Assembly (NCBI GenBank): GCA_014871385.1
Contig: CM026426.1
Span: 18,134,119-18,198,118 of the forward strand
Length of the DNA: 64,000 nt
Origin: Ceratodon purpureus
Taxonomy: Eukaryota; Streptophyta; Bryopsida; Pseudoditrichales; Ditrichaceae
Direction: 5' to 3'
Under the pieces are notes generated by a model. It was not told where the DNA came from, did not search any database, and saw nothing but the letters and a program-made list of their open reading frames with translations. Of this stretch, positions 1 through 64,000 are shown piece by piece (the stretch's first letter is position 1; each line of letters begins with the position of its first letter). Position numbers and translations under genes: made by a program.

Positions 1-3000
1 CTGTGGGCATTATTGAGGGTGTCACAGTGGGAGGAGAGGCTCTACATCGGTACTCTTTGAAGCAGGGTAGGCAGCACTGTGTGTGCCTATATACGGAGAA
101 AGAATTCAAGCAACTCGTCATCGAATCACACTACACTTGCAGGTATCATTTCTACAATGATAGACGTCGTTGGTCTTGGTGTTTGTACTGCCAGCAGGAG
201 TTTAAAGATAAGAATGGTCTATCATACCACCGGCAGAAGGACCAGTGTTCTGCTTGGAAGGAATGCGAGGGAAAATCGGGAGCACTTCTAAAGATGTACC
301 CGACCTTTTCTCCGAGTGACAAGAAGATAGTTAAGACTATTCTGAAGGAGGCAGGACTTAAGTTTCCCGCCCGTCCAGAACATAGACCGTGGGCACCTAG
401 ACAGGAGATAGTTTCAGAGGACCATTGCACAACGAAGTATAAGAAAAGAAAGAGAGTGTACTTACAGGGATCAAGTTCAAGTTCTGCAAACTCGGAGCCC
501 AAACTTAGCGTTACAGTTGATACGGTGGTGGAAGGATCTTCCTTCCTAATGGAGGCTTCGGATAGAGGTACAGATGAAGCTCATACCGACATAGGTGCTC
601 AAAATGTACAGCCAGAAGACACTTCAACTCAGCCTAGGCTACGAAGTGGTAATACATCTTTCAAGCGCCTTAAGAAGCAAGTTGAATCAGAATCATCTGT
701 GGATCCCAAGCGGAAGATTTTGTACGAGGAGGATGCTCCCCCACGATATTACCTTTGGTTTAGACAGCAAGGACGGACCTTGTCGTCACTACAGCCCGTA
801 CATGCAGACCAGCATAGAAGATTGTCTTGTGCTGCAGTTTGTAGTGCCTCAAATTTGCAACAATCAAAGAATTCTGTGGACCCTCAAACGGAAGAGCATG
901 GATCTCCAGTTCACGACGAAGAAATCAATACTCTTGGAAGTGCAGAATTTTCCAACGACGGTCACAATGGTGGAAGTAGGGATACTCGTTATGCAGTGTA
1001 CGCTGCAGCACAAAAGCAAGCTGAATGCATTTGTCTTGCAGACTTACCTGAGATTGGCCCCCCCCCCCCCCTCTCATTCTGAAGGTACCGGGTTTGTTTT
1101 ATCTTTTGTCCGAGTCTCCTGTACAGATCGTTGACAGGGCTCTTCTGAAGATACCTGCAGACTGTATGACAGCTCTGAACCAGTTAGAGGTAAACGGTGT
1201 TCTAAGCGAAAAGATCATGGCTGCAGTAAGGCCTTGGATCCACTGGAAAAGAGCGCAGTTGGTGAGTCCCTGGATTTTCTAGTTCTTCATAATATCATAA
1301 GTAAGGTCTGTCATTGATATTCCTATTATCTGTTTTTTATATTGAGGTGTTCCTCATGGAAATAATACAAATGACCTTTATTTTGCAGACGGCCTTGGAG
1401 AAGGACAACAAGGAAGAATTTGTGCACCTCACGACTATGGCATGGAATCCCTATGTCAGCAACCCAGATTTCGATGGAAGACAACATGAGCTTTCGAAGT
1501 TGTCTTCGTACCTGGAATACCTTGAAGAGCAATGTGCATACAAGGTGAGGGCTACGAATTTGCTAAGGTTAGCTAAGGAGAAGTTCATTGAGAGGGCTCT
1601 AAGTGATTACGAATCCAGACAGACTATTGAGGCTGAGAACCGGGATTGGGCGTGGTCTTCAATGTTCCAAGTCCTACTCTTGGACTTACCAAAGACAGCA
1701 CCGCCTAGGCCTTGGAAGCACACAGAAGAGGAGTTAATAGCCATACTCCGTGCAATAGAAGGACAGTATCAGGGAGAAAAGACCACGTTGGAGTACGAAT
1801 GTCCCCATGTAGTCCGTGTATTGAAACTACACGGACGCCTAGCGAAGACGCGGTTTTCTCCAATGTCGCATCCTACCTTGGGTTGTACACGGTTGAAATT
1901 GTTAGAGATGGCCAGTGACGACGTGGAGTCCCAAAGATTACTGTTCTGCGCTCAGCAACTGTCCGAGTTTGGATGGACGCTATTCCCTTGTATTTGTTCT
2001 GACAATGTGGAGCCCTTGTCTAACTGCGCTGAGGACGTGAACTCATTGATTGGCGTAGACAGGACAAAGCAAGAGGCCGTCTTCCTGAAGATTCAGTTGT
2101 TCTTTTCTCGTATGGCACAACCGGCCCTCCTTGATATGCGCCAGACAAGCAACACCTACAAACATCTCTTAGCGATGTGGACATTGGATCACTCCGAGAG
2201 TGACATCTCAGGGAAGGACGAACTGAATCAAGTAAGTTCTCTTAAGTACGGGATAGGTTGTCAGTACTATCAGTAACCGTAGATGAATGTAGTGCATAGG
2301 TAGTGTTGTGTAGATGCTGAAAATTACTTAGTGCAGAGGAATTTGTTAGCTTCTTTACCATACAAAATAGTATGATTTCCATGAAAAGACAGTCAAGAAA
2401 GAAGAAGATAATTAATGTGCGATTACCTTTGGGCCATTGCAGGTCTTCTCAACAGTGCTGGCAGTCAGGGAAGATGTGGACACTGGGTGGGCGTTGTTGG
2501 GTGTAGGACAAACAACCAACCCCTCGAACGACATCCACAGTACCCTCTGCAATGCAACTCAAGCATTCGTGGACCTACGAGATAAGGGATTGGAGGCTGC
2601 TTACGATTTGTTGGGTTACAATAAGTCCGAGCTCCCCTCCGATGTATTGCACAGCCTTGTAGTAGACAACTACACTCCAAAACATCATGTTTCATTCACC
2701 GATTCAGATGACAGCAAGGTCGGCTCGGGCGCTACCCCATTGCAAAGTAACACTGCAGATTTTATCTCGAGCGCTACAGTACCTATGCAGGCAGAACAGT
2801 CAGAGCCAGCAGACTTCGGGGGCCCTAACGACGGAATATCAAAATCCACTACTGACCAAGCTTCTTTACCAAGGTTTGATCAACTGCCACCCCCTCAACA
2901 GTGAGCCGTGTACTGCAAGTGCTTACTGTTATACTAACATCGTCCATGTGGTTCTTTTCCGGGGCTTCACTTCACTAAGAGTTGAATTGTTAGTTTGTAC

Positions 3001-3905
3001 GAGGTAATGTCAGCAAGGATTAACGAAGAACGCGGTCACGTACAGCACGGGTGTATAGAGTTCACCTTCAACACGGGGAGCACGGTTTTGTGGCCTGATC
3101 CCGATATGCTAGCACTGGATGACGACCAGGGGAAAGTCAGTGCTCCGTTGATGGACTTTTTTTCCCTCTGGTTTCAGATGTCGTTATCTCCAGAAATGTT
3201 GGTATGCCCATCAATTTTTGCCATCGAACTGCGGGATCTCACGAACAAGACTACAAAAATACATGCACTACAAGAATTCTCTAAGGAGTATTTTGGTCTT
3301 TGTCCTAGGAATTGGACTACGCTCATAGTCCCAGTCTGTGACTTCGAGCACTGGAGCTTAGCTGTGTTGAGTGACAAGGGATTCCTTAAGTTTGATTCTG
3401 GTTTTCTCCGAAATCCTAATTTCCATGGCCCTCAGAAGTTTCATGAGGCCCTAGCAAAGGTCTGGTGCATAGGAATGGGTCACATGCAGGGCTCTACTTC
3501 ATGGAGAAAGGCATGCGACATTAAATCTTGGGTGCACATGAAGTGTCCACAACAAAGTGATACTTTCTCTTGTGGTTATTATGTTATGTCTTACATGATG
3601 ATGTAGACTAACCACGTGAAGCACATGGAATTACCAGGTCTGTTCAGCGATGTAAGTGCTGAATACCTCTCCTAACATCCTCTCCTTTGTATAGCAAGAT
3701 ACTTTTGTCTACATTTATGTAGCCACTGCCACATGTGTTTGACAGGGTTCAGTTGTTTTTGTGGCAGATGACCGACCTCTTTGGACATGATGCCGTTTTA
3801 GAGGTCAGATCCGACCTCAAGAAAGCTCTACTCAGCATATTACTGGCCAAAGACTCGACCTTGTACTGCTGTCGCAGCGACGTGCTAATTTTGGATTTAC
3901 ATTAA
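1..3905 (+). CDS. Ulp1-like (C48) cysteine protease gene of MULE A, 5' end outside window
   Basis: Multi-exon gene. Likely exons are 1-1084, 1127-1261, 1389-2231, 2443-2900, 3018-3651 and 3768-3905, all with GT/AG borders. An N-terminal C-x2-C-x12-H-x5-C finger lies near 187-265. The C-terminal exon holds the Ulp1 triad: His in FEHWSL (codon 3349), Asp in KFDSGF (3394), then Gln and Cys in PQQSDTFSCG (Cys codon 3571). Family members cleave SUMO-type conjugates or act as non-enzymatic domains. A TAG at 3604-3606 ends the ORF just after the catalytic domain, but the frame stays open past it to a good donor (GAT|GTAAGT, 3652), and the last exon resembles the last exon of copy B, so the stop probably truncates the protein. 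A poly-C run at 1058-1071 may shift the frame. It faces the MULE transposase at 7.1-11.0 kb, an arrangement repeated in element B. The family call is firm; activity is unknown. Confidence 0.75.
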
Positions 3906-4199
3906 ATTTTGAAGCCCACCTATGGAAATGAGTACTTAATTAGAGACACTACCTTGGATGGTATCAGATGGACTAGAAAGAACTGGTGTTTAACAAGTGT
4001 ATAAACGTTGCAATTCTGTAGTATTGTCTCTGTAGTTTTGTTGTGCCATCAGAATATTCTATTGCTGCTGTGGTATTGCAGTGGCATTGTCCACGTTAAG
4101 AACATTGGATGCTTAGTAGATAAATTTGTACTTAAGGTAATCTACAGTGGTTTTCGTCTACAATGTGTGTTGCTGCTTGGCAGAGTATAAAAGCTAGGT

Positions 4200-5940
4200 A
4201 TAACTTCAGCCAATAATAATAATAGTATGCAGTACATAAACAGGATGAGGATAAGGAATAAGACAAAACATAAAATGCTGTAATGTCAAATTGTACAAGC
4301 CTGTCTAGATTCAGAACGACAATGAAGTAAATAAAAAGAGAGAAAGAAATAATAAAAGAAGGAAGTAAAAATATATGTTGTAAACACAAACATAAGAACG
4401 TTAATGGAGAGAACCAGATAAAATTGAAAAAAATTCTAAACTTCAGAATCAAATTAATATGATATGAATAAGTAGATAAAATGAAAAAAAATAAAGAAAA
4501 AAAAAGACAGAATAAAACATAATTCAACAAATTGGGTTTTGGACCTAAACAATAAAATGAGAAATGAATGGTAAAAGTAAAAGTAAACGATGAAGAGCAA
4601 AAATAAGTGGGGAAATATGTCAAGGACAATGTCGAAAAAAAAGAATATAATAAAGGAATAGAGAAAAGGATCTTTGGACAATAAAAAGGTCAATAAAGAG
4701 GTTAATTAGAGTTAAAAAATAGAAATGAAGGTGTAAAGAAATAAAACATCAGAATAAAGAAAATAAAAAAGAGAAATGAATTTCTTAAGGGATTTTTTTA
4801 AAAGTAAGGAGCAAGGTGACGCTAAGAAAGTAGAAAATACGCAGTGATGAAAAAAAAATAAAAAATGTTAAGAAACAAAAAAATAAAAAATAAAAAATAA
4901 AAAAAATGAATTAGTAAAAAGACAACGAGTTAAATAATTTAAATCAAAGACGTTTTGAGGAATTAAGGGCTTTAAAAAAAAAACAAGTTAAAGTAGAGAA
5001 AATAGATAATGTCGAAAAGAAAAAAATGTTAATCCATAAAAAGTTATGAAGAAAACTATATACAAAAAAGGCAACGCCAATAAAAAGCAAAGTTAAGTTG
5101 TTAAGAGAAATTATCAATATGAAAAATTAAGAAAGCGTGGAATAATAAGAAAATTAGTAGTGATGACAAAACAATAAAAATAAAATAAGAGGAAAAAAAA
5201 GGAAACAAACGAAAAATAGTTTAGACCTATGATATTTCAAATGAAATTTAGATGTTAAGGGAATCTATCCAAAAAAAAAAAGAAGGTAAATAAATCAAAA
5301 AAGAAGAAAGAATGATTCTAAAGAAAAAATAAATAAAAGAATTAGAGATCAAATATCAAAAACAAGATAACAATTACAATAAAATTGGTTAATAATAAAA
5401 GCAAATGAATCAAATTTATATAATACAACATAATAAATATAATTAAAAAATAAAGTAATGCAAATTCTCATAAAGGTACTGGAGAGATTGTCTCAGTAGA
5501 AATGATAATATTAAACCAAGGGTGGAAGCAACACTTGAAAAAAAAAAAAAAAAAAAAAAAAAACGAGAGAAATATAATAGGAAAATGAAATAAATTTAAA
5601 AAAATAAAAGAATGTACAATTTTAATAATGATAGACGAGATAGACAGTTGTTTGAGTTAGAAATTTATAAAGTAAATATTTGAAGATACTGAACAGTTAA
5701 TACAACAACGGGAGTTAAAGTTGTTTTAAAAAATGCATATATAGCACTATAGTAGTGACGACAACTAAGGTGTCAAGGCTTAATTAGATCAATTGTATTA
5801 TTAAGTTAAATTACAAGTATGACGTTTAGGAAAGTTTTTTAATCTCCGAATCACTTAGAGTTGGAGGGAATGTTCTTTAAGATGATTACATAGTAAAACA
5901 TACAACTACAATGACAAAATACTGTGAAAACAAGACGCGT
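4200..5940. other. A-rich, C-poor spacer between convergent genes
   Basis: The plus strand is dominated by A with some G and T and very little C, and it includes a run of about 25 A near 5539-5563. The minus-strand ORFs here are F/S/L-rich readings of poly-A and are not believed. I see no gene. It occupies the gap between the 3' ends of the protease and transposase genes, as a similar AT-rich gap does in element B. Confidence 0.6.
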
Positions 5941-6339
5941 CCCCACCTCGGCGATCGGGGCGCATTAAAGAGAAAACTGGGGCGACATGGGGGTAGGCAC
6001 AAGATATGGACCAATTTGATACTATAGTTCTTTCGGTATCACACTTTGTCTGAGTACTCTGAATGTATGGACATGATTTCTTGTTAATTTAAACTGCATT
6101 GTTCTCAGTGAGGGTGGTGCCCTAAAATAGGTGTTTTTTGTGCTGCCCAAGTGGGCTGCACAGTTGTACAAAATTTAGGGTTTAGGGGGGCCCACGTAGG
6201 GGGTGATTGAGATGACTAAATAAGATCTCACCCGTATGGTATTCGTCCTCTCTTTCACAGCCATTGCTTGAGATCGTTTGAGTAAGACGTGTACTCCCTT
6301 ACATTCTTCTGTTCGTCTATTTCGTTTACCCACTAGGTT
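5941..6339. other. GC-richer stretch with no gene recognised
   Basis: Composition changes abruptly from the A-rich spacer. It contains a TTTAGGGTTTAGGGG word near 6175-6189 and GC-rich blocks (5935-5990, 6185-6205). It could be leader sequence for the ORF at 6340 or the edge of an insertion. No terminal repeats or target duplication were found. Confidence 0.3.
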
Positions 6340-6729
6340 ATGGAGAAGCTAGAGTTAGAGGTGAAGGAAATCCTGGTGGCAATGGCGGACCTTCAGTGTC
6401 CTCCCGCCCGTGACAAGCAAGAAGAGCAGCCTCAAGTAGACCGATCTGGAGCAGGGAGACGGATGCCACTGTCCCTTTCTAATCGCCGAAAGGTACCATC
6501 GCAGCAACACAGACATAGAGGGCTTTCAGTAGTACGTGGTGCAAGTCACAGGGGTGCACCGTTGCAAGTCGTGCCTTTTCCAACACGAGATCAGTTTAAA
6601 TGTGTTAAGCCCAGCAATACGTATGTTCAACTCTTGGGAGGATTTTCTAGATGGAAGAGTAGAGTGGAGTCTGGAGGGTTGAAGCATTGTGGATGCACCT
6701 CTGTGGTGTCATGTATCCACAACACATGA
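6340..6729 (+). CDS. Hypothetical protein, 129 aa
   Basis: An open frame starting at an ATG with an acidic, Leu-rich first 20 residues (a possible short coiled coil) followed by a basic Arg/Ser/Gln-rich middle. I recognise no domain. It lies between the two convergent genes of MULE A, on the same strand as the protease gene and just beyond the 3' end of the transposase gene. It could be a third small MULE-encoded protein, since some plant MULEs carry extra ORFs, or a chance ORF. No counterpart is evident at the same place in element B. Confidence 0.25.
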   Translation: MEKLELEVKEILVAMADLQCPPARDKQEEQPQVDRSGAGRRMPLSLSNRRKVPSQQHRHRGLSVVRGASHRGAPLQVVPFPTRDQFKCVKPSNTYVQLLGGFSRWKSRVESGGLKHCGCTSVVSCIHNT

Positions 6730-7088
6730 GATTGTTGTGCACATTTTATAAGAAATATATATGGTAAAATGTATGTACTGCATGTATGGGTACTGTTGTT
6801 GTTTATTACAAAGGGAACTCCTTCATGTCCGATGCAATAACAATGCAACAACGTGGTAGACTTAGTGTAGAATACTCTGATGTTTATATATGAAATGGTA
6901 GGTACGAACCCTGGTACACAATATGCCTAACGGGCAAACGAGAAATACTAAAGCAGACAAAAAGATATAGCCTATAAGGAGCACTACATAATAAAGGCTC
7001 CACATTACCTTCATCACACATGTAATGATCATTAACTCTAAACAGCACATAGCTTGAGGGAAAGAGAAGTATCAGGCCCGACTGAATG

Positions 7089-10000
7089 CTACACCCTAGA
7101 TCGTTTACCAGATTTTGGTGTTTCAAGGCGACCTGGTTTTCTCTTTAAGGACCAGTCCCCACCTCTAAGTGGAAATGCCGCAGGGATATCCTTACTGTCA
7201 GGACGAACTATTCCACGAGCTATCATCCTTTTGTACTTCCCTCTTATGATTTTTAAGTCTGACACCAGATGAAGCTGCAGTGCAGTGTGTTGTGCAGCAG
7301 TACATAGAAGGTCCTTGAAAACAACCTCTGGGCTGTCCTGTGTGAGTGGTCGTTGTGCTGTTGGTGCATTGTTGTACTGCATCTCCGTACTGTTCAGAAC
7401 GATAGGGTTCTTTGCACTACCAATACTTGGCCCTATTACACATGATGCACTAGAACTGTTGTCTGATTCTGCACCGCCCACATCCTCATCCTCTTCTCGG
7501 GGCATAGATTCAAAACACTGAGCTAGTGGGATTGTCCTCTGTACTCCACACTTTGATCCTGCCTCCCGAAGGATAAGGCCCTCCTCAATGTCAGGGTGTT
7601 TCATGACAAAACACTTCATCACATGCTTGCACATTGTGCCCTGTTCTGCCATAAAACAATCACACTGAGCCCATTCAGTATCAGGTCCATAAACGGTATG
7701 TAGCTGGGGATGATTGTTCACTGAGACAACAAGTGCAATATCCTCGCCCCCTGGATTCAAGCTAACGTAGTCATCTGGGATATCTTGGGCGGCCAATATG
7801 GCACTAAAAATGATAATCTCTTGCTTCCTGTTCCGAATGAATCCGTACTCCTTTAACACCCTGAAGTACCAGTAGTGCCCAGTCACTACTCGCTGCAGAT
7901 CATCAGCCGTCCAATCCATTCGCCGCCCCATAAATCGTTGCTTCTCCAGGTACAGTATGCGCTTTAGATTAGTGTGGTACGACTCTATAGCAGCGTTCGT
8001 GTTCTGTCCTGCATGAGGAATATTCCGATTCGAGATGCACTACATTCCTATCTTCTTCCTCCAATGTTTATCAATGTATTTCTTGAATCTCTCTGCAGAT
8101 GGGCGACGCAATCGAATCTTATCAAGTTCGCTGTTGGCCCACTCCACAGGATCATTCCCGTGGACGAATCCCTTCCCATACATGATGTCTCCAACTTCCT
8201 TCAATGTTTTAGCCCTATCCTCAATGCGACTTATCTTTGTTCTAGCATTCTCGGCCCATGCCTTCTTCACGTGCCAGAAGCAAAGAAGGATCTTCGACTG
8301 CGGCCAGAGCTTTCTACAGTCCAGCAAGACAATGAATAAGTTAGGATCACTGGACAAAGCAAGACAAGACAAAGCAAACTAGTGTTGATGTATGAAACAT
8401 GCTATTCATTTAGACCCTAAAGTCTTCTAATAACTTACTGCAAGACGTTAATTTCCGCTTGGGCATTGTCAACAATGATAGAAGAAGGCTCCCAGGAAGG
8501 TAGTTTCTTGGTGACTTTGTCCTTCAAGGCCTGTAGTATAGGCTGTAGATGTTCTTTTTTTGCTGAAGAAGAGAAGAAGTACGCTACAGGTATCCTGCTT
8601 CTCCATTTGTCAAACACCATCACGGTGTATAGAGGATACTGGAGAACATATTTACAAGAGCAGTTAGTAACAGGGGATGGCTTGTAGTGCAATCCAGACA
8701 ACGGAGATATGCTTAGGCGTAGTCCACGAATGTGTAAACACTCTACACTTCGATTGTTTACTATGAGGTCACAAAACCTCCTCAACAGCAGCATTCAAAA
8801 CAAAACACAAAACAGCAACTGAGATTGTCTTACCCTTGAGTGGCTTGTGCCGAAGGTAGCATCGATTGCAAGGGCCCCTTTATTTCCAAACTTCAGCAAC
8901 ATTTCAAATTGCCATTCAGTTTGAAATCTGAGTGCAAAGGGGTTGTTCTGCTGCTCAGTGATATTCATGTGGAGCAAGCTGTGCTCCTGGTAAAAAAAAA
9001 CACGTTTAATGTTCTCGTCCTTCCACATTCTCAAGCTCACAACCTCGTTCTTGTGCTTCATCCACAAATCCCCTGCACGCTTGTTGGCCAAGTTCCTGAC
9101 GTCATGAGGCAAGACGATCATGTCCCTATGCACTGGGACATTCTGTAAGGCGAGCTCCATCATGTGCGCCTTGTGCTGTACCATCACTTGAGTTGGTGTT
9201 AAGCCACAATCCAGGAGTTCAGTGAGCTCACTCTTCTTCTTATCAGAGAGACATGTGCCCATAGAATGTTTGAAACCAGCCACTGCCACACCGTGACACT
9301 GGTCCCCATTGCTATTCACATGCTCGCTTATCTTGTATACAAGCTGACACAAGCTGTTATCCATGTAGTTCTGCTTTGCAATGAAGTGCCGCAAGCACCC
9401 CCTCTTCATCGAGGTTCCAGCCTCCTTCTGACCGATGCGAGTCTTCTGATGGCCTGTTTTTCTGTTAGAGGACATGACATCATAATCTGCCACGGGCTTT
9501 TTCCCTCGCTTCTTCTTCTGTAATACAGTGGCTATTGTCTTCTTCCTCTTCAATTGCTCTGCTTGTAGGAGACCCTTCAGGTCCTTGATATAGATAGCGG
9601 AGTCATCAGCAGGACCGTAGTTACAACTGAACCTGAGCAATGTATTGCAGAACAACGTTTAGAATTTGAAGGTTCAGATTCATTTTTAACTTCAGAATCT
9701 GCTCGAAACCATATGAAACAGGCATCAGGGATTCATTACCTAATAACCTTGGACGCGCTATTTGCTCGAGGGATATTCAGAGAGCCTGGTGCCCTCTTCC
9801 TTTGAGTCTCCTTAGTGAACCTGCACGGGAAATTTTTATCCATACCTTCTCCAGTTCTGAAGTCATCCAATCTGCTCCATGGAATTACGGCAACCTCGTG
9901 TAAAAAGTATTGTCCTGCACTTTGAGTTCGAATTGGCTCCCAGGCGATGTCATCTTTGCAAAAAGGTCCTGGTGGTTGAGTTTGCTTGAATTCCCTCAGT

Positions 10001-11040
10001 TTCTTCAGAAGCTCCTTCTCGCGCTCTGGTCCCTGGTAAGGGAACTCTTCGGTATCCCAGTCATCATCAAGTACAATCGGTGGTGCCTTTCCTGAGCGTG
10101 TACAGAAGTTCCTCTTCCGGATTGTAGGCCTTGCAGATCGCCGTTTAGGTGATGCTGCAGGAACGGCCTTTGCCTTTGGAGCACCATGAGCCCCTACAGC
10201 TTTCTTCAAAGCACCATCGGTAGAAAGACCTTCTCCCACGTTTTGTGACTTCGTCCGACACCCTGGAGTTGCCTGTTTTGAAGGGCCTTGAATCTCAGTC
10301 AGATTGACCTTCGTACTCTTAAAATCTGCAACCGTCAATGTTGGCAGCTGATCACACTTGACATCAACTGCGTTTCCACATTCTCCCGTACCGTTCCCCT
10401 TACCCAGATCTACATCAGTATAGTTCTCAGAAGCAGAAGAATGTTCTGACAAGTATACTTCAGAGTCTACATACATCTCTTTCATTCCAGTACTTAAAGA
10501 ACGGAGTCTCTCAATAACATCATCAGTTCCAGAGGATAGCATAGAAGACTCATCACTAACAACTTCCCTCCTCACTGGACCACCTATACCAGCAGAGTTT
10601 TGGGAATTCTGGTAAGTTGAAAAGTCCCTAGACAACGTGTTATCACTTGTGACATCAATGTGCACAGGACGCTCATAGAAAGAAGGCTGAGATGAACCCT
10701 CCCAAAGGTCCACTACTGAGCTCTTGGAATACCTAAATCCAGCATCATTCAAATTGAACGAGGAATCACTGCTGTACTCAGAACATAAATCAACAAATGA
10801 TGGACCAACTTCCCCTTTCTTCAACGGCTCACCAATCTGAATTGGATCCTCCCTAGACTTTCCATTCCCTGTTTCTCTAGTTTCATCAAGATGTTTCTCA
10901 ATTGTCAGGTCAACAAATGCTGCACCTAGTTCATAAGGACTTCCTATCACCTTCTTACTGAGCTTCACTGCTTCATGTAAACGCCTAGAGACAATGCAAC
11001 AGTCCGAGTCATCACTGGACAGATCAACACCTGGGGCCAT
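7089..11040 (-). pseudogene. MULE transposase, copy A (DDE plus SWIM zinc finger), one nonsense codon
   Basis: Four exons read on the minus strand: 11040-9740, 9632-8834, 8638-8439 and 8350-7089, about 1,190 residues. The first 434 residues are Ser/Asp-rich and disordered. Catalytic residues expected of a Mutator-like DDE fold are visible: Asp in AIDATFGTS (codon 8861-8863), Asp in IIVDNAQAE (8468-8470), an LCFWHVKKAW motif, and Glu in AAIESYH (7983-7985). A SWIM finger (C-D-C ... C-K-H) follows near 7625-7660. Copies B and C share this order and the exon borders that can be compared. The reading frame is intact except for a TAG at 8040-8042, where copy B has Trp, consistent with TGG to TAG. 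Such proteins cut and paste the element in the nucleus by binding terminal inverted repeats. The terminal repeats of this copy were not found; its left end lies outside the window. Confidence 0.85.
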
Positions 11041-11300
11041 TTTTGAGAACTACGTAGTAAGCCAACCCTAAACCACATAATCAAAGGGAAGACAAACAAT
11101 TCACTCACACAAAACAAAGAAACCTAAACCACATCAGTTCCTCTCTAATTCCTCTTCATTGCACACGTTTGTTGCAGGACGAAATACATCTTTTAAGCAG
11201 AACATGTGTTTGGTGCAGCATAAACCCTAAGCCGCATCCACTCTAACCCTAATACCAAAAGGAACCCTAATTTTTGGATCCTAGTAGAACAACAAATAAT
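11041..11300 (-). promoter_or_regulatory. 5' region of MULE A transposase with telo-box-like words
   Basis: Just upstream of the ATG (read on the minus strand) there are several AACCCTA words: near 11063, an exact AAACCCTAA at 11222-11230, and others near 11243 and 11262. AAACCCTAA telo-boxes are a known promoter element of plant genes active in dividing cells. Use as a promoter here is inferred; no TATA box was fixed. Confidence 0.35.
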
Positions 11301-12099
11301 CTGCACTGCATGATTTGCCTAAACCTTTAGATACCCCCATTCTTAGAAGAATGTCGGAATTATCCGTTATCTAAAGTGTAGTTTAAATTCTCAGATCCGG
11401 ATTAGTTGGCAGCACAAAAACTTATGGGACCCGCCATTCATAAAACCCCACTGCAGGACAAGCCCTGCCTGGGGTAACAGAGCCCAACCAAAAGTTGTTA
11501 ATGCTCATCCATAGGCCACGCAGGGCTGGCAAAGACAGCTGGCATAGCCGTCACGGGTTCGCTGTCAGAAGGCCGGGTCCCACTGCGACCCGGGATGGTC
11601 ATGGGAGAGACAGCCTGTACCGGGCAGCCCCCTCCTGCCCGAAATGTGCAAAATGTAGAGTTTGTGGGGGGGTAGTTAGTGCGACCCACAATGAAGGACT
11701 ACATGCAACCGTCTCACTCAAAAAATACCCGAAGCGTCCACCGCCTTAAAAGAGTATGTGAGAAGGCTTAGTAAACTATATACTCCTATAACATTGCAAG
11801 TACAAAGGTCTGGAGACAACAAGATTAAGGTGGCCACCTTCATCTGGGAACGTGATCGAAGCGCCCACGACATAATATAAAATCATATATTGAAAATATC
11901 AAAAATCGAAAATACACCCAATTTGGAAATTAACAAGTGCGAAGTATATTGCGATTGATAGATATCCATATACATAGTAGGTAACATTATGGTAGAGCAG
12001 AACTTAATACATTTATATAGAACTGTGCTCCAGCAACCCAAAAGTAGCCCTCTAGTTCTTGCAAAGTAACTACTTCCTAAGCTCCTTACGAACATGAGT
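11301..12099. other. No gene recognised; possible outer edge of MULE A
   Basis: Includes a GC-rich block at 11460-11740 that gives overlapping ORFs on both strands with no recognisable product. One terminal inverted repeat of MULE A could lie here, but its partner is outside the window and the sequence does not match the element B terminus (GGAGAACGCTAAATG). Confidence 0.3.
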
Positions 12100-14805
12100 C
12101 TTTTTATCTAAAGGATCTAGACTAGGAACCAAGTGTTGGTGTTTCTTCACAAAACTCTGCACATTCTCTCATGACTGTGCTAGTTTGCAAATGATAGGAA
12201 ATATGTTCCTCACTAAACATGAATGGCAACCAAGAGGACTCTACCAAGGAGTTGGATACAAAACGTTATTAGAAGACGTTATATTTGTCTCCTGGTTAGG
12301 ATCTATCACAAGAGTGTTTGTGCAATCAAGATACACGTCTAAAGGGGGAAGAGGGGTGGACTTCTAGGTATAAGTCTTGTTCCACAGCATATCCTTCAAG
12401 TCCTTCAACATGTAAATGTCACCATGTTTCTTTAGCGACTCTACATCTAAAGGTCTTCTATGGAAATACCCACTACTATCCCGCATGGATTTCATGTCAT
12501 AACAAGAGAACAATATACCGGGATTTTTGTTGCACTCTTGAAATTAAAAAGAACATATGTCCGTAACACAATCATATGCCACATCACTCCATATAATTGG
12601 AAACACATTCTCAACTTCACACAACTTTGACCAAAATGGAACAAAATTAGATTACAGACGAACGCTGTACTCTTCCCTACCAGCGTTACCTACACTTCGT
12701 CCAAGCAACAATTTGATGGCACATGCACTAGCCCCACGTTATAAAAGTTACTAATACTTTGAGCATTTATCAAAACTCTCTAAAGTTCAAAAACTATGAA
12801 ATAAGTCTTTAGAGAAGAAGCTCGCAGAGGTGCATGAGGAGAAAGACATGTCGTGGCGATGCTGACATCCGTTGATTCTGCATCATGTGCACAAATGACA
12901 TCACCTCAAAGTAACGAGGATTGAGGAGACCATCTTAAATCTCCTTTTCAATGAGAGGCAAGCCCGTAATAGGACAATTGTCGTAAGGGTAATAATCACT
13001 GGGCATTTTCAGCTTAGGTCCTTCATTAAACGTGCCTGTGAACTGTCCATCTCCACATGGTATATGCAACAGCAGGTATTCCTCTCCTTGAGTTTTTGCA
13101 CCCACCATGGCTTCAACCTCTCAAAAGCCCTCTGCCGCACACTACATTCTGGGTGGACCTCTTCGAAGCGCAAGTAGAATGAGGTCTGCCAATCACGCAC
13201 AAGTGTACATCAAGTACAGTAGAGGACCTTCATTCAGAACCTGATACAAAACATGCAATGAAATGTACTAATTGTAGAAAACTGACACCATTACTCTACA
13301 AGAAAGACACAGATAAGAACAGTCGGTACCCCTTAATACTTTGAACAATGCCGCAAGTATAAAAGGTACATGAAGAAAGTACAATAGAGCGCAACGCTAC
13401 GTATGAACATGACTCTAAGGACCACATTGTACTCTTAGTTTATAGCCGAGTGTTCAAAAGTAGCAAATTTAGTCAATTACTAAACACTGTATTAAAGAAA
13501 AACTCTAACCTAGTACAATAAGTACAGTGTGAACCATCTTATGGACATTTATAACCCTGCATCGCAATTAGGGGAAGTCCAAAGTCAAAAAGTACATTAC
13601 GGCGCACGTCCAGTACTTACTATGAACGCAAAGTACTCACAATACCACTTCTCCACTTTTAATCCAAAGTCCGCAAAAGCACTAAATCATCTATTGACTC
13701 CAAATTACACAACCAGTACAAATTATACTTCGCTCTAACAGGACCTTGCTAGAAGTTTATATTACATAGAGTACACATCCGAAGAAGACTATGTATAGTA
13801 CCTTTTCTTGCAATGTTTTGATCCAAATTATATACCATGGAATGCAACCTAGGCAAAATACGCTACACAACAACTACAAACTAACTAATGTTCACTTCTC
13901 TACAACTTCCAGAAATCGATAGTGTCCTATGAGGTACTGAAAGTATGTAAACTAAGCAATCGGACTCATCATATTATACAAACTCAAATCAATAAGTTAC
14001 ATCTCACCTGAGGCTCGCACAAGTAATGTGTTGGATGAGGTTCGGCCCGGTCTTTTCGACCTACTCTATGCTTGACGATGTCCTTCTTGTTTGGTGATAC
14101 TTTTGTTTGACCATTCCACCATGCATGAATGCATTGTTTGACGTATTCAGATAGCCCTGGTCTCTTTTTCCGATGCAATCGAAGACTGCAAACCGTGTCT
14201 GGAGTATTGGGGGCGTAAACCCTTCTGTTCAGCGCAATATTGATGCTCTTCTGTGTCGTAACCAAAACACGTGACAACGGCCTCACTCCCTCGATCCCCT
14301 GGCTAACTGCGGCATCTAACAACGCACTCTTCCTTGCCAACAGCTCGTTAGAGTTAGCCTGCTTCACTAACTGTAACTCGTTCTTGAAGTTCTCAATGAA
14401 AGAATGAATAACCTTTGCTTCCTGTGGCCGAGCATAGTAAACAGGTAGCAAAGGCGAAATAGTGTTGTGGCGCATGACCTTCTCCATAACATCTCTCCTA
14501 CTAGATGGACCGGGACAACTTCTCAACTCTTCGACTATGTACTGTGCTATGCGAAGGGAGATCCAGTTTGACTCCCGCACAGTTAGAGCATCATCAACTT
14601 CATGATCCGGAGGCACAGAAGCTAAAACCAATGCCTCCTCATGTCTTTGTCTATCTCGTGCTCTCTGAAGGGCCTTCCTTTCTCTTGCCCACTCTGTAGC
14701 TACGGCCCGTAAGTCCTCCTGCAAGCGAGCTTCGGCAAGCCTAGCCGCTGGACCTGGGCGGTTGATACCCTGTCGCAAGCGCTGCCTCTTAGCGGTGTTT
14801 CCCAT
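12100..14805 (-). pseudogene. Unassigned transposon-type protein with C-C-C-x-Y-H motif, 3' part decayed
   Basis: Exon 1 (14805-14008) starts MGNTAKRQRLRQG and encodes a coiled-coil Arg/Glu-rich N-terminus, then SPNKKDIVKHRVGRKDRAE. A GT/AG intron (CAG|GTGAGA to TTGGCAG) leads to exon 2 (13185 down), which reads FERLKPWWVQKLKERNTCCCIYHVEM and stops at 13009. Further downstream, in the same orientation, degenerate coding survives (HGDIYMLKDLKDMLWNKTY near 12364-12440) among stops. From memory, K-K-D-(I/V)-V followed later by L-(R/K)-P and a C-x-C-x-Y-H block recurs in uncharacterised repeat-encoded proteins of algae and invertebrates; I cannot name the family. Multiple stops make it a pseudogene. 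Its non-coding parts carry the dispersed GTAC words annotated separately. Confidence 0.5.
13200..13940. repeat. Dispersed AGTACA/TGTACT words, cluster 1
   Basis: About 16 GTAC tetramers lie in 740 bases of this intron, most as AGTACA, AGTACT or TGTACT, where 2-3 would be expected by chance. A second cluster of about 14 lies at 15,590-16,165. The coding exon between them (14008-14805) has about one. The pattern suggests a family-specific motif in the non-coding parts of this element. Confidence 0.45.
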
Positions 14806-16380
14806 CGCTGGAAAGCTAAGAGAAAAACAGACGTAGAAAACAATAGACACGCATCAGTTTTCTGAAATTGAATAATCTGAGATCATGGTTGCGGGGTGCA
14901 GTCCGTGAAGGATTTACAGAAGAAAAACGCAAAATAACTCTTTCATGAGACTGTAGCGGCAACTCACCGTCGAATATTAATCTCGTCACTTCCTGAACGC
15001 AACAGGTTCGCAAGAATTAGTAGGAGACCCTACTGAAAGCCTTCCCTCAGAAACAAAAGGTGTGTTCTCAAAGCTACTTACGGAATAACATAACGAAACT
15101 AAACTCATGAATAAAGACCGCCTAGGGGACTCATCTACGCTGTTGCATCTGCCTAGATAGAAATCGCGGTTCCCTTGCTTTGAAACTGGGGTTTCTTCAA
15201 CATACCCGAATCAGAAACCTCACAAAATGAATGGCAGCAAGAAGAACCAAACTCAGTGATCGGAGCTGCAGTTAAGTATGATGTTATCAGTTTATGCACA
15301 AAGACAACCTGCCGCTGCGTCGACTTTGACATTCTTCACAGAGGAAGAGTAACCGCCCTTAAACTCATGAACAAGCTAAACTACAGAACGAACCAAAATC
15401 TTCAACACATTGTAAACCTCAATTCGCAAGCAAGAGCATGCTACAGCAAAGACGCAACACTGTGCTGCATGGGTGATGAGAGGAACCAGCGAGAGAGACG
15501 ATGACGTGGACAAATCAAGAGCTCGCGGCGCCTTCATGGCATGGCGGCCCGGGAAAACAGGATCTGTTGAACAACGAGGCAGTAGTTATGACAAATTCCA
15601 TGTACATCATATACTCTAGAGTACATTGTGTACAAGAAGCACACAGGAAGACATCGAGGGCAAAGTAACGGAAAAATGACCATTTTCATTATTTGACAGA
15701 AGGCCATTGTAGAAATGCGTGCCGCCGTCGAGAATCATGCCTCTGATTACAAAAAATCTTAATTTTCCACTTTGTATTCCGTTGCAACTGAAACCAGCAC
15801 TTACTTCCATGTACAGACCAAATTAACTATGTACTTGTAAAATCAGGGATAGATTCCAATAGGCTATTCCTTCTTATCTCATTTGCGAAAAACGAAAATA
15901 GAATTAGAGCCTTTGATGATGAAGAATTTTGTACTTTTCTCATATACAAGTACTGTGTGACTTTTTTGTACTAGTGCACAATAGTACAAATTGAACACAC
16001 TTAACTTGCTTTTCTAATTGATTCAATAATGCAAAGGAAGTCTCTACATATGTAGTATTTGGAAAAACAAAACAAAAACCAAAGAAAAAGCTTTTGAGTA
16101 CAGGTAACTATAAGTACAAATTCGTGCCGTCAATGTATATTGTACTGTGACTCAAAAAGTACATTGGTCTAGCATACTTCCACCCCCCACCTTGGAGCAT
16201 CCAGATTTGGATCGTTGGTGTATCGGTCTTTAATTTCTAGCCACACGTATTTGCATTTGTTAGTCCACTCGAACTCCTCAATCTTCCGCATCAGCCGAGT
16301 TATATACTACATGATGTGCGCATATGACTTGATGTAGATCCGGTTGAACTATGCAAACCCATTGAAAACCTCAACGTCGG
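14806..16380. other. 5' flank of the 12.1-14.8 kb gene; no gene recognised
   Basis: No ORF here has a recognisable product. The second cluster of GTAC words (15,590-16,165) lies in its right half, including TGTACA-type words at 15,600, 15,620 and 15,630 and pairs near 15,968/15,985 and 16,099/16,113. The region probably belongs to the same decayed element as the gene to its left. Confidence 0.35.
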
Positions 16381-16387
16381 CTGCGCG

Positions 16388-17330
16388 TCAGGGTCGCGGC
16401 ATCTCCTGGACGACCTGAATATTCTTAGGATTGGGCATCTTCCCTACCTTGGAAACAACATGTTCAAGGATAATACCTAAGGCCACCATGAATGCACACT
16501 TCTCCTGGGTCAGGCTGATGCCATACTCTCGACACTTCTGAAAGTAGAGTTGCAGCTTGTATAAGTGGCCGGCTGTGTCGCTGTAGACTGTGAAGTCATC
16601 CAGGAACAGTTTCATGAAATCCCCCAAGTAGTCCTTGAAGGCTTGTTCACAGCCCGCTGGTAAGTCGGCGGCGCATTTGTTAGACCAAAAGGCATGACTA
16701 GTCACACAAAAGCACCCTATTTGGTGGTGAAAGCGGTCTTGTGTTGATCCTTTGGAGCAATCATGATCTAGTAGTAACCAAACCAACTGTCTAGGAAAGT
16801 ATACATATCATACCCTGCCACAACATCCAATACCTCTTCAGTAAAGGGTAGAGGGTAAGGGTCCTTTTTAGTGGCAGCATTAGTTTTCTGTAATCAATGC
16901 ATATACGTGATTGACCATTTTTTTAGGAACAACAACAATGGGTGAGAGCCAGGTCGTCTCTTTGACTGGTATGATGAACCCTGCAGCTAACTGTTTGACG
17001 ATGCTGGCATAGTCGGGATTCATCCTGTATCTGGCTTGATAGATTGCGGAACATCCTTCTCCAACACAATCAGATGTTGAGCCACTGCTGGGAGTATGCC
17101 CTTCAGATCCTTGTATGTCTAGGCAAAAACGTTGGTGTACTCCTTCACGAAGTCCTCGACTGCCAGGGCTAATGTCGGCTCCAGTTGGGTACTAATCTTC
17201 AAAATCCTAGGGGCATCCTCAGTGCCGACGTTGATCTACGCAGCTGTTCTTCCTCAGTCAGGTTCCATGTTGCTACCTTCATGTCCTCCAACTTGTCCCG
17301 TACAAGTGTTTCATCGACTTGGACCTCTCC
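16388..17330 (-). pseudogene. Ty3/gypsy retrotransposon reverse transcriptase, broken
   Basis: The minus-strand frame ending at 16388 contains FMKLFLDDFTVYSD, the F/Y-x-D-D catalytic core of reverse transcriptase, followed by KCREYGISLTQEKCAFMV, typical of plant Ty3/gypsy pol. Upstream, fragments in shifted frames correspond to the preceding blocks (TTKxGAFVW, MPFGLTNAPPTYQ-like, and a P-L-P-F-T-E-E-V stretch near 16840). Several frameshifts and stops separate them. No LTRs, protease, RNase H or integrase were found, so this is an isolated decayed fragment. From 17,331 to 17,765 I see no gene, only short direct repeats of AAGTTGGCT-type words (17,425-17,480). Confidence 0.8.
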
Positions 17331-17765
17331 TTATGTAAACATATAAAAATGCTTTGCATAAGTAACAGAATTTGAGATAGAAGCAGTCGTGGGTGCTAAG
17401 TTGAGGATGTCTAAGTCGGCTTATAAGTTGGCTGCGACAAAGTTGGCTGTACGAAGGTTGGCTCAGTACAAGTTGGCTCTGTTGGGCACTGGAGTACGCA
17501 AGTTCTTCGGTAGGGTGATAGTCTTGACTGGCTTGGGGGCCGGGTGATGTGGTCTGGGCGGGTGGTGATCTGGCGTGGGGGGTGCCTGCCTAGGTGGCCG
17601 GCGGGCCTTGAGCAGGGTTCTCCTTCGAAGAGAGCTCTTTTCAGCGCAGGGCGGCGTTTGAGCTCCTGCAGGGAGTGAGCAGGGACTTGTTTCACTGACT
17701 GTAGGTTGAGCTGAGCGGAGTCTGCGAATTGGGATTTGCTCTTGTCAAAAAAATTAGTGGGAGCT

Positions 17766-19097
17766 ATGGAGTCATGGGAGGATGAGCTAGAGAGGGCACT
17801 TGGATTTGAAATAGGGTTTGAAGAGGACATGGAGGATGAGCTTGAGAATGACCTATTCTTGCAGATGGTTGATGCTGTTTCTAGTGAACTCTTGAGTGAG
17901 CCCGAAATCAAACCCAAGACGGGCGGTAGTGTTTCTGGAAGGGAGTACGTTTGGCCTGATAGGGAGGTATGTCACAATCTTCTCTTGACGGATTATTTTT
18001 CTGACAATCCTACATATGGACGAAGGAAGTTTAGGAGACGGTATAGGATGCGGAAGGAACTTTTCACAAGGATCCATCATGCTGTGGTGAGTTTTGATCT
18101 ATGGTTTACACAGCGACCTGATTGTACAAGACGATTGGGTTTATCCTCTTTGCAGAAATGCACTGCTGCTCTCTGTATGTTGGAATACGGAGTTGCAGCA
18201 GATGCATGTGATGAGTACTGCAAATTGGGAGAGTCTACAGCGCAAGAGTGCTTGACTCGATTTGTAGTTGAAGTGAGAGGTTGCTTTGAGTCTTTTTATT
18301 TGAGGCAGCCTACACGGGTTGATATAGAAAAGCAGATGGCTATCAATGAGAAGCGGGGATTTCCAGGGATGTTTGGAAGTCTAGATTGTATGCATTGGAC
18401 TTGGAAGAATTGCCCTGTAGCTTGGCAGGGACAATTCCAAGATAAGGACAAGCATAGGAGCATTATCTTGGAGGCTGTGGCGGACCAGAGCTTATGGATA
18501 TGGCATGCTTATTTTGGCCTGCCTGGGGGCAACAACGACATCAACGTCTTGGACAGTTCTCTTTTTCTTTTAAACCTTTTGCGGAGTGCTGGCCACGACA
18601 TCAGCTTCGAGGTAAACGGCAACGTTTATCCTAGATACTACTTTCTCGCAGATGGCATTTATCCATCATGGGCATGTTTTGTGCAGCCAATTCATGAGCC
18701 ATAGGGTGAGATGAAGGAGCATTTCGCAAAATGCCAAGAAGGTGCACGCAAGGATGTCGAGCGTGCCTTTGGAGTGTTGCAAGCAAGGTGGGAAATTATC
18801 AAGAACCCTTGTAGGCAGTGGGATATGGAGGTTATTGAGAACATTATGATGGCTTGCATTATTATGCACAACATGATTTTGGAGGATGAGAAGGGGCTCC
18901 ACCTTGAGCCATTTGCAGATTTGGGAGGACCTTCCTATAGCACTCCTATGCCATTCACATTTCGGGATTTACAGGATGGCACTAGGCAAGTTGAGAACAT
19001 TGAGACTCACTTTGCATTGAGGAATGATTTGATAGATCATTTGTGGAGAGAGAAGGAGACTCAATTTAGGAAGATGATATGTATCTCTTTATTGTGA
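17766..19097 (+). pseudogene. PIF/Harbinger transposase (HARBI1-like), one nonsense codon
   Basis: A single open frame of about 443 codons from ATG 17766, interrupted only by TAG at 18702-18704. The DDE residues of the PIF/Harbinger (DDE_4) fold are all visible: Asp in MFGSLDCMHW, Asp in FLADGIYPSW and Glu in RKDVERAFGVLQARW. Between them is the characteristic block NCPVAWQGQF ... ILEAVADQSLWIWHAYFG. The acidic N-terminal 60 residues and the following basic stretch fit the usual helix-turn-helix region. The element's second protein, Myb-like, is encoded convergently at 21.3-22.4 kb; the two normally act together, the Myb-like partner recruiting the transposase to the ends. The frame is otherwise undamaged, so this copy was lost recently. 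Terminal repeats were not established. Confidence 0.88.
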
Positions 19098-19379
19098 AAA
19101 AAATCTTGCATTCAAGTTCAAGCCTTGACTAAAATTTCTAAAGCCATACATTTGGCCATCCCCAATGGGATGGTGATGACTATCAAAGCCAAATGGGTTT
19201 CCTACGGGGTACATGGGAGGGGGTTGAGCAAATTGCATGTGCCTACTATCTCCAAATCCTTGAGTTGAGGTTTGAGGTGTATTCCCCCGTTGAGTATCGG
19301 GAATGCATTGAGTGTCTTCCCAGTCATCGGCTTGTGAGTCATCTGCAAAAAGAGGTCTGTGAGTCCATTAAAACCGACA

Positions 19380-21215
19380 GAGAGTGTGTCAAAAAACATA
19401 GCAGTAAAAAAAAAACAGAGCAGGGCGATGGGCCGAGAGGAGGAGCTGGTTAAAGATAAAACACAGTGGAGAAAGAAAAAAAAAATTTGAAATATAAATT
19501 GAGACACAGTCAAGAGGCTCGGTGAGAGTGCTGCGAGGGAGGGCAGCACACGGGGGATTGAGAGGTTGTTTCGAGAGTGCTAGAAAAAAAATTGGAAAAC
19601 ATCCAGGAGCTCACTGCCAATTCAGAAACGAAAGAGAAAAAATAAAACGGGGAGCAGGGGAGAGGGGTCGGAGAGAAACGATGCGAGCGAGGGTGAGAGC
19701 AGATAATAAGGAGGAACTCAAAACGCAAAGGAAGGGGAGAGAGGCTCTGTGGGTGTCTAAAAAAAAAAAAAAAAAAACCGAGAGAGGTGGCTGAGAGGAA
19801 TCAAGACTGTGAAAATAAATTAAAAAAAAACAAAAGGCCAAGTGGTAAGAGAATTCAGAAAACTCAGTGAGAGAGGGTGAGGGAGGAATGTCAAAAACGG
19901 GAGAGAGGAGGTGCGAACAGAGGGTGAAGAAATTAAAAAAAAAAGAAAAAAAAAAAAAAAAAAAAACCAACAGTTGATAAGAGGAGCCGAGAGAAAGACT
20001 GAGGAACCAAAAAAAAAATGGAGAGTGTAGGTAGGAAATGGAAAAATTGAACCATAGAAGGTGAGAGATAGAAGACGAAGAACCAAAAATAAATAAAAAT
20101 GAAAATGAAGGAGTGAATGAGAGGAGCAGCGACAACGAGTGATAAACAAAAAGCAAAGGTCATCAAAGGAAATAGCAAGGAGAGGGGGATGAGGGAGGCG
20201 GTGAGGGAGATGGTTCCAATACGAGAGTGGGGGAAACGGAGATATCAGATTAAAAAAGAACAAGAGAGGACTAAGGAAGAGAGAGAAAAGTGAAACAGAG
20301 AGTAGAGGGACAGCCGAGAGGGGGATGGAATAACGACTGTGAGAGGGAGAACCTGAGAGAGACTCAGTTTCGAGAGAGTTACGAAATAAAACCAAAAAAA
20401 AAAACATCAATAGAGAGCAAGAGAGGAGACTGAGCCATATGAGAGGTACGAAAAAAAAAAAAAAAAAGAGATCACCAGCGACAGAGAAGACATAGGGGAC
20501 TGAGCGGAGAGATAGATACTGAATGATATTGTGAAAAAAAACAACGAGAGACATACCTGAGAGGAAAGAGAGAGATATGATGTGAAATTAAAGAAAAAAA
20601 AAACGAGAGAACATGAGAATAAACAGAGCGGACACAGAGAGATAATGAAAGGAAAAAAAAAAAAAACGAGGAGAGAGAACATTACGAGAGACTGAGCGAA
20701 GGAAGCTGAAGCGGTGACCAAAGAAAATGAGCGCAACAACGAGTGAGATGAGCAAAGAAGACGATCAGAGTGAGGATGGGGGAGGGAAGGGGGTTCCAAA
20801 AAAAAAAGCGAGAGAGGGGAGGGTGAGAGCAGAGGGAGGATGAGGGAGATTCGGCAACAATAAAAAAAACAGAGAGCGAGAGAGGAAACTGAAACAGAGT
20901 GACGGTGAGGGAGGGATGGAGATAAAAAAAAAAAAAAACGCAAGAGAGTGGAAGGGTGAGAGCAGAGGGAGGATGAGGGAGATTCGGCAACAATAAAAAA
21001 AACCAGAGAGCGAGAGAGGGAACTGAAAGAGAGTGAAGGTGAGGGAGGGAAGGAGATAAAAAACCTAAAAAAATTTGAGAGAGAGCGGGGGTGAGAGCAG
21101 ACGAGGACTCGAGAGATGCGGCATTCAAAAAATAAAAGAACAGCGAGGGAGGGAGCTCATGCAGAGAGTGACGGTGAGAGAAGAAAAAAAAAACAGAGAG
21201 CGTGTGATCAAGAGC
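19380..21215. repeat. 1.8-kb polypurine tract with regularly spaced A-runs
   Basis: The plus strand is almost only A and G: GAGAGAG-rich blocks separated by about 20 A-runs of 7-20 bases (for example near 19480, 19760, 19955, 20450, 20655, 20930, 21185), at intervals of roughly 60-110 bases. Long minus-strand ORFs here (S/F/L-rich) are by-products. It fills the space between the two Harbinger genes. Confidence 0.7.
20821..21070. repeat. Tandem duplication, period about 133 bp
   Basis: The block beginning GGGTGAGAGCAGAGGGAGG at 20821 recurs at 20954, and both copies continue with GATTCGGCAACAATAAAAAA and GGTGAGGGAGG, with few differences. The start of a third, diverged copy is suggested near 21088 (GGGGGTGAGAGCAGA). 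This shows the polypurine tract grew partly by tandem duplication. Confidence 0.65.
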
Positions 21216-21261
21216 AAGGCACCTGCAAGGTCGTCGATGGGGGAGTTTTCATGGCTTCTGG

Positions 21262-22366
21262 CTAGTCCGATTGGGGCTGGCTCGTTGCTTGTCGGCATGG
21301 CGCTGGGGTTGAGCGGCACTTCCGTGGGAGGGGGCTGCGAGTCCTCACCAGCGGTTGCGGGGGTGGTGGCCTGCAGCCGCTGACGTTTTGCGGGGTTGCC
21401 CTCTGTGATTTCTCCATCGCAAGCTTCTCCGCAGCCCTCTCCTGCACCACCTTGTCATGTTCGAACTTCTCTTTCTTGGCTTGCGTCTTCTCCTGCTCCA
21501 TTCTCCTTTTGATTCTCTCAAGTTCTTCTTTCCTTCGCAGCAGGAAATACTCTCGTGCGTCCTCATCCAAATCCTCCATGGGCATCCGGAAGAGAGACAT
21601 GGCTACGTGATCAGCCATGGCTTCAGCCTTCCTCATGTTCGCAGCTGCCATCTGTTCCGTAGCTCGGGCTGTGGACTTGAGAATGGACTCTCTCCTCCCC
21701 TGCTCGACAAGGTCTGCCTTGGCAGCCTTGTTGCCCTGCGGCTGGCAGGGGCAGGAGGGGCGGGAGGTGGTCCTCTCATTCGAAGCGACAACGACTACCT
21801 TCTCTTCCGAGGGCCTTGCCTCGTGAGGTGCGGCGCTCCCTGTCCCTTGGTTGCAGTCTTCAGCTGGCGGTGTCGCTGCTGCCGCCCTCCCTCTCGCCAT
21901 GCCTGCTCCCGGAGACCCTTCACCTGCTGCTCGCCGCTGCACGTCTAAGGCTGATTGCCACCACCGGGGCACCTCCTTCAAAATGTGCCAATAGTGGAGG
22001 AAAGTAAATGTTTGCTGCTTGGGGTGGCGGTCCTTGTAGAATTCCAAAGCTCTCTCCAACACATCCTCTGCAGAAACCCCAGACTCTCTTGAATCTGTGA
22101 CCTGTTTGTACACACCTACAAATTTCGCAACATCATGTTTGATGTGGCTCCACTTAGTCTCAAGAGACCTAGCAGGACGGGTTGGAGCAAATCTGGGTTT
22201 GCTGCGATTGAAGTGTGGTGATGCGCTCCCAAAACGCCGTGTTGCGTTGCCCATTGCCACACACAGGATCCTGCGAAATAGACAAAAAACTCCTGCACAA
22301 GCATCTCTCCACATCAGCTGTAAAGTTCTTCCCCTTCTTCCCCCTTTTCGCCTCAATTGTTGCCAT
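21262..22366 (-). pseudogene. Harbinger-associated Myb/NAM-associated-like DNA-binding protein, frameshifted
   Basis: Reading starts at an ATG at 22366 (MATIEAKRGKKGKNFTADVER), giving a Myb/SANT-like first part ending ...NTAFWERITTLQ. The homologous continuation (FNRSKPRFAPTRPARSLETKWSHIKHDVAKFVG) is in another frame from about 22230 on, so there is a frameshift. The second frame carries YKQVTDSRESGVSAEDVLE and FTFLHYWHILKEVPRWW, the signature of plant NAM-associated / trihelix proteins of PIF/Harbinger elements, then a Lys/Glu-rich coiled coil (EELERIKRRMEQEKTQAKKEKFEHDKVVQE region). It would bind the element ends and bring the transposase at 17.8-19.1 kb to them. The C-terminal Pro-rich end may also be out of frame. 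Confidence 0.75.
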
Positions 22367-22469
22367 GCTGGAGGTTGACTTGCAGGTAGCGTGAGCAAAC
22401 TTCTCCCGTCAAGCTGTGAATATTTGGCGAGACCGGGGCACTCTTGCAGGGTCGCGGCAGAGTGACAAG

Positions 22470-22562
22470 GGAGGTGGCGCGGCCATTGGGGCGGGTAGTG
22501 GCACCGCGAGCCCGCCAAGTACCGTTGGCGGGTTCCGTTGGTGTGTTATTGGGGATGCTCTA
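22470..22562. repeat. Candidate right terminus of the Harbinger element
   Basis: A GC-rich block ends in TTGGGGATGCTC followed by TAA (22560-22562). GAGCATC(C/T)CCAA-type ends next to a TAA/TTA duplication are common in plant Harbinger elements. I did not find a matching inverted copy left of 17766, so this is only a candidate. Confidence 0.25.
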
Positions 22563-22829
22563 AGGGAACTGTACAAATTTCTCAACCCCAATGTCGTACC
22601 TCTGGCGCTTAATGAATGTAGCCACTTGGTCCCGTGTAGTGAAGCAATAGTCCACATTGTACTGTACATGTTTCCAACTGACGAGTAGGTCATCTTAGTG
22701 TTCTGGGATTAGCGGAGTACTGGTATAGATTACATTTCTTCCCAGGATTGGTTTGTCCCGTGAGAGAATTCCCCCGAAGAGATGGACGAGCTATCCAAGG
22801 CCCATTGGGAAAGATGATTTCGGCGCTGC

Positions 22830-24062
22830 ATGCTGCTGAACCGGAGAGGATTCCTCCCTAGTGAACCTGAGAGCCGACACATTTTCCCGAAAAAAGATAT
22901 TGTTGCACGGTATGGGCTAGCTGTGCCGATGGTTGAGGGAGCGGGCGGAGTTGTAGTCGGGTACGAGTGCAGAGACGAAGACGGCGAGGAATACAATGAG
23001 TATGTGAAAGAACTTTTCGAAAGAGTCCATCAGCGCCCCTTACTACGCCGGATAATCCCTCTGCACTAATTTGCGCGTGGCCTCGCCGTGGAGGCGTCTG
23101 GAGGGGAAGTAAACTGGCTGACTTTCGCTATGCAACGCTGCTTCACGGCGACGAAGAGGACCCCTTTCGCTCCTTTGGAGAAGTTCTGCAACGTACATGC
23201 ACCCCTGCCATGGATCCACGGAAAATGTGTGCCTATTGCGTACCCGGCAGCCACTGTGCCTCAACAACGTCGTAAACCCTCAAATGTGAGTTTTCATTTC
23301 ACTCTAAGATCCTATTCATGCAGTGTAGAGTAGAAATTGTTTTAAGTTCCGGAGCATGGTGCTTGACTACGAGGTGCGATGTAACACTGGCTTCTTACAA
23401 GTTGTCCATCATGCAAAGGAGGGAGACGGAGAAATCGAAGAAGATGAGGTCCTGTGTTACGTACTCGGGGAGAGAAAGTTCGAAACGAGCACTGTGTATG
23501 CGGAGTAGACAACGATGTCGTTAGCGGACTGCATGTCATGAAGGAAGAGGTACTTGCTGCAGCAAGTCTGAACAAAAGAAAAATCAAAGAAGAGTTAGTC
23601 GCATTGGCCGCAGAGAAAGACATTGCAATGAGACAGATTACGCGCGCTCAAGACAAATAAGTGAAATTGAAGACAAAACAGAAGGAGATGGTAAGACACC
23701 ACCGACGTGCAGAGCAAAAATTCACAAAATCTACCAAGATATCGAAGTTGAGTTCTGCAGAACTGGAGACCGCCATATCCTCCAGCGCAGAGCAGGGAAT
23801 CCTGCAAAGACTTCGTCGACTTGCCCTTATATCCGAGGGCGTTCGCATGTCTGCTATGAAAGAGCTGGAGAGGCTTACTATGAAACTGCGGATGCTTGAT
23901 GATATGGTGGGTGGTGCACGTACTGATGTTGAGAAAATGGTGGAGAAGTACGAAGTAAAGGTTAAACGGCAGAAAACAACAAACCGTCTGCTAGAGAGGG
24001 GGGACACCCTAATGGATGCTGTTACAGAATTCATGGAGACTGGGCGATGGGAGGCAGAGTAA
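22830..24062 (+). pseudogene. Decayed plus-strand gene, coiled-coil C-terminus, family unknown
   Basis: Two exon-like stretches. The first (22830-23285) reads through a single TAA at 23067-23069 and ends at a possible donor (AAT|GTGAGT); it contains LAVPMVEGAGGVVVGYECRDEDGEEYNEYV and PLPWIHGKCVPIAYPA. The second (about 23520-24062) is one frame with a TAA at 23658-23660 and encodes a long heptad-rich coiled coil rich in Lys, Glu, Leu and Ala. I recognise no catalytic domain. Both stops are single-base changes from Gln codons. It may belong to the same disrupted transposon as the Ptta-like fragments at 27-30 kb. Confidence 0.35.
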
Positions 24063-25029
24063 CTACGGGGTCTTTAAGAAAGCATCTGTATTGCTTAATT
24101 TCAGCTCCAACTCTGACAAGGAAGGAGTCCATTGCCTTTCATGGGTTCTATCTCGGTTTATGTGCTCGTCATTCCATGTTTAAATTGGTAAGCTATCGTG
24201 GTCAGGAATTACGACGGACTAGCATCAGATACGTTTGACAAAGGTTGTGTTCCTAAGTACGTTGATTGTCACTTTTGTATAGATTCCCTCACGTCATAAC
24301 ACTGAGACATAAGTATCAGTAAGGTTCGTAATTCATTTTGTGAAACAGGACAAGAGACTCCCAGCATATGTGTTTGCATGTTGTACCTGGAGTTTACGTG
24401 GCCATAGATGTCTCGTCTAATCCACACAGTCCAATAGACATGTTTTTTTTTTTCAAGAAAGTCAGGAGCAGAGCTTTTACTCTCGTGTTCTACACCGTGA
24501 GTAGGACTTCGCCTTTGTGCAAAGAAGAAGCAACGTCAATTTCTGACTCGAATCTGTTGTTGAGGTATGTTAATTGTCACCAACAGAATGATAACCAGCA
24601 CATAGACTCCAGTCCCAAATCACGATCTTTGCTTCCCGTAAGTAAAGTACTGGAGACGGACTTGGGTCTCGGATGTCTCCAAGTCATACGTACTTTTCAT
24701 TTATTATAAAACGTGCGGAGTGTGCACGATCATACAGTTATACACTGCGAGACGGTGTTGGAAACTTTGGAAGCCCACGGTCATCTCTACAAGGAAATCC
24801 TCCATCTGAAGAGGACGCAGCTTCAGAACAGTGGGAAAAGATAACTTGAAGAAGGTGCGCACTCCCGAATATCATTGAAGGAGCACCCGTCTCTCTTGCG
24901 GCGGGCAGTAGGCAGGATTGAATGCGCAGTCACTGCTTTTGTATAAATTGAAAGCCGACATCGCTTAGCGACAAGAGTGGGACTAAACCTGACCCAAAAA
25001 ATCTCAAATCCCAGGAGACCCCTAGGATC
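24063..25029. other. No gene recognised
   Basis: Short ORFs only. A stretch near 24740-24840 could be a small plus-strand exon (ETLEAHGHLYKEILHLKRTQL) but has no recognisable relative. No repeats were noted. Confidence 0.3.
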
Positions 25030-25252
25030 ACAGTCCGGGGAGTTTTTTGGCTTAACCGGATATTATCCGACACTGTTAGAAACCAACCGGATTTTGGAAA
25101 AAAAATTCGGCTAAGCGTTTAGAAAATGGAGAATATTCTCCAATTTTCCCTTAAAATGATCGGATATTTTCCGAAGATTTTGAAATCAATTCGGCAATTC
25201 TCAATTTCAACCGGCTAGGTCGTAACTAAATGCCGGTACTCCCCGTTCATTG
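25030..25252. mobile_element. 223-bp MITE with perfect 9-bp target duplication
   Basis: CCTAGGATC occurs immediately on both sides (25021-25029 and 25253-25261). The ends are weakly inverted: ACAGTCCGGGGAG at the left and the complement of CTCCCCGTTCATTG at the right share CGGGGAG. The interior is built of CCGGAT/ATCCG half-palindromes. A 9-bp duplication fits Mutator-like elements. It has no coding capacity. Confidence 0.55.
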
Positions 25253-26231
25253 CCTAGGATCTATGTAGACCCGCAAGGCAGAAGCCATAGCCTTTAGAAG
25301 AGCCGCCATTCCCCAAGCCAGAAGTAGGCTATTTGGGGGCAGGCAGCATCGTCAGGTCCGAGCGCCGCTTGTAGGGACGCATTTCCCGTTATCCCTAATC
25401 TCCCATTCAATGTCGACAATCTCCGAGTGTGGTAGCTGCTCTGGTGTCTCTGAATTCGACGACTACATATTGCATCCTCCCAAGGTACCACTTCCTCTAT
25501 TGTTGCGGGACTTGAGGTCATGCTACGGAGCAGTCGACAGCAAAGTGATGGCGTCTGCGAGGCCATTCCAAAGTGGTGCCCCTATCCGCGCAACACCAAC
25601 TACGCCATCTCAAGTACCTTTGGTCAGTCTCATTTTGTTTTCTATACGTATTTCGGGTTCATACAAGAAGCTTGTGTAGTTCTGGCTTTCTCAACTTAGT
25701 CAATTCCCACACTTAGGGTTTAGGGCAGAATCGAGTGCAACACGCAGGTCGAGAAACTTAGTGTTAAGCGATGTAATCGGATATTATTTTTTAGAAATTG
25801 TAACCATTGACGGTTAGGTCTTGAGATACATTGGCAGAGTGGTAGACGACCACACACCAAGTGAATTGTCGAGATATGTATGTCTGCATTTCCCCAGTTT
25901 TGTTAGTGTTATTTTTATTCCGTTTTTTTGTTTCCCGTCGTTCATACTGTCCATCAATTTAGGAATGATCTTCGATGAAGACCAGATACATGAAATCAAC
26001 AGCACATAGTACTAAAGCGGGGTCCATCATCAAAACCCTAAAAACAAAATCGTGCTGTGCATAGGGTCGGTTGTTGCTTCTTGAACTCATGAGTTCTGCT
26101 CTGTTTGGTCGTGCACGCAGGTCCGTCTGGGACCGAACCCAGCGCGGCAATGGTCTGGGAACGGGTCACCCCCGAAGATAACTTTACCCGGATGGGCTGC
26201 TTATTTAACTCACCGGCCACTGTCGGAGCCC
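25253..26231. other. Possible exon at 25410-25619, otherwise nothing recognised
   Basis: The plus frame 25410-25619 (SECGSCSGVSEFDDYILHPP...) is open and ends near a possible donor, so it may be an exon of the disrupted gene continuing at 27.4 kb. There is no domain. TTAGGGTTTAGGG occurs near 25715-25727. Confidence 0.25.
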
Positions 26232-27205
26232 CTCGCCACTAAGGGCCCCGAGGGGCTCCCTCGCCACTAAGGGCGGGGCAGAAACGGGGGAGCGCGGATG
26301 CTGCCCCCGCCCTTGCCCTGCCCGCATCAGCCCCGCCCCACGGGCCCGTCCCTGCAGCCAGCCTGGCTCGCTCCCCGCTCTCATGGGCTCGCCCTCGCCC
26401 GACGCCGCTCCATAGCCCGACTCCCTCCCTATTATTTTTTTATTTTTTTATTTTATTTTTATTTTTTGAAGACATGTAATCGTATTAGAATCACTGCAAA
26501 GAGGTTCCTTATTGTTTGAAACTCAGTCGTCTAAGTTGAGTCATAATTAAAAAGGGATATAACATTATCATCATGTCTTCGTCTGCCATGTAATGGAAGT
26601 ATCATGCACCTAAAAAAATAAAAAAATAAACTAAATTCAATTGTACTATCCTGTCGCTGTGGCGTAGCCGCAGTAGTTCCCCACGCCGGAACGGCATCTT
26701 AGGGTTGATGACTCCTTTGTCAAATATTCTTCATCTTCTTTGGGTTTATAACATGTTTTGGGTTTAGGGTTTTAGGGTTTAGGGTTTAGTTCCCAAAATA
26801 CTAACCAAAACATGTCATAAACCCAAAGAGGATGGAGAATATTCGACGAAGGAGTCATCAACCCTAAGACGCTGTTCCGGCGTAGGAACTAGTGCGGCTA
26901 CGCCGCAGGGACAGGATAGTACAATTGAATTTAGTTTATTTTTTTATTTTTTTAGATGCTTGGGAACGTGGGGAACGTTCGGGAACAGCAAGGGCGAACA
27001 AAGGGGGCGAGAGCCAGCTCAAATGGGCGTCGGGGATTTCCTCAGCCCGACAGCGAGGGGTGGGGAGGGAAGGGCCCAGGGCGGGCCGTGGAAGGGCGAG
27101 GGTTGGAGTGGAGCGGGGGAGGTCGCGGGCAGGGCGAGGGTGGGGTAGCCTCCGCGCTCCCCCATTTCTGCCCTGCCCTTAGTGGTGAGGGTCGGAGCCA
27201 GGGAG
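26232..27205. repeat. Nested foldback element with GC-rich outer arms
   Basis: The outer arms are inverted copies: TCGCCACTAAGGGCGGGGCA and AACGGGGGAGCGCGGA on the left (26260-26300) match the complement of TCCGCGCTCCCCCATTTC and TGCCCTGCCCTTAGTGGTGA on the right (27150-27198). Similarity continues inward for over 100 bases with differences. CGCCACTAAGGGC is present twice at the left edge. The arms enclose AT-rich DNA and the perfect hairpin annotated next. No coding capacity is believed. Confidence 0.6.
26610..26955. repeat. 346-bp hairpin (arms about 152 bp) with telomere-like loop
   Basis: The left arm 26610-26762 and right arm 26805-26955 are near-perfect inverted copies. They begin CTAAAAAAATAAAAAAATAA and end with its complement, and meet at CATGTTTTGG / CCAAAACATG. 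The 42-base loop holds TTTAGGG, TTTTAGGG and TTTAGGG in a row, the plant telomere repeat. ATGCAC and ATGCTT flank the outside and may be a decayed duplication. Confidence 0.8.
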
Positions 27206-27408
27206 ACCTACACCGAGCACCTTGGAAAGCCGACGTTGTTCCTCTTCTTACAATTGTAGGCTACCACAACTCATACCGCGTCCTACCCACACTGCCCCCC
27301 CCCCCGTCTACGAATGCGAATTTCGAAACTTGTATGGACATGCGAGGTGATGGGCCACAGAAACATGATAGGCGCCCCTGAAGTCCAGCAACCAAAGATC
27401 GGGAGGCG

Positions 27409-28743
27409 ATGGCAAAGAAACAAGCTCGAAATCTGCAGAGTGAAGCGTATGCATTGAAGCGGATTGCTCATGCCGAGGGTCGTCAAATAAAGTACCCTAT
27501 CTTAACGAATTCAGAAGGTGAAATAATCGGAAATCGAGGGAAATGGCAGGCTGCTGTTAGATCGATAGTAGAACTTACAGTGGACCGCAAAATCAGGGAA
27601 TACCGAAAAGAATCAAAAGAGTGGAAGTGGTTACTGAACACAATACAGCGGGAACTGGATCTAAGGTTCTCCTTTGTTTACCCAGGGGGGAAGCACAATA
27701 AAGTGTACCACAAAAGTGCTTAGCTCATTGCCAATTTCAGCCATTGTTGTAAACACTAAGAAAAGTGACATATAATTTGATGATATGTTGGAAGGGGCTT
27801 TGGGTATAGAAAATAGACTTGGTCATCTTGAGTCTATGAAATTTTGGAACCGATATGTGCCTTTTACGAAGCCTTACGAGTCATGGCAAGTGATCCAAAG
27901 TGAATGCAATCATTTGAAGAAGTGGACAAAAAAGAGTGCACAAATGTTAGAAATCACTTTTGACTGCGCTGTACCCTCCGATTGTGAATTGCGGTTTCAA
28001 AAATGGGCCTAAGCAATTCCTTTGGAAGTTTGTACAGCCGAAAAGTTTCGTTGGGACGTTTTCAGGGAGCTGTTTTTGACGAAACTTTTTGTGAGGTTTT
28101 TTTCACCGAACATTGTTTTTTAAATTGGAAAAAACATCCTCTAAAGACAATAGAGGGCCCCAAATGAAGTAATTAAGACTTTGGAAAAGTTCATTTTCAT
28201 GACTTAGAACTAGCGGTCAAATTAAGTTTCAATTGAAGATGTTTTTTTTATGGAGATGCCTATAAGATACCTTGTGACACCTTGAAAAGTGACTAAAATG
28301 CTCAAAAATTACACCAAAATGCTCAAAATCAGCTTTGAGCAATAAAAAACAGCACACTTCATATTCACTTCCTAGTGATCACATGTTGCACTTTGTGGTA
28401 CACTTTATTGTGCTCTCCCCCCCCAGTTAAACCAAAAATTCTGTCATCATATTTGTCTTTGATCTTGGCCAACGATAGATATAGGTGGCACAAGTACTAT
28501 GTCCAGACATCGGGAGGACAACATCAGGATTGCCCTCATGATGCCTTTGTTAAACTCCGCGAATTCTGGGAGAGTCCCGAAGGGAAGGCCAAGAGTGACG
28601 TCACGAAAGAAATTCGATTTTAAGGTGGGCAAAGATGTTCCAATATGCAGTGATTTTGACTCTGACTTAACACCAACACGCCATAAGAGAGCTTCGACGG
28701 CGTCAGAGGAATTCCACACCCCCAGCTCTCAGCCAGTGAAGGT
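27409..28743 (+). pseudogene. Ptta/En-Spm-associated-like domain gene split by a MITE
   Basis: The left half (27409-27684) reads IKYPILTNSEGEIIGNRGKWQAAVRS ... WKWLLNTIQRELDLRFSF. The right half (28427-28620) reads NDRYRWHKYY ... HDAFVKLREFWESPEGKAKSDV. In order they resemble the plant Ptta/En-Spm accessory domain: a G-x-x-I-G block, a W-x-x-I block, then W/F-x-E-F-W-x-S-P and a basic end. The 741-bp MITE at 27685-28425 sits exactly between the halves. A frameshift follows near 28600-28620, after which another frame (28620-28743: SDFDSDLTPTRHKRAST) stays open to a donor-like GTATG. Such proteins accompany CACTA-type transposases; no CACTA transposase itself is in the window. Confidence 0.45.
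27685..28425. mobile_element. 741-bp MITE, copy 1, 9-bp imperfect target duplication
   Basis: The terminal inverted repeats are clear: GCACAATAAAGTGTACCAC near both ends, read inward, after a run of G. Flanks GTTTACCCA (27676-27684) and GTTAAACCA (28426-28434) match at 7 of 9 positions. The interior has one short ORF (27785-28012) of no recognised family. A related copy in opposite orientation lies at 61938-62608. Confidence 0.7.
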
Positions 28744-28909
28744 ATGTTCAAACTATTTCCAATGGTGATGAGAATGTAAATAAATTTCGAACCGTGATAT
28801 TCCATCTCTGTGTACTAGACCATGGCTCAGGATATGAATGCTCTGCAACCTTGAGTATTATCTGTTTGACTGATAGAACATTCTGCATTTCACCTTCGTC
28901 TCTATATTA

Positions 28910-29560
28910 CAGTAACACATGGCATACTGGTTGCAGTATGCGAATCCTTACAATGCCCCGATGTGTAGTGATTGGGTCATGGACGCCCCCACAGAATTTG
29001 GAGCGACATGCCCATTTGGGTCCCAGGCTCATTCACCTCAGGTAGTGAACTCCACATCCCTAAGACCGGTAAGTATTATCATGGGCCTTGTATACTCGGT
29101 GATTGTAGTTTCCCACAGTAAGTTTTCCCGACTGTAACATTTTTTTCTAAAGTATCATGTCTGTTGCGTTTCTATAGGGCAACAGCAGTTTACAGATTTC
29201 GTCTCCTATCGATCAACTATCTCATTCGTGGAAGGAGGGGATTGAGTCTCGGATAGACTTCCTTCAGAGTAACCTGACAAAGCTTCTCCAACTCATCAGA
29301 GGAGGTGCTGTATCAGAGAATAGGCCTGTACGCAGAGAAGATCCAACTACACGTGTGATCTCGAACGTCATGTGCCGGATGACGACATCAACGATCCTCT
29401 TCCAAATCAATACGCAGAGGCCATCCCACGAAGTCCACAAAGTAAGTGCACTTGAAATCTACCACATTCAGGATGAAAGGTCTTCCTCTTTACGAAGAAA
29501 ATTCATCATCAGCTTTGACACCCAGTCGTGTGAATCCAAGGGTACATTGGTGGCCTAACG
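28910..29560 (+). other. Possible exons downstream of the Ptta-like fragment
   Basis: The stretch at about 28919-29041 encodes MAYWLQYANPYNAPMCSDWVMDA-type sequence with four Cys/His and ends at a donor-like CAG|GTAGTG. The stretch at about 29179-29438 (SLQISSPIDQLSHSWKEGIESRID...) is preceded by TTTCTATAG and followed by GTAAGT. They fit plus-strand exons of one gene but the family is not recognised. Confidence 0.3.
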
Positions 29561-29997
29561 TAGAGTTCTATATTAACGGAATTAAAAAAGATAACCGGAT
29601 TGGAGAATTGTCTTTCTTGTTTTAAGAAGTGCCTTAGGAACCTGTGCTGGGATGATATTTGATCATGCGATTTCTGTGCTTTGGGTTGGATACTGTAGAA
29701 TGGCCTATGATGATCGTCGAGTTTGGTAACTCAATTGATTGGCATGCATTGGATCTATGGCAGATCCCCATGAAGACAATTTAAGTCCGCATGACGCACA
29801 GGACGCATCGCCACATTTCCAACACAGTAAGTACACTTTAATTTCATTTACTGTCTACACGCAGCTTTACTCTACTGTATATATATTCTTGTCATGAATC
29901 TCAGTCCAGAAACGGTCGTTCTTGATGACACTTCTATGAATTGTTGTTTTAAATTCCAATAGAAGAGAACTCGGCGCTGGAGAATCACATTCATGAT

Positions 29998-30624
29998 TTG
30001 TCGCCTCTTAGTGGCGAGACAGTACTGCTACCCGTAGATACGGATCTAGAAGAGGAGCATGCCTTTTCCGAATGCGCTCCAGCAGCTACATCACCTGACT
30101 CTTGTCGCGGGAAGAACACGAAGTTGAAGGACGCGGACCTGTACTCACCCGCAGTACAGGGCAGAACCCAACGAAACGAATGTCATTCCACCAGCGTGCA
30201 CACTGGCTCTCAATTCTGGGGTCCTCACCCGGGGTGTTCGAGTTTGGAAAACGGGAGTGTGCTCGAAGACACCTCCAGAATTTCAGCCACCAAGAGATTC
30301 CTCAACCCTCATACCTGCGAAGAAGACGGTTTGGATCGTCCACCCGATCACGAGGAAGTGGACGTTGCTGCAGGAAGAACTGGGCCGGGTCCAAAATCCA
30401 AGGCTCTGAAAGGTGGACCGCAGTGCCCTCCAAGAGTACAATGGATTCACGTTCTTCGTATTTTCAAGCACTCGGTGCCTGTACTCTACCCCTCCCCCTC
30501 CGATGAACGACACAATCTGGACTGTGCTCTACCTCCAAAGCGTGGGCGGCACGAGTTACTGATGTGGGATTCAAGATGTCTGGTTCCATACAAGGCGCAG
30601 GATGCTACATGCACATCGTTGTGA
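29998..30624 (+). CDS. Hypothetical protein, 208 aa, possible last exon
   Basis: The longest open frame between the Ptta-like fragment and the piggyBac element. It begins acidic (DTDLEEEHAFSECAP), becomes Gly/Pro/Arg-rich and ends at 30624. The open frame extends upstream of the first ATG to a possible splice acceptor near 29961. There is no recognised domain, and another frame (30102-30506) is also open, so coding is uncertain. It would be the 3' end of the plus-strand gene whose other fragments lie at 27.4-29.6 kb. Confidence 0.25.
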   Translation: MSPLSGETVLLPVDTDLEEEHAFSECAPAATSPDSCRGKNTKLKDADLYSPAVQGRTQRNECHSTSVHTGSQFWGPHPGCSSLENGSVLEDTSRISATKRFLNPHTCEEDGLDRPPDHEEVDVAAGRTGPGPKSKALKGGPQCPPRVQWIHVLRIFKHSVPVLYPSPSDERHNLDCALPPKRGRHELLMWDSRCLVPYKAQDATCTSL

Positions 30625-32665
30625 ATATGGCTGCGTGGGTCCTATGGTCTATATACGCACTAAGTTGGACTCCTATGGAGTGAATGAGATAGAAATTGCA
30701 GTGAGTCCACAGCGTCTCACTGCATGCATCGTCATCGAAGCAAGCAGTGTATGATGCGATGCCAGTCGCGTATATTAAATAAAAAATCATCTCAGTATTA
30801 ATGAACGAGAAGGCCTCGTAGTGTCATGGTCGGTGTGAATTGGTGGAGCAGGAAGCATTTTGGATTCATGGAAAATCACGTATGGTTGCCATCGTGTCGG
30901 TGAAGATGCTCGGCTAGGATGGTATCCCAATATAGCGTCGACTCATTAATAGGCGATACTCATGCAGAGATTCCCGCTTGAATATCACGTCGTCTTTCTA
31001 TTCTCTCCATGTCCTAAATTGGACTATTGTAATCAGTAATGTCTCTTTTTAGGTACCCTAAATTAGACGTCGCAGGATGCACCCCTCAGATAGGTTAGCG
31101 CCGGATATGGGCCCAAAAAACCGAATATGAATCTTTGGGAGTACCAAACCGAAGTCTCAATACTAAAAATTTGTAAATCCCGGTATGAATATGGTACACT
31201 CAATACACCGATAACCTCCCAGGCATGAGCAAAATGTAGGATGGTTCTCAACCCATTCTCATGTTCCCGGATAATGAAATGCAATAACCGATCCCACAAC
31301 GGGTATGCATAATTTGACGGATTCCTCAGGAAGTCGCAGTACAAATTCTTGACTTTGTCAACAGTGAAGGTAAGTTTGAGCGACAAAGTGAATCAACGAA
31401 TAGTCATCCACAAGCTTTACGGTGGAGGACCCGGGCAGAATAGAAGGGATGGTATGTTGCCCGACCTGGGAAAAAAAACTGACCCCACACCTACCACGCA
31501 ACCTAGTAAAGGTCTTGACACAAGACCACTTCGACGCAAGGAGGGCTGGCCAGCGAAGCGCCTCAAACGACCCCCACTGAGTCGTACCCTCTGTCGATGC
31601 AGCCCTCGCCCCCGCCCCTGATTCTAGTAGTGTAGGATAGATTCATTTCAAGTAGAATGACTGTGTCAGCAGCAATGTTACAATATACTGATATAAACAT
31701 TTTTGTCATGATCCTGATAAACGTCGTGAAGCAGGTACTACTAATATTTACCAAAGTTATAAAGTTCTTCTTTGCTAATTGCCCTGTGCTTGTAGTCAAA
31801 CATAACACCTTGCCGTTTGTCCATTTTTAGGTACTAGATCAGGAGGATAACTGTGAACGACCTAAACTTTGTAAAAGAAAGGAGGAGATATTAATCCGTT
31901 CATCACAGTGTACATGTGTAGTTGTTACTGAATGATGAAACCGGTTTGAAAATCTAATCTCGCATTTGCATATTCATGGTATAAAATGAAATTTTCTTTT
32001 CAACTTTGGTTTTGTCTGAACACAGGTAACAACAGGGGATAGAGTATAGCTAGGTGACACAATGGATCCAGAAGTTCTCGACGGCGCAGGTACGTTTTTG
32101 AGAGAGATGTTTCACAACCGTCCAGTACCGCCTGAATATGTCGAGTAAACTTGGAGGAAGTGCTAGTGGATCTTCGTGTCATGATCCCCGTCGAGGAGGC
32201 AGATCAGGTGAATTAGAGTGATGCAAAAGGATCTAGAGTGCTTTGGTTCAAAGGACTCATTTATTTGCAGGAGTGAAAATGAGGAAAGAAATTGGATTCC
32301 AACGGCAGTTCTCAGAAATTGCACTTCTTATGTAGGTGAGGAATTTCAACTATCCATTCATTGACGTAAGTAACTGGACTTTGGTAGGTCTGATTGAAAC
32401 TAAAGTGACGAGTTAGTCAAGTAGTGTAGACTGTAGTGTGAGAATACATGATTCTACAATGTAAGCAGTGTAGGCAAAAGTGGGAGTATGATGAGTGGAT
32501 GATGATCTCCCTTTGAAGTCGTATGATAGATGTATTAGTTCATGAAATGTAGTCACCTTCGTTACTACAAGGGAATCCATGCTTATATGTACCCTAAACC
32601 TTCTGTTTTAATTTAATAAAGTGACTAAAAATAACGGTTGAGAGTGTAGGATCAGCTACACTATT
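30625..32665. other. No gene recognised
   Basis: Small ORFs on both strands (31063-31386 minus, 31349-31621 plus) have no recognisable product and overlap each other. No inverted or tandem repeats were noticed. The right edge is the TTAA at 32666-32669 that served as the piggyBac target. Confidence 0.3.
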
Positions 32666-32858
32666 TTAACCCCTAAACGGCCATGACCAATTTTTTTGAA
32701 AATTGTCCAAAATTTGTCAATTCTTATGAAAGTCATAATTGTGAAAAAAAAATGGTGATTTTAGACTTTCAACCGTAGGATCTTGGAGTACATTGTCTAA
32801 AGGACAATATCCTTTCGTAGGAATCCAACAGCTACAAACTAGGTTATATGCACATAGT

Positions 32859-34975
32859 TTATAGAAAACTTACATTATGTGGGCGTTGTCGGCGAAGACT
32901 ATCGTGATATACTTGAAAACATGAGTTTGGACCCTTGAAACACATAAACTTGTTTTCACAAGAAGCACAATAGTAATGTGGTCTCTTACTGTTCTTGTCT
33001 TTAGACTTATTGCATACCACGCAATAATTTCTTTTCTTCGAATGCATCGGGTAGCAATATCCGCGTCTTGCTCGTGAAGAAATGAAGTCTTCTTCTTCCC
33101 TTTGCCTCCAATTCCGTAGTAATGCTTCACATAAATCGGTCCTAAATTGGAGATGAGTCATTGGTTTGCGTACCGGCAATGAATTCTTGCATTTATCAAT
33201 ATAAATCAAAAACATATTCACAACGGTCATATCAAGTAAAAAAAAGAATACCCGATGCCACCATTTATGAGAACAATTTTGAGTGCAATATGATGCACGG
33301 AGTTGGTCAGCGACATCCACACCCCGCATGTGCGTTGTATATTCCAAATGCATACGCGATGTTGGAATATCCTCTCTAATGGCTCCATTTCGACGTGGAG
33401 CGGTATCCACGGGTAAACCAAGAGTGGTGGTTGGTTGTGCATGAGTAGATAGAAGTAAAACGGGCTTCTTATCTTTCCACACGACGGAAGCCATAGACCT
33501 TGATTCTTGCATTCTCCTGTCCATCCAACCTTACTCTTCTTTCCTATATGCCTTTGTATCTCTCAAAACAATAGGCACACCAACTCTATTTGAACGCATT
33601 GTCCCCGTCGCATAAATCAACCTTGAAAGTAAATCTCGAAATAAACCAACACATGTAAAAAAATTGTCCATTGCTATGACATGGCCTTTTCCCTCAATTG
33701 CACTTGCCAAATCTAAAACAAGATTATGCGCTAATTTTGGTTCCCCTCTAATAAATCGTTCATCATCCCGAACTACTTGACTTTTGCCACAATATATAGA
33801 GAAGTTCCACACAAACTTTGATTTTGAGCATGCCAAGCACCATACTTTTATGCCCCACTTTTGTGGTTTTTGAGGCATATGCTGTCTCAATGGGCAATAC
33901 AATCCTTTGTAGCGTATCATCATTTCATCGATTGTACAAAATTTCCCTAACTTCCACAACTTCTCACAATTCTCCTGCATGCTTTCAATCAACCATCGGA
34001 TTTGCCCTAACTTATCGTAGCCTGGTAAATCTCTCTCTCATACATACGTATCTAGATTGGTGATGTGCAAACATCTTGTCAAGGCCTTGAATTGAGTACG
34101 GGACATAACTCTTGAAATTGTAGAGCAATGGTAAATTGAACCCCGCCTATGCCAATATGACTCAACGTGTGGTTGACGCTTCATACCAACATACAACCAT
34201 ATAGCCATAAATGCCTTCAACTCTCCCATCGTAATTTCCACCCACCCCTCACCCCCCATTGTATTTCCATCATTGCCTACCGCCGTCGCGTAACGATTGG
34301 TTTCTTTAACAATGTCCCGTAAAATGTGATGTGTCCAAAAAATTTCAAACAATTGCAACATAGTGGGTAGAGACCTCCAAAATATATTGGACCTGGAAGC
34401 ACCTTCAAACTCTTGAGGCTTCGGGTCATAAGTGAAATAAGTCTTGTTCCATGTTGCGTCGCGGAATACATATTTTATATTGTTGCAATCTTCCACTTCT
34501 CCTCCGTCATTGTCTTCGGCACTAAAAAATTCATCGCTTTTGAAACCCTCACTTTCAATCTCCAATGTTGGAAATGCATATTCATCATACCTTTGTCTTC
34601 TCCTTGACTATTCAATATTTTCACCTCTATAACGGATCCCAATTTCAAAAGGTCGATTTCTACCATTGCATGTACCAGCGTCAATAAACTCCTCTAATTC
34701 AGAATTATGCCCACCTCAGTCTGTGGGGACTGCGTCGTCAACCCCCATCCTCCTCAACCCACGAAATGTTCCAAATACGCCATGTACTCCTTCAGACCCC
34801 CTATCCCCCATAACGCCCTCCCGAGCCCCCTCACCAACCTGGAAGCCTGAATGAGCTGGTGGCACCCTATAAAGCGGGGCGCCAAATTGCTCCAGGCTGG
34901 AAGGAGCCGTTGGCTCAGCTTCCAATCCTGAGCTGCAATCTCCATTGGCCCTCCGCTCGGCACCACCTCTACAAC
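32859..34975 (-). pseudogene. piggyBac transposase, catalytic and C-terminal part
   Basis: One continuous minus-strand frame from about 34716 to 32859 broken only by nonsense codons (TGA near 34716, TAG after RYRGENIE near 34608, TGA near 34038, TAA near 33528). The DDD residues are visible: Asp in TIDEMMIRYKG (33927-33929), Asp in IAMDNFFTC (33666-33668) and Asp in RGVDVADQ (33315-33317). The C-terminus ends in the Cys-rich finger CVVCNKSKD ... HYYCASCENKFMC typical of piggyBac. All four stops could be C-to-T changes from CGA, CAG, CGA and CAA. The enzyme normally excises at TTAA without footprint. The MULE insertion at 34976 removes the N-terminus, which continues at 52.4-53.1 kb. Confidence 0.88.
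34967..34975. repeat. Target site duplication of MULE B, left
   Basis: CTCTACAAC directly precedes the MULE terminus GGAGAACGC and recurs at 52400-52408 directly after the other terminus. Nine bases is the standard duplication of Mutator-like elements. Confidence 0.95.
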
Positions 34976-35219
34976 GGAGAACGCTAAATGCCATGTAGTG
35001 GTGGCGGGCCCGGCCCTCGCCCGCCAGCCTGGAAGGCCACGTCGCGTGTCCCGTTTTGCCCGCGATCGCGCCGAGGTAACTTTTCCCGCGTCACGGAACA
35101 CTGAGGTCTCCTCCACCCGAGACACTCGGTCGGGGCGTGACACAACGACTTGTGACACTGCCACGCTGGCACACCCAAGAACTGACCGGAAAAAACAAAA
35201 CTCCGTGACGTCACGATGA
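34976..35219 (+). repeat. Left terminal inverted repeat of MULE B
   Basis: 244 bases, matching the complement of 52157-52399 with roughly seven visible differences and one A-run indel (about 97% identity). It starts GGAGAACGCTAAATG, continues through a GC-rich block with CGCGATCGCG, contains two GTGACAC words (35137, 35152) and ends at the perfect palindrome CGTGACGTCACG (35204-35215). Confidence 0.95.
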
Positions 35220-38200
35220 AAAACGACTGTACAACAGAGTCACGATGTCACTACGGCTTCCATTCGGACAATTTAGGTCTCAGGGTTTAGGTCGTCTCTT
35301 TCGAGGTTTGAATTGCGTCTGTATGTGCTTCTTTGCCCGTTTTCCTAATATGGTTTTGCCTGATCTGTGTGCTTGCCGTGTGCAATGGAAGCTGTACCAG
35401 AGGTCGGCGTAGGAGGCGAGGAAAAGGTCCGTAGTCATGCTGATGGTGGTGTGGACTCAAGGAACGCCGATATACTGAGACAGCAATTGTCGAGTATTGA
35501 AGATCGGGTTCAGTGCCCCCCCCCCCCCCCCCCGGGAGTCTTTGGTCCCCGTGATTTGAAGTGGGAGCTGGAGTATCGCCCTCCCCGTGGAGAGCACAAG
35601 AAGAGCCATGTCGTTCAGCAGTGCTTCATCCCAACTTATAGAGTGGCTGACTTTGTCGATGGCATGCAATGCGGACGTGAAGGGGCGCAATGCAAGTTCA
35701 GGCCTAACAAGTAGAATAGACGACTTAATTTGTCGAAAGGTGGGCCTCGAGCTGCTCTTAATTTCATCAGGTATGAAACTTCTTCCCATTGTACGTTTAG
35801 TGTTCCTTTCTTACATCTGTAATCGCACCCATGAGACTGCCATGCCATTTCTTCGTTTAATGAAATGGTGTTTGAAATACTGGTTTCCCTGTGCTTTGGG
35901 TCCGCTGGAAGTCTCGCCCGTTTGAAATGTCCGCTTTTAGGGTTCACTGTCACGGGCTAGTGCCGATCACTTAATGCAGTCACGTACATTGTAGGATGTC
36001 ACCTCCATTACAATGACGGAAGAACAGAGTCACTACACAACAATTGGCCACTCATTCTCATATCGTGTTGTTATGGTAGATATAAATGCGAGTACGGGCC
36101 AAAAGATTACTCAGGAATTGTTAAGCCAATCACGGAGGAATTGCTGGCTAGGCCGAGAAAGAAGCTGCGAAAGCCCGATGTACCTGCTGAGGGGAATTTG
36201 GTTGCGCCCACTAGAAAAGCAAGAGCTAGGCGAACGAAGGCAGCCGAGGGAAGAAAGCCCCCTCGAAGATTTAAGTCAAAGACTCCAGCTGCCACTGGCG
36301 ATGCCATGGACTCGACGGTGGAAAATCCGGTTCAGTCACCGAAGAAACGGAGGGCGAGAAAGAAGAAAGTATGTACCGTTGAAGCTGCTGAGCCAGATGG
36401 AGGAAAGGTGGGATGCTGTGCTACCATGCTCCCGGACTTGAACGAGATCCCCATTCCATGCGAGCCTGATGTCCCACCTCCGAAAGTCGTTAAGAAACGG
36501 GGTCCTAGGAAGAAGAAATCCGACGCACAGGGAGAGCCCGGGGTCGCAGTCTCTACCAGTGTCACAGTAACTGGGGCTCAAGGTAAACCTACTAAAGGCC
36601 GGGTGTCGAGGAAAAAAAAAGATCCAGTCATTGAAAACGGTGACACTGACCATCACTGTTGTAGTTTAGGGTCACTGTCCTTGCAGTTGGAAAGCGATGC
36701 ACTGATGAATACAGGTGGAGGGCCTTCTCTTCGCGGATCCTCTACGGCCTTAGTGGACGATGTGGGCTCAATTGTTGACCCCCCCGAGTCAACTCCTCCG
36801 CCGAGATTGCAGGCTGCAACCACTAGAAAGTCCCGGAAAGTCACCCAGAAGAAGACGACAGTAAACGTAGCACTCGAGAATCAGACGCCCCGATTGCTGC
36901 CTGAGTGCTTCCTTACAAGTGACTCACAGACGTCAACGGCAACGGACATTGGTCTGATGCTTTCTGCGCTCTGTGACACTACTGGAGGACCGGGTTGTAC
37001 CGAACATTGTCAGGGAGAGGTAGTGGATCCCGATGAGGCACTCCCTTTCGAGCTGGGCATTAGAAAAGGTGACTGTACTGCAGGTGCACTACCGCGGAAA
37101 AAGGGTGTAAGGGACTCTAAAAAAAAATGGGGAGGGTCTATCAAGCGAGGCTGCCTGGCCCAGTTCACTGTAAAAAGTTTGTTGTACTTACCGCATGTCT
37201 CTGAAATCTGTATTATTCAGGAGAAACACGTGAACTCGGACGGCTTGGTAGTGCATGGAGGGATGAAGGTCGGGGATAGAAGTGCATTCTCTGCACATCT
37301 ATCACCGGAAATACGTGCATTCGTGGAGGACTGTCTCCGGAGAAAGGATACCGTGAGCCAGATAATGAGAAAGCACTTGGATATGTTAAAGAAGTATCAG
37401 GCAGAGGGCAGGGACATCACCACGGATTTGCTACTGTCTACGAAAGACATTCGAAACATCTCTGGGAAACTCGCACAGGAAACATATATGCTTCACAAGA
37501 ACGACGCACAGAGCGTCAGAATGTGGGTGCAGAGAAACCCGAAAAGGTGTTCCATTACACTGAGTCTAACTAACATAAACCCGTACCATTACCTGGTGAA
37601 TTAAACGGACAGAATATGCCATTTACCATAGGAATACAAACACCGTGGCAGAAGAAGATGATGCTCCAACATGGACACCGTGGAGGTATCTCCGTTGATG
37701 CCACATTCGGCACTAATGATAAAAAGGTACGCTCTTTTCACACCTCAATTAAGTGTTGTCCTGTTCCGAACCGGACACTGTCGTCGCTCCTATTAATACT
37801 GATTCAAGTGTCCTTCGAATATGTGACATTGTGACACTGTTAACTGTCCGTGCTTTATGAATCGGTGACACTGTCATGGAACTGTACTACGCTGACGGTG
37901 TATTCGTTTCTGTGATGTAGTTTCGGTTGTACACACTCATGGTCTTTGATGAGTGGCACAATGGTGTGCCGGTTGCTTTTATTCTCACGTCCAAGTGTGC
38001 GGAGTCAGACTTGAAGCCGTGGATGGTTTCTCTTAACGATAGGATGATAGCCGAGCAGCCAGACTGGAAACCCTCAGGATTCATAGTGGACTGTGCCCAG
38101 GGAGAGATTAATGCTATCAAGTGAGTACCACGTCTATAACCTACCCTGATATGTGCATAATTCTCGTTGAATTGACGTTCTCTTGTTTTCAGTGTCACAG

Positions 38201-39596
38201 TTCTGGTCCAGGAAAGTATGTAGGCCGTTTATACTCAACTCAGTCAATGGTAATGTAACAGCGACACTTGGCCCGAGACCGCCATTTTCTTGTGCCTCTG
38301 GCATGTGCGTCGAGCGTGGCAGAAGAATGCTTGCTACAAGATTGCAGATTTGCCCCGTAGAGCCGCTATCTTGAAGGAATTGGGGATGATGATGTACGAT
38401 CGCACTTCTCCCCGAGGAGAAGACAGCAAGTCCTAGGCAGAGTTGAAGATCGAGGAATTAGAGAAGAAATTCCCACAAGAATCCGAGTTCTGGGAATACA
38501 TGAAGACTTAATGGCTTGATAAAGTACATGTAGCACGACGTGGTATCCGTATTCCTCCGGAAGGCTCTCAATTCTCACTAAATACCCTCCAAAGTAAACC
38601 ACTCCGTGTTCATTCCCACGAAGACCTATAGTTTTCCTCCTTTTAGATCCTAACGGAAATCACCATCCAGATCCAACCGTATTCCGTCTTTCGACCGGTT
38701 GGCCGAATCCGGTAGTTTTTCCCTCGTTCCTATTTTCCGGTTTTTTTAGACTAGTGGCCGGTTCCCACTGATCCGTCTATCCTTTCAAGTGGCTGGATTT
38801 TCCACCGTCCCGTGACTTAAAGTGGCTGGACACCCCACTGTTCCTATCTACCACCCGAGAAGTGGAGTAATAATCCTTCCGTATGGCTAGGTACCGGTCC
38901 GGATAGCTACTCAGTGCCGGCTATGGATACGGAACTCATACTACAATGACATCACCTTATGGCTGTACGGCATTCTAACTATATCATCTCTCTTCCGGAT
39001 TGGTTCGCAGTAGGACATCCGGCTTTTATCCCATCTACAGGAAGCGACCGGTCCGTTTCCGGATCCCGGTGTACACACGGCCCTCCGTGTCCTTAAGACT
39101 ACCAGCCCTGCTGCAGTACGTCTCTCCTTCCCTCCGGACTCCTTCCGGTACTGGGAACCGTCAACACTCGACGCTTGACACCCCCCCCCCCCCCCCAAGT
39201 CTCTCCGGGCGCTCTCCAGACTATCCCACTGTTCAACACTCCTCCGGAACCCTACTGAAGACAATAGTACCAACAAACCAGAAGGTAACGGACTTGTCAG
39301 CAACCGGTTGACACAATAATTCTAAAAGTATATTCTCAATTGCAACAACAAAACGGCGTACAAAACAAGGCCCCGGCCTTGGAAAAACGTCCTGCTTAAA
39401 TACTAACACTTATCGATCCTAAAGCGACCAAGTGGCCCACTGAGATCCGGAAATTCCGGATCTTGGATCCGGGAATCCCGGACCGGTGGCCGCCTTCTAT
39501 TCCTAGTTACTGCCGCTATCTATCCGGATGGGCAGCCGGGTGCACTTGAGCCCCATCGTTAGTCGCTACCCTTTTATCCGGTCCTTATCCTAACTT

Positions 39597-41468
39597 CTAC
39601 TCCTTGTGCTTATCGAACCGGGGACTGTGCCGGGTTCCATCCATCTGTTCCTTCTTCTGTACCTTCTTCAGCCTCTTCAGCGAGGGGCCTTCTTCCGGAG
39701 CATCAGCTGCCGACGGGTCGCTGGCCTTCCGGGATCGTCCTGCTTGAACCGCCGGGGATGGAGATCGTGCCGCCACCGGAACTGCGCTCAGATCCACTTG
39801 GAGATTTTCTGGGGATCCCTGTACCGGCATAAAGTCTTCCGGTGGTGGGCCTTGGGCCGGTTCCAAAGGGATGCTTCCGGGGTTAACAGTCTCGATTACC
39901 GCCAAATTGGGCAGAGTGTGCAAACTGCTCAAGGTATCCGGAATAGGATCCTCCAGCAACTGTCCTATATCCTGTTGGACTGACCGGATGGTCGACCGTA
40001 CCGTCGAGGCTGGAGGTGGCACCGGCGCCGGTTCCCTGGGTGGGGCCGGTAGTCTGGGCTCCTCCCGATCTGCCGGTGGCTCTGGTGGTCCTGACGGACC
40101 GGCCTTTGCGGCACTGATGATCTCCACCATGTTCTTCATCTGCACCCAAGTGTCCCTCATCACCTGCGTCCGGTCGTGCATGAACTTCACAATCTTCGTT
40201 ACAGTCGAATCCCGCTGACGGGTCAAGAAGGCTTGGTAAACGGCGCACTGATTGGCAACATCCACCGGAAGGCCTAAAGTGGCCTTGATCTCGACGACCG
40301 ACTGGATGGCTTCGGCTGCCCGGTCACGGGCGTCACTGTAATCCTTCTGGGCATCACGCACCTCCTGCTCGAGCTTGTGAATCCTCTCCCGGTACTGCTC
40401 TAGCCGGTCCATGTGCTTGGTCTGGAGACTGGCCAAGTCCCGGTGTTTGCGAAGAATATTCAGGCACTCCTCCAACCGGTCCGAACCCGTAAGGGCAATT
40501 ACCTCCTTAGCCAACCGGTCCTCCGTCTGCCTAGTCGACTGTAGGAACCGAGCATACGTCGACACCTGCTCCGAAAGGTTAACTAAGTCCTGGCACGGGT
40601 CCCCGGTGTGCTCCGGTGGTCCGGTGGGTTTTTGGACTTCCGTGTTCAAGGTTCGCTTGGTCGGGGTGGGAGTCCGAGGTGATCCGGACGGCTGTCCCTT
40701 CTCCGGGCTAGGACGGGGTCTCTTAGCCGGCGTCGGGGAGACCTCGATAACATCATCATCATCGGTCTGATCGGACACTTCTTCCGGTTCGGCGTACTGC
40801 TGCAGGCTCTTGATTTCATCGTACTCCCGGATCTCCTTAGGGCTCAACAGCCCCCGGTGACGGTAGAGGTGAATGAGGAAGGACGGAAGGCAGGTGGTCT
40901 GTTTCTTGGTCTTCCGGAGATTGGCTACCTGCCGGTCAACTATCGTCTTTATCATGAGGCCCCAATCTACCGAGAACTCACCGATCATGGCCCCAATGAA
41001 AACGGACGCCCACTTGATGGTTATCCGTTTGGGCTTTTCCGGATGGAAAATAGGGTTCATAAACCCTACGACCCTCCGGGCCTCCGGATCCGTGATGTCA
41101 TCCAGCTCCCATCCTTCTCTCCGGTCTCCGGGCCCCTTGATATACCCCCACACAAACTCCCGGGTCTCCGGCGCTGAGATCTCTCCAGCGTTCTTGAAAC
41201 CATACGTCTCCCTCCAGAGTTGTGCCGTCCACTGCTCCGGTTCTCCCCGGATGGTTCCTCGATTTTCGGGATTCTTGACGAGGATCTCATGAGCCGGAAG
41301 GGAATGTTTCCAACCCCATGCCTTGTCCAGTAGGAGCTCACAGCCCATGGCTTCTAAAGCGGTCCGGAGGAGCTCCTTCTCGTCGTCGTCTACCGGCATC
41401 AACGGCATGACCCGTTGTACCCTGAACAACTGTCCTTCCTCCGCCGGTTCCTTCCCCTTTCTACCCAT
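39597..41468 (-). CDS. Gag-like coiled-coil protein, 623 aa, intact
   Basis: The longest undamaged ORF of the window, starting MGRKGKEPAEEGQLFRVQ. Residues about 1-210 form a globular region (REFVWGYIKGPGDRREGW, GFMNPIFHPEKPKRITIKWAS, VDWGLMIKTIVDRQVANLRK, CLPSFLIHLYRHRGLL) that resembles the globular domain of proteins annotated as putative plant transposon/retroelement gag-like proteins; this is by impression only. A D-rich, then Pro/Ser-rich linker follows (about 230-300), a coiled coil with many Glu/Arg/Gln at about 305-410, and a Pro-rich tail with a basic end (KRLKKVQKKEQ). There is no CCHC knuckle, protease or polymerase. The intact frame suggests a recent insertion. The function is probably particle or nucleic-acid binding, but this is unproven. 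Confidence 0.7.
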   Translation of the reverse strand: MGRKGKEPAEEGQLFRVQRVMPLMPVDDDEKELLRTALEAMGCELLLDKAWGWKHSLPAHEILVKNPENRGTIRGEPEQWTAQLWRETYGFKNAGEISAPETREFVWGYIKGPGDRREGWELDDITDPEARRVVGFMNPIFHPEKPKRITIKWASVFIGAMIGEFSVDWGLMIKTIVDRQVANLRKTKKQTTCLPSFLIHLYRHRGLLSPKEIREYDEIKSLQQYAEPEEVSDQTDDDDVIEVSPTPAKRPRPSPEKGQPSGSPRTPTPTKRTLNTEVQKPTGPPEHTGDPCQDLVNLSEQVSTYARFLQSTRQTEDRLAKEVIALTGSDRLEECLNILRKHRDLASLQTKHMDRLEQYRERIHKLEQEVRDAQKDYSDARDRAAEAIQSVVEIKATLGLPVDVANQCAVYQAFLTRQRDSTVTKIVKFMHDRTQVMRDTWVQMKNMVEIISAAKAGPSGPPEPPADREEPRLPAPPREPAPVPPPASTVRSTIRSVQQDIGQLLEDPIPDTLSSLHTLPNLAVIETVNPGSIPLEPAQGPPPEDFMPVQGSPENLQVDLSAVPVAARSPSPAVQAGRSRKASDPSAADAPEEGPSLKRLKKVQKKEQMDGTRHSPRFDKHKE

Positions 41469-41667
41469 TCTGCTAAGTCTTCCTCACCGTCACTCCGGTA
41501 ACACCTGCACGCACGATCCTCACCACAATCCCTCACCTAACGGAAACACTTCCGTCTCACCGTCTCTCTCCTACCGTCCAACCCTAACTGCGCCCTTCGC
41601 CGTGGAACCCAAGGACCCAGCGCGCCACAAAATGACAAAAGAAAGGAGGAGCACGGCTGCTCTTCCT

Positions 41668-41678
41668 CCTTTTATACA
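41668..41678 (-). promoter_or_regulatory. TATA box of the gag-like gene
   Basis: TGTATAAAAGG on the minus strand, about 200 bases upstream of the ATG at 41468. Further upstream are a repeated GGTGGTTACCCTTAAGT (41804 and 41825 regions) and several GGTCGYAGC words (41720-41775), which could be upstream control elements. Confidence 0.6.
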
Positions 41679-43083
41679 TGCCTTCACGCCCACCCGTTCG
41701 TAGCTCATCATGACGGACGGTCGTAGCCTTTCATCATTGGACGGTCGCAACCGGCGGCGCTTTAATGGTCGCAGCCATTCTTCCCGCGTGCATCGTACCT
41801 TTCGGTGGTTACCCTTAAGTCTGCGGTGGTTACCCTTAAGTTCTGTCACACGGACGGTGCTTCCTCTCCTTCACCACAGACGACCGGATCTCACCCGGCT
41901 GACCTTCCGGTTCTCTCTATTTTATTCGGCCAACCGTCTTAACCGGTTGTTTCACTTATCTAAGTAGTACTTCCGTATTCCTAACACAAAATTTTTAAAT
42001 TTCTATCATTTTCCTACCGGAATTAGTATTCCGGTGTGTCAACCGTGGAAACTACTTTCTACAGTACACATGTGGGTAGTGGGTTATAGGAACTTATCCT
42101 ATTGCGGACAGGACACAAACGCGGCCATAGAAGGGTACCATGGTTTCACCAAATCAATTTTACGATCCGAGAGAAGGAGGATGACAGGTCGAAGGGTGGA
42201 CTGGTGTATCACTGCATTAACAGAAGACGTCGTTGATCACTACTGGTACAAGGATTTGCGGAAAGAGAAAGGATTTATTGACAACAAGAAATGTCAAGAT
42301 ACAGTGGTTGACTCTATTCTGAAGGCCCGGGCCATTCCGGATGATGACGTGACATTACCACTCCATGAAGGTGACACTGCATTAGTCACGTCCACCGAGC
42401 ACAGGCATCTGCGATACACTGTGCATAATCCTGGATCTGAGTGGGGGATGTGCACTTGTGTTTGGGCGCAGCGTAGCAACATGTGTAAACACCATGTCAA
42501 GGTTGTAATCATGATGCACCCAGAGATTGCAGAAGGTACCATAGCCCGTTTTTGCGGACGGTTAGCTGGTAACATCAACGGAGGACTACGTCAACTTCTC
42601 ACTCCCCAACGTGTGCAGCCACCACCAACAGTTCAGATTGAGACACCTTACTCAGCTGCGTGCCCGTTACCTCTGAAACCAGTGTCACAGAACTTAGAAG
42701 AGGTTCTCAGTCAACAGGTCATACAGCTCGGGGAAGAGGTGAAAGGTGACACCGTCCTGATGGAGCATCTTGTGGCTGAGCTCAATCAGACACTCGGAAA
42801 AATTAGAAGAATGAAGGCGGAAATAAAAGTGGTGCCTTGCATCCTATGGAAGGGGCGCCCGTGTTTACTCTCGCAGATGACGCTCAGGGTTTTAAATTGG
42901 CCAGGAGGAGAGACTTCCTTGAGAAACCGAAGTCGCATGTCGTCAGACGTCTTTAGGGTGAATATATGTCTTCATCAATATATTACGGGCAGTACTAAAA
43001 GCTTCACGGGTAAGCTACCTTTAGGGTTCTATATAATAAGAAATGCGAGAAGTGATTCTTTCACTTCGAATGAGGGAACATAG

Positions 43084-45859
43084 TGTTTTCTTCACAGCGC
43101 CCACAGTCGCTTCAGTCATCCGAGGTCGTAACGGAATCATGCGTCGATTCGATTTTGTACTTGTTATCGAGATTTCTGAGGAGGTCCTATGGTTATTGTT
43201 GTCGTGCTGTTTTCTTTGAGCGGAGTTTTTGATTTTCAGAGGACCTGAGAGATGGGTTTTCTTCACGCGTTCCCCGGCGGCGGACAGAGTGCCATCGAAG
43301 AGTACTGGGAGTAGGGCGCTCCGGAATGTGGGTGAGCGCGCGAGGACTCGAGGTTCGAGACGTCTCCACGGAAAACCACCGACGTCTCCATCCCACGAGA
43401 AGGTCCACTATGCTTGTCAATGCACCAGTGTTGCTGAAGAAGTAGGGGGGGACGTTGGTGGTGGTGCCAAAGGTGAACTGAACTGGGTTCTAGAGCAATT
43501 CTACGGGGGGCTATGCGAGGAGGAACTCCACAACATGAGCGCATTTAGTTCGTAGAAACGGGAATCCGTGAAGACAGGTTATGTTAGGCAGCGCAGAGGT
43601 GCTCTGTTGTAGGGTACGTGACACTGAAACGTCTACCGACCTTTCCCACTTTAAGATATAGCCGGTAGGACAAACTGTGCTTCTTCTGCTTAGGCGTTTG
43701 GAAATATTTCCACGCATATATTGGAGGCTCGCTTTGAATAAATTTGTAACACTGCCATTTCCGTAGATGTCGGATTTCATTGTCTACCGCATTTGAGAAA
43801 TTCTTCCTCCTCCCCACTTAATTTGCACAGGCCTCTCCTTGTTCACGCCTTGTTCAACACCTATCTTTATGTAAACGGTATCTGAAACCTCATGGGCCAC
43901 GACTCACTGTCCAGGGAGTCAGTGCCACGGAATGCGTACAGAAGGTAGACGGAATGTTTCTAAACTGTGGATGATGTGAACCGTTTAACAATGGACTCTA
44001 CGAATCTTACCGGATAAAAGATATCGTTGTACCATATTCTACCGTACAGAACTTTTGTTCATTGATAGTAATTAAAGAATAGAAGACTAATCAATATAAA
44101 TTTGTAGCATGTAGAGAACATAAAGATAAAAATGCCCCTTCACAAAAAAAACTTAATGGAATCCTAAAAAAATGGGTGTGTTCGAATGTATACGTATTTC
44201 TTATAATGTGGCAAAATATTTCAAGCAGACTACCCGTTCTAGAGAAGGAAATAACTAATATTTTGATAATTTTAAGAAAGGTTAGTGACCTAACTTCTAT
44301 GTATTAAAGTTTTAAAATTTGTGAAACGATAATATGGGAATACACTTCATTTGTTGATCTATAAAGGTAAGACGAATTTTGATGGAAATTAAAATGGTCT
44401 TCTAAAGAATAGAAGACTAAGTAATGTCAATTCGTGGCGTGTATTCCAAAAAAAAATAGATTGCACATTTTTCAAGAATAAAAACTAGTTCCTATAATAA
44501 TTGGGTGTTAAGGATTGTAAATTTTGTTATGCTTGTAGGGAAATATTTCAACCACTCTACCCTTCCTAGAGAAGGAAAGAACTAATTCTCTGATAATTTT
44601 TAGAAAAATTAGTGACCTAAGTATTAAAGTTATAATTTTTGTGCAATGATAATCGGGGAATTGACTTCATGATGTTCATCTATAAAGGTATGACGAATTT
44701 TGATAGAAATTAAAATGGACTTACGATTGAGATACAACAATGCGCGATAATACTATCGGATAAAGTTATATTCGATAGATTGATAAATGGAATTTTAATA
44801 AGATGACCTCTTCCACAACTCGAACAATATAAACATTAAGTCTAGAGAACATTCATATGTAATGGGGGGTAAAGAATTGGAAATTTAGAAATCCACTAGC
44901 GATCTAGAAAAAGGGAAGTAAGTACAAGGGTATTCAAATGAAGAGAAAAATATACTCAAAATATACACAATCGAAGATTACAATTTATATGAATACAAAT
45001 AATATACTATAAGAAGGGGGGGGGTGTTCTTATTGTTGGGAAGGATTGGGGTTTAAGTAATATGATAAAGGTTCTTCATATTTTATTGAAGTGGAGAGTG
45101 GACCATAAATTTTCAGATGTATACATATGAACGGTAATGTAAACGGTGTTAGATAACAGGAAGAGAAGAGAAGGTTTTCCAAAAAAATTAATGGTAAACT
45201 TCAGTGATGCATATTCGGATAAACTCTCGGCAGTAGTTCTTAGTGAACGAAAAGAATGATCAGCCCGGTAAGTGAGGTGCAGCAAAAGTGAAAGGACGCA
45301 CAAATACTTTTATTTTTTGAAAAACAATCCACGGGGGGAAGGTGGAGAAGAAATAGAATGTTACTACATATTCCAAGAGAAGAAGACAGTGCTAAAGAAT
45401 TTGCGGAGATGTGTGGAGAGTAAGTCAGAATGGTAGTGTAACAGACGATGGTCTCCTCGTACCCTTAAAATAATTATGACCGTGATACATAGTGTCACAC
45501 AAGTGTCCTCATAACACAGTACCATATGAGAAGGGAAGCTTTTCTGTGACACTACGAAATAATCTTGCTCGGAACATTTTCGGTAAGCATTAGAAAATGA
45601 CATATACAGTATCAATATTAGATCGGTATAAGCCTCATAAAACGAGTCTTCGTTATCGTTCCACTGCATACCGAAAGTCCCAGGTCGAAGTATGCAGTAC
45701 CCGTGACACTACGGGATGGGTGACTCCCTGAGGTAATGACTATGTGACACTGTGAAGTCTGGAACACTACTACTCTGGTCTTAACCTTCATCTGTACTGA
45801 ACTTCCAATAAAGTTTGCTCTGAAATGATTTGAGCGCAGTTGTCGACTGTACTTCATCG
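43084..45859. repeat. AT-rich spacer of MULE B with a 325-bp tandem duplication
   Basis: AAAGAATAGAAGACTAA begins at 44074 and again at 44404. Both units continue in parallel through AGAGAAGGAA, TTAGTGACCTAA, ATCTATAAAGGTA and GACGAATTTTGAT to ATTAAAATGG (44397 and 44718), with many substitutions. Small ORFs at 43229-43555 (+) and 43584-43817 (-) have no recognised product. The region separates the convergent transposase and protease genes, as the A-rich spacer does in element A. Confidence 0.55.
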
Positions 45860-48800
45860 TCATTCGTTCTCGAAGCTCAGTTCGTCCTCATCTGAGTCGC
45901 CTGCCTTCAAAAGCCCTTCACCTGAAACACACATGGGAGCCCTATATCGAGCATCACGGCGAGATACATCAAGCTCACGGGCTAGCAATGCCAAAATCTG
46001 GATGTTAATGTCTTTGGCCTTGAATCGCTCCAGTAACTTCGTCTTCAAGCGTGCCTCTCTGTCATCTGCATCAAGAGCATGGAACTGAAGTACAGTCGAT
46101 GTTAGCAAGAGTAACAAATATAGCCATGTTCAAAAACAGACAAAACAGCGACTATGTGTAGCAAAGGGAAGGATAATTAGGGTGCACCACCTTCAAGTAA
46201 AGCAGAGCATTGCGGACTGTATGGTGCCCACATTCGTAGTTGCCAGGCTGCTGACTCACTTCTTCCTCCACCACTGGTACATCGTAAGATTGGACTCCTC
46301 GTAAGCATTGCCAAGCCCTGCATATACTCTTCACGAACTCTGCATCCAATCCCTTTGGACGGTGACACTCCGCCTTCTTGTAAAGTTGAAGTGTATCACT
46401 TTATCATACTGGAAAACCAGTAAGGCCCAATGGTCGTGAGCAACCCACGCGACAAGGATCTCCTTCACCTGGTGAATTTGAACAGGAGTAGGTGGCTGCA
46501 AGAACGTCCTCGCCCATTTCTCCAAGGTAGTGCTCCCTTTGATGAGGCTCTGTAGACAAGGACTCACACGAGAGGTAACAAATTGTATTTCGTGGCGGCG
46601 TATGCTAGGGTACTGGAAATACAACCTCGACATAACAAAGTCAACTACGTCATTTCTAAGGCCGGTGCGTACCCGCTTGAGATCATGGATGGCTTTAAAC
46701 CTAACCTCCAGCTCTTTCCCTTTCTCATAAAAGAATACCACTACCTCTGCTCCGTCTTTCTTGGCTTCACAACCGGGCAGTACCATGAGGAGTTTGTCTA
46801 TGTGTAGGTAGTTGAATGCCTGGGGGATATTCATAACACCTACATCGCCGATTGGAACAAGAGAGCAGTCCGGCCATGGTTCTGTCGTTGATCCACTGAG
46901 TCGTTTTGGCAACATAGGACCATTACCCCATGATGGCACTGGGGTAACAGATGGGACTTGAGAGTCTGCTGCATGTGAGAGAATCTGCAAGGCCGGGGCA
47001 TGATCTCCTTCGCTGACTCCCTCTTCTTTGAACAGCTTGCTTAAGTTCCTGACAGTCGATATGTCGTCGAGAGACCCGGATCCAATGCTCACGGATGTTA
47101 CAATTGAAATCCCTTTGTAAGGTGTCTGTAGCGATTCAGCAGCTGGTTCCTTCACCCATTGGCCAAAGCTAGGATCCTGTGAAAATGTTCCGCTTGCCAA
47201 ACCCATATCGTGACCCGAGTGTGCTGTGTTCTGGAACTGGCTCAGAGTGAGGAGGGAGTCCGTTGTTGGTGATTCCTGTTCAGCCATAAGTTCTTTCATC
47301 TCGGGGAACAGTGGTGGGGGTGCTTCTCTAAGTGTTGACTAGCCTTGAATGCTGAGTCCAGATCCCACCTTAAACCCGACTTGAGGTACTGGATCCTGTA
47401 GTGCCTCCAAATAGGGATCACTAATGACCACTTCACCATGTATGTCCTCCTTAATCTCCATAGCCGGTAACGTGTCCGTGGTCATCCCCTTCGTGACACT
47501 ACAGTAGTCCAATGTCACATTCTTGATTTCGTCATGTCCGGGATTCAGGCCTTGAGATCGAACGTCCACCTCAGCCCCGGATGTCTCTGTTCCATCCGCC
47601 GTCACACTTTCGTCTGACCCCCCCGGATGTGCGTCATGGTGTGCTTCCAGTTGTGGTTCCGCTCCTTCACACCGAGTATGTGCATCGTTCATTTTGCCAA
47701 TTTCGCACTCCATAGTAACTGCGACCTTCCCCTCCTCCGTCAGGCCACTCTGTCCTGCGGGCCCCAATCTCTCCTGCCCCATCTCCTCAGCAACCCCAGT
47801 AACGCCACGCACCTCTTCTGGATTATTATCATCCACTGTAGCATCTGTGACACTAACCACACTCTGCCGTGACACTGAAACCGTAGTGACAGGAGCAGTG
47901 TTCAGAACCACCCCCTCGAGTCCTGTTAGTGTCACAAGTTCTACATGCTCCCCTACAACCTCAAGCTCCACACTGTTGAGAGTGGTCGACTCGTCGGGCT
48001 GCGGTTTCTCCATCATGAATGTCGAGTTCCTGCTCATTGGATTAGACATTGCTAATACCTCCTGGTTTCTCCCCCCCATGGTCACGCACACTCTCCAGTG
48101 GTAGTCGTCTTCGACCTCTGTCGCCACTCCTACATCTTGCACCAAACTCCGAATTTTTAGCTGAAGTGCACCTACTCTAGGGGTCCAGTTAGGAGTATTA
48201 GCCATTGGCACGAACCCGGCGTCGTGCTCTTCCCGAATACGGAGAGCCTGCGACCAGATCCTCAAATGTTCAGACCAGTGCGCGTGGTCCACTGTCTCCC
48301 ACGCCCCAATGAACTCTAGCGGCTGGCAAACTGCAAAATCCTGTAAAGCCCTCAACTGCACTGACCGGATCCCCTTCAAGACAACTTTAATAACATCTTC
48401 ACCTCGACTGTCTGCCACGTCACGGATCTGTTTACCAACAGTATCCCGCAAGGAATCACCCAATGAGAACGCCAGGTTCGCGTAATGGTAGGCTCCTTCA
48501 TGGATGAACATAGTGAGAGCCTTTTGTAGCTTCCACGCTTCCACACTTCCTTGCAGTCCCCCCGAATGACGCCTTCATGCAATCCATACGTCAGACATGC
48601 AAGCTGCCTGTACAGCCCGTACTCGTTACGGAATAATGTTCTGAAGACATACAGTAGAGGTTCGGGCACCTCTCTTTCAGTCCGTATCGATTGTAGGACG
48701 GCCCTAACTTCTTTAGCCTCCGCCACTGTAGCAAAACATAGTCATTTACAAATCAGTCGTACACTGTAGGAATGTAGCAATTCAGAGATTCTAACAATCA

Positions 48801-51245
48801 TTATGAAAACTTCAAGTTAGCCTACGTAAGGAAGGTTACCATCATGTCGCCAAGGTAAAGGGGGTAGCCTCCGCAATAAGTCGTCGTCCTCGCAACATAC
48901 CCGCCAAATAGGGCACCACCCCCATACCACCTCTTCCACTAGCCGCCCATTCTTAGTTCTGAAATCGGTTTTGCCTCTCCGAATCAAATCTTCTTTCCTC
49001 TCGTACAAGGCAGCCAGGTACCGTTTCAACTCCTCCTGAAATTGAGCATAGTCGAATGTCCACTGTAGATATACTTTCAGCGCCTCCAGATCTTCGTACG
49101 GCACATCATTCTCAACGCTTTGCACCAACGAATCTATAGAGGAGGTCACTGCTTCTACTATTTCGACAGGGAGAGGGTTTGCCTTGTCACCCTGCACATT
49201 ACAAGAAGCATGCTATGTCACATCCCTAGATCGTGACACTAATATGGACCAAGAATAACTGTTTCTCAGTACTGTGACACGAAAATGAACGACCGAATAC
49301 ATAACGTGACACAGATACGTAGGTTTAGCTAGAAGGGAAATACCTTTCTGCGTATCCACCAGTACGCACACCTCATCAACTTATCCTTGAAGTCATCTGT
49401 CTTCACAACGGTAGTCCAACATTCCACGAAATCCTGTCCGCTTTTACACTGCCAACTCCATGGCAGCGTAACCTGCCCCTCGAATTGGCGGAGGAGATAC
49501 AGTGGAGGAATTATCGGCTTCGCAGGACTAAGTGGCTCGATGAAATCCTTCTCAACTCCTCCGATATTTCGAAGAAAACGCTCCTTGTGTGAGTTCTCTA
49601 GGTGAGATAACAGTCTGGCTCTCTCCCTAAAGCGCTCCTCCAGGGCAGGGTGGAAAGTTAATGGCAAGGAAGTACCCTTCCCGTCGGCCTAGAAATCATG
49701 TAGACGCCCGTTCCCTCTCCACTCGTCCTTGGTTATGACCATCGCCGGGAGTCTCTCCTCCACCAACTCAGGCGAAGTGGGATCCGTCTTGTTGAGCCCG
49801 CAATTGGGAACAGTGGCACTGACATCCATCGCCAGGGGACTGTGACACTGCATAGATTACAAGGCAATGTTACAAGTTCCTTGGAAATTGAATTCCACAG
49901 GTATTCCAGCCGCCATCGAAGTACACCTCTTACAGTCAACATTAATACTAGTAGCTGGGACCTCATCAGCAAATGTCACAGTCTTAGTTTTTTTAACTAC
50001 GTGACCTACAACTCGTGAACCCCTAAATATCGGCAACCTAAACCTATCCCGAAGCAAGGATATGGCCCTCTCTTTACTGTCTAGGGGATCCTTGAAGATA
50101 GTACGTACCTCCATAGCTGTATCGAGTCTATCAGACGACACTTCGTTGACCCTACACGCGGGCGGTGGCCTAATGGAGACGTGAAAAGTGTCGTCTTCCG
50201 GGTCAGCCTTTCGCTTGTTGAGCCCGGTGGTCCCTGCTCTTGTGATCCGTTGGCTAGCAATGTCTCCAAGTACTACGACCTCTTGCACGGGATGGCGGTC
50301 GTTCTTCAATTTTTTCACTGCCTCAATGTGCGCCACCATATCAGTCTGAACCGTTTTCTTCTTTACCGAGCCAACATCTGTTGCTGTCACATCCTTCCGC
50401 CCAGGGTAGGCCGGTCCAGGACTGCCTTTTGGCTTCTGCTTGGGTGCAAGACCACTGCTTGGCTTTTCCTTCTTCCCCTGCTTTTTATCAGATTTCTTCT
50501 TAGGAGGAGCTTCCTTCCAGAACAAGTCGGCGGGTGGTAAGGTGGCTGAGGGAGTCTGACCAGTAGGAAAGGGCGCTCCGTCTTTGTAGTCGTCGTCCTC
50601 GAATAACTCATCTTCCCCTAGATCTTCATTGAAGCCCTTCGCAGTCGCGTCTTCAACGACCGCCGGTGGATCACCTGAGTCGAGTGTCACAGAGTCACAA
50701 GTGACTGATCCTCGCCCACCGACAGCGACACCGACCTTAGAAAGGACCTCGACCTTCTTACCCTCTCCTTGTTTGAGGTCAGGATATGGGAGGAGAAGCG
50801 CACTTCTACCGTCCGGATACCTCGCCTGTGGACACCCTTCGACAAACCTATGACGGTTTAGCATCATTTTATTAGAGAAATGATTAGAACCGCAGTGGAT
50901 GCAAACGAAAAATTTACGAGCTGATCCCGGCTTCTTCTCCTCCTTGCACATGGTCGCGAACTCCACCAGCAGATCCCTCACTCGCTCCTCGCTCGGGTAA
51001 GTAACATTATATTATAATACCACTCTCAGTGTCACTGGTTCGGGGGCCATGTCTTCAGGTCTGTAGATATTACAGTCTGCCCCACATAGGACACAACGGG
51101 AGTCTCCCCAAGTGATGAACCTGAATGTATTTCTCCAGCCTATCACAGAACCGCACCCTCCAACACAGAACACAACTCTGAGGTACCAATCCTCCTCTCG
51201 AAAAAGAACCTGGTCTCTACAGTCAGAAAACAACCGCACACGCAC
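45860..51245 (-). pseudogene. Ulp1-like (C48) protease gene of MULE B, inactivated
   Basis: Exon-like blocks on the minus strand: 51245-51012, 50981-49857, 49667-49329, 49197-48817, 48726-46331 and 46349-46152, with a last exon at 46117-45860. The N-terminus has CVLCGADC and a C-x2-C-x13-H-x5-C finger (FVCIHCGSNHF ... RHRFVEGC) parallel to copy A. The middle matches copy A in WGWCPIWRV...LPPLPWRHD. The protease domain keeps His (AHDHWALLVF) and Cys (NYECGHHTV), but the expected Asp is Asn (VIHFNFT), directly before a frameshift at about 46385. Other damage: an 8-bp tandem duplication (48529-48544) that shifts the frame, and a TAG after GLSIQG near 47340. It is convergent with the transposase. 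No longer functional; family call firm. Confidence 0.82.
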
Positions 51246-52156
51246 GGTGAGAATGTAATGCGCAAAGCCCGCTTAGACGCAGAATGGACAAAGTAATTAA
51301 AAACCAAAACCCTAAAACTAACAGAACGCTATGCACATTGTGTAGGAAATTAGGAGATCATAGCAGACTCTGGACTGTCCACAATGCAAACCCTAAACAT
51401 ACAATGTAAGTACTCTTTCATGACTCACGTAGTGTCACACCCAAAACACCCTATAATTTCAGCCAAATCGTGCGACTAACTCGGAGAAGCCACGGGTTTG
51501 CAATGGCGGAATTCTGGCGACAGATGTAGCAAGACTCGAGGAATTCAATGACGAAGAATGCGTTGGACAGGAAAGGGTAGAAGTAGTTACAAAGAAAACA
51601 TACGTTGCTCACCTCGGTATGGCCCAGTAGCGGAATGGAGACTTTGAAGCTCCGTTGGCGTCGCTCCTTCGGATAACTCTGAGGTTTGAAATCTCAGTAA
51701 CAGAGCCTCCCATTGTTCCGACACGATAAAAGCACGAGTAGGAAGGCAAAAAAACAACGACCTAATTCAAAGGTGAAGAAATCTTACCGGCGCCAGCTGA
51801 AATAATGCGCCCACAATGGTGCCTCCTCCTCAAGACGTCGCCGCCGCGCTCGATGAGGGAAGTTAATTCGAAGGTCCAGCTTGAAGCCATTGCGCATTTA
51901 ATTTCGCAATTGAGTGCACCGATGATGTGACACATTGCACTCCTAAAGACAAAGGGTGCCATAAATCTCCAAAGAACACAAAACCCAACTGCAAAAGACA
52001 TACACACTGAACCCTAAGCTAACAAAACTAAAATGCTTACGACGATGCATGCCCCACATTGCGTTAGAATTTCTGAAACCCAATCAATCCGAAACACTGG
52101 ACCAGAAAACCCTAAACAATTTTGCGCCAACGGGGAAGAAGGTCTACAAAATGACA
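51246..52156 (-). promoter_or_regulatory. 5' flank of the Ulp1-like gene with telo-box-like words
   Basis: Between the gene and the right terminal repeat are ACCCTAAAA-type words near 51309, 51391, 52011 and 52107, and GTGTCAC/GTGACAC words at 51429 and 51925. The AAACCCTAA-like words match those upstream of the copy A transposase. Promoter function is inferred from position. Confidence 0.3.
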
Positions 52157-52399
52157 TCATCGTGACGTCACGGAGTTTTTTTTTTCCGGTCAGTTCTGGG
52201 GTGTGCCAGCGTGGCAGTGTCACAAGTCGTTGTGTCACGCCCCGACCGAGTGTCTCGGGTGGAGGAGACCTCAGTGTTCCGTGACGCGGGAAAAGTTACC
52301 TCGGCGCGATCGCGGGCAAGACGGGACACGCGACGTGGCCTTCCACGCTGGCGGGCAAGGGCCGGGCCCGCCACCACTACATGACATTTAGCGTTCTCC
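52157..52399 (-). repeat. Right terminal inverted repeat of MULE B
   Basis: 243 bases, inverted partner of 34976-35219. It contains CGTGACGTCACG at 52161-52172, GTGTCAC at about 52217 and 52231, CGCGATCGCG, and ends CATTTAGCGTTCTCC followed by the duplication CTCTACAAC (52400-52408). Confidence 0.95.
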
Positions 52400-53103
52400 C
52401 TCTACAACCCCGCCCTCTCCGCCCAGCCCAATAGTGCCCCCATCCCCGCCCTCCTCGCCCAGCCAATCAGTGGCCCTATCCCCGGCCTCGTCCCCAAAGC
52501 TCCCCGCTGTCACAACGCCTCGATCCCCGCCTTCCACGCCCAGCCCAAGCGCGCCCCGGTCCCCGTCGAACCTGACTCTCTCCCCGCTCCCTGGTGACTG
52601 TGTACCCGCCCTGACCCCTTCTTCGCTCCCCGCCCGCGCTGCATGGTCTCCTATCCCCGCCCGCGCTGCATGGTCTCCTATCCCCGCCCGCGCTGCATGG
52701 TCTCCAATCCCCGCCCTCGCTGCATGCAGCGAGCTTCCTTCCCCTCCCTCTCCCGCAGACTGCCGTTGTTGCAGGATCCGCCCCTCTCCTTGCAGTAAGT
52801 CTTTCCCTCTTTCCCTCAATGCCTCACCTTGCTCACAGAACTTCTCACCTTTTTTCCTCTTCTTGAACCTTGCATTGAACTTACAGACATCGTAGGCAGA
52901 TTCCTCAGGCCACCATAGTTCCTCCAAACTTCTTTCTTCCTGAAATTCGTAATCTCCCTCATCGAAGCTGTCTTTAGTGTGCTCCTCACAAGAACTCGCC
53001 CTCCCATATGCATCCTCTCCAAAGCTCTCTTCACTATGAGAGAACTAAGGGTTGATCTCTCTAATTTGTGCCTGTAATATAGCATGTAAATCTTCTGCAA
53101 CAT
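52400..53103 (-). pseudogene. piggyBac transposase, N-terminal part
   Basis: On the minus strand an exon opens after ATAATCTACAG near 53103 and reads DVAEDLHAILQAQIREINP, a TAG, then FSHSEESFGEDAYGRASSC and DSFDEGDYEFQEERSLEELWW, the acidic N-terminus expected before a piggyBac catalytic core. It continues basic (FKKRKKGEKF) and then into a repeated DHAARAGIG segment and a Gly/Glu-rich stretch that reaches the MULE insertion point at 52399. The frame to the downstream part at 34975 differs, so there is also a frameshift in the Gly-rich part. Confidence 0.65.
52628..52731. repeat. 27-bp minisatellite, about 3.8 copies
   Basis: Units start at 52628, 52655, 52682 and 52709, each CCCCGCCCGCGCTGCATGG plus TCTCC(T/A)AT; the last is partial and diverged. 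The period is a multiple of three, and the repeat translates as DHAARAGIG on the minus strand within the piggyBac N-terminal frame. Confidence 0.85.
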
Positions 53104-54631
53104 CTGTAGATTATGTGGGAGGAGGTGAGAGTGGTTTCGAAGTTTGAGTTGGAGAAGGATGTATAGGTATAGGTGGAGGGGAGGAGGGTGGAGTGAAGTT
53201 CAAACTTGTTGAAGTTCGTTGAGATTGCAACCGTGAGCTCCTTCGAGGAGCCTCGAGGAAGGATTCCTACACAAGTGAACATGAACATGTGTATGTAAGT
53301 ACAAATCTGAAATTGTTAGAGCACTCTAGATCTAAAGATGAAAAACCTACATGTATTGCTCACCTCCTTTCCCCTCCATGACCTAGCTCCCCGTCGTGGC
53401 ATCTCAATGTAGTAGTGTATGCAGGAAAATATGACGATTGAAAAGTGAACTGTTGCTGTGAGATTTTTGGTGGTGTTGTTACAGGCCCTTGCAGATATTT
53501 AACTAGTCCAACACAGAAGTTGTATTTGACATGTGTGGCTTCAGGTTTATGTTTATCACATTATGCTTAGGATTCTGATGAGTATTGGATGCTTGAGATT
53601 TATTTTCTGCATCTGACAAGGTACCTATTGAATCAGTCTTCATCGTCGGCTGTTTCAGTTCGAGGTCCAGGTTCTGCTTGTGACATGTAGGGAGTTCTAC
53701 TTTTCTAAAATGTAGTATCATTGTGCTCTCTTTGATGTAGCAGTGGGTTTTTGTGATCATGGTATCTTGATTGTAATAACAGGGTCCTATATCGATTTGA
53801 AAAATTCTTTGTGCATAAGAGAATAATTCGCAGATGTAGAAAGATTCTTCCTGATTACAGATCAGCAGCTCTCTAGCTCTTGCAGATAATTCGTTTTGTG
53901 ACTTGATAACTTCAGCAGGCCCTTGCACACCTTCTTGTTCATTTTATCCCTCCGGCCTTGATCTGACCAGGTCTGGACTCTTAGCAGCTCAGTCTGCATG
54001 GGGGCGGAGTGAATTATTTCAATCAAGGGACCGCTCTGCAGTACCTCTCCCTCACTCTCCGACCAAACCCGCCCCACCCAACTCGCCCTGACCCGACCCA
54101 CCTGACCGGCCCTCTTCAACTCAGCCCGACCCCGGCCCGCCTTAGCCCGCCACCTTTTGTTGACTCAACGGCCAGCTCTTCACGACTCAACCCGCCTCAC
54201 AACGGCCTCGCAGCGCTGATCTCCCCCGCCCTTGCCTTGGGCTCCTCTATTTTCAATTTTCCGAGTCCCCCTTCCCCCCTGTGACTTTGTCTTCTCAGGA
54301 CTGCAAAGGAAGTCTTCCCACCCTCCAATATTCCCTGTAAACACGTCTGACCCACAGTGGCTGACCTTGACCGTCCTTGAAAAGTCAAACTGCCATCTTC
54401 GATCTGATTGGCGGTTCATCCTGCCCAAGCTGCCCTAGGAGTGGCGTTTTTTGTCTAGACAACCATAAATTTTTATTCCTTGATCAATTTTGTTTTTCAA
54501 AAATACCCCAAAAAGCTCTCAAAAAGTACTAATTTTCCCCAAAAAATCAAAAAATTTGAAGTAAAATTGACTTTGTGGGACCTTGCCCAAATTCCAAATT
54601 CGCCCATTCGAGCACAATGGCCGTTTAGGGG
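53104..54631 (-). other. 5' region of the piggyBac element, no gene recognised
   Basis: A minus-strand open stretch at 53503-53928 (141 codons) has no recognised domain and could be an exon or a chance ORF. A GC-rich pyrimidine block lies at 54050-54290. The right terminal repeat ends the region. Confidence 0.35.
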
Positions 54632-54635
54632 TTAA

Positions 54636-57600
54636 ATTGGGGGTAAGATTATGAAGACTCCAGGTGTATGACTAAAGTTTGAATAAAGCCCGTCAAATTG
54701 CGATGCTTATTGGCCGATATCTCAAGAATTCAAAAACTCAGGTGATGACAAGTGTCATCTGCGAAGAGAAAAGAGAAGAGCTTGAAAAAAAAAATTAAGA
54801 AATCATAAACAATGAAAGCTGACGCATGTATAAAATAGCTAGAAGAAATTCGAGAGTTCAAGGGAAAAGAGCTAATGCTATGGATGTGATACTTAGATTA
54901 CTGTATTGTACTCATTGATTGTGCAAATGTGCGACCATTGTATAGAACAAAGTAATTCGTAAATCTACTTCAAGATCAGTGTATGTTGGACAACAAAAAG
55001 ACTCCATGTTGTACAGGTCGCGAACAGAAGGGATCGAGAGTGCTTGCATTTATTGCGTTTATTGCCCTAGTAAAATTGGACCTTAATAACGGGGACAGAA
55101 TAAGGACAAGTCTTTTGTGACATGAAAATTCACTGTCTTTTATTTCCCATTCCGTCCAAAATGACCACTGAACGTGTCCTTTATTGCTTCTTTTAATCTT
55201 GAATTTCTATTAGTGATTTAAGCAACCAAAAGAAGCGTACAAACTTACGGAGGTTCACACACTCATTTAAAAGATCTTCCAACTTAGAACTCAACTTAGA
55301 TTATACAAAAAAATGAAAAATATAAAATTAAAGAATTAAGTGGTTTTTTTTTTTAAATCAAGTTTAAAAAAAAAATTATAAAATTAGTTCAAATTGAACT
55401 CAATACAATCTACTTTGGTCCTTCAAAAAATGGACAAAAACAAAAATATACTAAACATACAATCAAAAAATTAAAAAAATAAAACAGAAAAGAACACAAT
55501 ATCAAAACTTTCTTTTATTTTTTAGCACTTTTTAGTGGACTTGATTTTGCTACCACCTCAGAAATTCCTTCTAAACCTTCATATTTGACTAGAGGACTAC
55601 AATTATGTACTTCTTCTTCCTTATCAGTTGTTTCTTGTAGTCTCCATAGAATCTCTTTAGCTTGTTCAAAGCTCATATTAGTCCATTGTACATTATCAAT
55701 TTTATATGTTGTCATAACTCCGTAAATGTGAAAAACGATCATTGTTCCTATCACTTATGTTTTGGTGAGTCATTTACCATTGATGTCACTGAGTTCTTGA
55801 TCATTGTGCTTTATATCCAAAGTATCTAAAACTACCTTAGTTTTCTTGCTTGCCTGCTCCCTACGATATTTTGAGTTGGTACTATTTTGTCTTTTTATGA
55901 AGGAATTTACATACTGTTGCATTTTGTCATATGCGTTGAATCTTGGGAGATTTGCAAAATTTTTAACGCCATAGAAATTCAAAACATTTTTCTGCCATTT
56001 AGTTGAGAAGTACCTTTTTGCTTCCGCAACTGCTTCTCTCATCGCTCTCTTTGAACTGGACACGAGATGCTTTGTCTCATTCTTTAATTTAGAAAAAAAA
56101 ATTCTTATCTATTATGACTCTTTGCATATGAAACCCTAACTTCATCTCTGATGCGCCAAATACTACAATACTGTACACAATATTAAAAATTAATATACAA
56201 TTATGCAAGTAGTCAATTTAGAAGATGAGGAGCTCAATTTAAAGTTGCACATCAAACAATAACTATACATCAAATGTATCGTCATTACTAGTACATCTTT
56301 CTATATTTTCATTCTTTTACTTTTAACCTTAGGAATGAATTTAGTTCAGCTTGAAATACAGCTATTTACCTTGCACTGGTTTTTGTGAAGGCCCCGACAA
56401 ATAAGATAATCTACGATGGTCATTACCACCACTAAACAATGCAGATGCTAGTGTCTAATTCCTCTGTTGATGCCCTATACTTCAATGTCTATCCCTTTGG
56501 ACGAGGGTCGCACTTCCTACAAGACAACGTACTCAACACAAAAGAACTAGGATGTAGAATTTCCACCCGGCAAAGCAAACTACCTCTTATAATTAAGCAT
56601 CATGCTCCATTATGTGTAAAAAACATTGTGTGCGGTGTTTCCGATGGAGCTGATTCAGGTGCAAGAGCTGCCTGCTCTTTCGCAACGCGATATTGATAAT
56701 ACTTATACTTGGCAAGTTCAACATCAAAGAGAAAGCTTCAAATAATTGCATATTCAATAATTAAGCCAAAAACATGTAAAGATTATACAACAAGAACTCC
56801 GCATCCAACATTACTACACATGGAGTTATTGATGATTGTCATGGAGAAACAAATTGAAAGGAGTGTTGCCTGGATTATTCTAACGCGTTACGTCTTCGAA
56901 TCGACGTCCGTTCTTTGCGACAAAAAGAGCTCGTCTATCACCCACCCTCTTGACCTCTCCATCAGAGGGCGAGGCTAGAACTGTTACAGTAGAAGAATAT
57001 GAAAGTATGCTTCAATGAAATAGTATATGAACACAAAGATCAACAAGCTTGTAACGAAATGTAAGCTTACCACAATTATTTGCTTGAGGTACTATTTGAA
57101 GCTTCTACCTCATGGATGCTACTGCTCTCATGAGCTGCTCTTAGTGCTCGCCCTTTTCATTCCTTTCTCCCATATCCATCCCCTTCACCTTCCACTCATC
57201 GCCCACTCATGCATGATTTCTGCTTTAAACTATCAACTTTCATATATATTGCTCAAATGAAAACAATGATACCTCTGATGCTCTTACATCATAGAGGCTA
57301 AATATAAACAAAAGAATGCATCACCAGAGGTAGATATGTCCGGATATGGACTCTCCTATCATGCATTTTCATACCCTATCCTTGTAAAGTATTGACATTC
57401 ATACACTAGACATCTCAAACAGTGCTCAAATGAGAACAAGAATACTTCTGGTGCTCTACTATTGTAAAGGAAGAAACAAGGATTCCTCTGAATAGATCAT
57501 CAGGCATTAGATAGATATGAACTGGCCACATTTGAAGTCAATACGACCAATAACAAAGTCCTTAGGGTTTCAATTTTGAGCAAATTAGGGTTGTGTATCT

Positions 57601-59790
57601 TACCACCTGATCCTCACGACGTGTAGAGAATGTCTCCTTACAAAATGCCAGAAGAAGGCAACGAATGTAGACATTGCATCCCACTGACATCATAACAATA
57701 AGTTCCAGTCTTTTGTCACCAATTCCATAGCTTATAATACCAAAACAGACCACAATTTTGTGCTCATTACCCATACTATTGCCACAAACCTCCAAATCGA
57801 CTACGGAACCCTAACAGAGGAATATCCCCAAGCAGACTCATGGCCGACATCATAAAACTCAAAAGTACGACATGACCTAGAGATACAAAATTGACGCAGA
57901 AGTCGCCCCTCACCTTTCTAAGGACTTTGTCCCTTCTGGAGGTTTCACCTTTGTTGTTTTGAGCCTCCCTAATTGCTTCTAAGGATCCCAAGCTTGGTCC
58001 AATGGCTTCATGTCGCCACCAAAATTATCAAAAGCCAGAAATGTATCTCCGTTCATATCCCCTCTCAAAGGCTTGCTATCCGTGGATTGGCAAGTAATAG
58101 AGCGTATCCTTTTACCTACCAAAGAATTTTGCAACATGAGATTGGGAGCGCCAAAAACCCTAATTTGAGCATTTAAGCAAAATTTGGGCAATGGAGACGC
58201 AATTGTAATGAAAGAGATGAATTTGTGATCTGAGCATGCGATTGAATGCGTGGCAACGAGGAAATGGTGACATTGGAGAGGGGATTGAAACCCTAATTGC
58301 CATCGCAGAGAAATTATGAGGTATTTTGTGGAAATACAATCTAGACAACCATTTTGAAAGTTTGGAATTGGAGCTGACAAAACTCAAAAGACTCCTTTGC
58401 ACTTATTATAGTAGTGTGCAGAATCAAAGTCCTCCCTTAAGAGGTGGGTCCAAACTAATTGTTGCAGCTGCAGTAGGGCTTGACTTGTTGCGCCCAAATA
58501 GGCTTGAGCTCCTTGCTCTGCTCCTTCGTGTTCTGTACTTGTTTGACATCCTGGAGCAAGACAACAGAATGAAACACACAATTTTGCACAAAATCGACTT
58601 GGCCTTCAGAGCATCGAAAGCATTGAATGCATTGACAACATCTACACCATCACGAGAAGTGCAACGACTTCATGAGCGATTAGGGTTTTGAATCTCGGAA
58701 CCTATTGGAAACGCGATGATGTGGCTTCACCACAGGCTAGGCAACGTAAACCGATAATCATAACACCCTTCCATGAACATCCGCAACATGGCAGGCAAAG
58801 ATGCTATTATCCGGAGTAATGCTATCATCGGGCTATGTCAATTGCGCAATTCGACGAAGCTTCTTCTCCTACTCTAGCTTAGCAACCGTTGTTAGCTTTG
58901 GATAGAGGAAAAATTCACAATGCCTCCAAAAAAATTATTAGCGGGTCAGTTCACTCCTTGTAGGAATACTGAGGTCCCCCAAAGAACGTTGCACCAAACC
59001 TCAGGTTTGGTTCCAATTGTCCATTTCTGGCCATGCTCGTTTAGGATGTTGGAGTTTTTTAATTCTTGAAATTTGTTTTAGCTAAACTTGAAGGCTCAAT
59101 TTCCTCGATTCCTCATACTATAGACCCCAGAGATTTGGAAGGGCCCACTCCAACATAATAATAGGGATAGACTTTATATCAGTCTTTCTATTTCCTCTCA
59201 AGCATATACTTAAAGCCATGCTCGAAGAGGGTAGTTAAAGTAATCCGGAACATTGGATAGATTGCAACTTCATTTATTAAAACCTCTCATTCATCCTATT
59301 TCTATTTTTTAAAAGAAGCTTTAGGACAAAGTTATTTGACATACAAATTTCTGTTGCTCCATCCAATACCCAAAGCGTTACTACATCTTAAACCAACACT
59401 CTACTTAGCATAAACAATGCAAGATGTTTTGTTACAAAGTTTATATGATTAAGAATGAAAGTTTCACAAAGTATAAGCTTAACTGACTATATTAAAAGTG
59501 GTATAGAATTTTTGTTCAAAACATTAAAATGTTGTGATCTTATGGCATATTGGTATTGTAATTTTGAAACAATACATTGAGTTATTGTGATTTTTGTAAC
59601 ATTTAAATTTTGTAAATTCAGAATACTATATGAAAATGTTGTGATTTCATAACATTGAGTAGCTTCAAAAGACCTTACTAGGCTTTCTATATAGTGATCT
59701 ATAATCCATCCGACACCAAATCTCATCAATAGAACTTATTTACTCAAGCTAGAAAAATACTCAAGCATTACAAAAAAAACAATGAATGAA
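54636..59790. other. AT-rich DNA, no recognised gene except a broken ORF
   Basis: Mostly AT-rich with short scattered ORFs on both strands (56439-56978 plus, 57979-58380 minus, 58326-58691 plus) that overlap or lack any recognisable product. No terminal repeats were identified. If MULE C had a protease gene like those of A and B, it would be expected here on the plus strand; I do not see one. Confidence 0.35.
55515..56063 (-). pseudogene. Broken ORF of unknown family, about 180 codons
   Basis: Two open stretches (56063-55770 and 55754-55515) are in the same frame, separated by only two stop codons. The first is basic and rich in Lys/Arg (REAVAEAKRYFSTKW, SFIKRQNSTNSKYRREQ); the second reads VQWTNMSFEQAKEILWRLQ. 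I recognise no family. The preserved frame across the stops suggests a real former gene. Confidence 0.3.
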
Positions 59791-59819
59791 TTGATACTAA
59801 AAGAATTTTTTTCTTCAAT

Positions 59820-62720
59820 TCATCTACTAACTAGTTGAGCGGTTGTTCTTTGAACCAATATTTCTCAAAATCATAATCTTCTTCAAATAGGAATGAAAAG
59901 ACTCAAGTCAAGCATTTGTGTTTTATAATTGCATAGAGAGTATTACAAGTAGGCAAGATCCAATCTTCTCTCTTGAGTGCTTATCTATGTACTTCATGAA
60001 CCTCTTAGGAGGATGACGTTGCCTATACATGTTGTCAAGTTTTTGTTTGTGCAATTGATCACATATTCACTTGGTTTATAGCCTATGCCAAACATAATGT
60101 CTCCTACTTCCTTCAATGTGGCCGCCCGATCCTTCATGCAGCTAATTTATTTCATTGAATTTTCAATCTACGTCTCCTTTACATGCCCAAAACAAAAGAA
60201 CAATGCTCTAAAATAAAAGAACATACTTGTGCGATTAGAACTCATATCCTCATGTGTAGACAAGTAAACGAATGGAACATTTTAAAAGAATGACTGACTC
60301 TAAAATGTTGACTTCCATTGAAGCAATCACTAGGATAATTGAAGCAAACAACCAACCTCAAATTTCAGATGTTGTAGTTTTTCCTTTAGTCCTTGTAGGA
60401 TAGCCTTAAAAATCTTGTGCTTTGATCAAGATGATTAAGTAGGGCACGGGTTTTCTATTAGTCACTCTTCAAACACCATTATACTTAACAAAGGACACTA
60501 TATTGTAATAATGAAACCAACAAGAGAACATTAGATGGATACATATAGTGCAAAATCATTGAAGTACAAATTTCATTATAGTGATGTCCAAAATGTACGT
60601 TTGATATTGTCTCAACAAAATCCAAGGAATTCAAACAATATTATCCAGGTACTAGCAGAGTTAGACTGCAAAGTACAAGAAGCTATTTCAGATGGTATTG
60701 CAATGTTCTCCATGTCTAGTATGCTCACTAACCATGCGATTTAACTATCTTTGACACCATAGTGTAGGAGTAGTACAAAGAAAAAACTACTATAAATTCA
60801 AATATATGCTACATATCTATAGTTGTCAAATGTGAATGTACTATAAAGCCGCTCATTTCATATGTTTCATTGATTTCATTAGAAGTACTATGACTGAATT
60901 TTAACAACATCTTCATCTGCCATCCAATCTAAATGCAAAATATGAATAAGTATCGTAGTTTTGCTTTTGGAGGTTGAAGTAAAGACGACTTTGATTTTTA
61001 TAAAAGAAAAAGTGCAACATGTTTTTGACCTTCAACAATCTTTTACACTTTGTTTTGTTTATGAGCTTACGCCATATATCTTTTATTTGTTTATTGGCCA
61101 AATTCCTAACACTGTGTGGCATCACAAATTTATATCTGGTAACAAGTGCATTTGACATTGACAACTCCATAACCTACTCCATGTGTTACAACATTATTTG
61201 AATTGTAGTTATGCCCAAGTCTAGCGTAGAAGTGAACTCCTCTTTTTCTTCATCTAATGATTTGGCACCTCAGGAATGTTTGGATCTAGCCACCTTGACA
61301 CCATGGCATTGTTGTGTGTGGCACTTCACTTATTCCTTGATTTTGTATACAAGTTGATGCAATGAATTGTTCATGTAGTTATGTTTAGCAAGAAAATGTC
61401 TTTAACACCTTCTATTGATAGTCATATTGGCCTCTATCTTCTCAATTTGGAGCTTCCTCTTCTTTGCTCCTATCAAGACATATGATGTCATAAGTAGAAA
61501 TTCTCTTCTTGTCCTATTGTTGTTTTCTAGAGCAGTTATTACATTCTCCCTCGTCTTTTGTTGTGCCACCAAAAGTAAAGCACTTCTATTTTTCACATAA
61601 ATATAGGAGTTATCTTTAGGTCTAAAATTGTAAGAATACTTATATTTCACAAGAAACATGTAATGGTATTGTTATCTCCATTGAACGCAACAAGTTTTAA
61701 ATTTATGTCACTAATTTGTACTACATTGCTAGCAAAACTGGAGCTCAATGGACACTAACACTTACTTGATGACATTCAATGCCCTCTTAGCTCTCAATAG
61801 ATTTAATGACTTGAGTTTCCTCTTTGTTAGAATTTCTTTTGTGAAGTTAGATGGAAATTGCTTATCAAATCCTTCTCGGGTGCAAAAATCCTCTTCTTTG
61901 TCCCATAGAATATCATGAAGATTACATATATAGTAATGGGGAGGAAGCACAATAAAATAAACCACAAAGCGCAACATGTGATCACTAGGAAGTGAATATG
62001 AAGTGTATTGTTTTTAAAAGCTCATAGCTAGTTTTGAGAATTTTAGTCACATTTTAGCGTGTCAAAAGTCATCTCATAGCTTTAATTGGAACTAAATTTG
62101 ACCACTAGACCTAAATCTATTTTTTCTTGTATTTCAAAGTCTTAATCTCTTAAATTGGTGCCCTTTATTTGAAAAAATGATGTTTGGTGGAAAAAACTCA
62201 CAAAAGGAACCGCAAAAATGATCCTTTCAAAAATGAGCCTTTCAACACTTTTGGAACCCTAAATCATATAATGAGTATATGAGTATACTGTTTTAGAATA
62301 CCTTTCAAGCATATCAAGGGCATCACCCCATCATAAGTGGTTTTAAGATAGTCTGGATTATTTATTAGCAACATCTTCAATTGACCGCAGTCACTTTGCT
62401 TGGATTTAAAGCCCTCAATTAATAACTTTAAAGTGTCCACTTTGCATGAAACCGTTTAAGGTTGTGGGAAAACAAGTTGAGAATCCACATTATCAAAAAA
62501 ATTGAACTCAATTACATCTTTCAATCACTTTTGCGCAATTTTTGCAGAAGGGCAAAAATTAAAATTCAGATAAGCAGTTTTTTGGTCCATTTTGTTGTGC
62601 TACCTTCCAACGTCCATGCCTGTACATGCATAGGAGGATCTATGCAAGATCTTTTAAATTGAAAGATTAAAGGCCTAGACTTTGTATCATAACTTTTAAT
62701 TTCTTTACTAGTTCCAGCTT
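59820..62720 (-). pseudogene. MULE transposase, copy C, heavily decayed
   Basis: Fragments follow copy A in order on the minus strand. 62720-62610 reads LELVKKLK ... DLA and resembles the end of copy A exon 1; 61935-61762 reads LWDKEEDFCTREGFDKQFPSN and FTKEILTKRKLKSLNLLRAK. 61659-61402 matches exon 2 (SYIYVKN...). 61170-60913 reads FVMPHSVRNLANKQIKDIWRK; 60210-60070 reads KDRAATLKEVGDIMFGIG; 59990-59940 reads RFMKYIDKHSREKIG. A stop replaces the Trp of the H-V-K-K-A-W motif. The first-Asp and SWIM blocks were not found. Copy C is plainly closer to copy A than to copy B. A MITE (61938-62608) splits exon 1. Confidence 0.75.
61938..62608. mobile_element. MITE copy 2, same family as 27685-28425, opposite orientation
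   Basis: It begins GGGGAGGAAGCACAATAAAA and continues with AACATGTGATCACTAGGAAG and GTGAATATGAAGTGT, which is the right end of copy 1 reversed. The other end (TTTTGTTGTGCTACCTTCC) is a worn inverted terminus. It separates two adjacent parts of the MULE C exon. No clear target duplication remains. Confidence 0.65.
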
Positions 62721-63205
62721 GCATTGTAGTCCTTTATATAGAGATCTTCCTCCTTCTAAAATTCTGCAATATGCATACGTCCGATCGTTTTTTTCTCATG
62801 TAATTTTAGAGGTCTTCTTTAACACCTTCCTCTCTCTTTGCTTTTGTGGTATGACATGGACAACTGACGCTGACGAGAAATTCCACATATGCAAAGAGGG
62901 GCGCGAGCGGGTTTAGGGTAGGCGTGCAAGCGGGTTCAGGGGGGGCGGCCCACTTATGTAAATATGAAAAATAAAAAACGGTGCGAGTAAAACAAACATT
63001 TTAGCCAGATCAATAAATCGGAACTCACCGCAATGACAATTGTGTAAGTTTTGCATCCACCAAGTGAGATACTCATCATTCATGAACTTTGCATTGTTTT
63101 CTATATTTGTGAAAGTGAAAGTATTTCATTACAATTTCAAACCAAAACTTTACAAAAACTACAGTATATGAAAACTAGTCTCATAGTACTAAGTTGTAAC
63201 TATTA
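62721..63205. other. No gene recognised
   Basis: AT-rich apart from a GC-rich block at 62895-62960 with GCGGGTTTAGGG and GGGGGGGCGGCCC. The block could mark a transposon terminus, but no partner was found. Confidence 0.25.
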
Positions 63206-64000
63206 CTAGTCATCTGCATCTACTCCCGCCGTGCCGCTTGGTCCGGCTCCATCATCCAAGAAAATGGTGCGCCTCGCTCTCCTCCGAGTCCGCCGGAATG
63301 GGCCATCTGCTTCACTGAGGCTACGCAGAATTTGCATGTTTCTCAATGCTTCTAATGTACGCAATGTCTGTGGGGAGTGTTCCTCCAGGAGAAAGTCAAG
63401 AGCTTCATTTTTCCATAGTTCCTTCCACTCTAAAAGAGAAATTTGGACAGCCTCTCGAGCATTCATAGAAGCGTGACTTTGCTAGTCTGTAATCAATCTC
63501 CCCTCCTTGTTCCATATGAGGCCCTGAGGGTGGTGACCAAATTGGAATCGATTGTTACGTGCATCCCAGTATCCATCCAAAGTTTGATAGAAAAAATTCC
63601 ACTTCCCTTGGTCACCCGTAGCAAGTCCAATTATCTCCATGCACACCTTCACAATCTCTTCCTGGTAGTTCTTCCACCCAAACATTGCACTGATATCGTT
63701 CTTGAACGTCGAGTGAGTATTGGCCCGCCAACTCCAAATCAAATCTTCACCCCATTGATTGCGGTAACATTCACCCTCGTGTTTGTCATATTTCTCTCAT
63801 GGCTTGGTGGCATGTATGGAGTGTGTCCAAGAACCTCTTACAAGCGTTCATGGAACGGGGATTTGCACATCAGGCAAAATCTCCTATCCAAAAAAATGTT
63901 AATTAAACACATTGGATGGAACATGTGTGGACATGATCCAAGTGCCCATCCACCCTCCGGACCAAATGGATTTAGACACACCATACATTCTTTTGAACCA
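63206..64000 (-). pseudogene. RING-H2 finger protein, truncated by the window edge
   Basis: Read from 64000 downward, the frame gives CMVCLNPFGPEGGWALGS then CPHMFHPMC and FCLMCKSPFH. This is C-x2-C-x14-C-x-H-x2-H-x2-C-x10-C-x2-C, an exact RING-H2 (C3H2C3) spacing, usually an E3 ubiquitin ligase zinc finger. A TAA follows (ERL*EVLGHT, near 63841), then a one-base frameshift near 63790, then a long frame (63780-63482) containing FGWKNYQEEIVKVC and NRFQFGHHPQGLIWNKEGRL, a TAG at about 63480, and a basic tail ending at 63206. The region C-terminal to the RING finger is not recognised. Three lesions make it a pseudogene; it may be a multicopy, transposon-carried gene. Confidence 0.6.

Follow-up and report, generated by a model that had tools for sequence, protein, structure and literature searches.

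Few worked examples are known of selfish elements that tell their own copies from the host genome, and the clearest is VANC of the Arabidopsis VANDAL MULEs. The domain DUF1985 is a mark of VANC proteins, and the sites of two other transposon proteins, Spm TnpA and MuDR MURA, are terminal or subterminal. According to excerpts of the published account, VANC21 targets YAGTATTAY and VANC6 targets AGTTGTCC/AGTTGTAC, which are different short words (PMC5735166). Excerpts of a second source describe VANDAL and Kaonashi-type elements as non-TIR MULEs and report Ulp1 in some VANC genes (PMC13317346), and those of a third state that MURA and Spm TnpA, both transposon-encoded, lower methylation of their own families (PMC10398659).

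We analysed a 64,000-nt stretch of DNA (the window), in which the element MULE B spans 34976-52399 and measures about 13.9 kb without a nested insertion. Long terminal inverted repeats (TIRs; 224 nt, 97% identity; 34976-35199, + strand, and 52176-52399, - strand), a 9-bp target-site duplication, CTCTACAAC, repeated directly at 34967-34975 and 52400-52408, and a MULE-type DDE domain place it in the Mutator superfamily. The domain, PF10551, was matched by the C8 copy's transposase in its presumed spliced form (E = 5.2e-11; 43.3 bits against a cut-off of 27.6), and the direct 9-bp flanking repeat recurred in 10/11 copies, copy F having inverted flanks instead. The TIRs set MULE B apart from VANC-bearing VANDAL elements, described as lacking them in the excerpts of PMC13317346. 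The transposase, on the + strand, begins with a conserved N-terminal segment (35364-35711; 70-80% amino acid identity in copies J, H and E) and continues with an open reading frame (ORF) segment with a basic N-terminal region (35961-37601), a segment with the presumed first catalytic D (GGISVDATFGTNDKK; 37574-37731), the segments FDEWHNGVPVAF...FIVDCAQGEINAIK (37921-38121) and FLCLWHVRRAWQ (38254-38433), the latter broken by the nested insertion (approximate borders 38434-41960), and a segment with the presumed catalytic E and, by eye, a SWIM-like zinc motif (42055-42828). Among the copies, these transposase segments were the most conserved protein parts.

A first-pass annotation of this DNA had reported about 31 occurrences of the word GTGACAC or its complement GTGTCAC in MULE B, about 25 of them extending to an 8-mer. 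Exact counting over the 13.9 kb returned 31 7-mers and 25 copies of GTGACACT/AGTGTCAC, and 20/20 of the positions it had listed were correct to within 4 bases. The nested insertion was motif-free as described (0 GTGWCAC between about 38434 and 41960), and the roughly 3 7-mers reported for the rest of the window became 4 in 46,576 bp. Dinucleotide shuffling, a check proposed in the same annotation, failed to reach the density of MULE B: 300 shuffles with the insertion removed gave a mean of 2.25 and a maximum of 7 for the 7-mer, and 0.63 and 4, respectively, for the 8-mer GTGACACT. When MULE B, insertion included, was compared with the rest of the window, the motif was the top-scoring 7-mer and 8-mer. 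One-mismatch neighbours were barely enriched, and the flanks of the sites were unrelated, with little information past about 2 bases on each side. Genome-wide, 14,080 occurrences of the word against 14,012 of the reversed word indicated no overall excess, a control count to be read with the caveat that the reversed word also occurs within minisatellite-like runs.

The sites span the whole element (each is given below with its strand and the number of the 11 elements compared that share it). The four TIR sites, 35137-35143 and 35152-35158 (+) and 52217-52223 and 52232-52238 (-), each in 11/11, lie 162 and 177 from the ends; both TIRs of all 11 copies carry one site at roughly 150-163 and another at 166-177 from the end of the element, and those of six copies carry a third. 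Internal sites make up the other 27 of the 31 and fall in exons, introns and spacer. Coding sites are found at 36559-36565 (-, 11/11), 36640-36646 (+, 8/11), 36973-36979 (+, 11/11), 42371-42377 (+, 11/11), 42682-42688 (-, 11/11) and 42746-42752 (+, 8/11), and intronic sites at 37831-37837 (+, 5/11), 37865-37871 (+, 11/11) and 38192-38198 (-, 11/11). The last had been taken to overlap a splice acceptor at 38191, but the conserved transposase segments found stop at 38121 and restart near 38254, and we read it as intronic. One site lies between the genes (43618-43624; +, 11/11) and four in the spacer (45492-45498, -, 5/11; 45546-45552, +, 8/11; 45703-45709, +, 8/11; 45744-45750, +, 10/11). Gene 2 holds sites at 46362-46368 (+, 8/11), 47493-47499 (+, 8/11), 47847-47853 (+, 6/11), 47869-47875 (+, 8/11), 47929-47935 (-, 5/11), 49842-49848 (+, 11/11), 50684-50690 (-, 10/11) and 51029-51035 (-, 11/11), with three more in its intron sequence (49233-49239, +, 10/11; 49274-49280, +, 2/11; 49306-49312, +, 5/11) and one in its upstream part (51432-51438; -, 8/11, plus 3 elements with the centre base flipped to GTGACAC); a further site lies in the right end region (51927-51933; +, 10/11). 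This distribution differs from the terminal or subterminal sites of TnpA and MURA, and also from the published VANC targets, which are non-coding tandem repeats, whereas the sites of MULE B are mostly dispersed and about as dense in exons as elsewhere. In copies H and I, the motif also occurs in an array of 18-bp period, resembling the tandem arrays in the excerpted descriptions of VANC targets.

Absence of the motif from other copies of the family had been named as grounds for rejecting the claim; it was present in all 11 full copies, which diverge by up to 38%, and in four partial copies representing deeper lineages (60-76% transposase identity). In 11/11 full copies, GTGACACT was the commonest 8-mer with homopolymers excluded (25-34 per copy, against 1-4 for the reversed word), and in 4/4 deeper lineages it was enriched and among the three best-scoring 8-mers. 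The word is thus private not to MULE B itself, as first proposed, but to a superfamily reaching down to about 60% transposase identity, a stability that contrasts with the fast-changing targets of VANC. Of the 100 GTGACACT pairs listed, 88 had one of 25 family markers no more than 15 kb away, compared with 3/29 for the reversed word. The motif core was conserved and its flanks much less so, and 19/27 non-TIR sites of copy W were kept in copy J, compared with 8.9% of all W 7-mers. Fourfold-degenerate sites in two distant copies were unchanged in 13/13 cases inside the motif and in 297/687 outside (p = 2e-5); the same test against the close copy B was not significant. Long ORFs carried 14-26 sites per copy in 9/11 copies, at densities of 2.0-3.95 per kb in coding and 1.8-2.6 in non-coding sequence. 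The observed count exceeded all 200 synonymous shuffles in 22/35 ORFs and was reached by shuffles in 13/35, and all five stop-free strand and phase readings of the motif were used. The core conservation, the retained sites and the fourfold positions show that the dispersed word is real and under selection at the DNA level.

Gene 2 lies on the strand opposite to the transposase (approximately 45863-51272, -). The self-encoded C2HC finger and Ulp1-like domain claimed at the outset were supported. In the window copy, the finger (CIHC...H...C) lies at 50832-50903 (-), and the Ulp1-like domain starts (HDHW...) in a segment at 46334-47338 (-) whose catalytic region is broken; this copy is degenerate, with in-frame stops and indels, and the C8 copy has the long exons open. 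Six of ten members matched PF02902 (Ulp1, C48; best E = 1.1e-5), and the H, D, Q and C positions were invariant in 10/10. The finger scored weakly: its best match to zf-C2H2_11 had E = 4e-4, and the first member reached 13.6 bits where the cut-off is 27. A single C2HC finger is short for an 8-base word unless a dimer or other residues help. The two domains probably belong to one protein.

MULE A, in the same window, shares this architecture: a transposase and, on the opposite strand, a gene carrying a C2HC finger and an Ulp1-like domain. Its finger region (CLYC...H...C; 84-387, +) is similar to that of MULE B, its Ulp1-like domain (2986-3603, +) scored 20.9 bits against a PF02902 cut-off of 20.7, and its transposase region (7200-9439, -) has 29-49% amino acid identity to MULE B by segment (33% over 7200-8051). 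Its candidate word, TGTASTGC, occurs 13 times between 184 and 8690 (8 on the + and 5 on the - strand) and 4 times in the rest of the window. Of 100 pairs listed for each word, 73 GTGACACT pairs lay near B-type and 0 near A-type finger genes, and 0 and 58, respectively, for TGTASTGC; clusters of pairs divided likewise (17 B-type and 0 A-type of 29; 0 and 16 of 45). The other 42/100 TGTASTGC pairs listed were more than 15 kb from any scored A finger, and none of those listed came closer than 40 kb to any of 17 close relatives of MULE A (at least 70% identity). The sister-family comparison suggested at the outset therefore yielded a different word, for one sister clade and from word pairs rather than full elements. 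The word is clade-private and co-segregates with the finger/transposase clade.

As far as the excerpts describe them, VANC systems share with MULE B a large MULE in which a short word private to the family recurs many times in each copy, and with MULE A and MULE B together a difference in word between related families and a second protein beside the transposase. Kaonashi/KIU elements, MULEs of flowering plants, also resemble MULE B in their Ulp1-like protease domain, some VANC genes being of this kind (PMC13317346); the same excerpts give them as non-TIR, with non-coding motifs and no mention of a finger, whereas MULE B has TIRs, exon motifs and a finger. A Pfam scan of the C8 copy, covering six exon ORFs, returned no match to DUF1985 up to E = 1, and the candidate reader of MULE B has a C2HC finger instead. 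With no Pfam sign of homology in these six ORFs, the link to VANC is best described as an analogy. The VANC-like interpretation offered originally thus keeps its dispersed selected word, its finger/Ulp1 gene and its different sister word, and loses its element-private scope.

On sequence grounds, we put at about an even chance a VANC-type self-recognition, in which a clade's own protein would read its own word along the element, against silencing. Each MULE clade would mark its full length, exons too, with a short private word (GTGACAC-T in clade B, TGTA[G/C]TGC in a clade A). The reader would be an element-encoded DNA-binding protein, most likely the product of the opposite-strand C2HC-finger/Ulp1-like gene, which would coat sister copies in trans and keep them from host silencing; its protease domain may strip SUMO from silencing factors. 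Word binding by the gene 2 protein, the anti-silencing outcome and the deSUMOylation step are what we infer. More tentatively, the word may form a whole-element DNA address code: the clade-specific finger/Ulp1 protein would act as a sequence-addressed SUMO protease, and the cognate word in TIRs, introns, spacers and synonymous exon sites would free the clade's own copies only, over their full length, from SUMO-dependent silencing, the code being conserved deep within a clade and switching between clades.

The transposase and the finger gene reside on the same element, and co-segregation is compatible with either as the reader. The transposase itself could read the word, an alternative we consider unlikely, with the TIR copies as core sites and the internal copies loading transposase for synapsis, self-regulation or MURA-like hypomethylation. 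The paired sites in both TIRs of every copy fit this alternative, as do the transposase segments, whose conservation matches the stability of the word, and the excerpted report that MURA causes TIR hypomethylation (PMC10398659). Most sites are internal, however, across exons, introns and spacer, and the clade A word, being linked equally to transposase and finger, does not discriminate. Cut-and-paste transposases usually require terminal sites only, which also counts against a transposase reader. Exploitation of a host protein, the elements having gathered sites at which a transcription or insulator factor maintains open chromatin, seems improbable: the selection on the word is clear but alone names no reader, and the near-palindrome GTG-W-CAC could suit a host dimer, yet the word shows no genome-wide excess over its partly minisatellite-like reversed control, and a different word in a sister clade is unexpected for a single host factor. 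A signal acting at the RNA level (in splicing, export, packaging or siRNA avoidance) instead of a DNA-binding site is very improbable, for although many sites lie within introns and exons, their orientations relative to the coding strand in long ORFs are about equal (85 and 78), TIRs and spacer also carry sites, and one site flips orientation through its centre base between lineages. Spread of a functionless word by tandem duplication, gene conversion or biased mutation, to which the array in copies H and I would conform, can be practically dismissed, as most sites are single amid unrelated flanks, the word appears on both strands and in every usable reading frame, and synonymous positions are conserved, an observation decisive against it.

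Under the VANC-type reading, MULE B would add a further, possibly independent case, with synonymous-site selection, two clades, two words and two similar fingers. The candidate word-reader pair is directly testable, and the 147 scored transposase matches constitute a large natural series for decoding finger specificity. If true, the proposal may offer a natural way to direct a SUMO protease to DNA of choice, and the code, in what is probably a moss host, would lie outside the flowering plants, where VANC is described.

Counting in MULE B (34976..52399) revealed 31 occurrences of GTGACAC or its complement GTGTCAC (word B) and 25 of the 8-mer form GTGACACT; the 46,576 bp of the window outside the element contained four 7-mers and the nested insertion none. 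The claim of the first-pass annotation that this density exceeds what composition would give was borne out, as 300 dinucleotide shuffles of MULE B never reproduced it (7-mer, mean 2.25, maximum 7; 8-mer, mean 0.63, maximum 4). The word is also the top 7-mer and the top 8-mer of MULE B against the remaining window, and the shuffles and this enrichment together rule out chance or composition as its source. GTG-W-CAC is a near-palindrome, and 158 non-TIR sites (sites outside the terminal inverted repeats) in 5 of the 11 full copies, namely the window copy W and copies B, E, H and J, gave the consensus CYGTGACACTR with its favoured flanks and little information further out; the reversed word, used as control, occurred 22 times in the same copies. 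One-base variants were barely above their own reversed controls (biggest excess 17 versus 11), which suggests that the word acts nearly all-or-none. Even spacing of the sites was rejected, since in each of the 11 copies the gaps are no more regular than expected for sites placed at random.

MULE B has TIRs of 224 nt and a 9-bp target-site duplication (duplications were surveyed in all 11 full elements). Its MULE transposase lies on the + strand (PF10551, E = 5.2e-11 in the presumed spliced gene of a copy on contig C8), and the − strand carries further long ORFs, with a C2HC finger in the first long exon and an Ulp1-like (C48) domain in the last. For the finger, 7 of 8 members match zf-C2H2_11 (best E = 4.2e-4; the first member scores 13.6 bits, cut-off 27); the Ulp1-like domain was detected in 6 of 10 members, at E = 1.1e-5 in the best case, and its H, D, Q and C positions are invariant across 10 members. 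In the window copy the long exons of this opposite-strand gene (gene 2) are broken by stops and indels, and Pfam searches with single exons of this degenerate copy gave nothing useful; in the C8 copy, 95% identical to it, they are open. Of the self-encoded zinc-finger/Ulp1-like protein proposed at first pass, both domains were thus found on the − strand, and from exon ends, order and strand we infer that they belong to one gene.

Several other features were observed in and around the element. Directly to its left (window 33531-34607) lies the relic of a piggyBac-type transposase, split by a stop (DDE_Tnp_1_7, E = 6.4e-37, one piece scanned), and the nested insertion contains a 628-aa ORF on the − strand (39597-41483) with weak Pfam matches under the cut-offs. 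The spacer contains, at 44073-44722, direct repeats at 321-330-bp spacing that are 75-92% alike. The palindrome GTGACGTCAC lies at window 35205-35214 and 52162-52171, and in 9 of 11 copies it sits some 220-230 bases in from either end; it was not found in copies H and I among the 11 compared (palindrome and TIR-site positions were recorded in all 11 full elements). Copies H and I carry an 18-bp-period tandem array of the word, aligned to window ~47897 in the long gene 2 ORF region, where a period of 18 keeps the frame. Copy F (C1:22590745-22604114) has inverted rather than direct flanks; because its 200-bp flanks are reverse complements at 198 of 200 positions, its inverted repeat reaches past the TIR into flanking DNA.

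All results are based on one genome, that of the window. A TIR search of this assembly (362.5 Mb, 151 contigs) yielded 40 scored matches, and ten further full elements were taken. The word first described in the window copy was not absent from the others: GTGACACT is the commonest 8-mer, homopolymers excluded, in 11 of 11 full elements, which are mutually 62-99% identical; each copy has 25-34 occurrences of it and 1-4 of the reversed word (word counts and site columns cover all 11 elements at hand). A search with the transposase segment gave 147 scored matches among 741 candidates, and pieces of four deeper lineages, at 60, 62, 72 and 76% transposase identity, contained 12, 13, 20 and 8 GTGACAC per 8.5 kb, with 2, 3, 6 and 3 for the reversed control. 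GTGACAT is used too in the two most distant lineages (16 against 3 for the control, both together), as if the word were slowly drifting.

Genome-wide, single occurrences of word B showed no excess (14,080 against 14,012 for its reverse), and their density of 0.039 per kb is ~46-fold below that of MULE B. Pairs 5-35 bases apart were enriched (551 against 181 for the reversed word). Of the first 100 pairs in genome order, a non-random and clustered sample for this word and for the second word described below, 88 had a family marker within 15 kb (25 markers, covering 0.75 Mb of ~100 Mb). Pairs occur at 23 of these 25 markers, and in the same range 3 of 29 pairs of the reversed word were near markers. 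GTGACACT also recurs at a steady ~380-base spacing at a contig end (C1:2403-3933), which is probably a satellite with no relation to the MULEs.

Selection acts on the DNA word itself. At the non-TIR sites of W, the seven core columns were 81-90% identical in four other lineages and the flanks mostly 50-65%, in a profile built on the same five copies from a MAFFT alignment that may favour matches at a repeated word. Twelve of 22 gap-free non-TIR sites were unchanged throughout the five lineages; of seven-base windows in general, 268 of 10,730 were. Between W and copy J, 19 of 27 sites were kept, compared with 8.9% of all 7-mers (the retention table covers 7 of the 11 copies, and coding segments of W were compared in 3). 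Spread of the word as a by-product of repeats is ruled out for most sites by the site flanks and the core-versus-flank conservation. The sites turn over, with 81 site columns across 11 copies, 13 present in all 11 and 16 in one only, yet sites per copy stay steady at 31-46; in three copies one site is flipped through a change of its centre base.

In 9 of 11 copies (W left out as degenerate, F also out), the word is about as dense in long ORFs, of at least 380 aa, as elsewhere (2.0-3.95 and 1.8-2.6 per kb). Synonymous-codon shuffles of these ORFs lowered the counts from 2-14 to means of 0.4-2.9; in 22 of 35 ORFs none of the 200 shuffles attained the observed count, and in the other 13 it was reached. 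Copy A of the family was set against four copies at fourfold sites with unchanged amino acid. Motif sites were identical at 13/13 against 297/687 others for copy J (p = 2e-5), 13/13 against 380/752 for E (p = 2e-4) and 11/13 against 259/689 for I (p = 8e-4), three tests that are non-independent because copy A, with most of its sites, enters all of them; the close copy B showed no significant difference (15/16 against 730/932). The synonymous shuffles and fourfold sites rule out that peptide constraint accounts for the word in exons. Each of the five stop-free combinations of orientation and phase is present, and a signal in one transcription strand is ruled out by strand use in the long ORFs.

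The transposase of MULE A, the sister element at the left end of the window, shares 33% identity with that of MULE B over the longest match. On the opposite strand MULE A carries a C2HC finger (hhalign to the B finger, E = 5e-6, probability 86%) and an Ulp1-like domain that matches the B domain at E = 5.3e-6 and PF02902 with 20.9 bits (cut-off 20.7). Its 11.1 kb contain GTGWCAC twice and TGTASTGC 13 times (shuffles, mean 0.59, maximum 4); this second word (word A) was picked after looking at the window and then tried genome-wide, where its pairs numbered 182 against 46 for the control. Of 100 listed TGTASTGC pairs, 58 had a scored A-type finger gene within 15 kb and none had a B-type one; of 100 listed GTGACACT pairs, 73 had a B-type neighbour and none an A-type; 16 of 45 word A clusters held an A finger and none a B finger, and 17 of 29 word B clusters held a B finger and none an A finger. 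The finger comparison covers 84 and 77 of 150 and 150 matches, hand-typed, on C1-C6 below ~54.3 Mb. Two results speak against this pairing of word and finger: 42 of the 100 word A pairs and 29 of the 45 clusters were near no scored A finger, and in the best 99 of 142 MULE A transposase matches, word A pairs cluster at relatives with a transposase identity of 60-69% (9 of 13 markers), while no listed pair lay within 40 kb of the 17 closer MULE A copies. The expectation that sister families carry different words is therefore well supported for a clade related to MULE A, with TGTASTGC as its candidate word, and weakly supported for MULE A itself. Relatives of MULE A (C6:20817221-20840370 and similar places) seemingly span 25-35 kb, each element with 2-3 finger genes separated by TGTAGTGC pairs, and are possibly giant MULEs; C6 (110.5 Mb) is presumably a very large sex chromosome of the moss host.

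A single host protein as reader of word B would leave the different words of the sister clades unexplained; a putative element-encoded reader does explain them. Candidates for this reader are the transposase and the finger-Ulp1 protein, which word linkage cannot separate because both genes are on the same element. VANC proteins of Arabidopsis VANDAL MULEs are a precedent: encoded by the elements themselves, they read private words and remove silencing (PMC5735166, PMC10398659), and a review places an Ulp1 domain in some VANC genes (PMC13317346). MULE B differs in having TIRs, in lacking a DUF1985 match (six exon ORFs), in carrying sites in exons and in the slow evolution of its word. Word B itself was not found in an open-licence literature library, and among the titles listed by searches there, one of them on loose terms and so of little weight, none describes such a word for a MULE of mosses or other bryophytes. 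For the moss elements, the pattern of sites suggests a sequence-specific reader that would act at many places along the element and tolerate turnover of single sites, so that total loading may outweigh any one place. Given the VANC precedent, the Ulp1 domain in some VANC genes and the private words, we favour anti-silencing by such an element-encoded reader, at about even odds, and the Ulp1-like protease might then act on SUMO.
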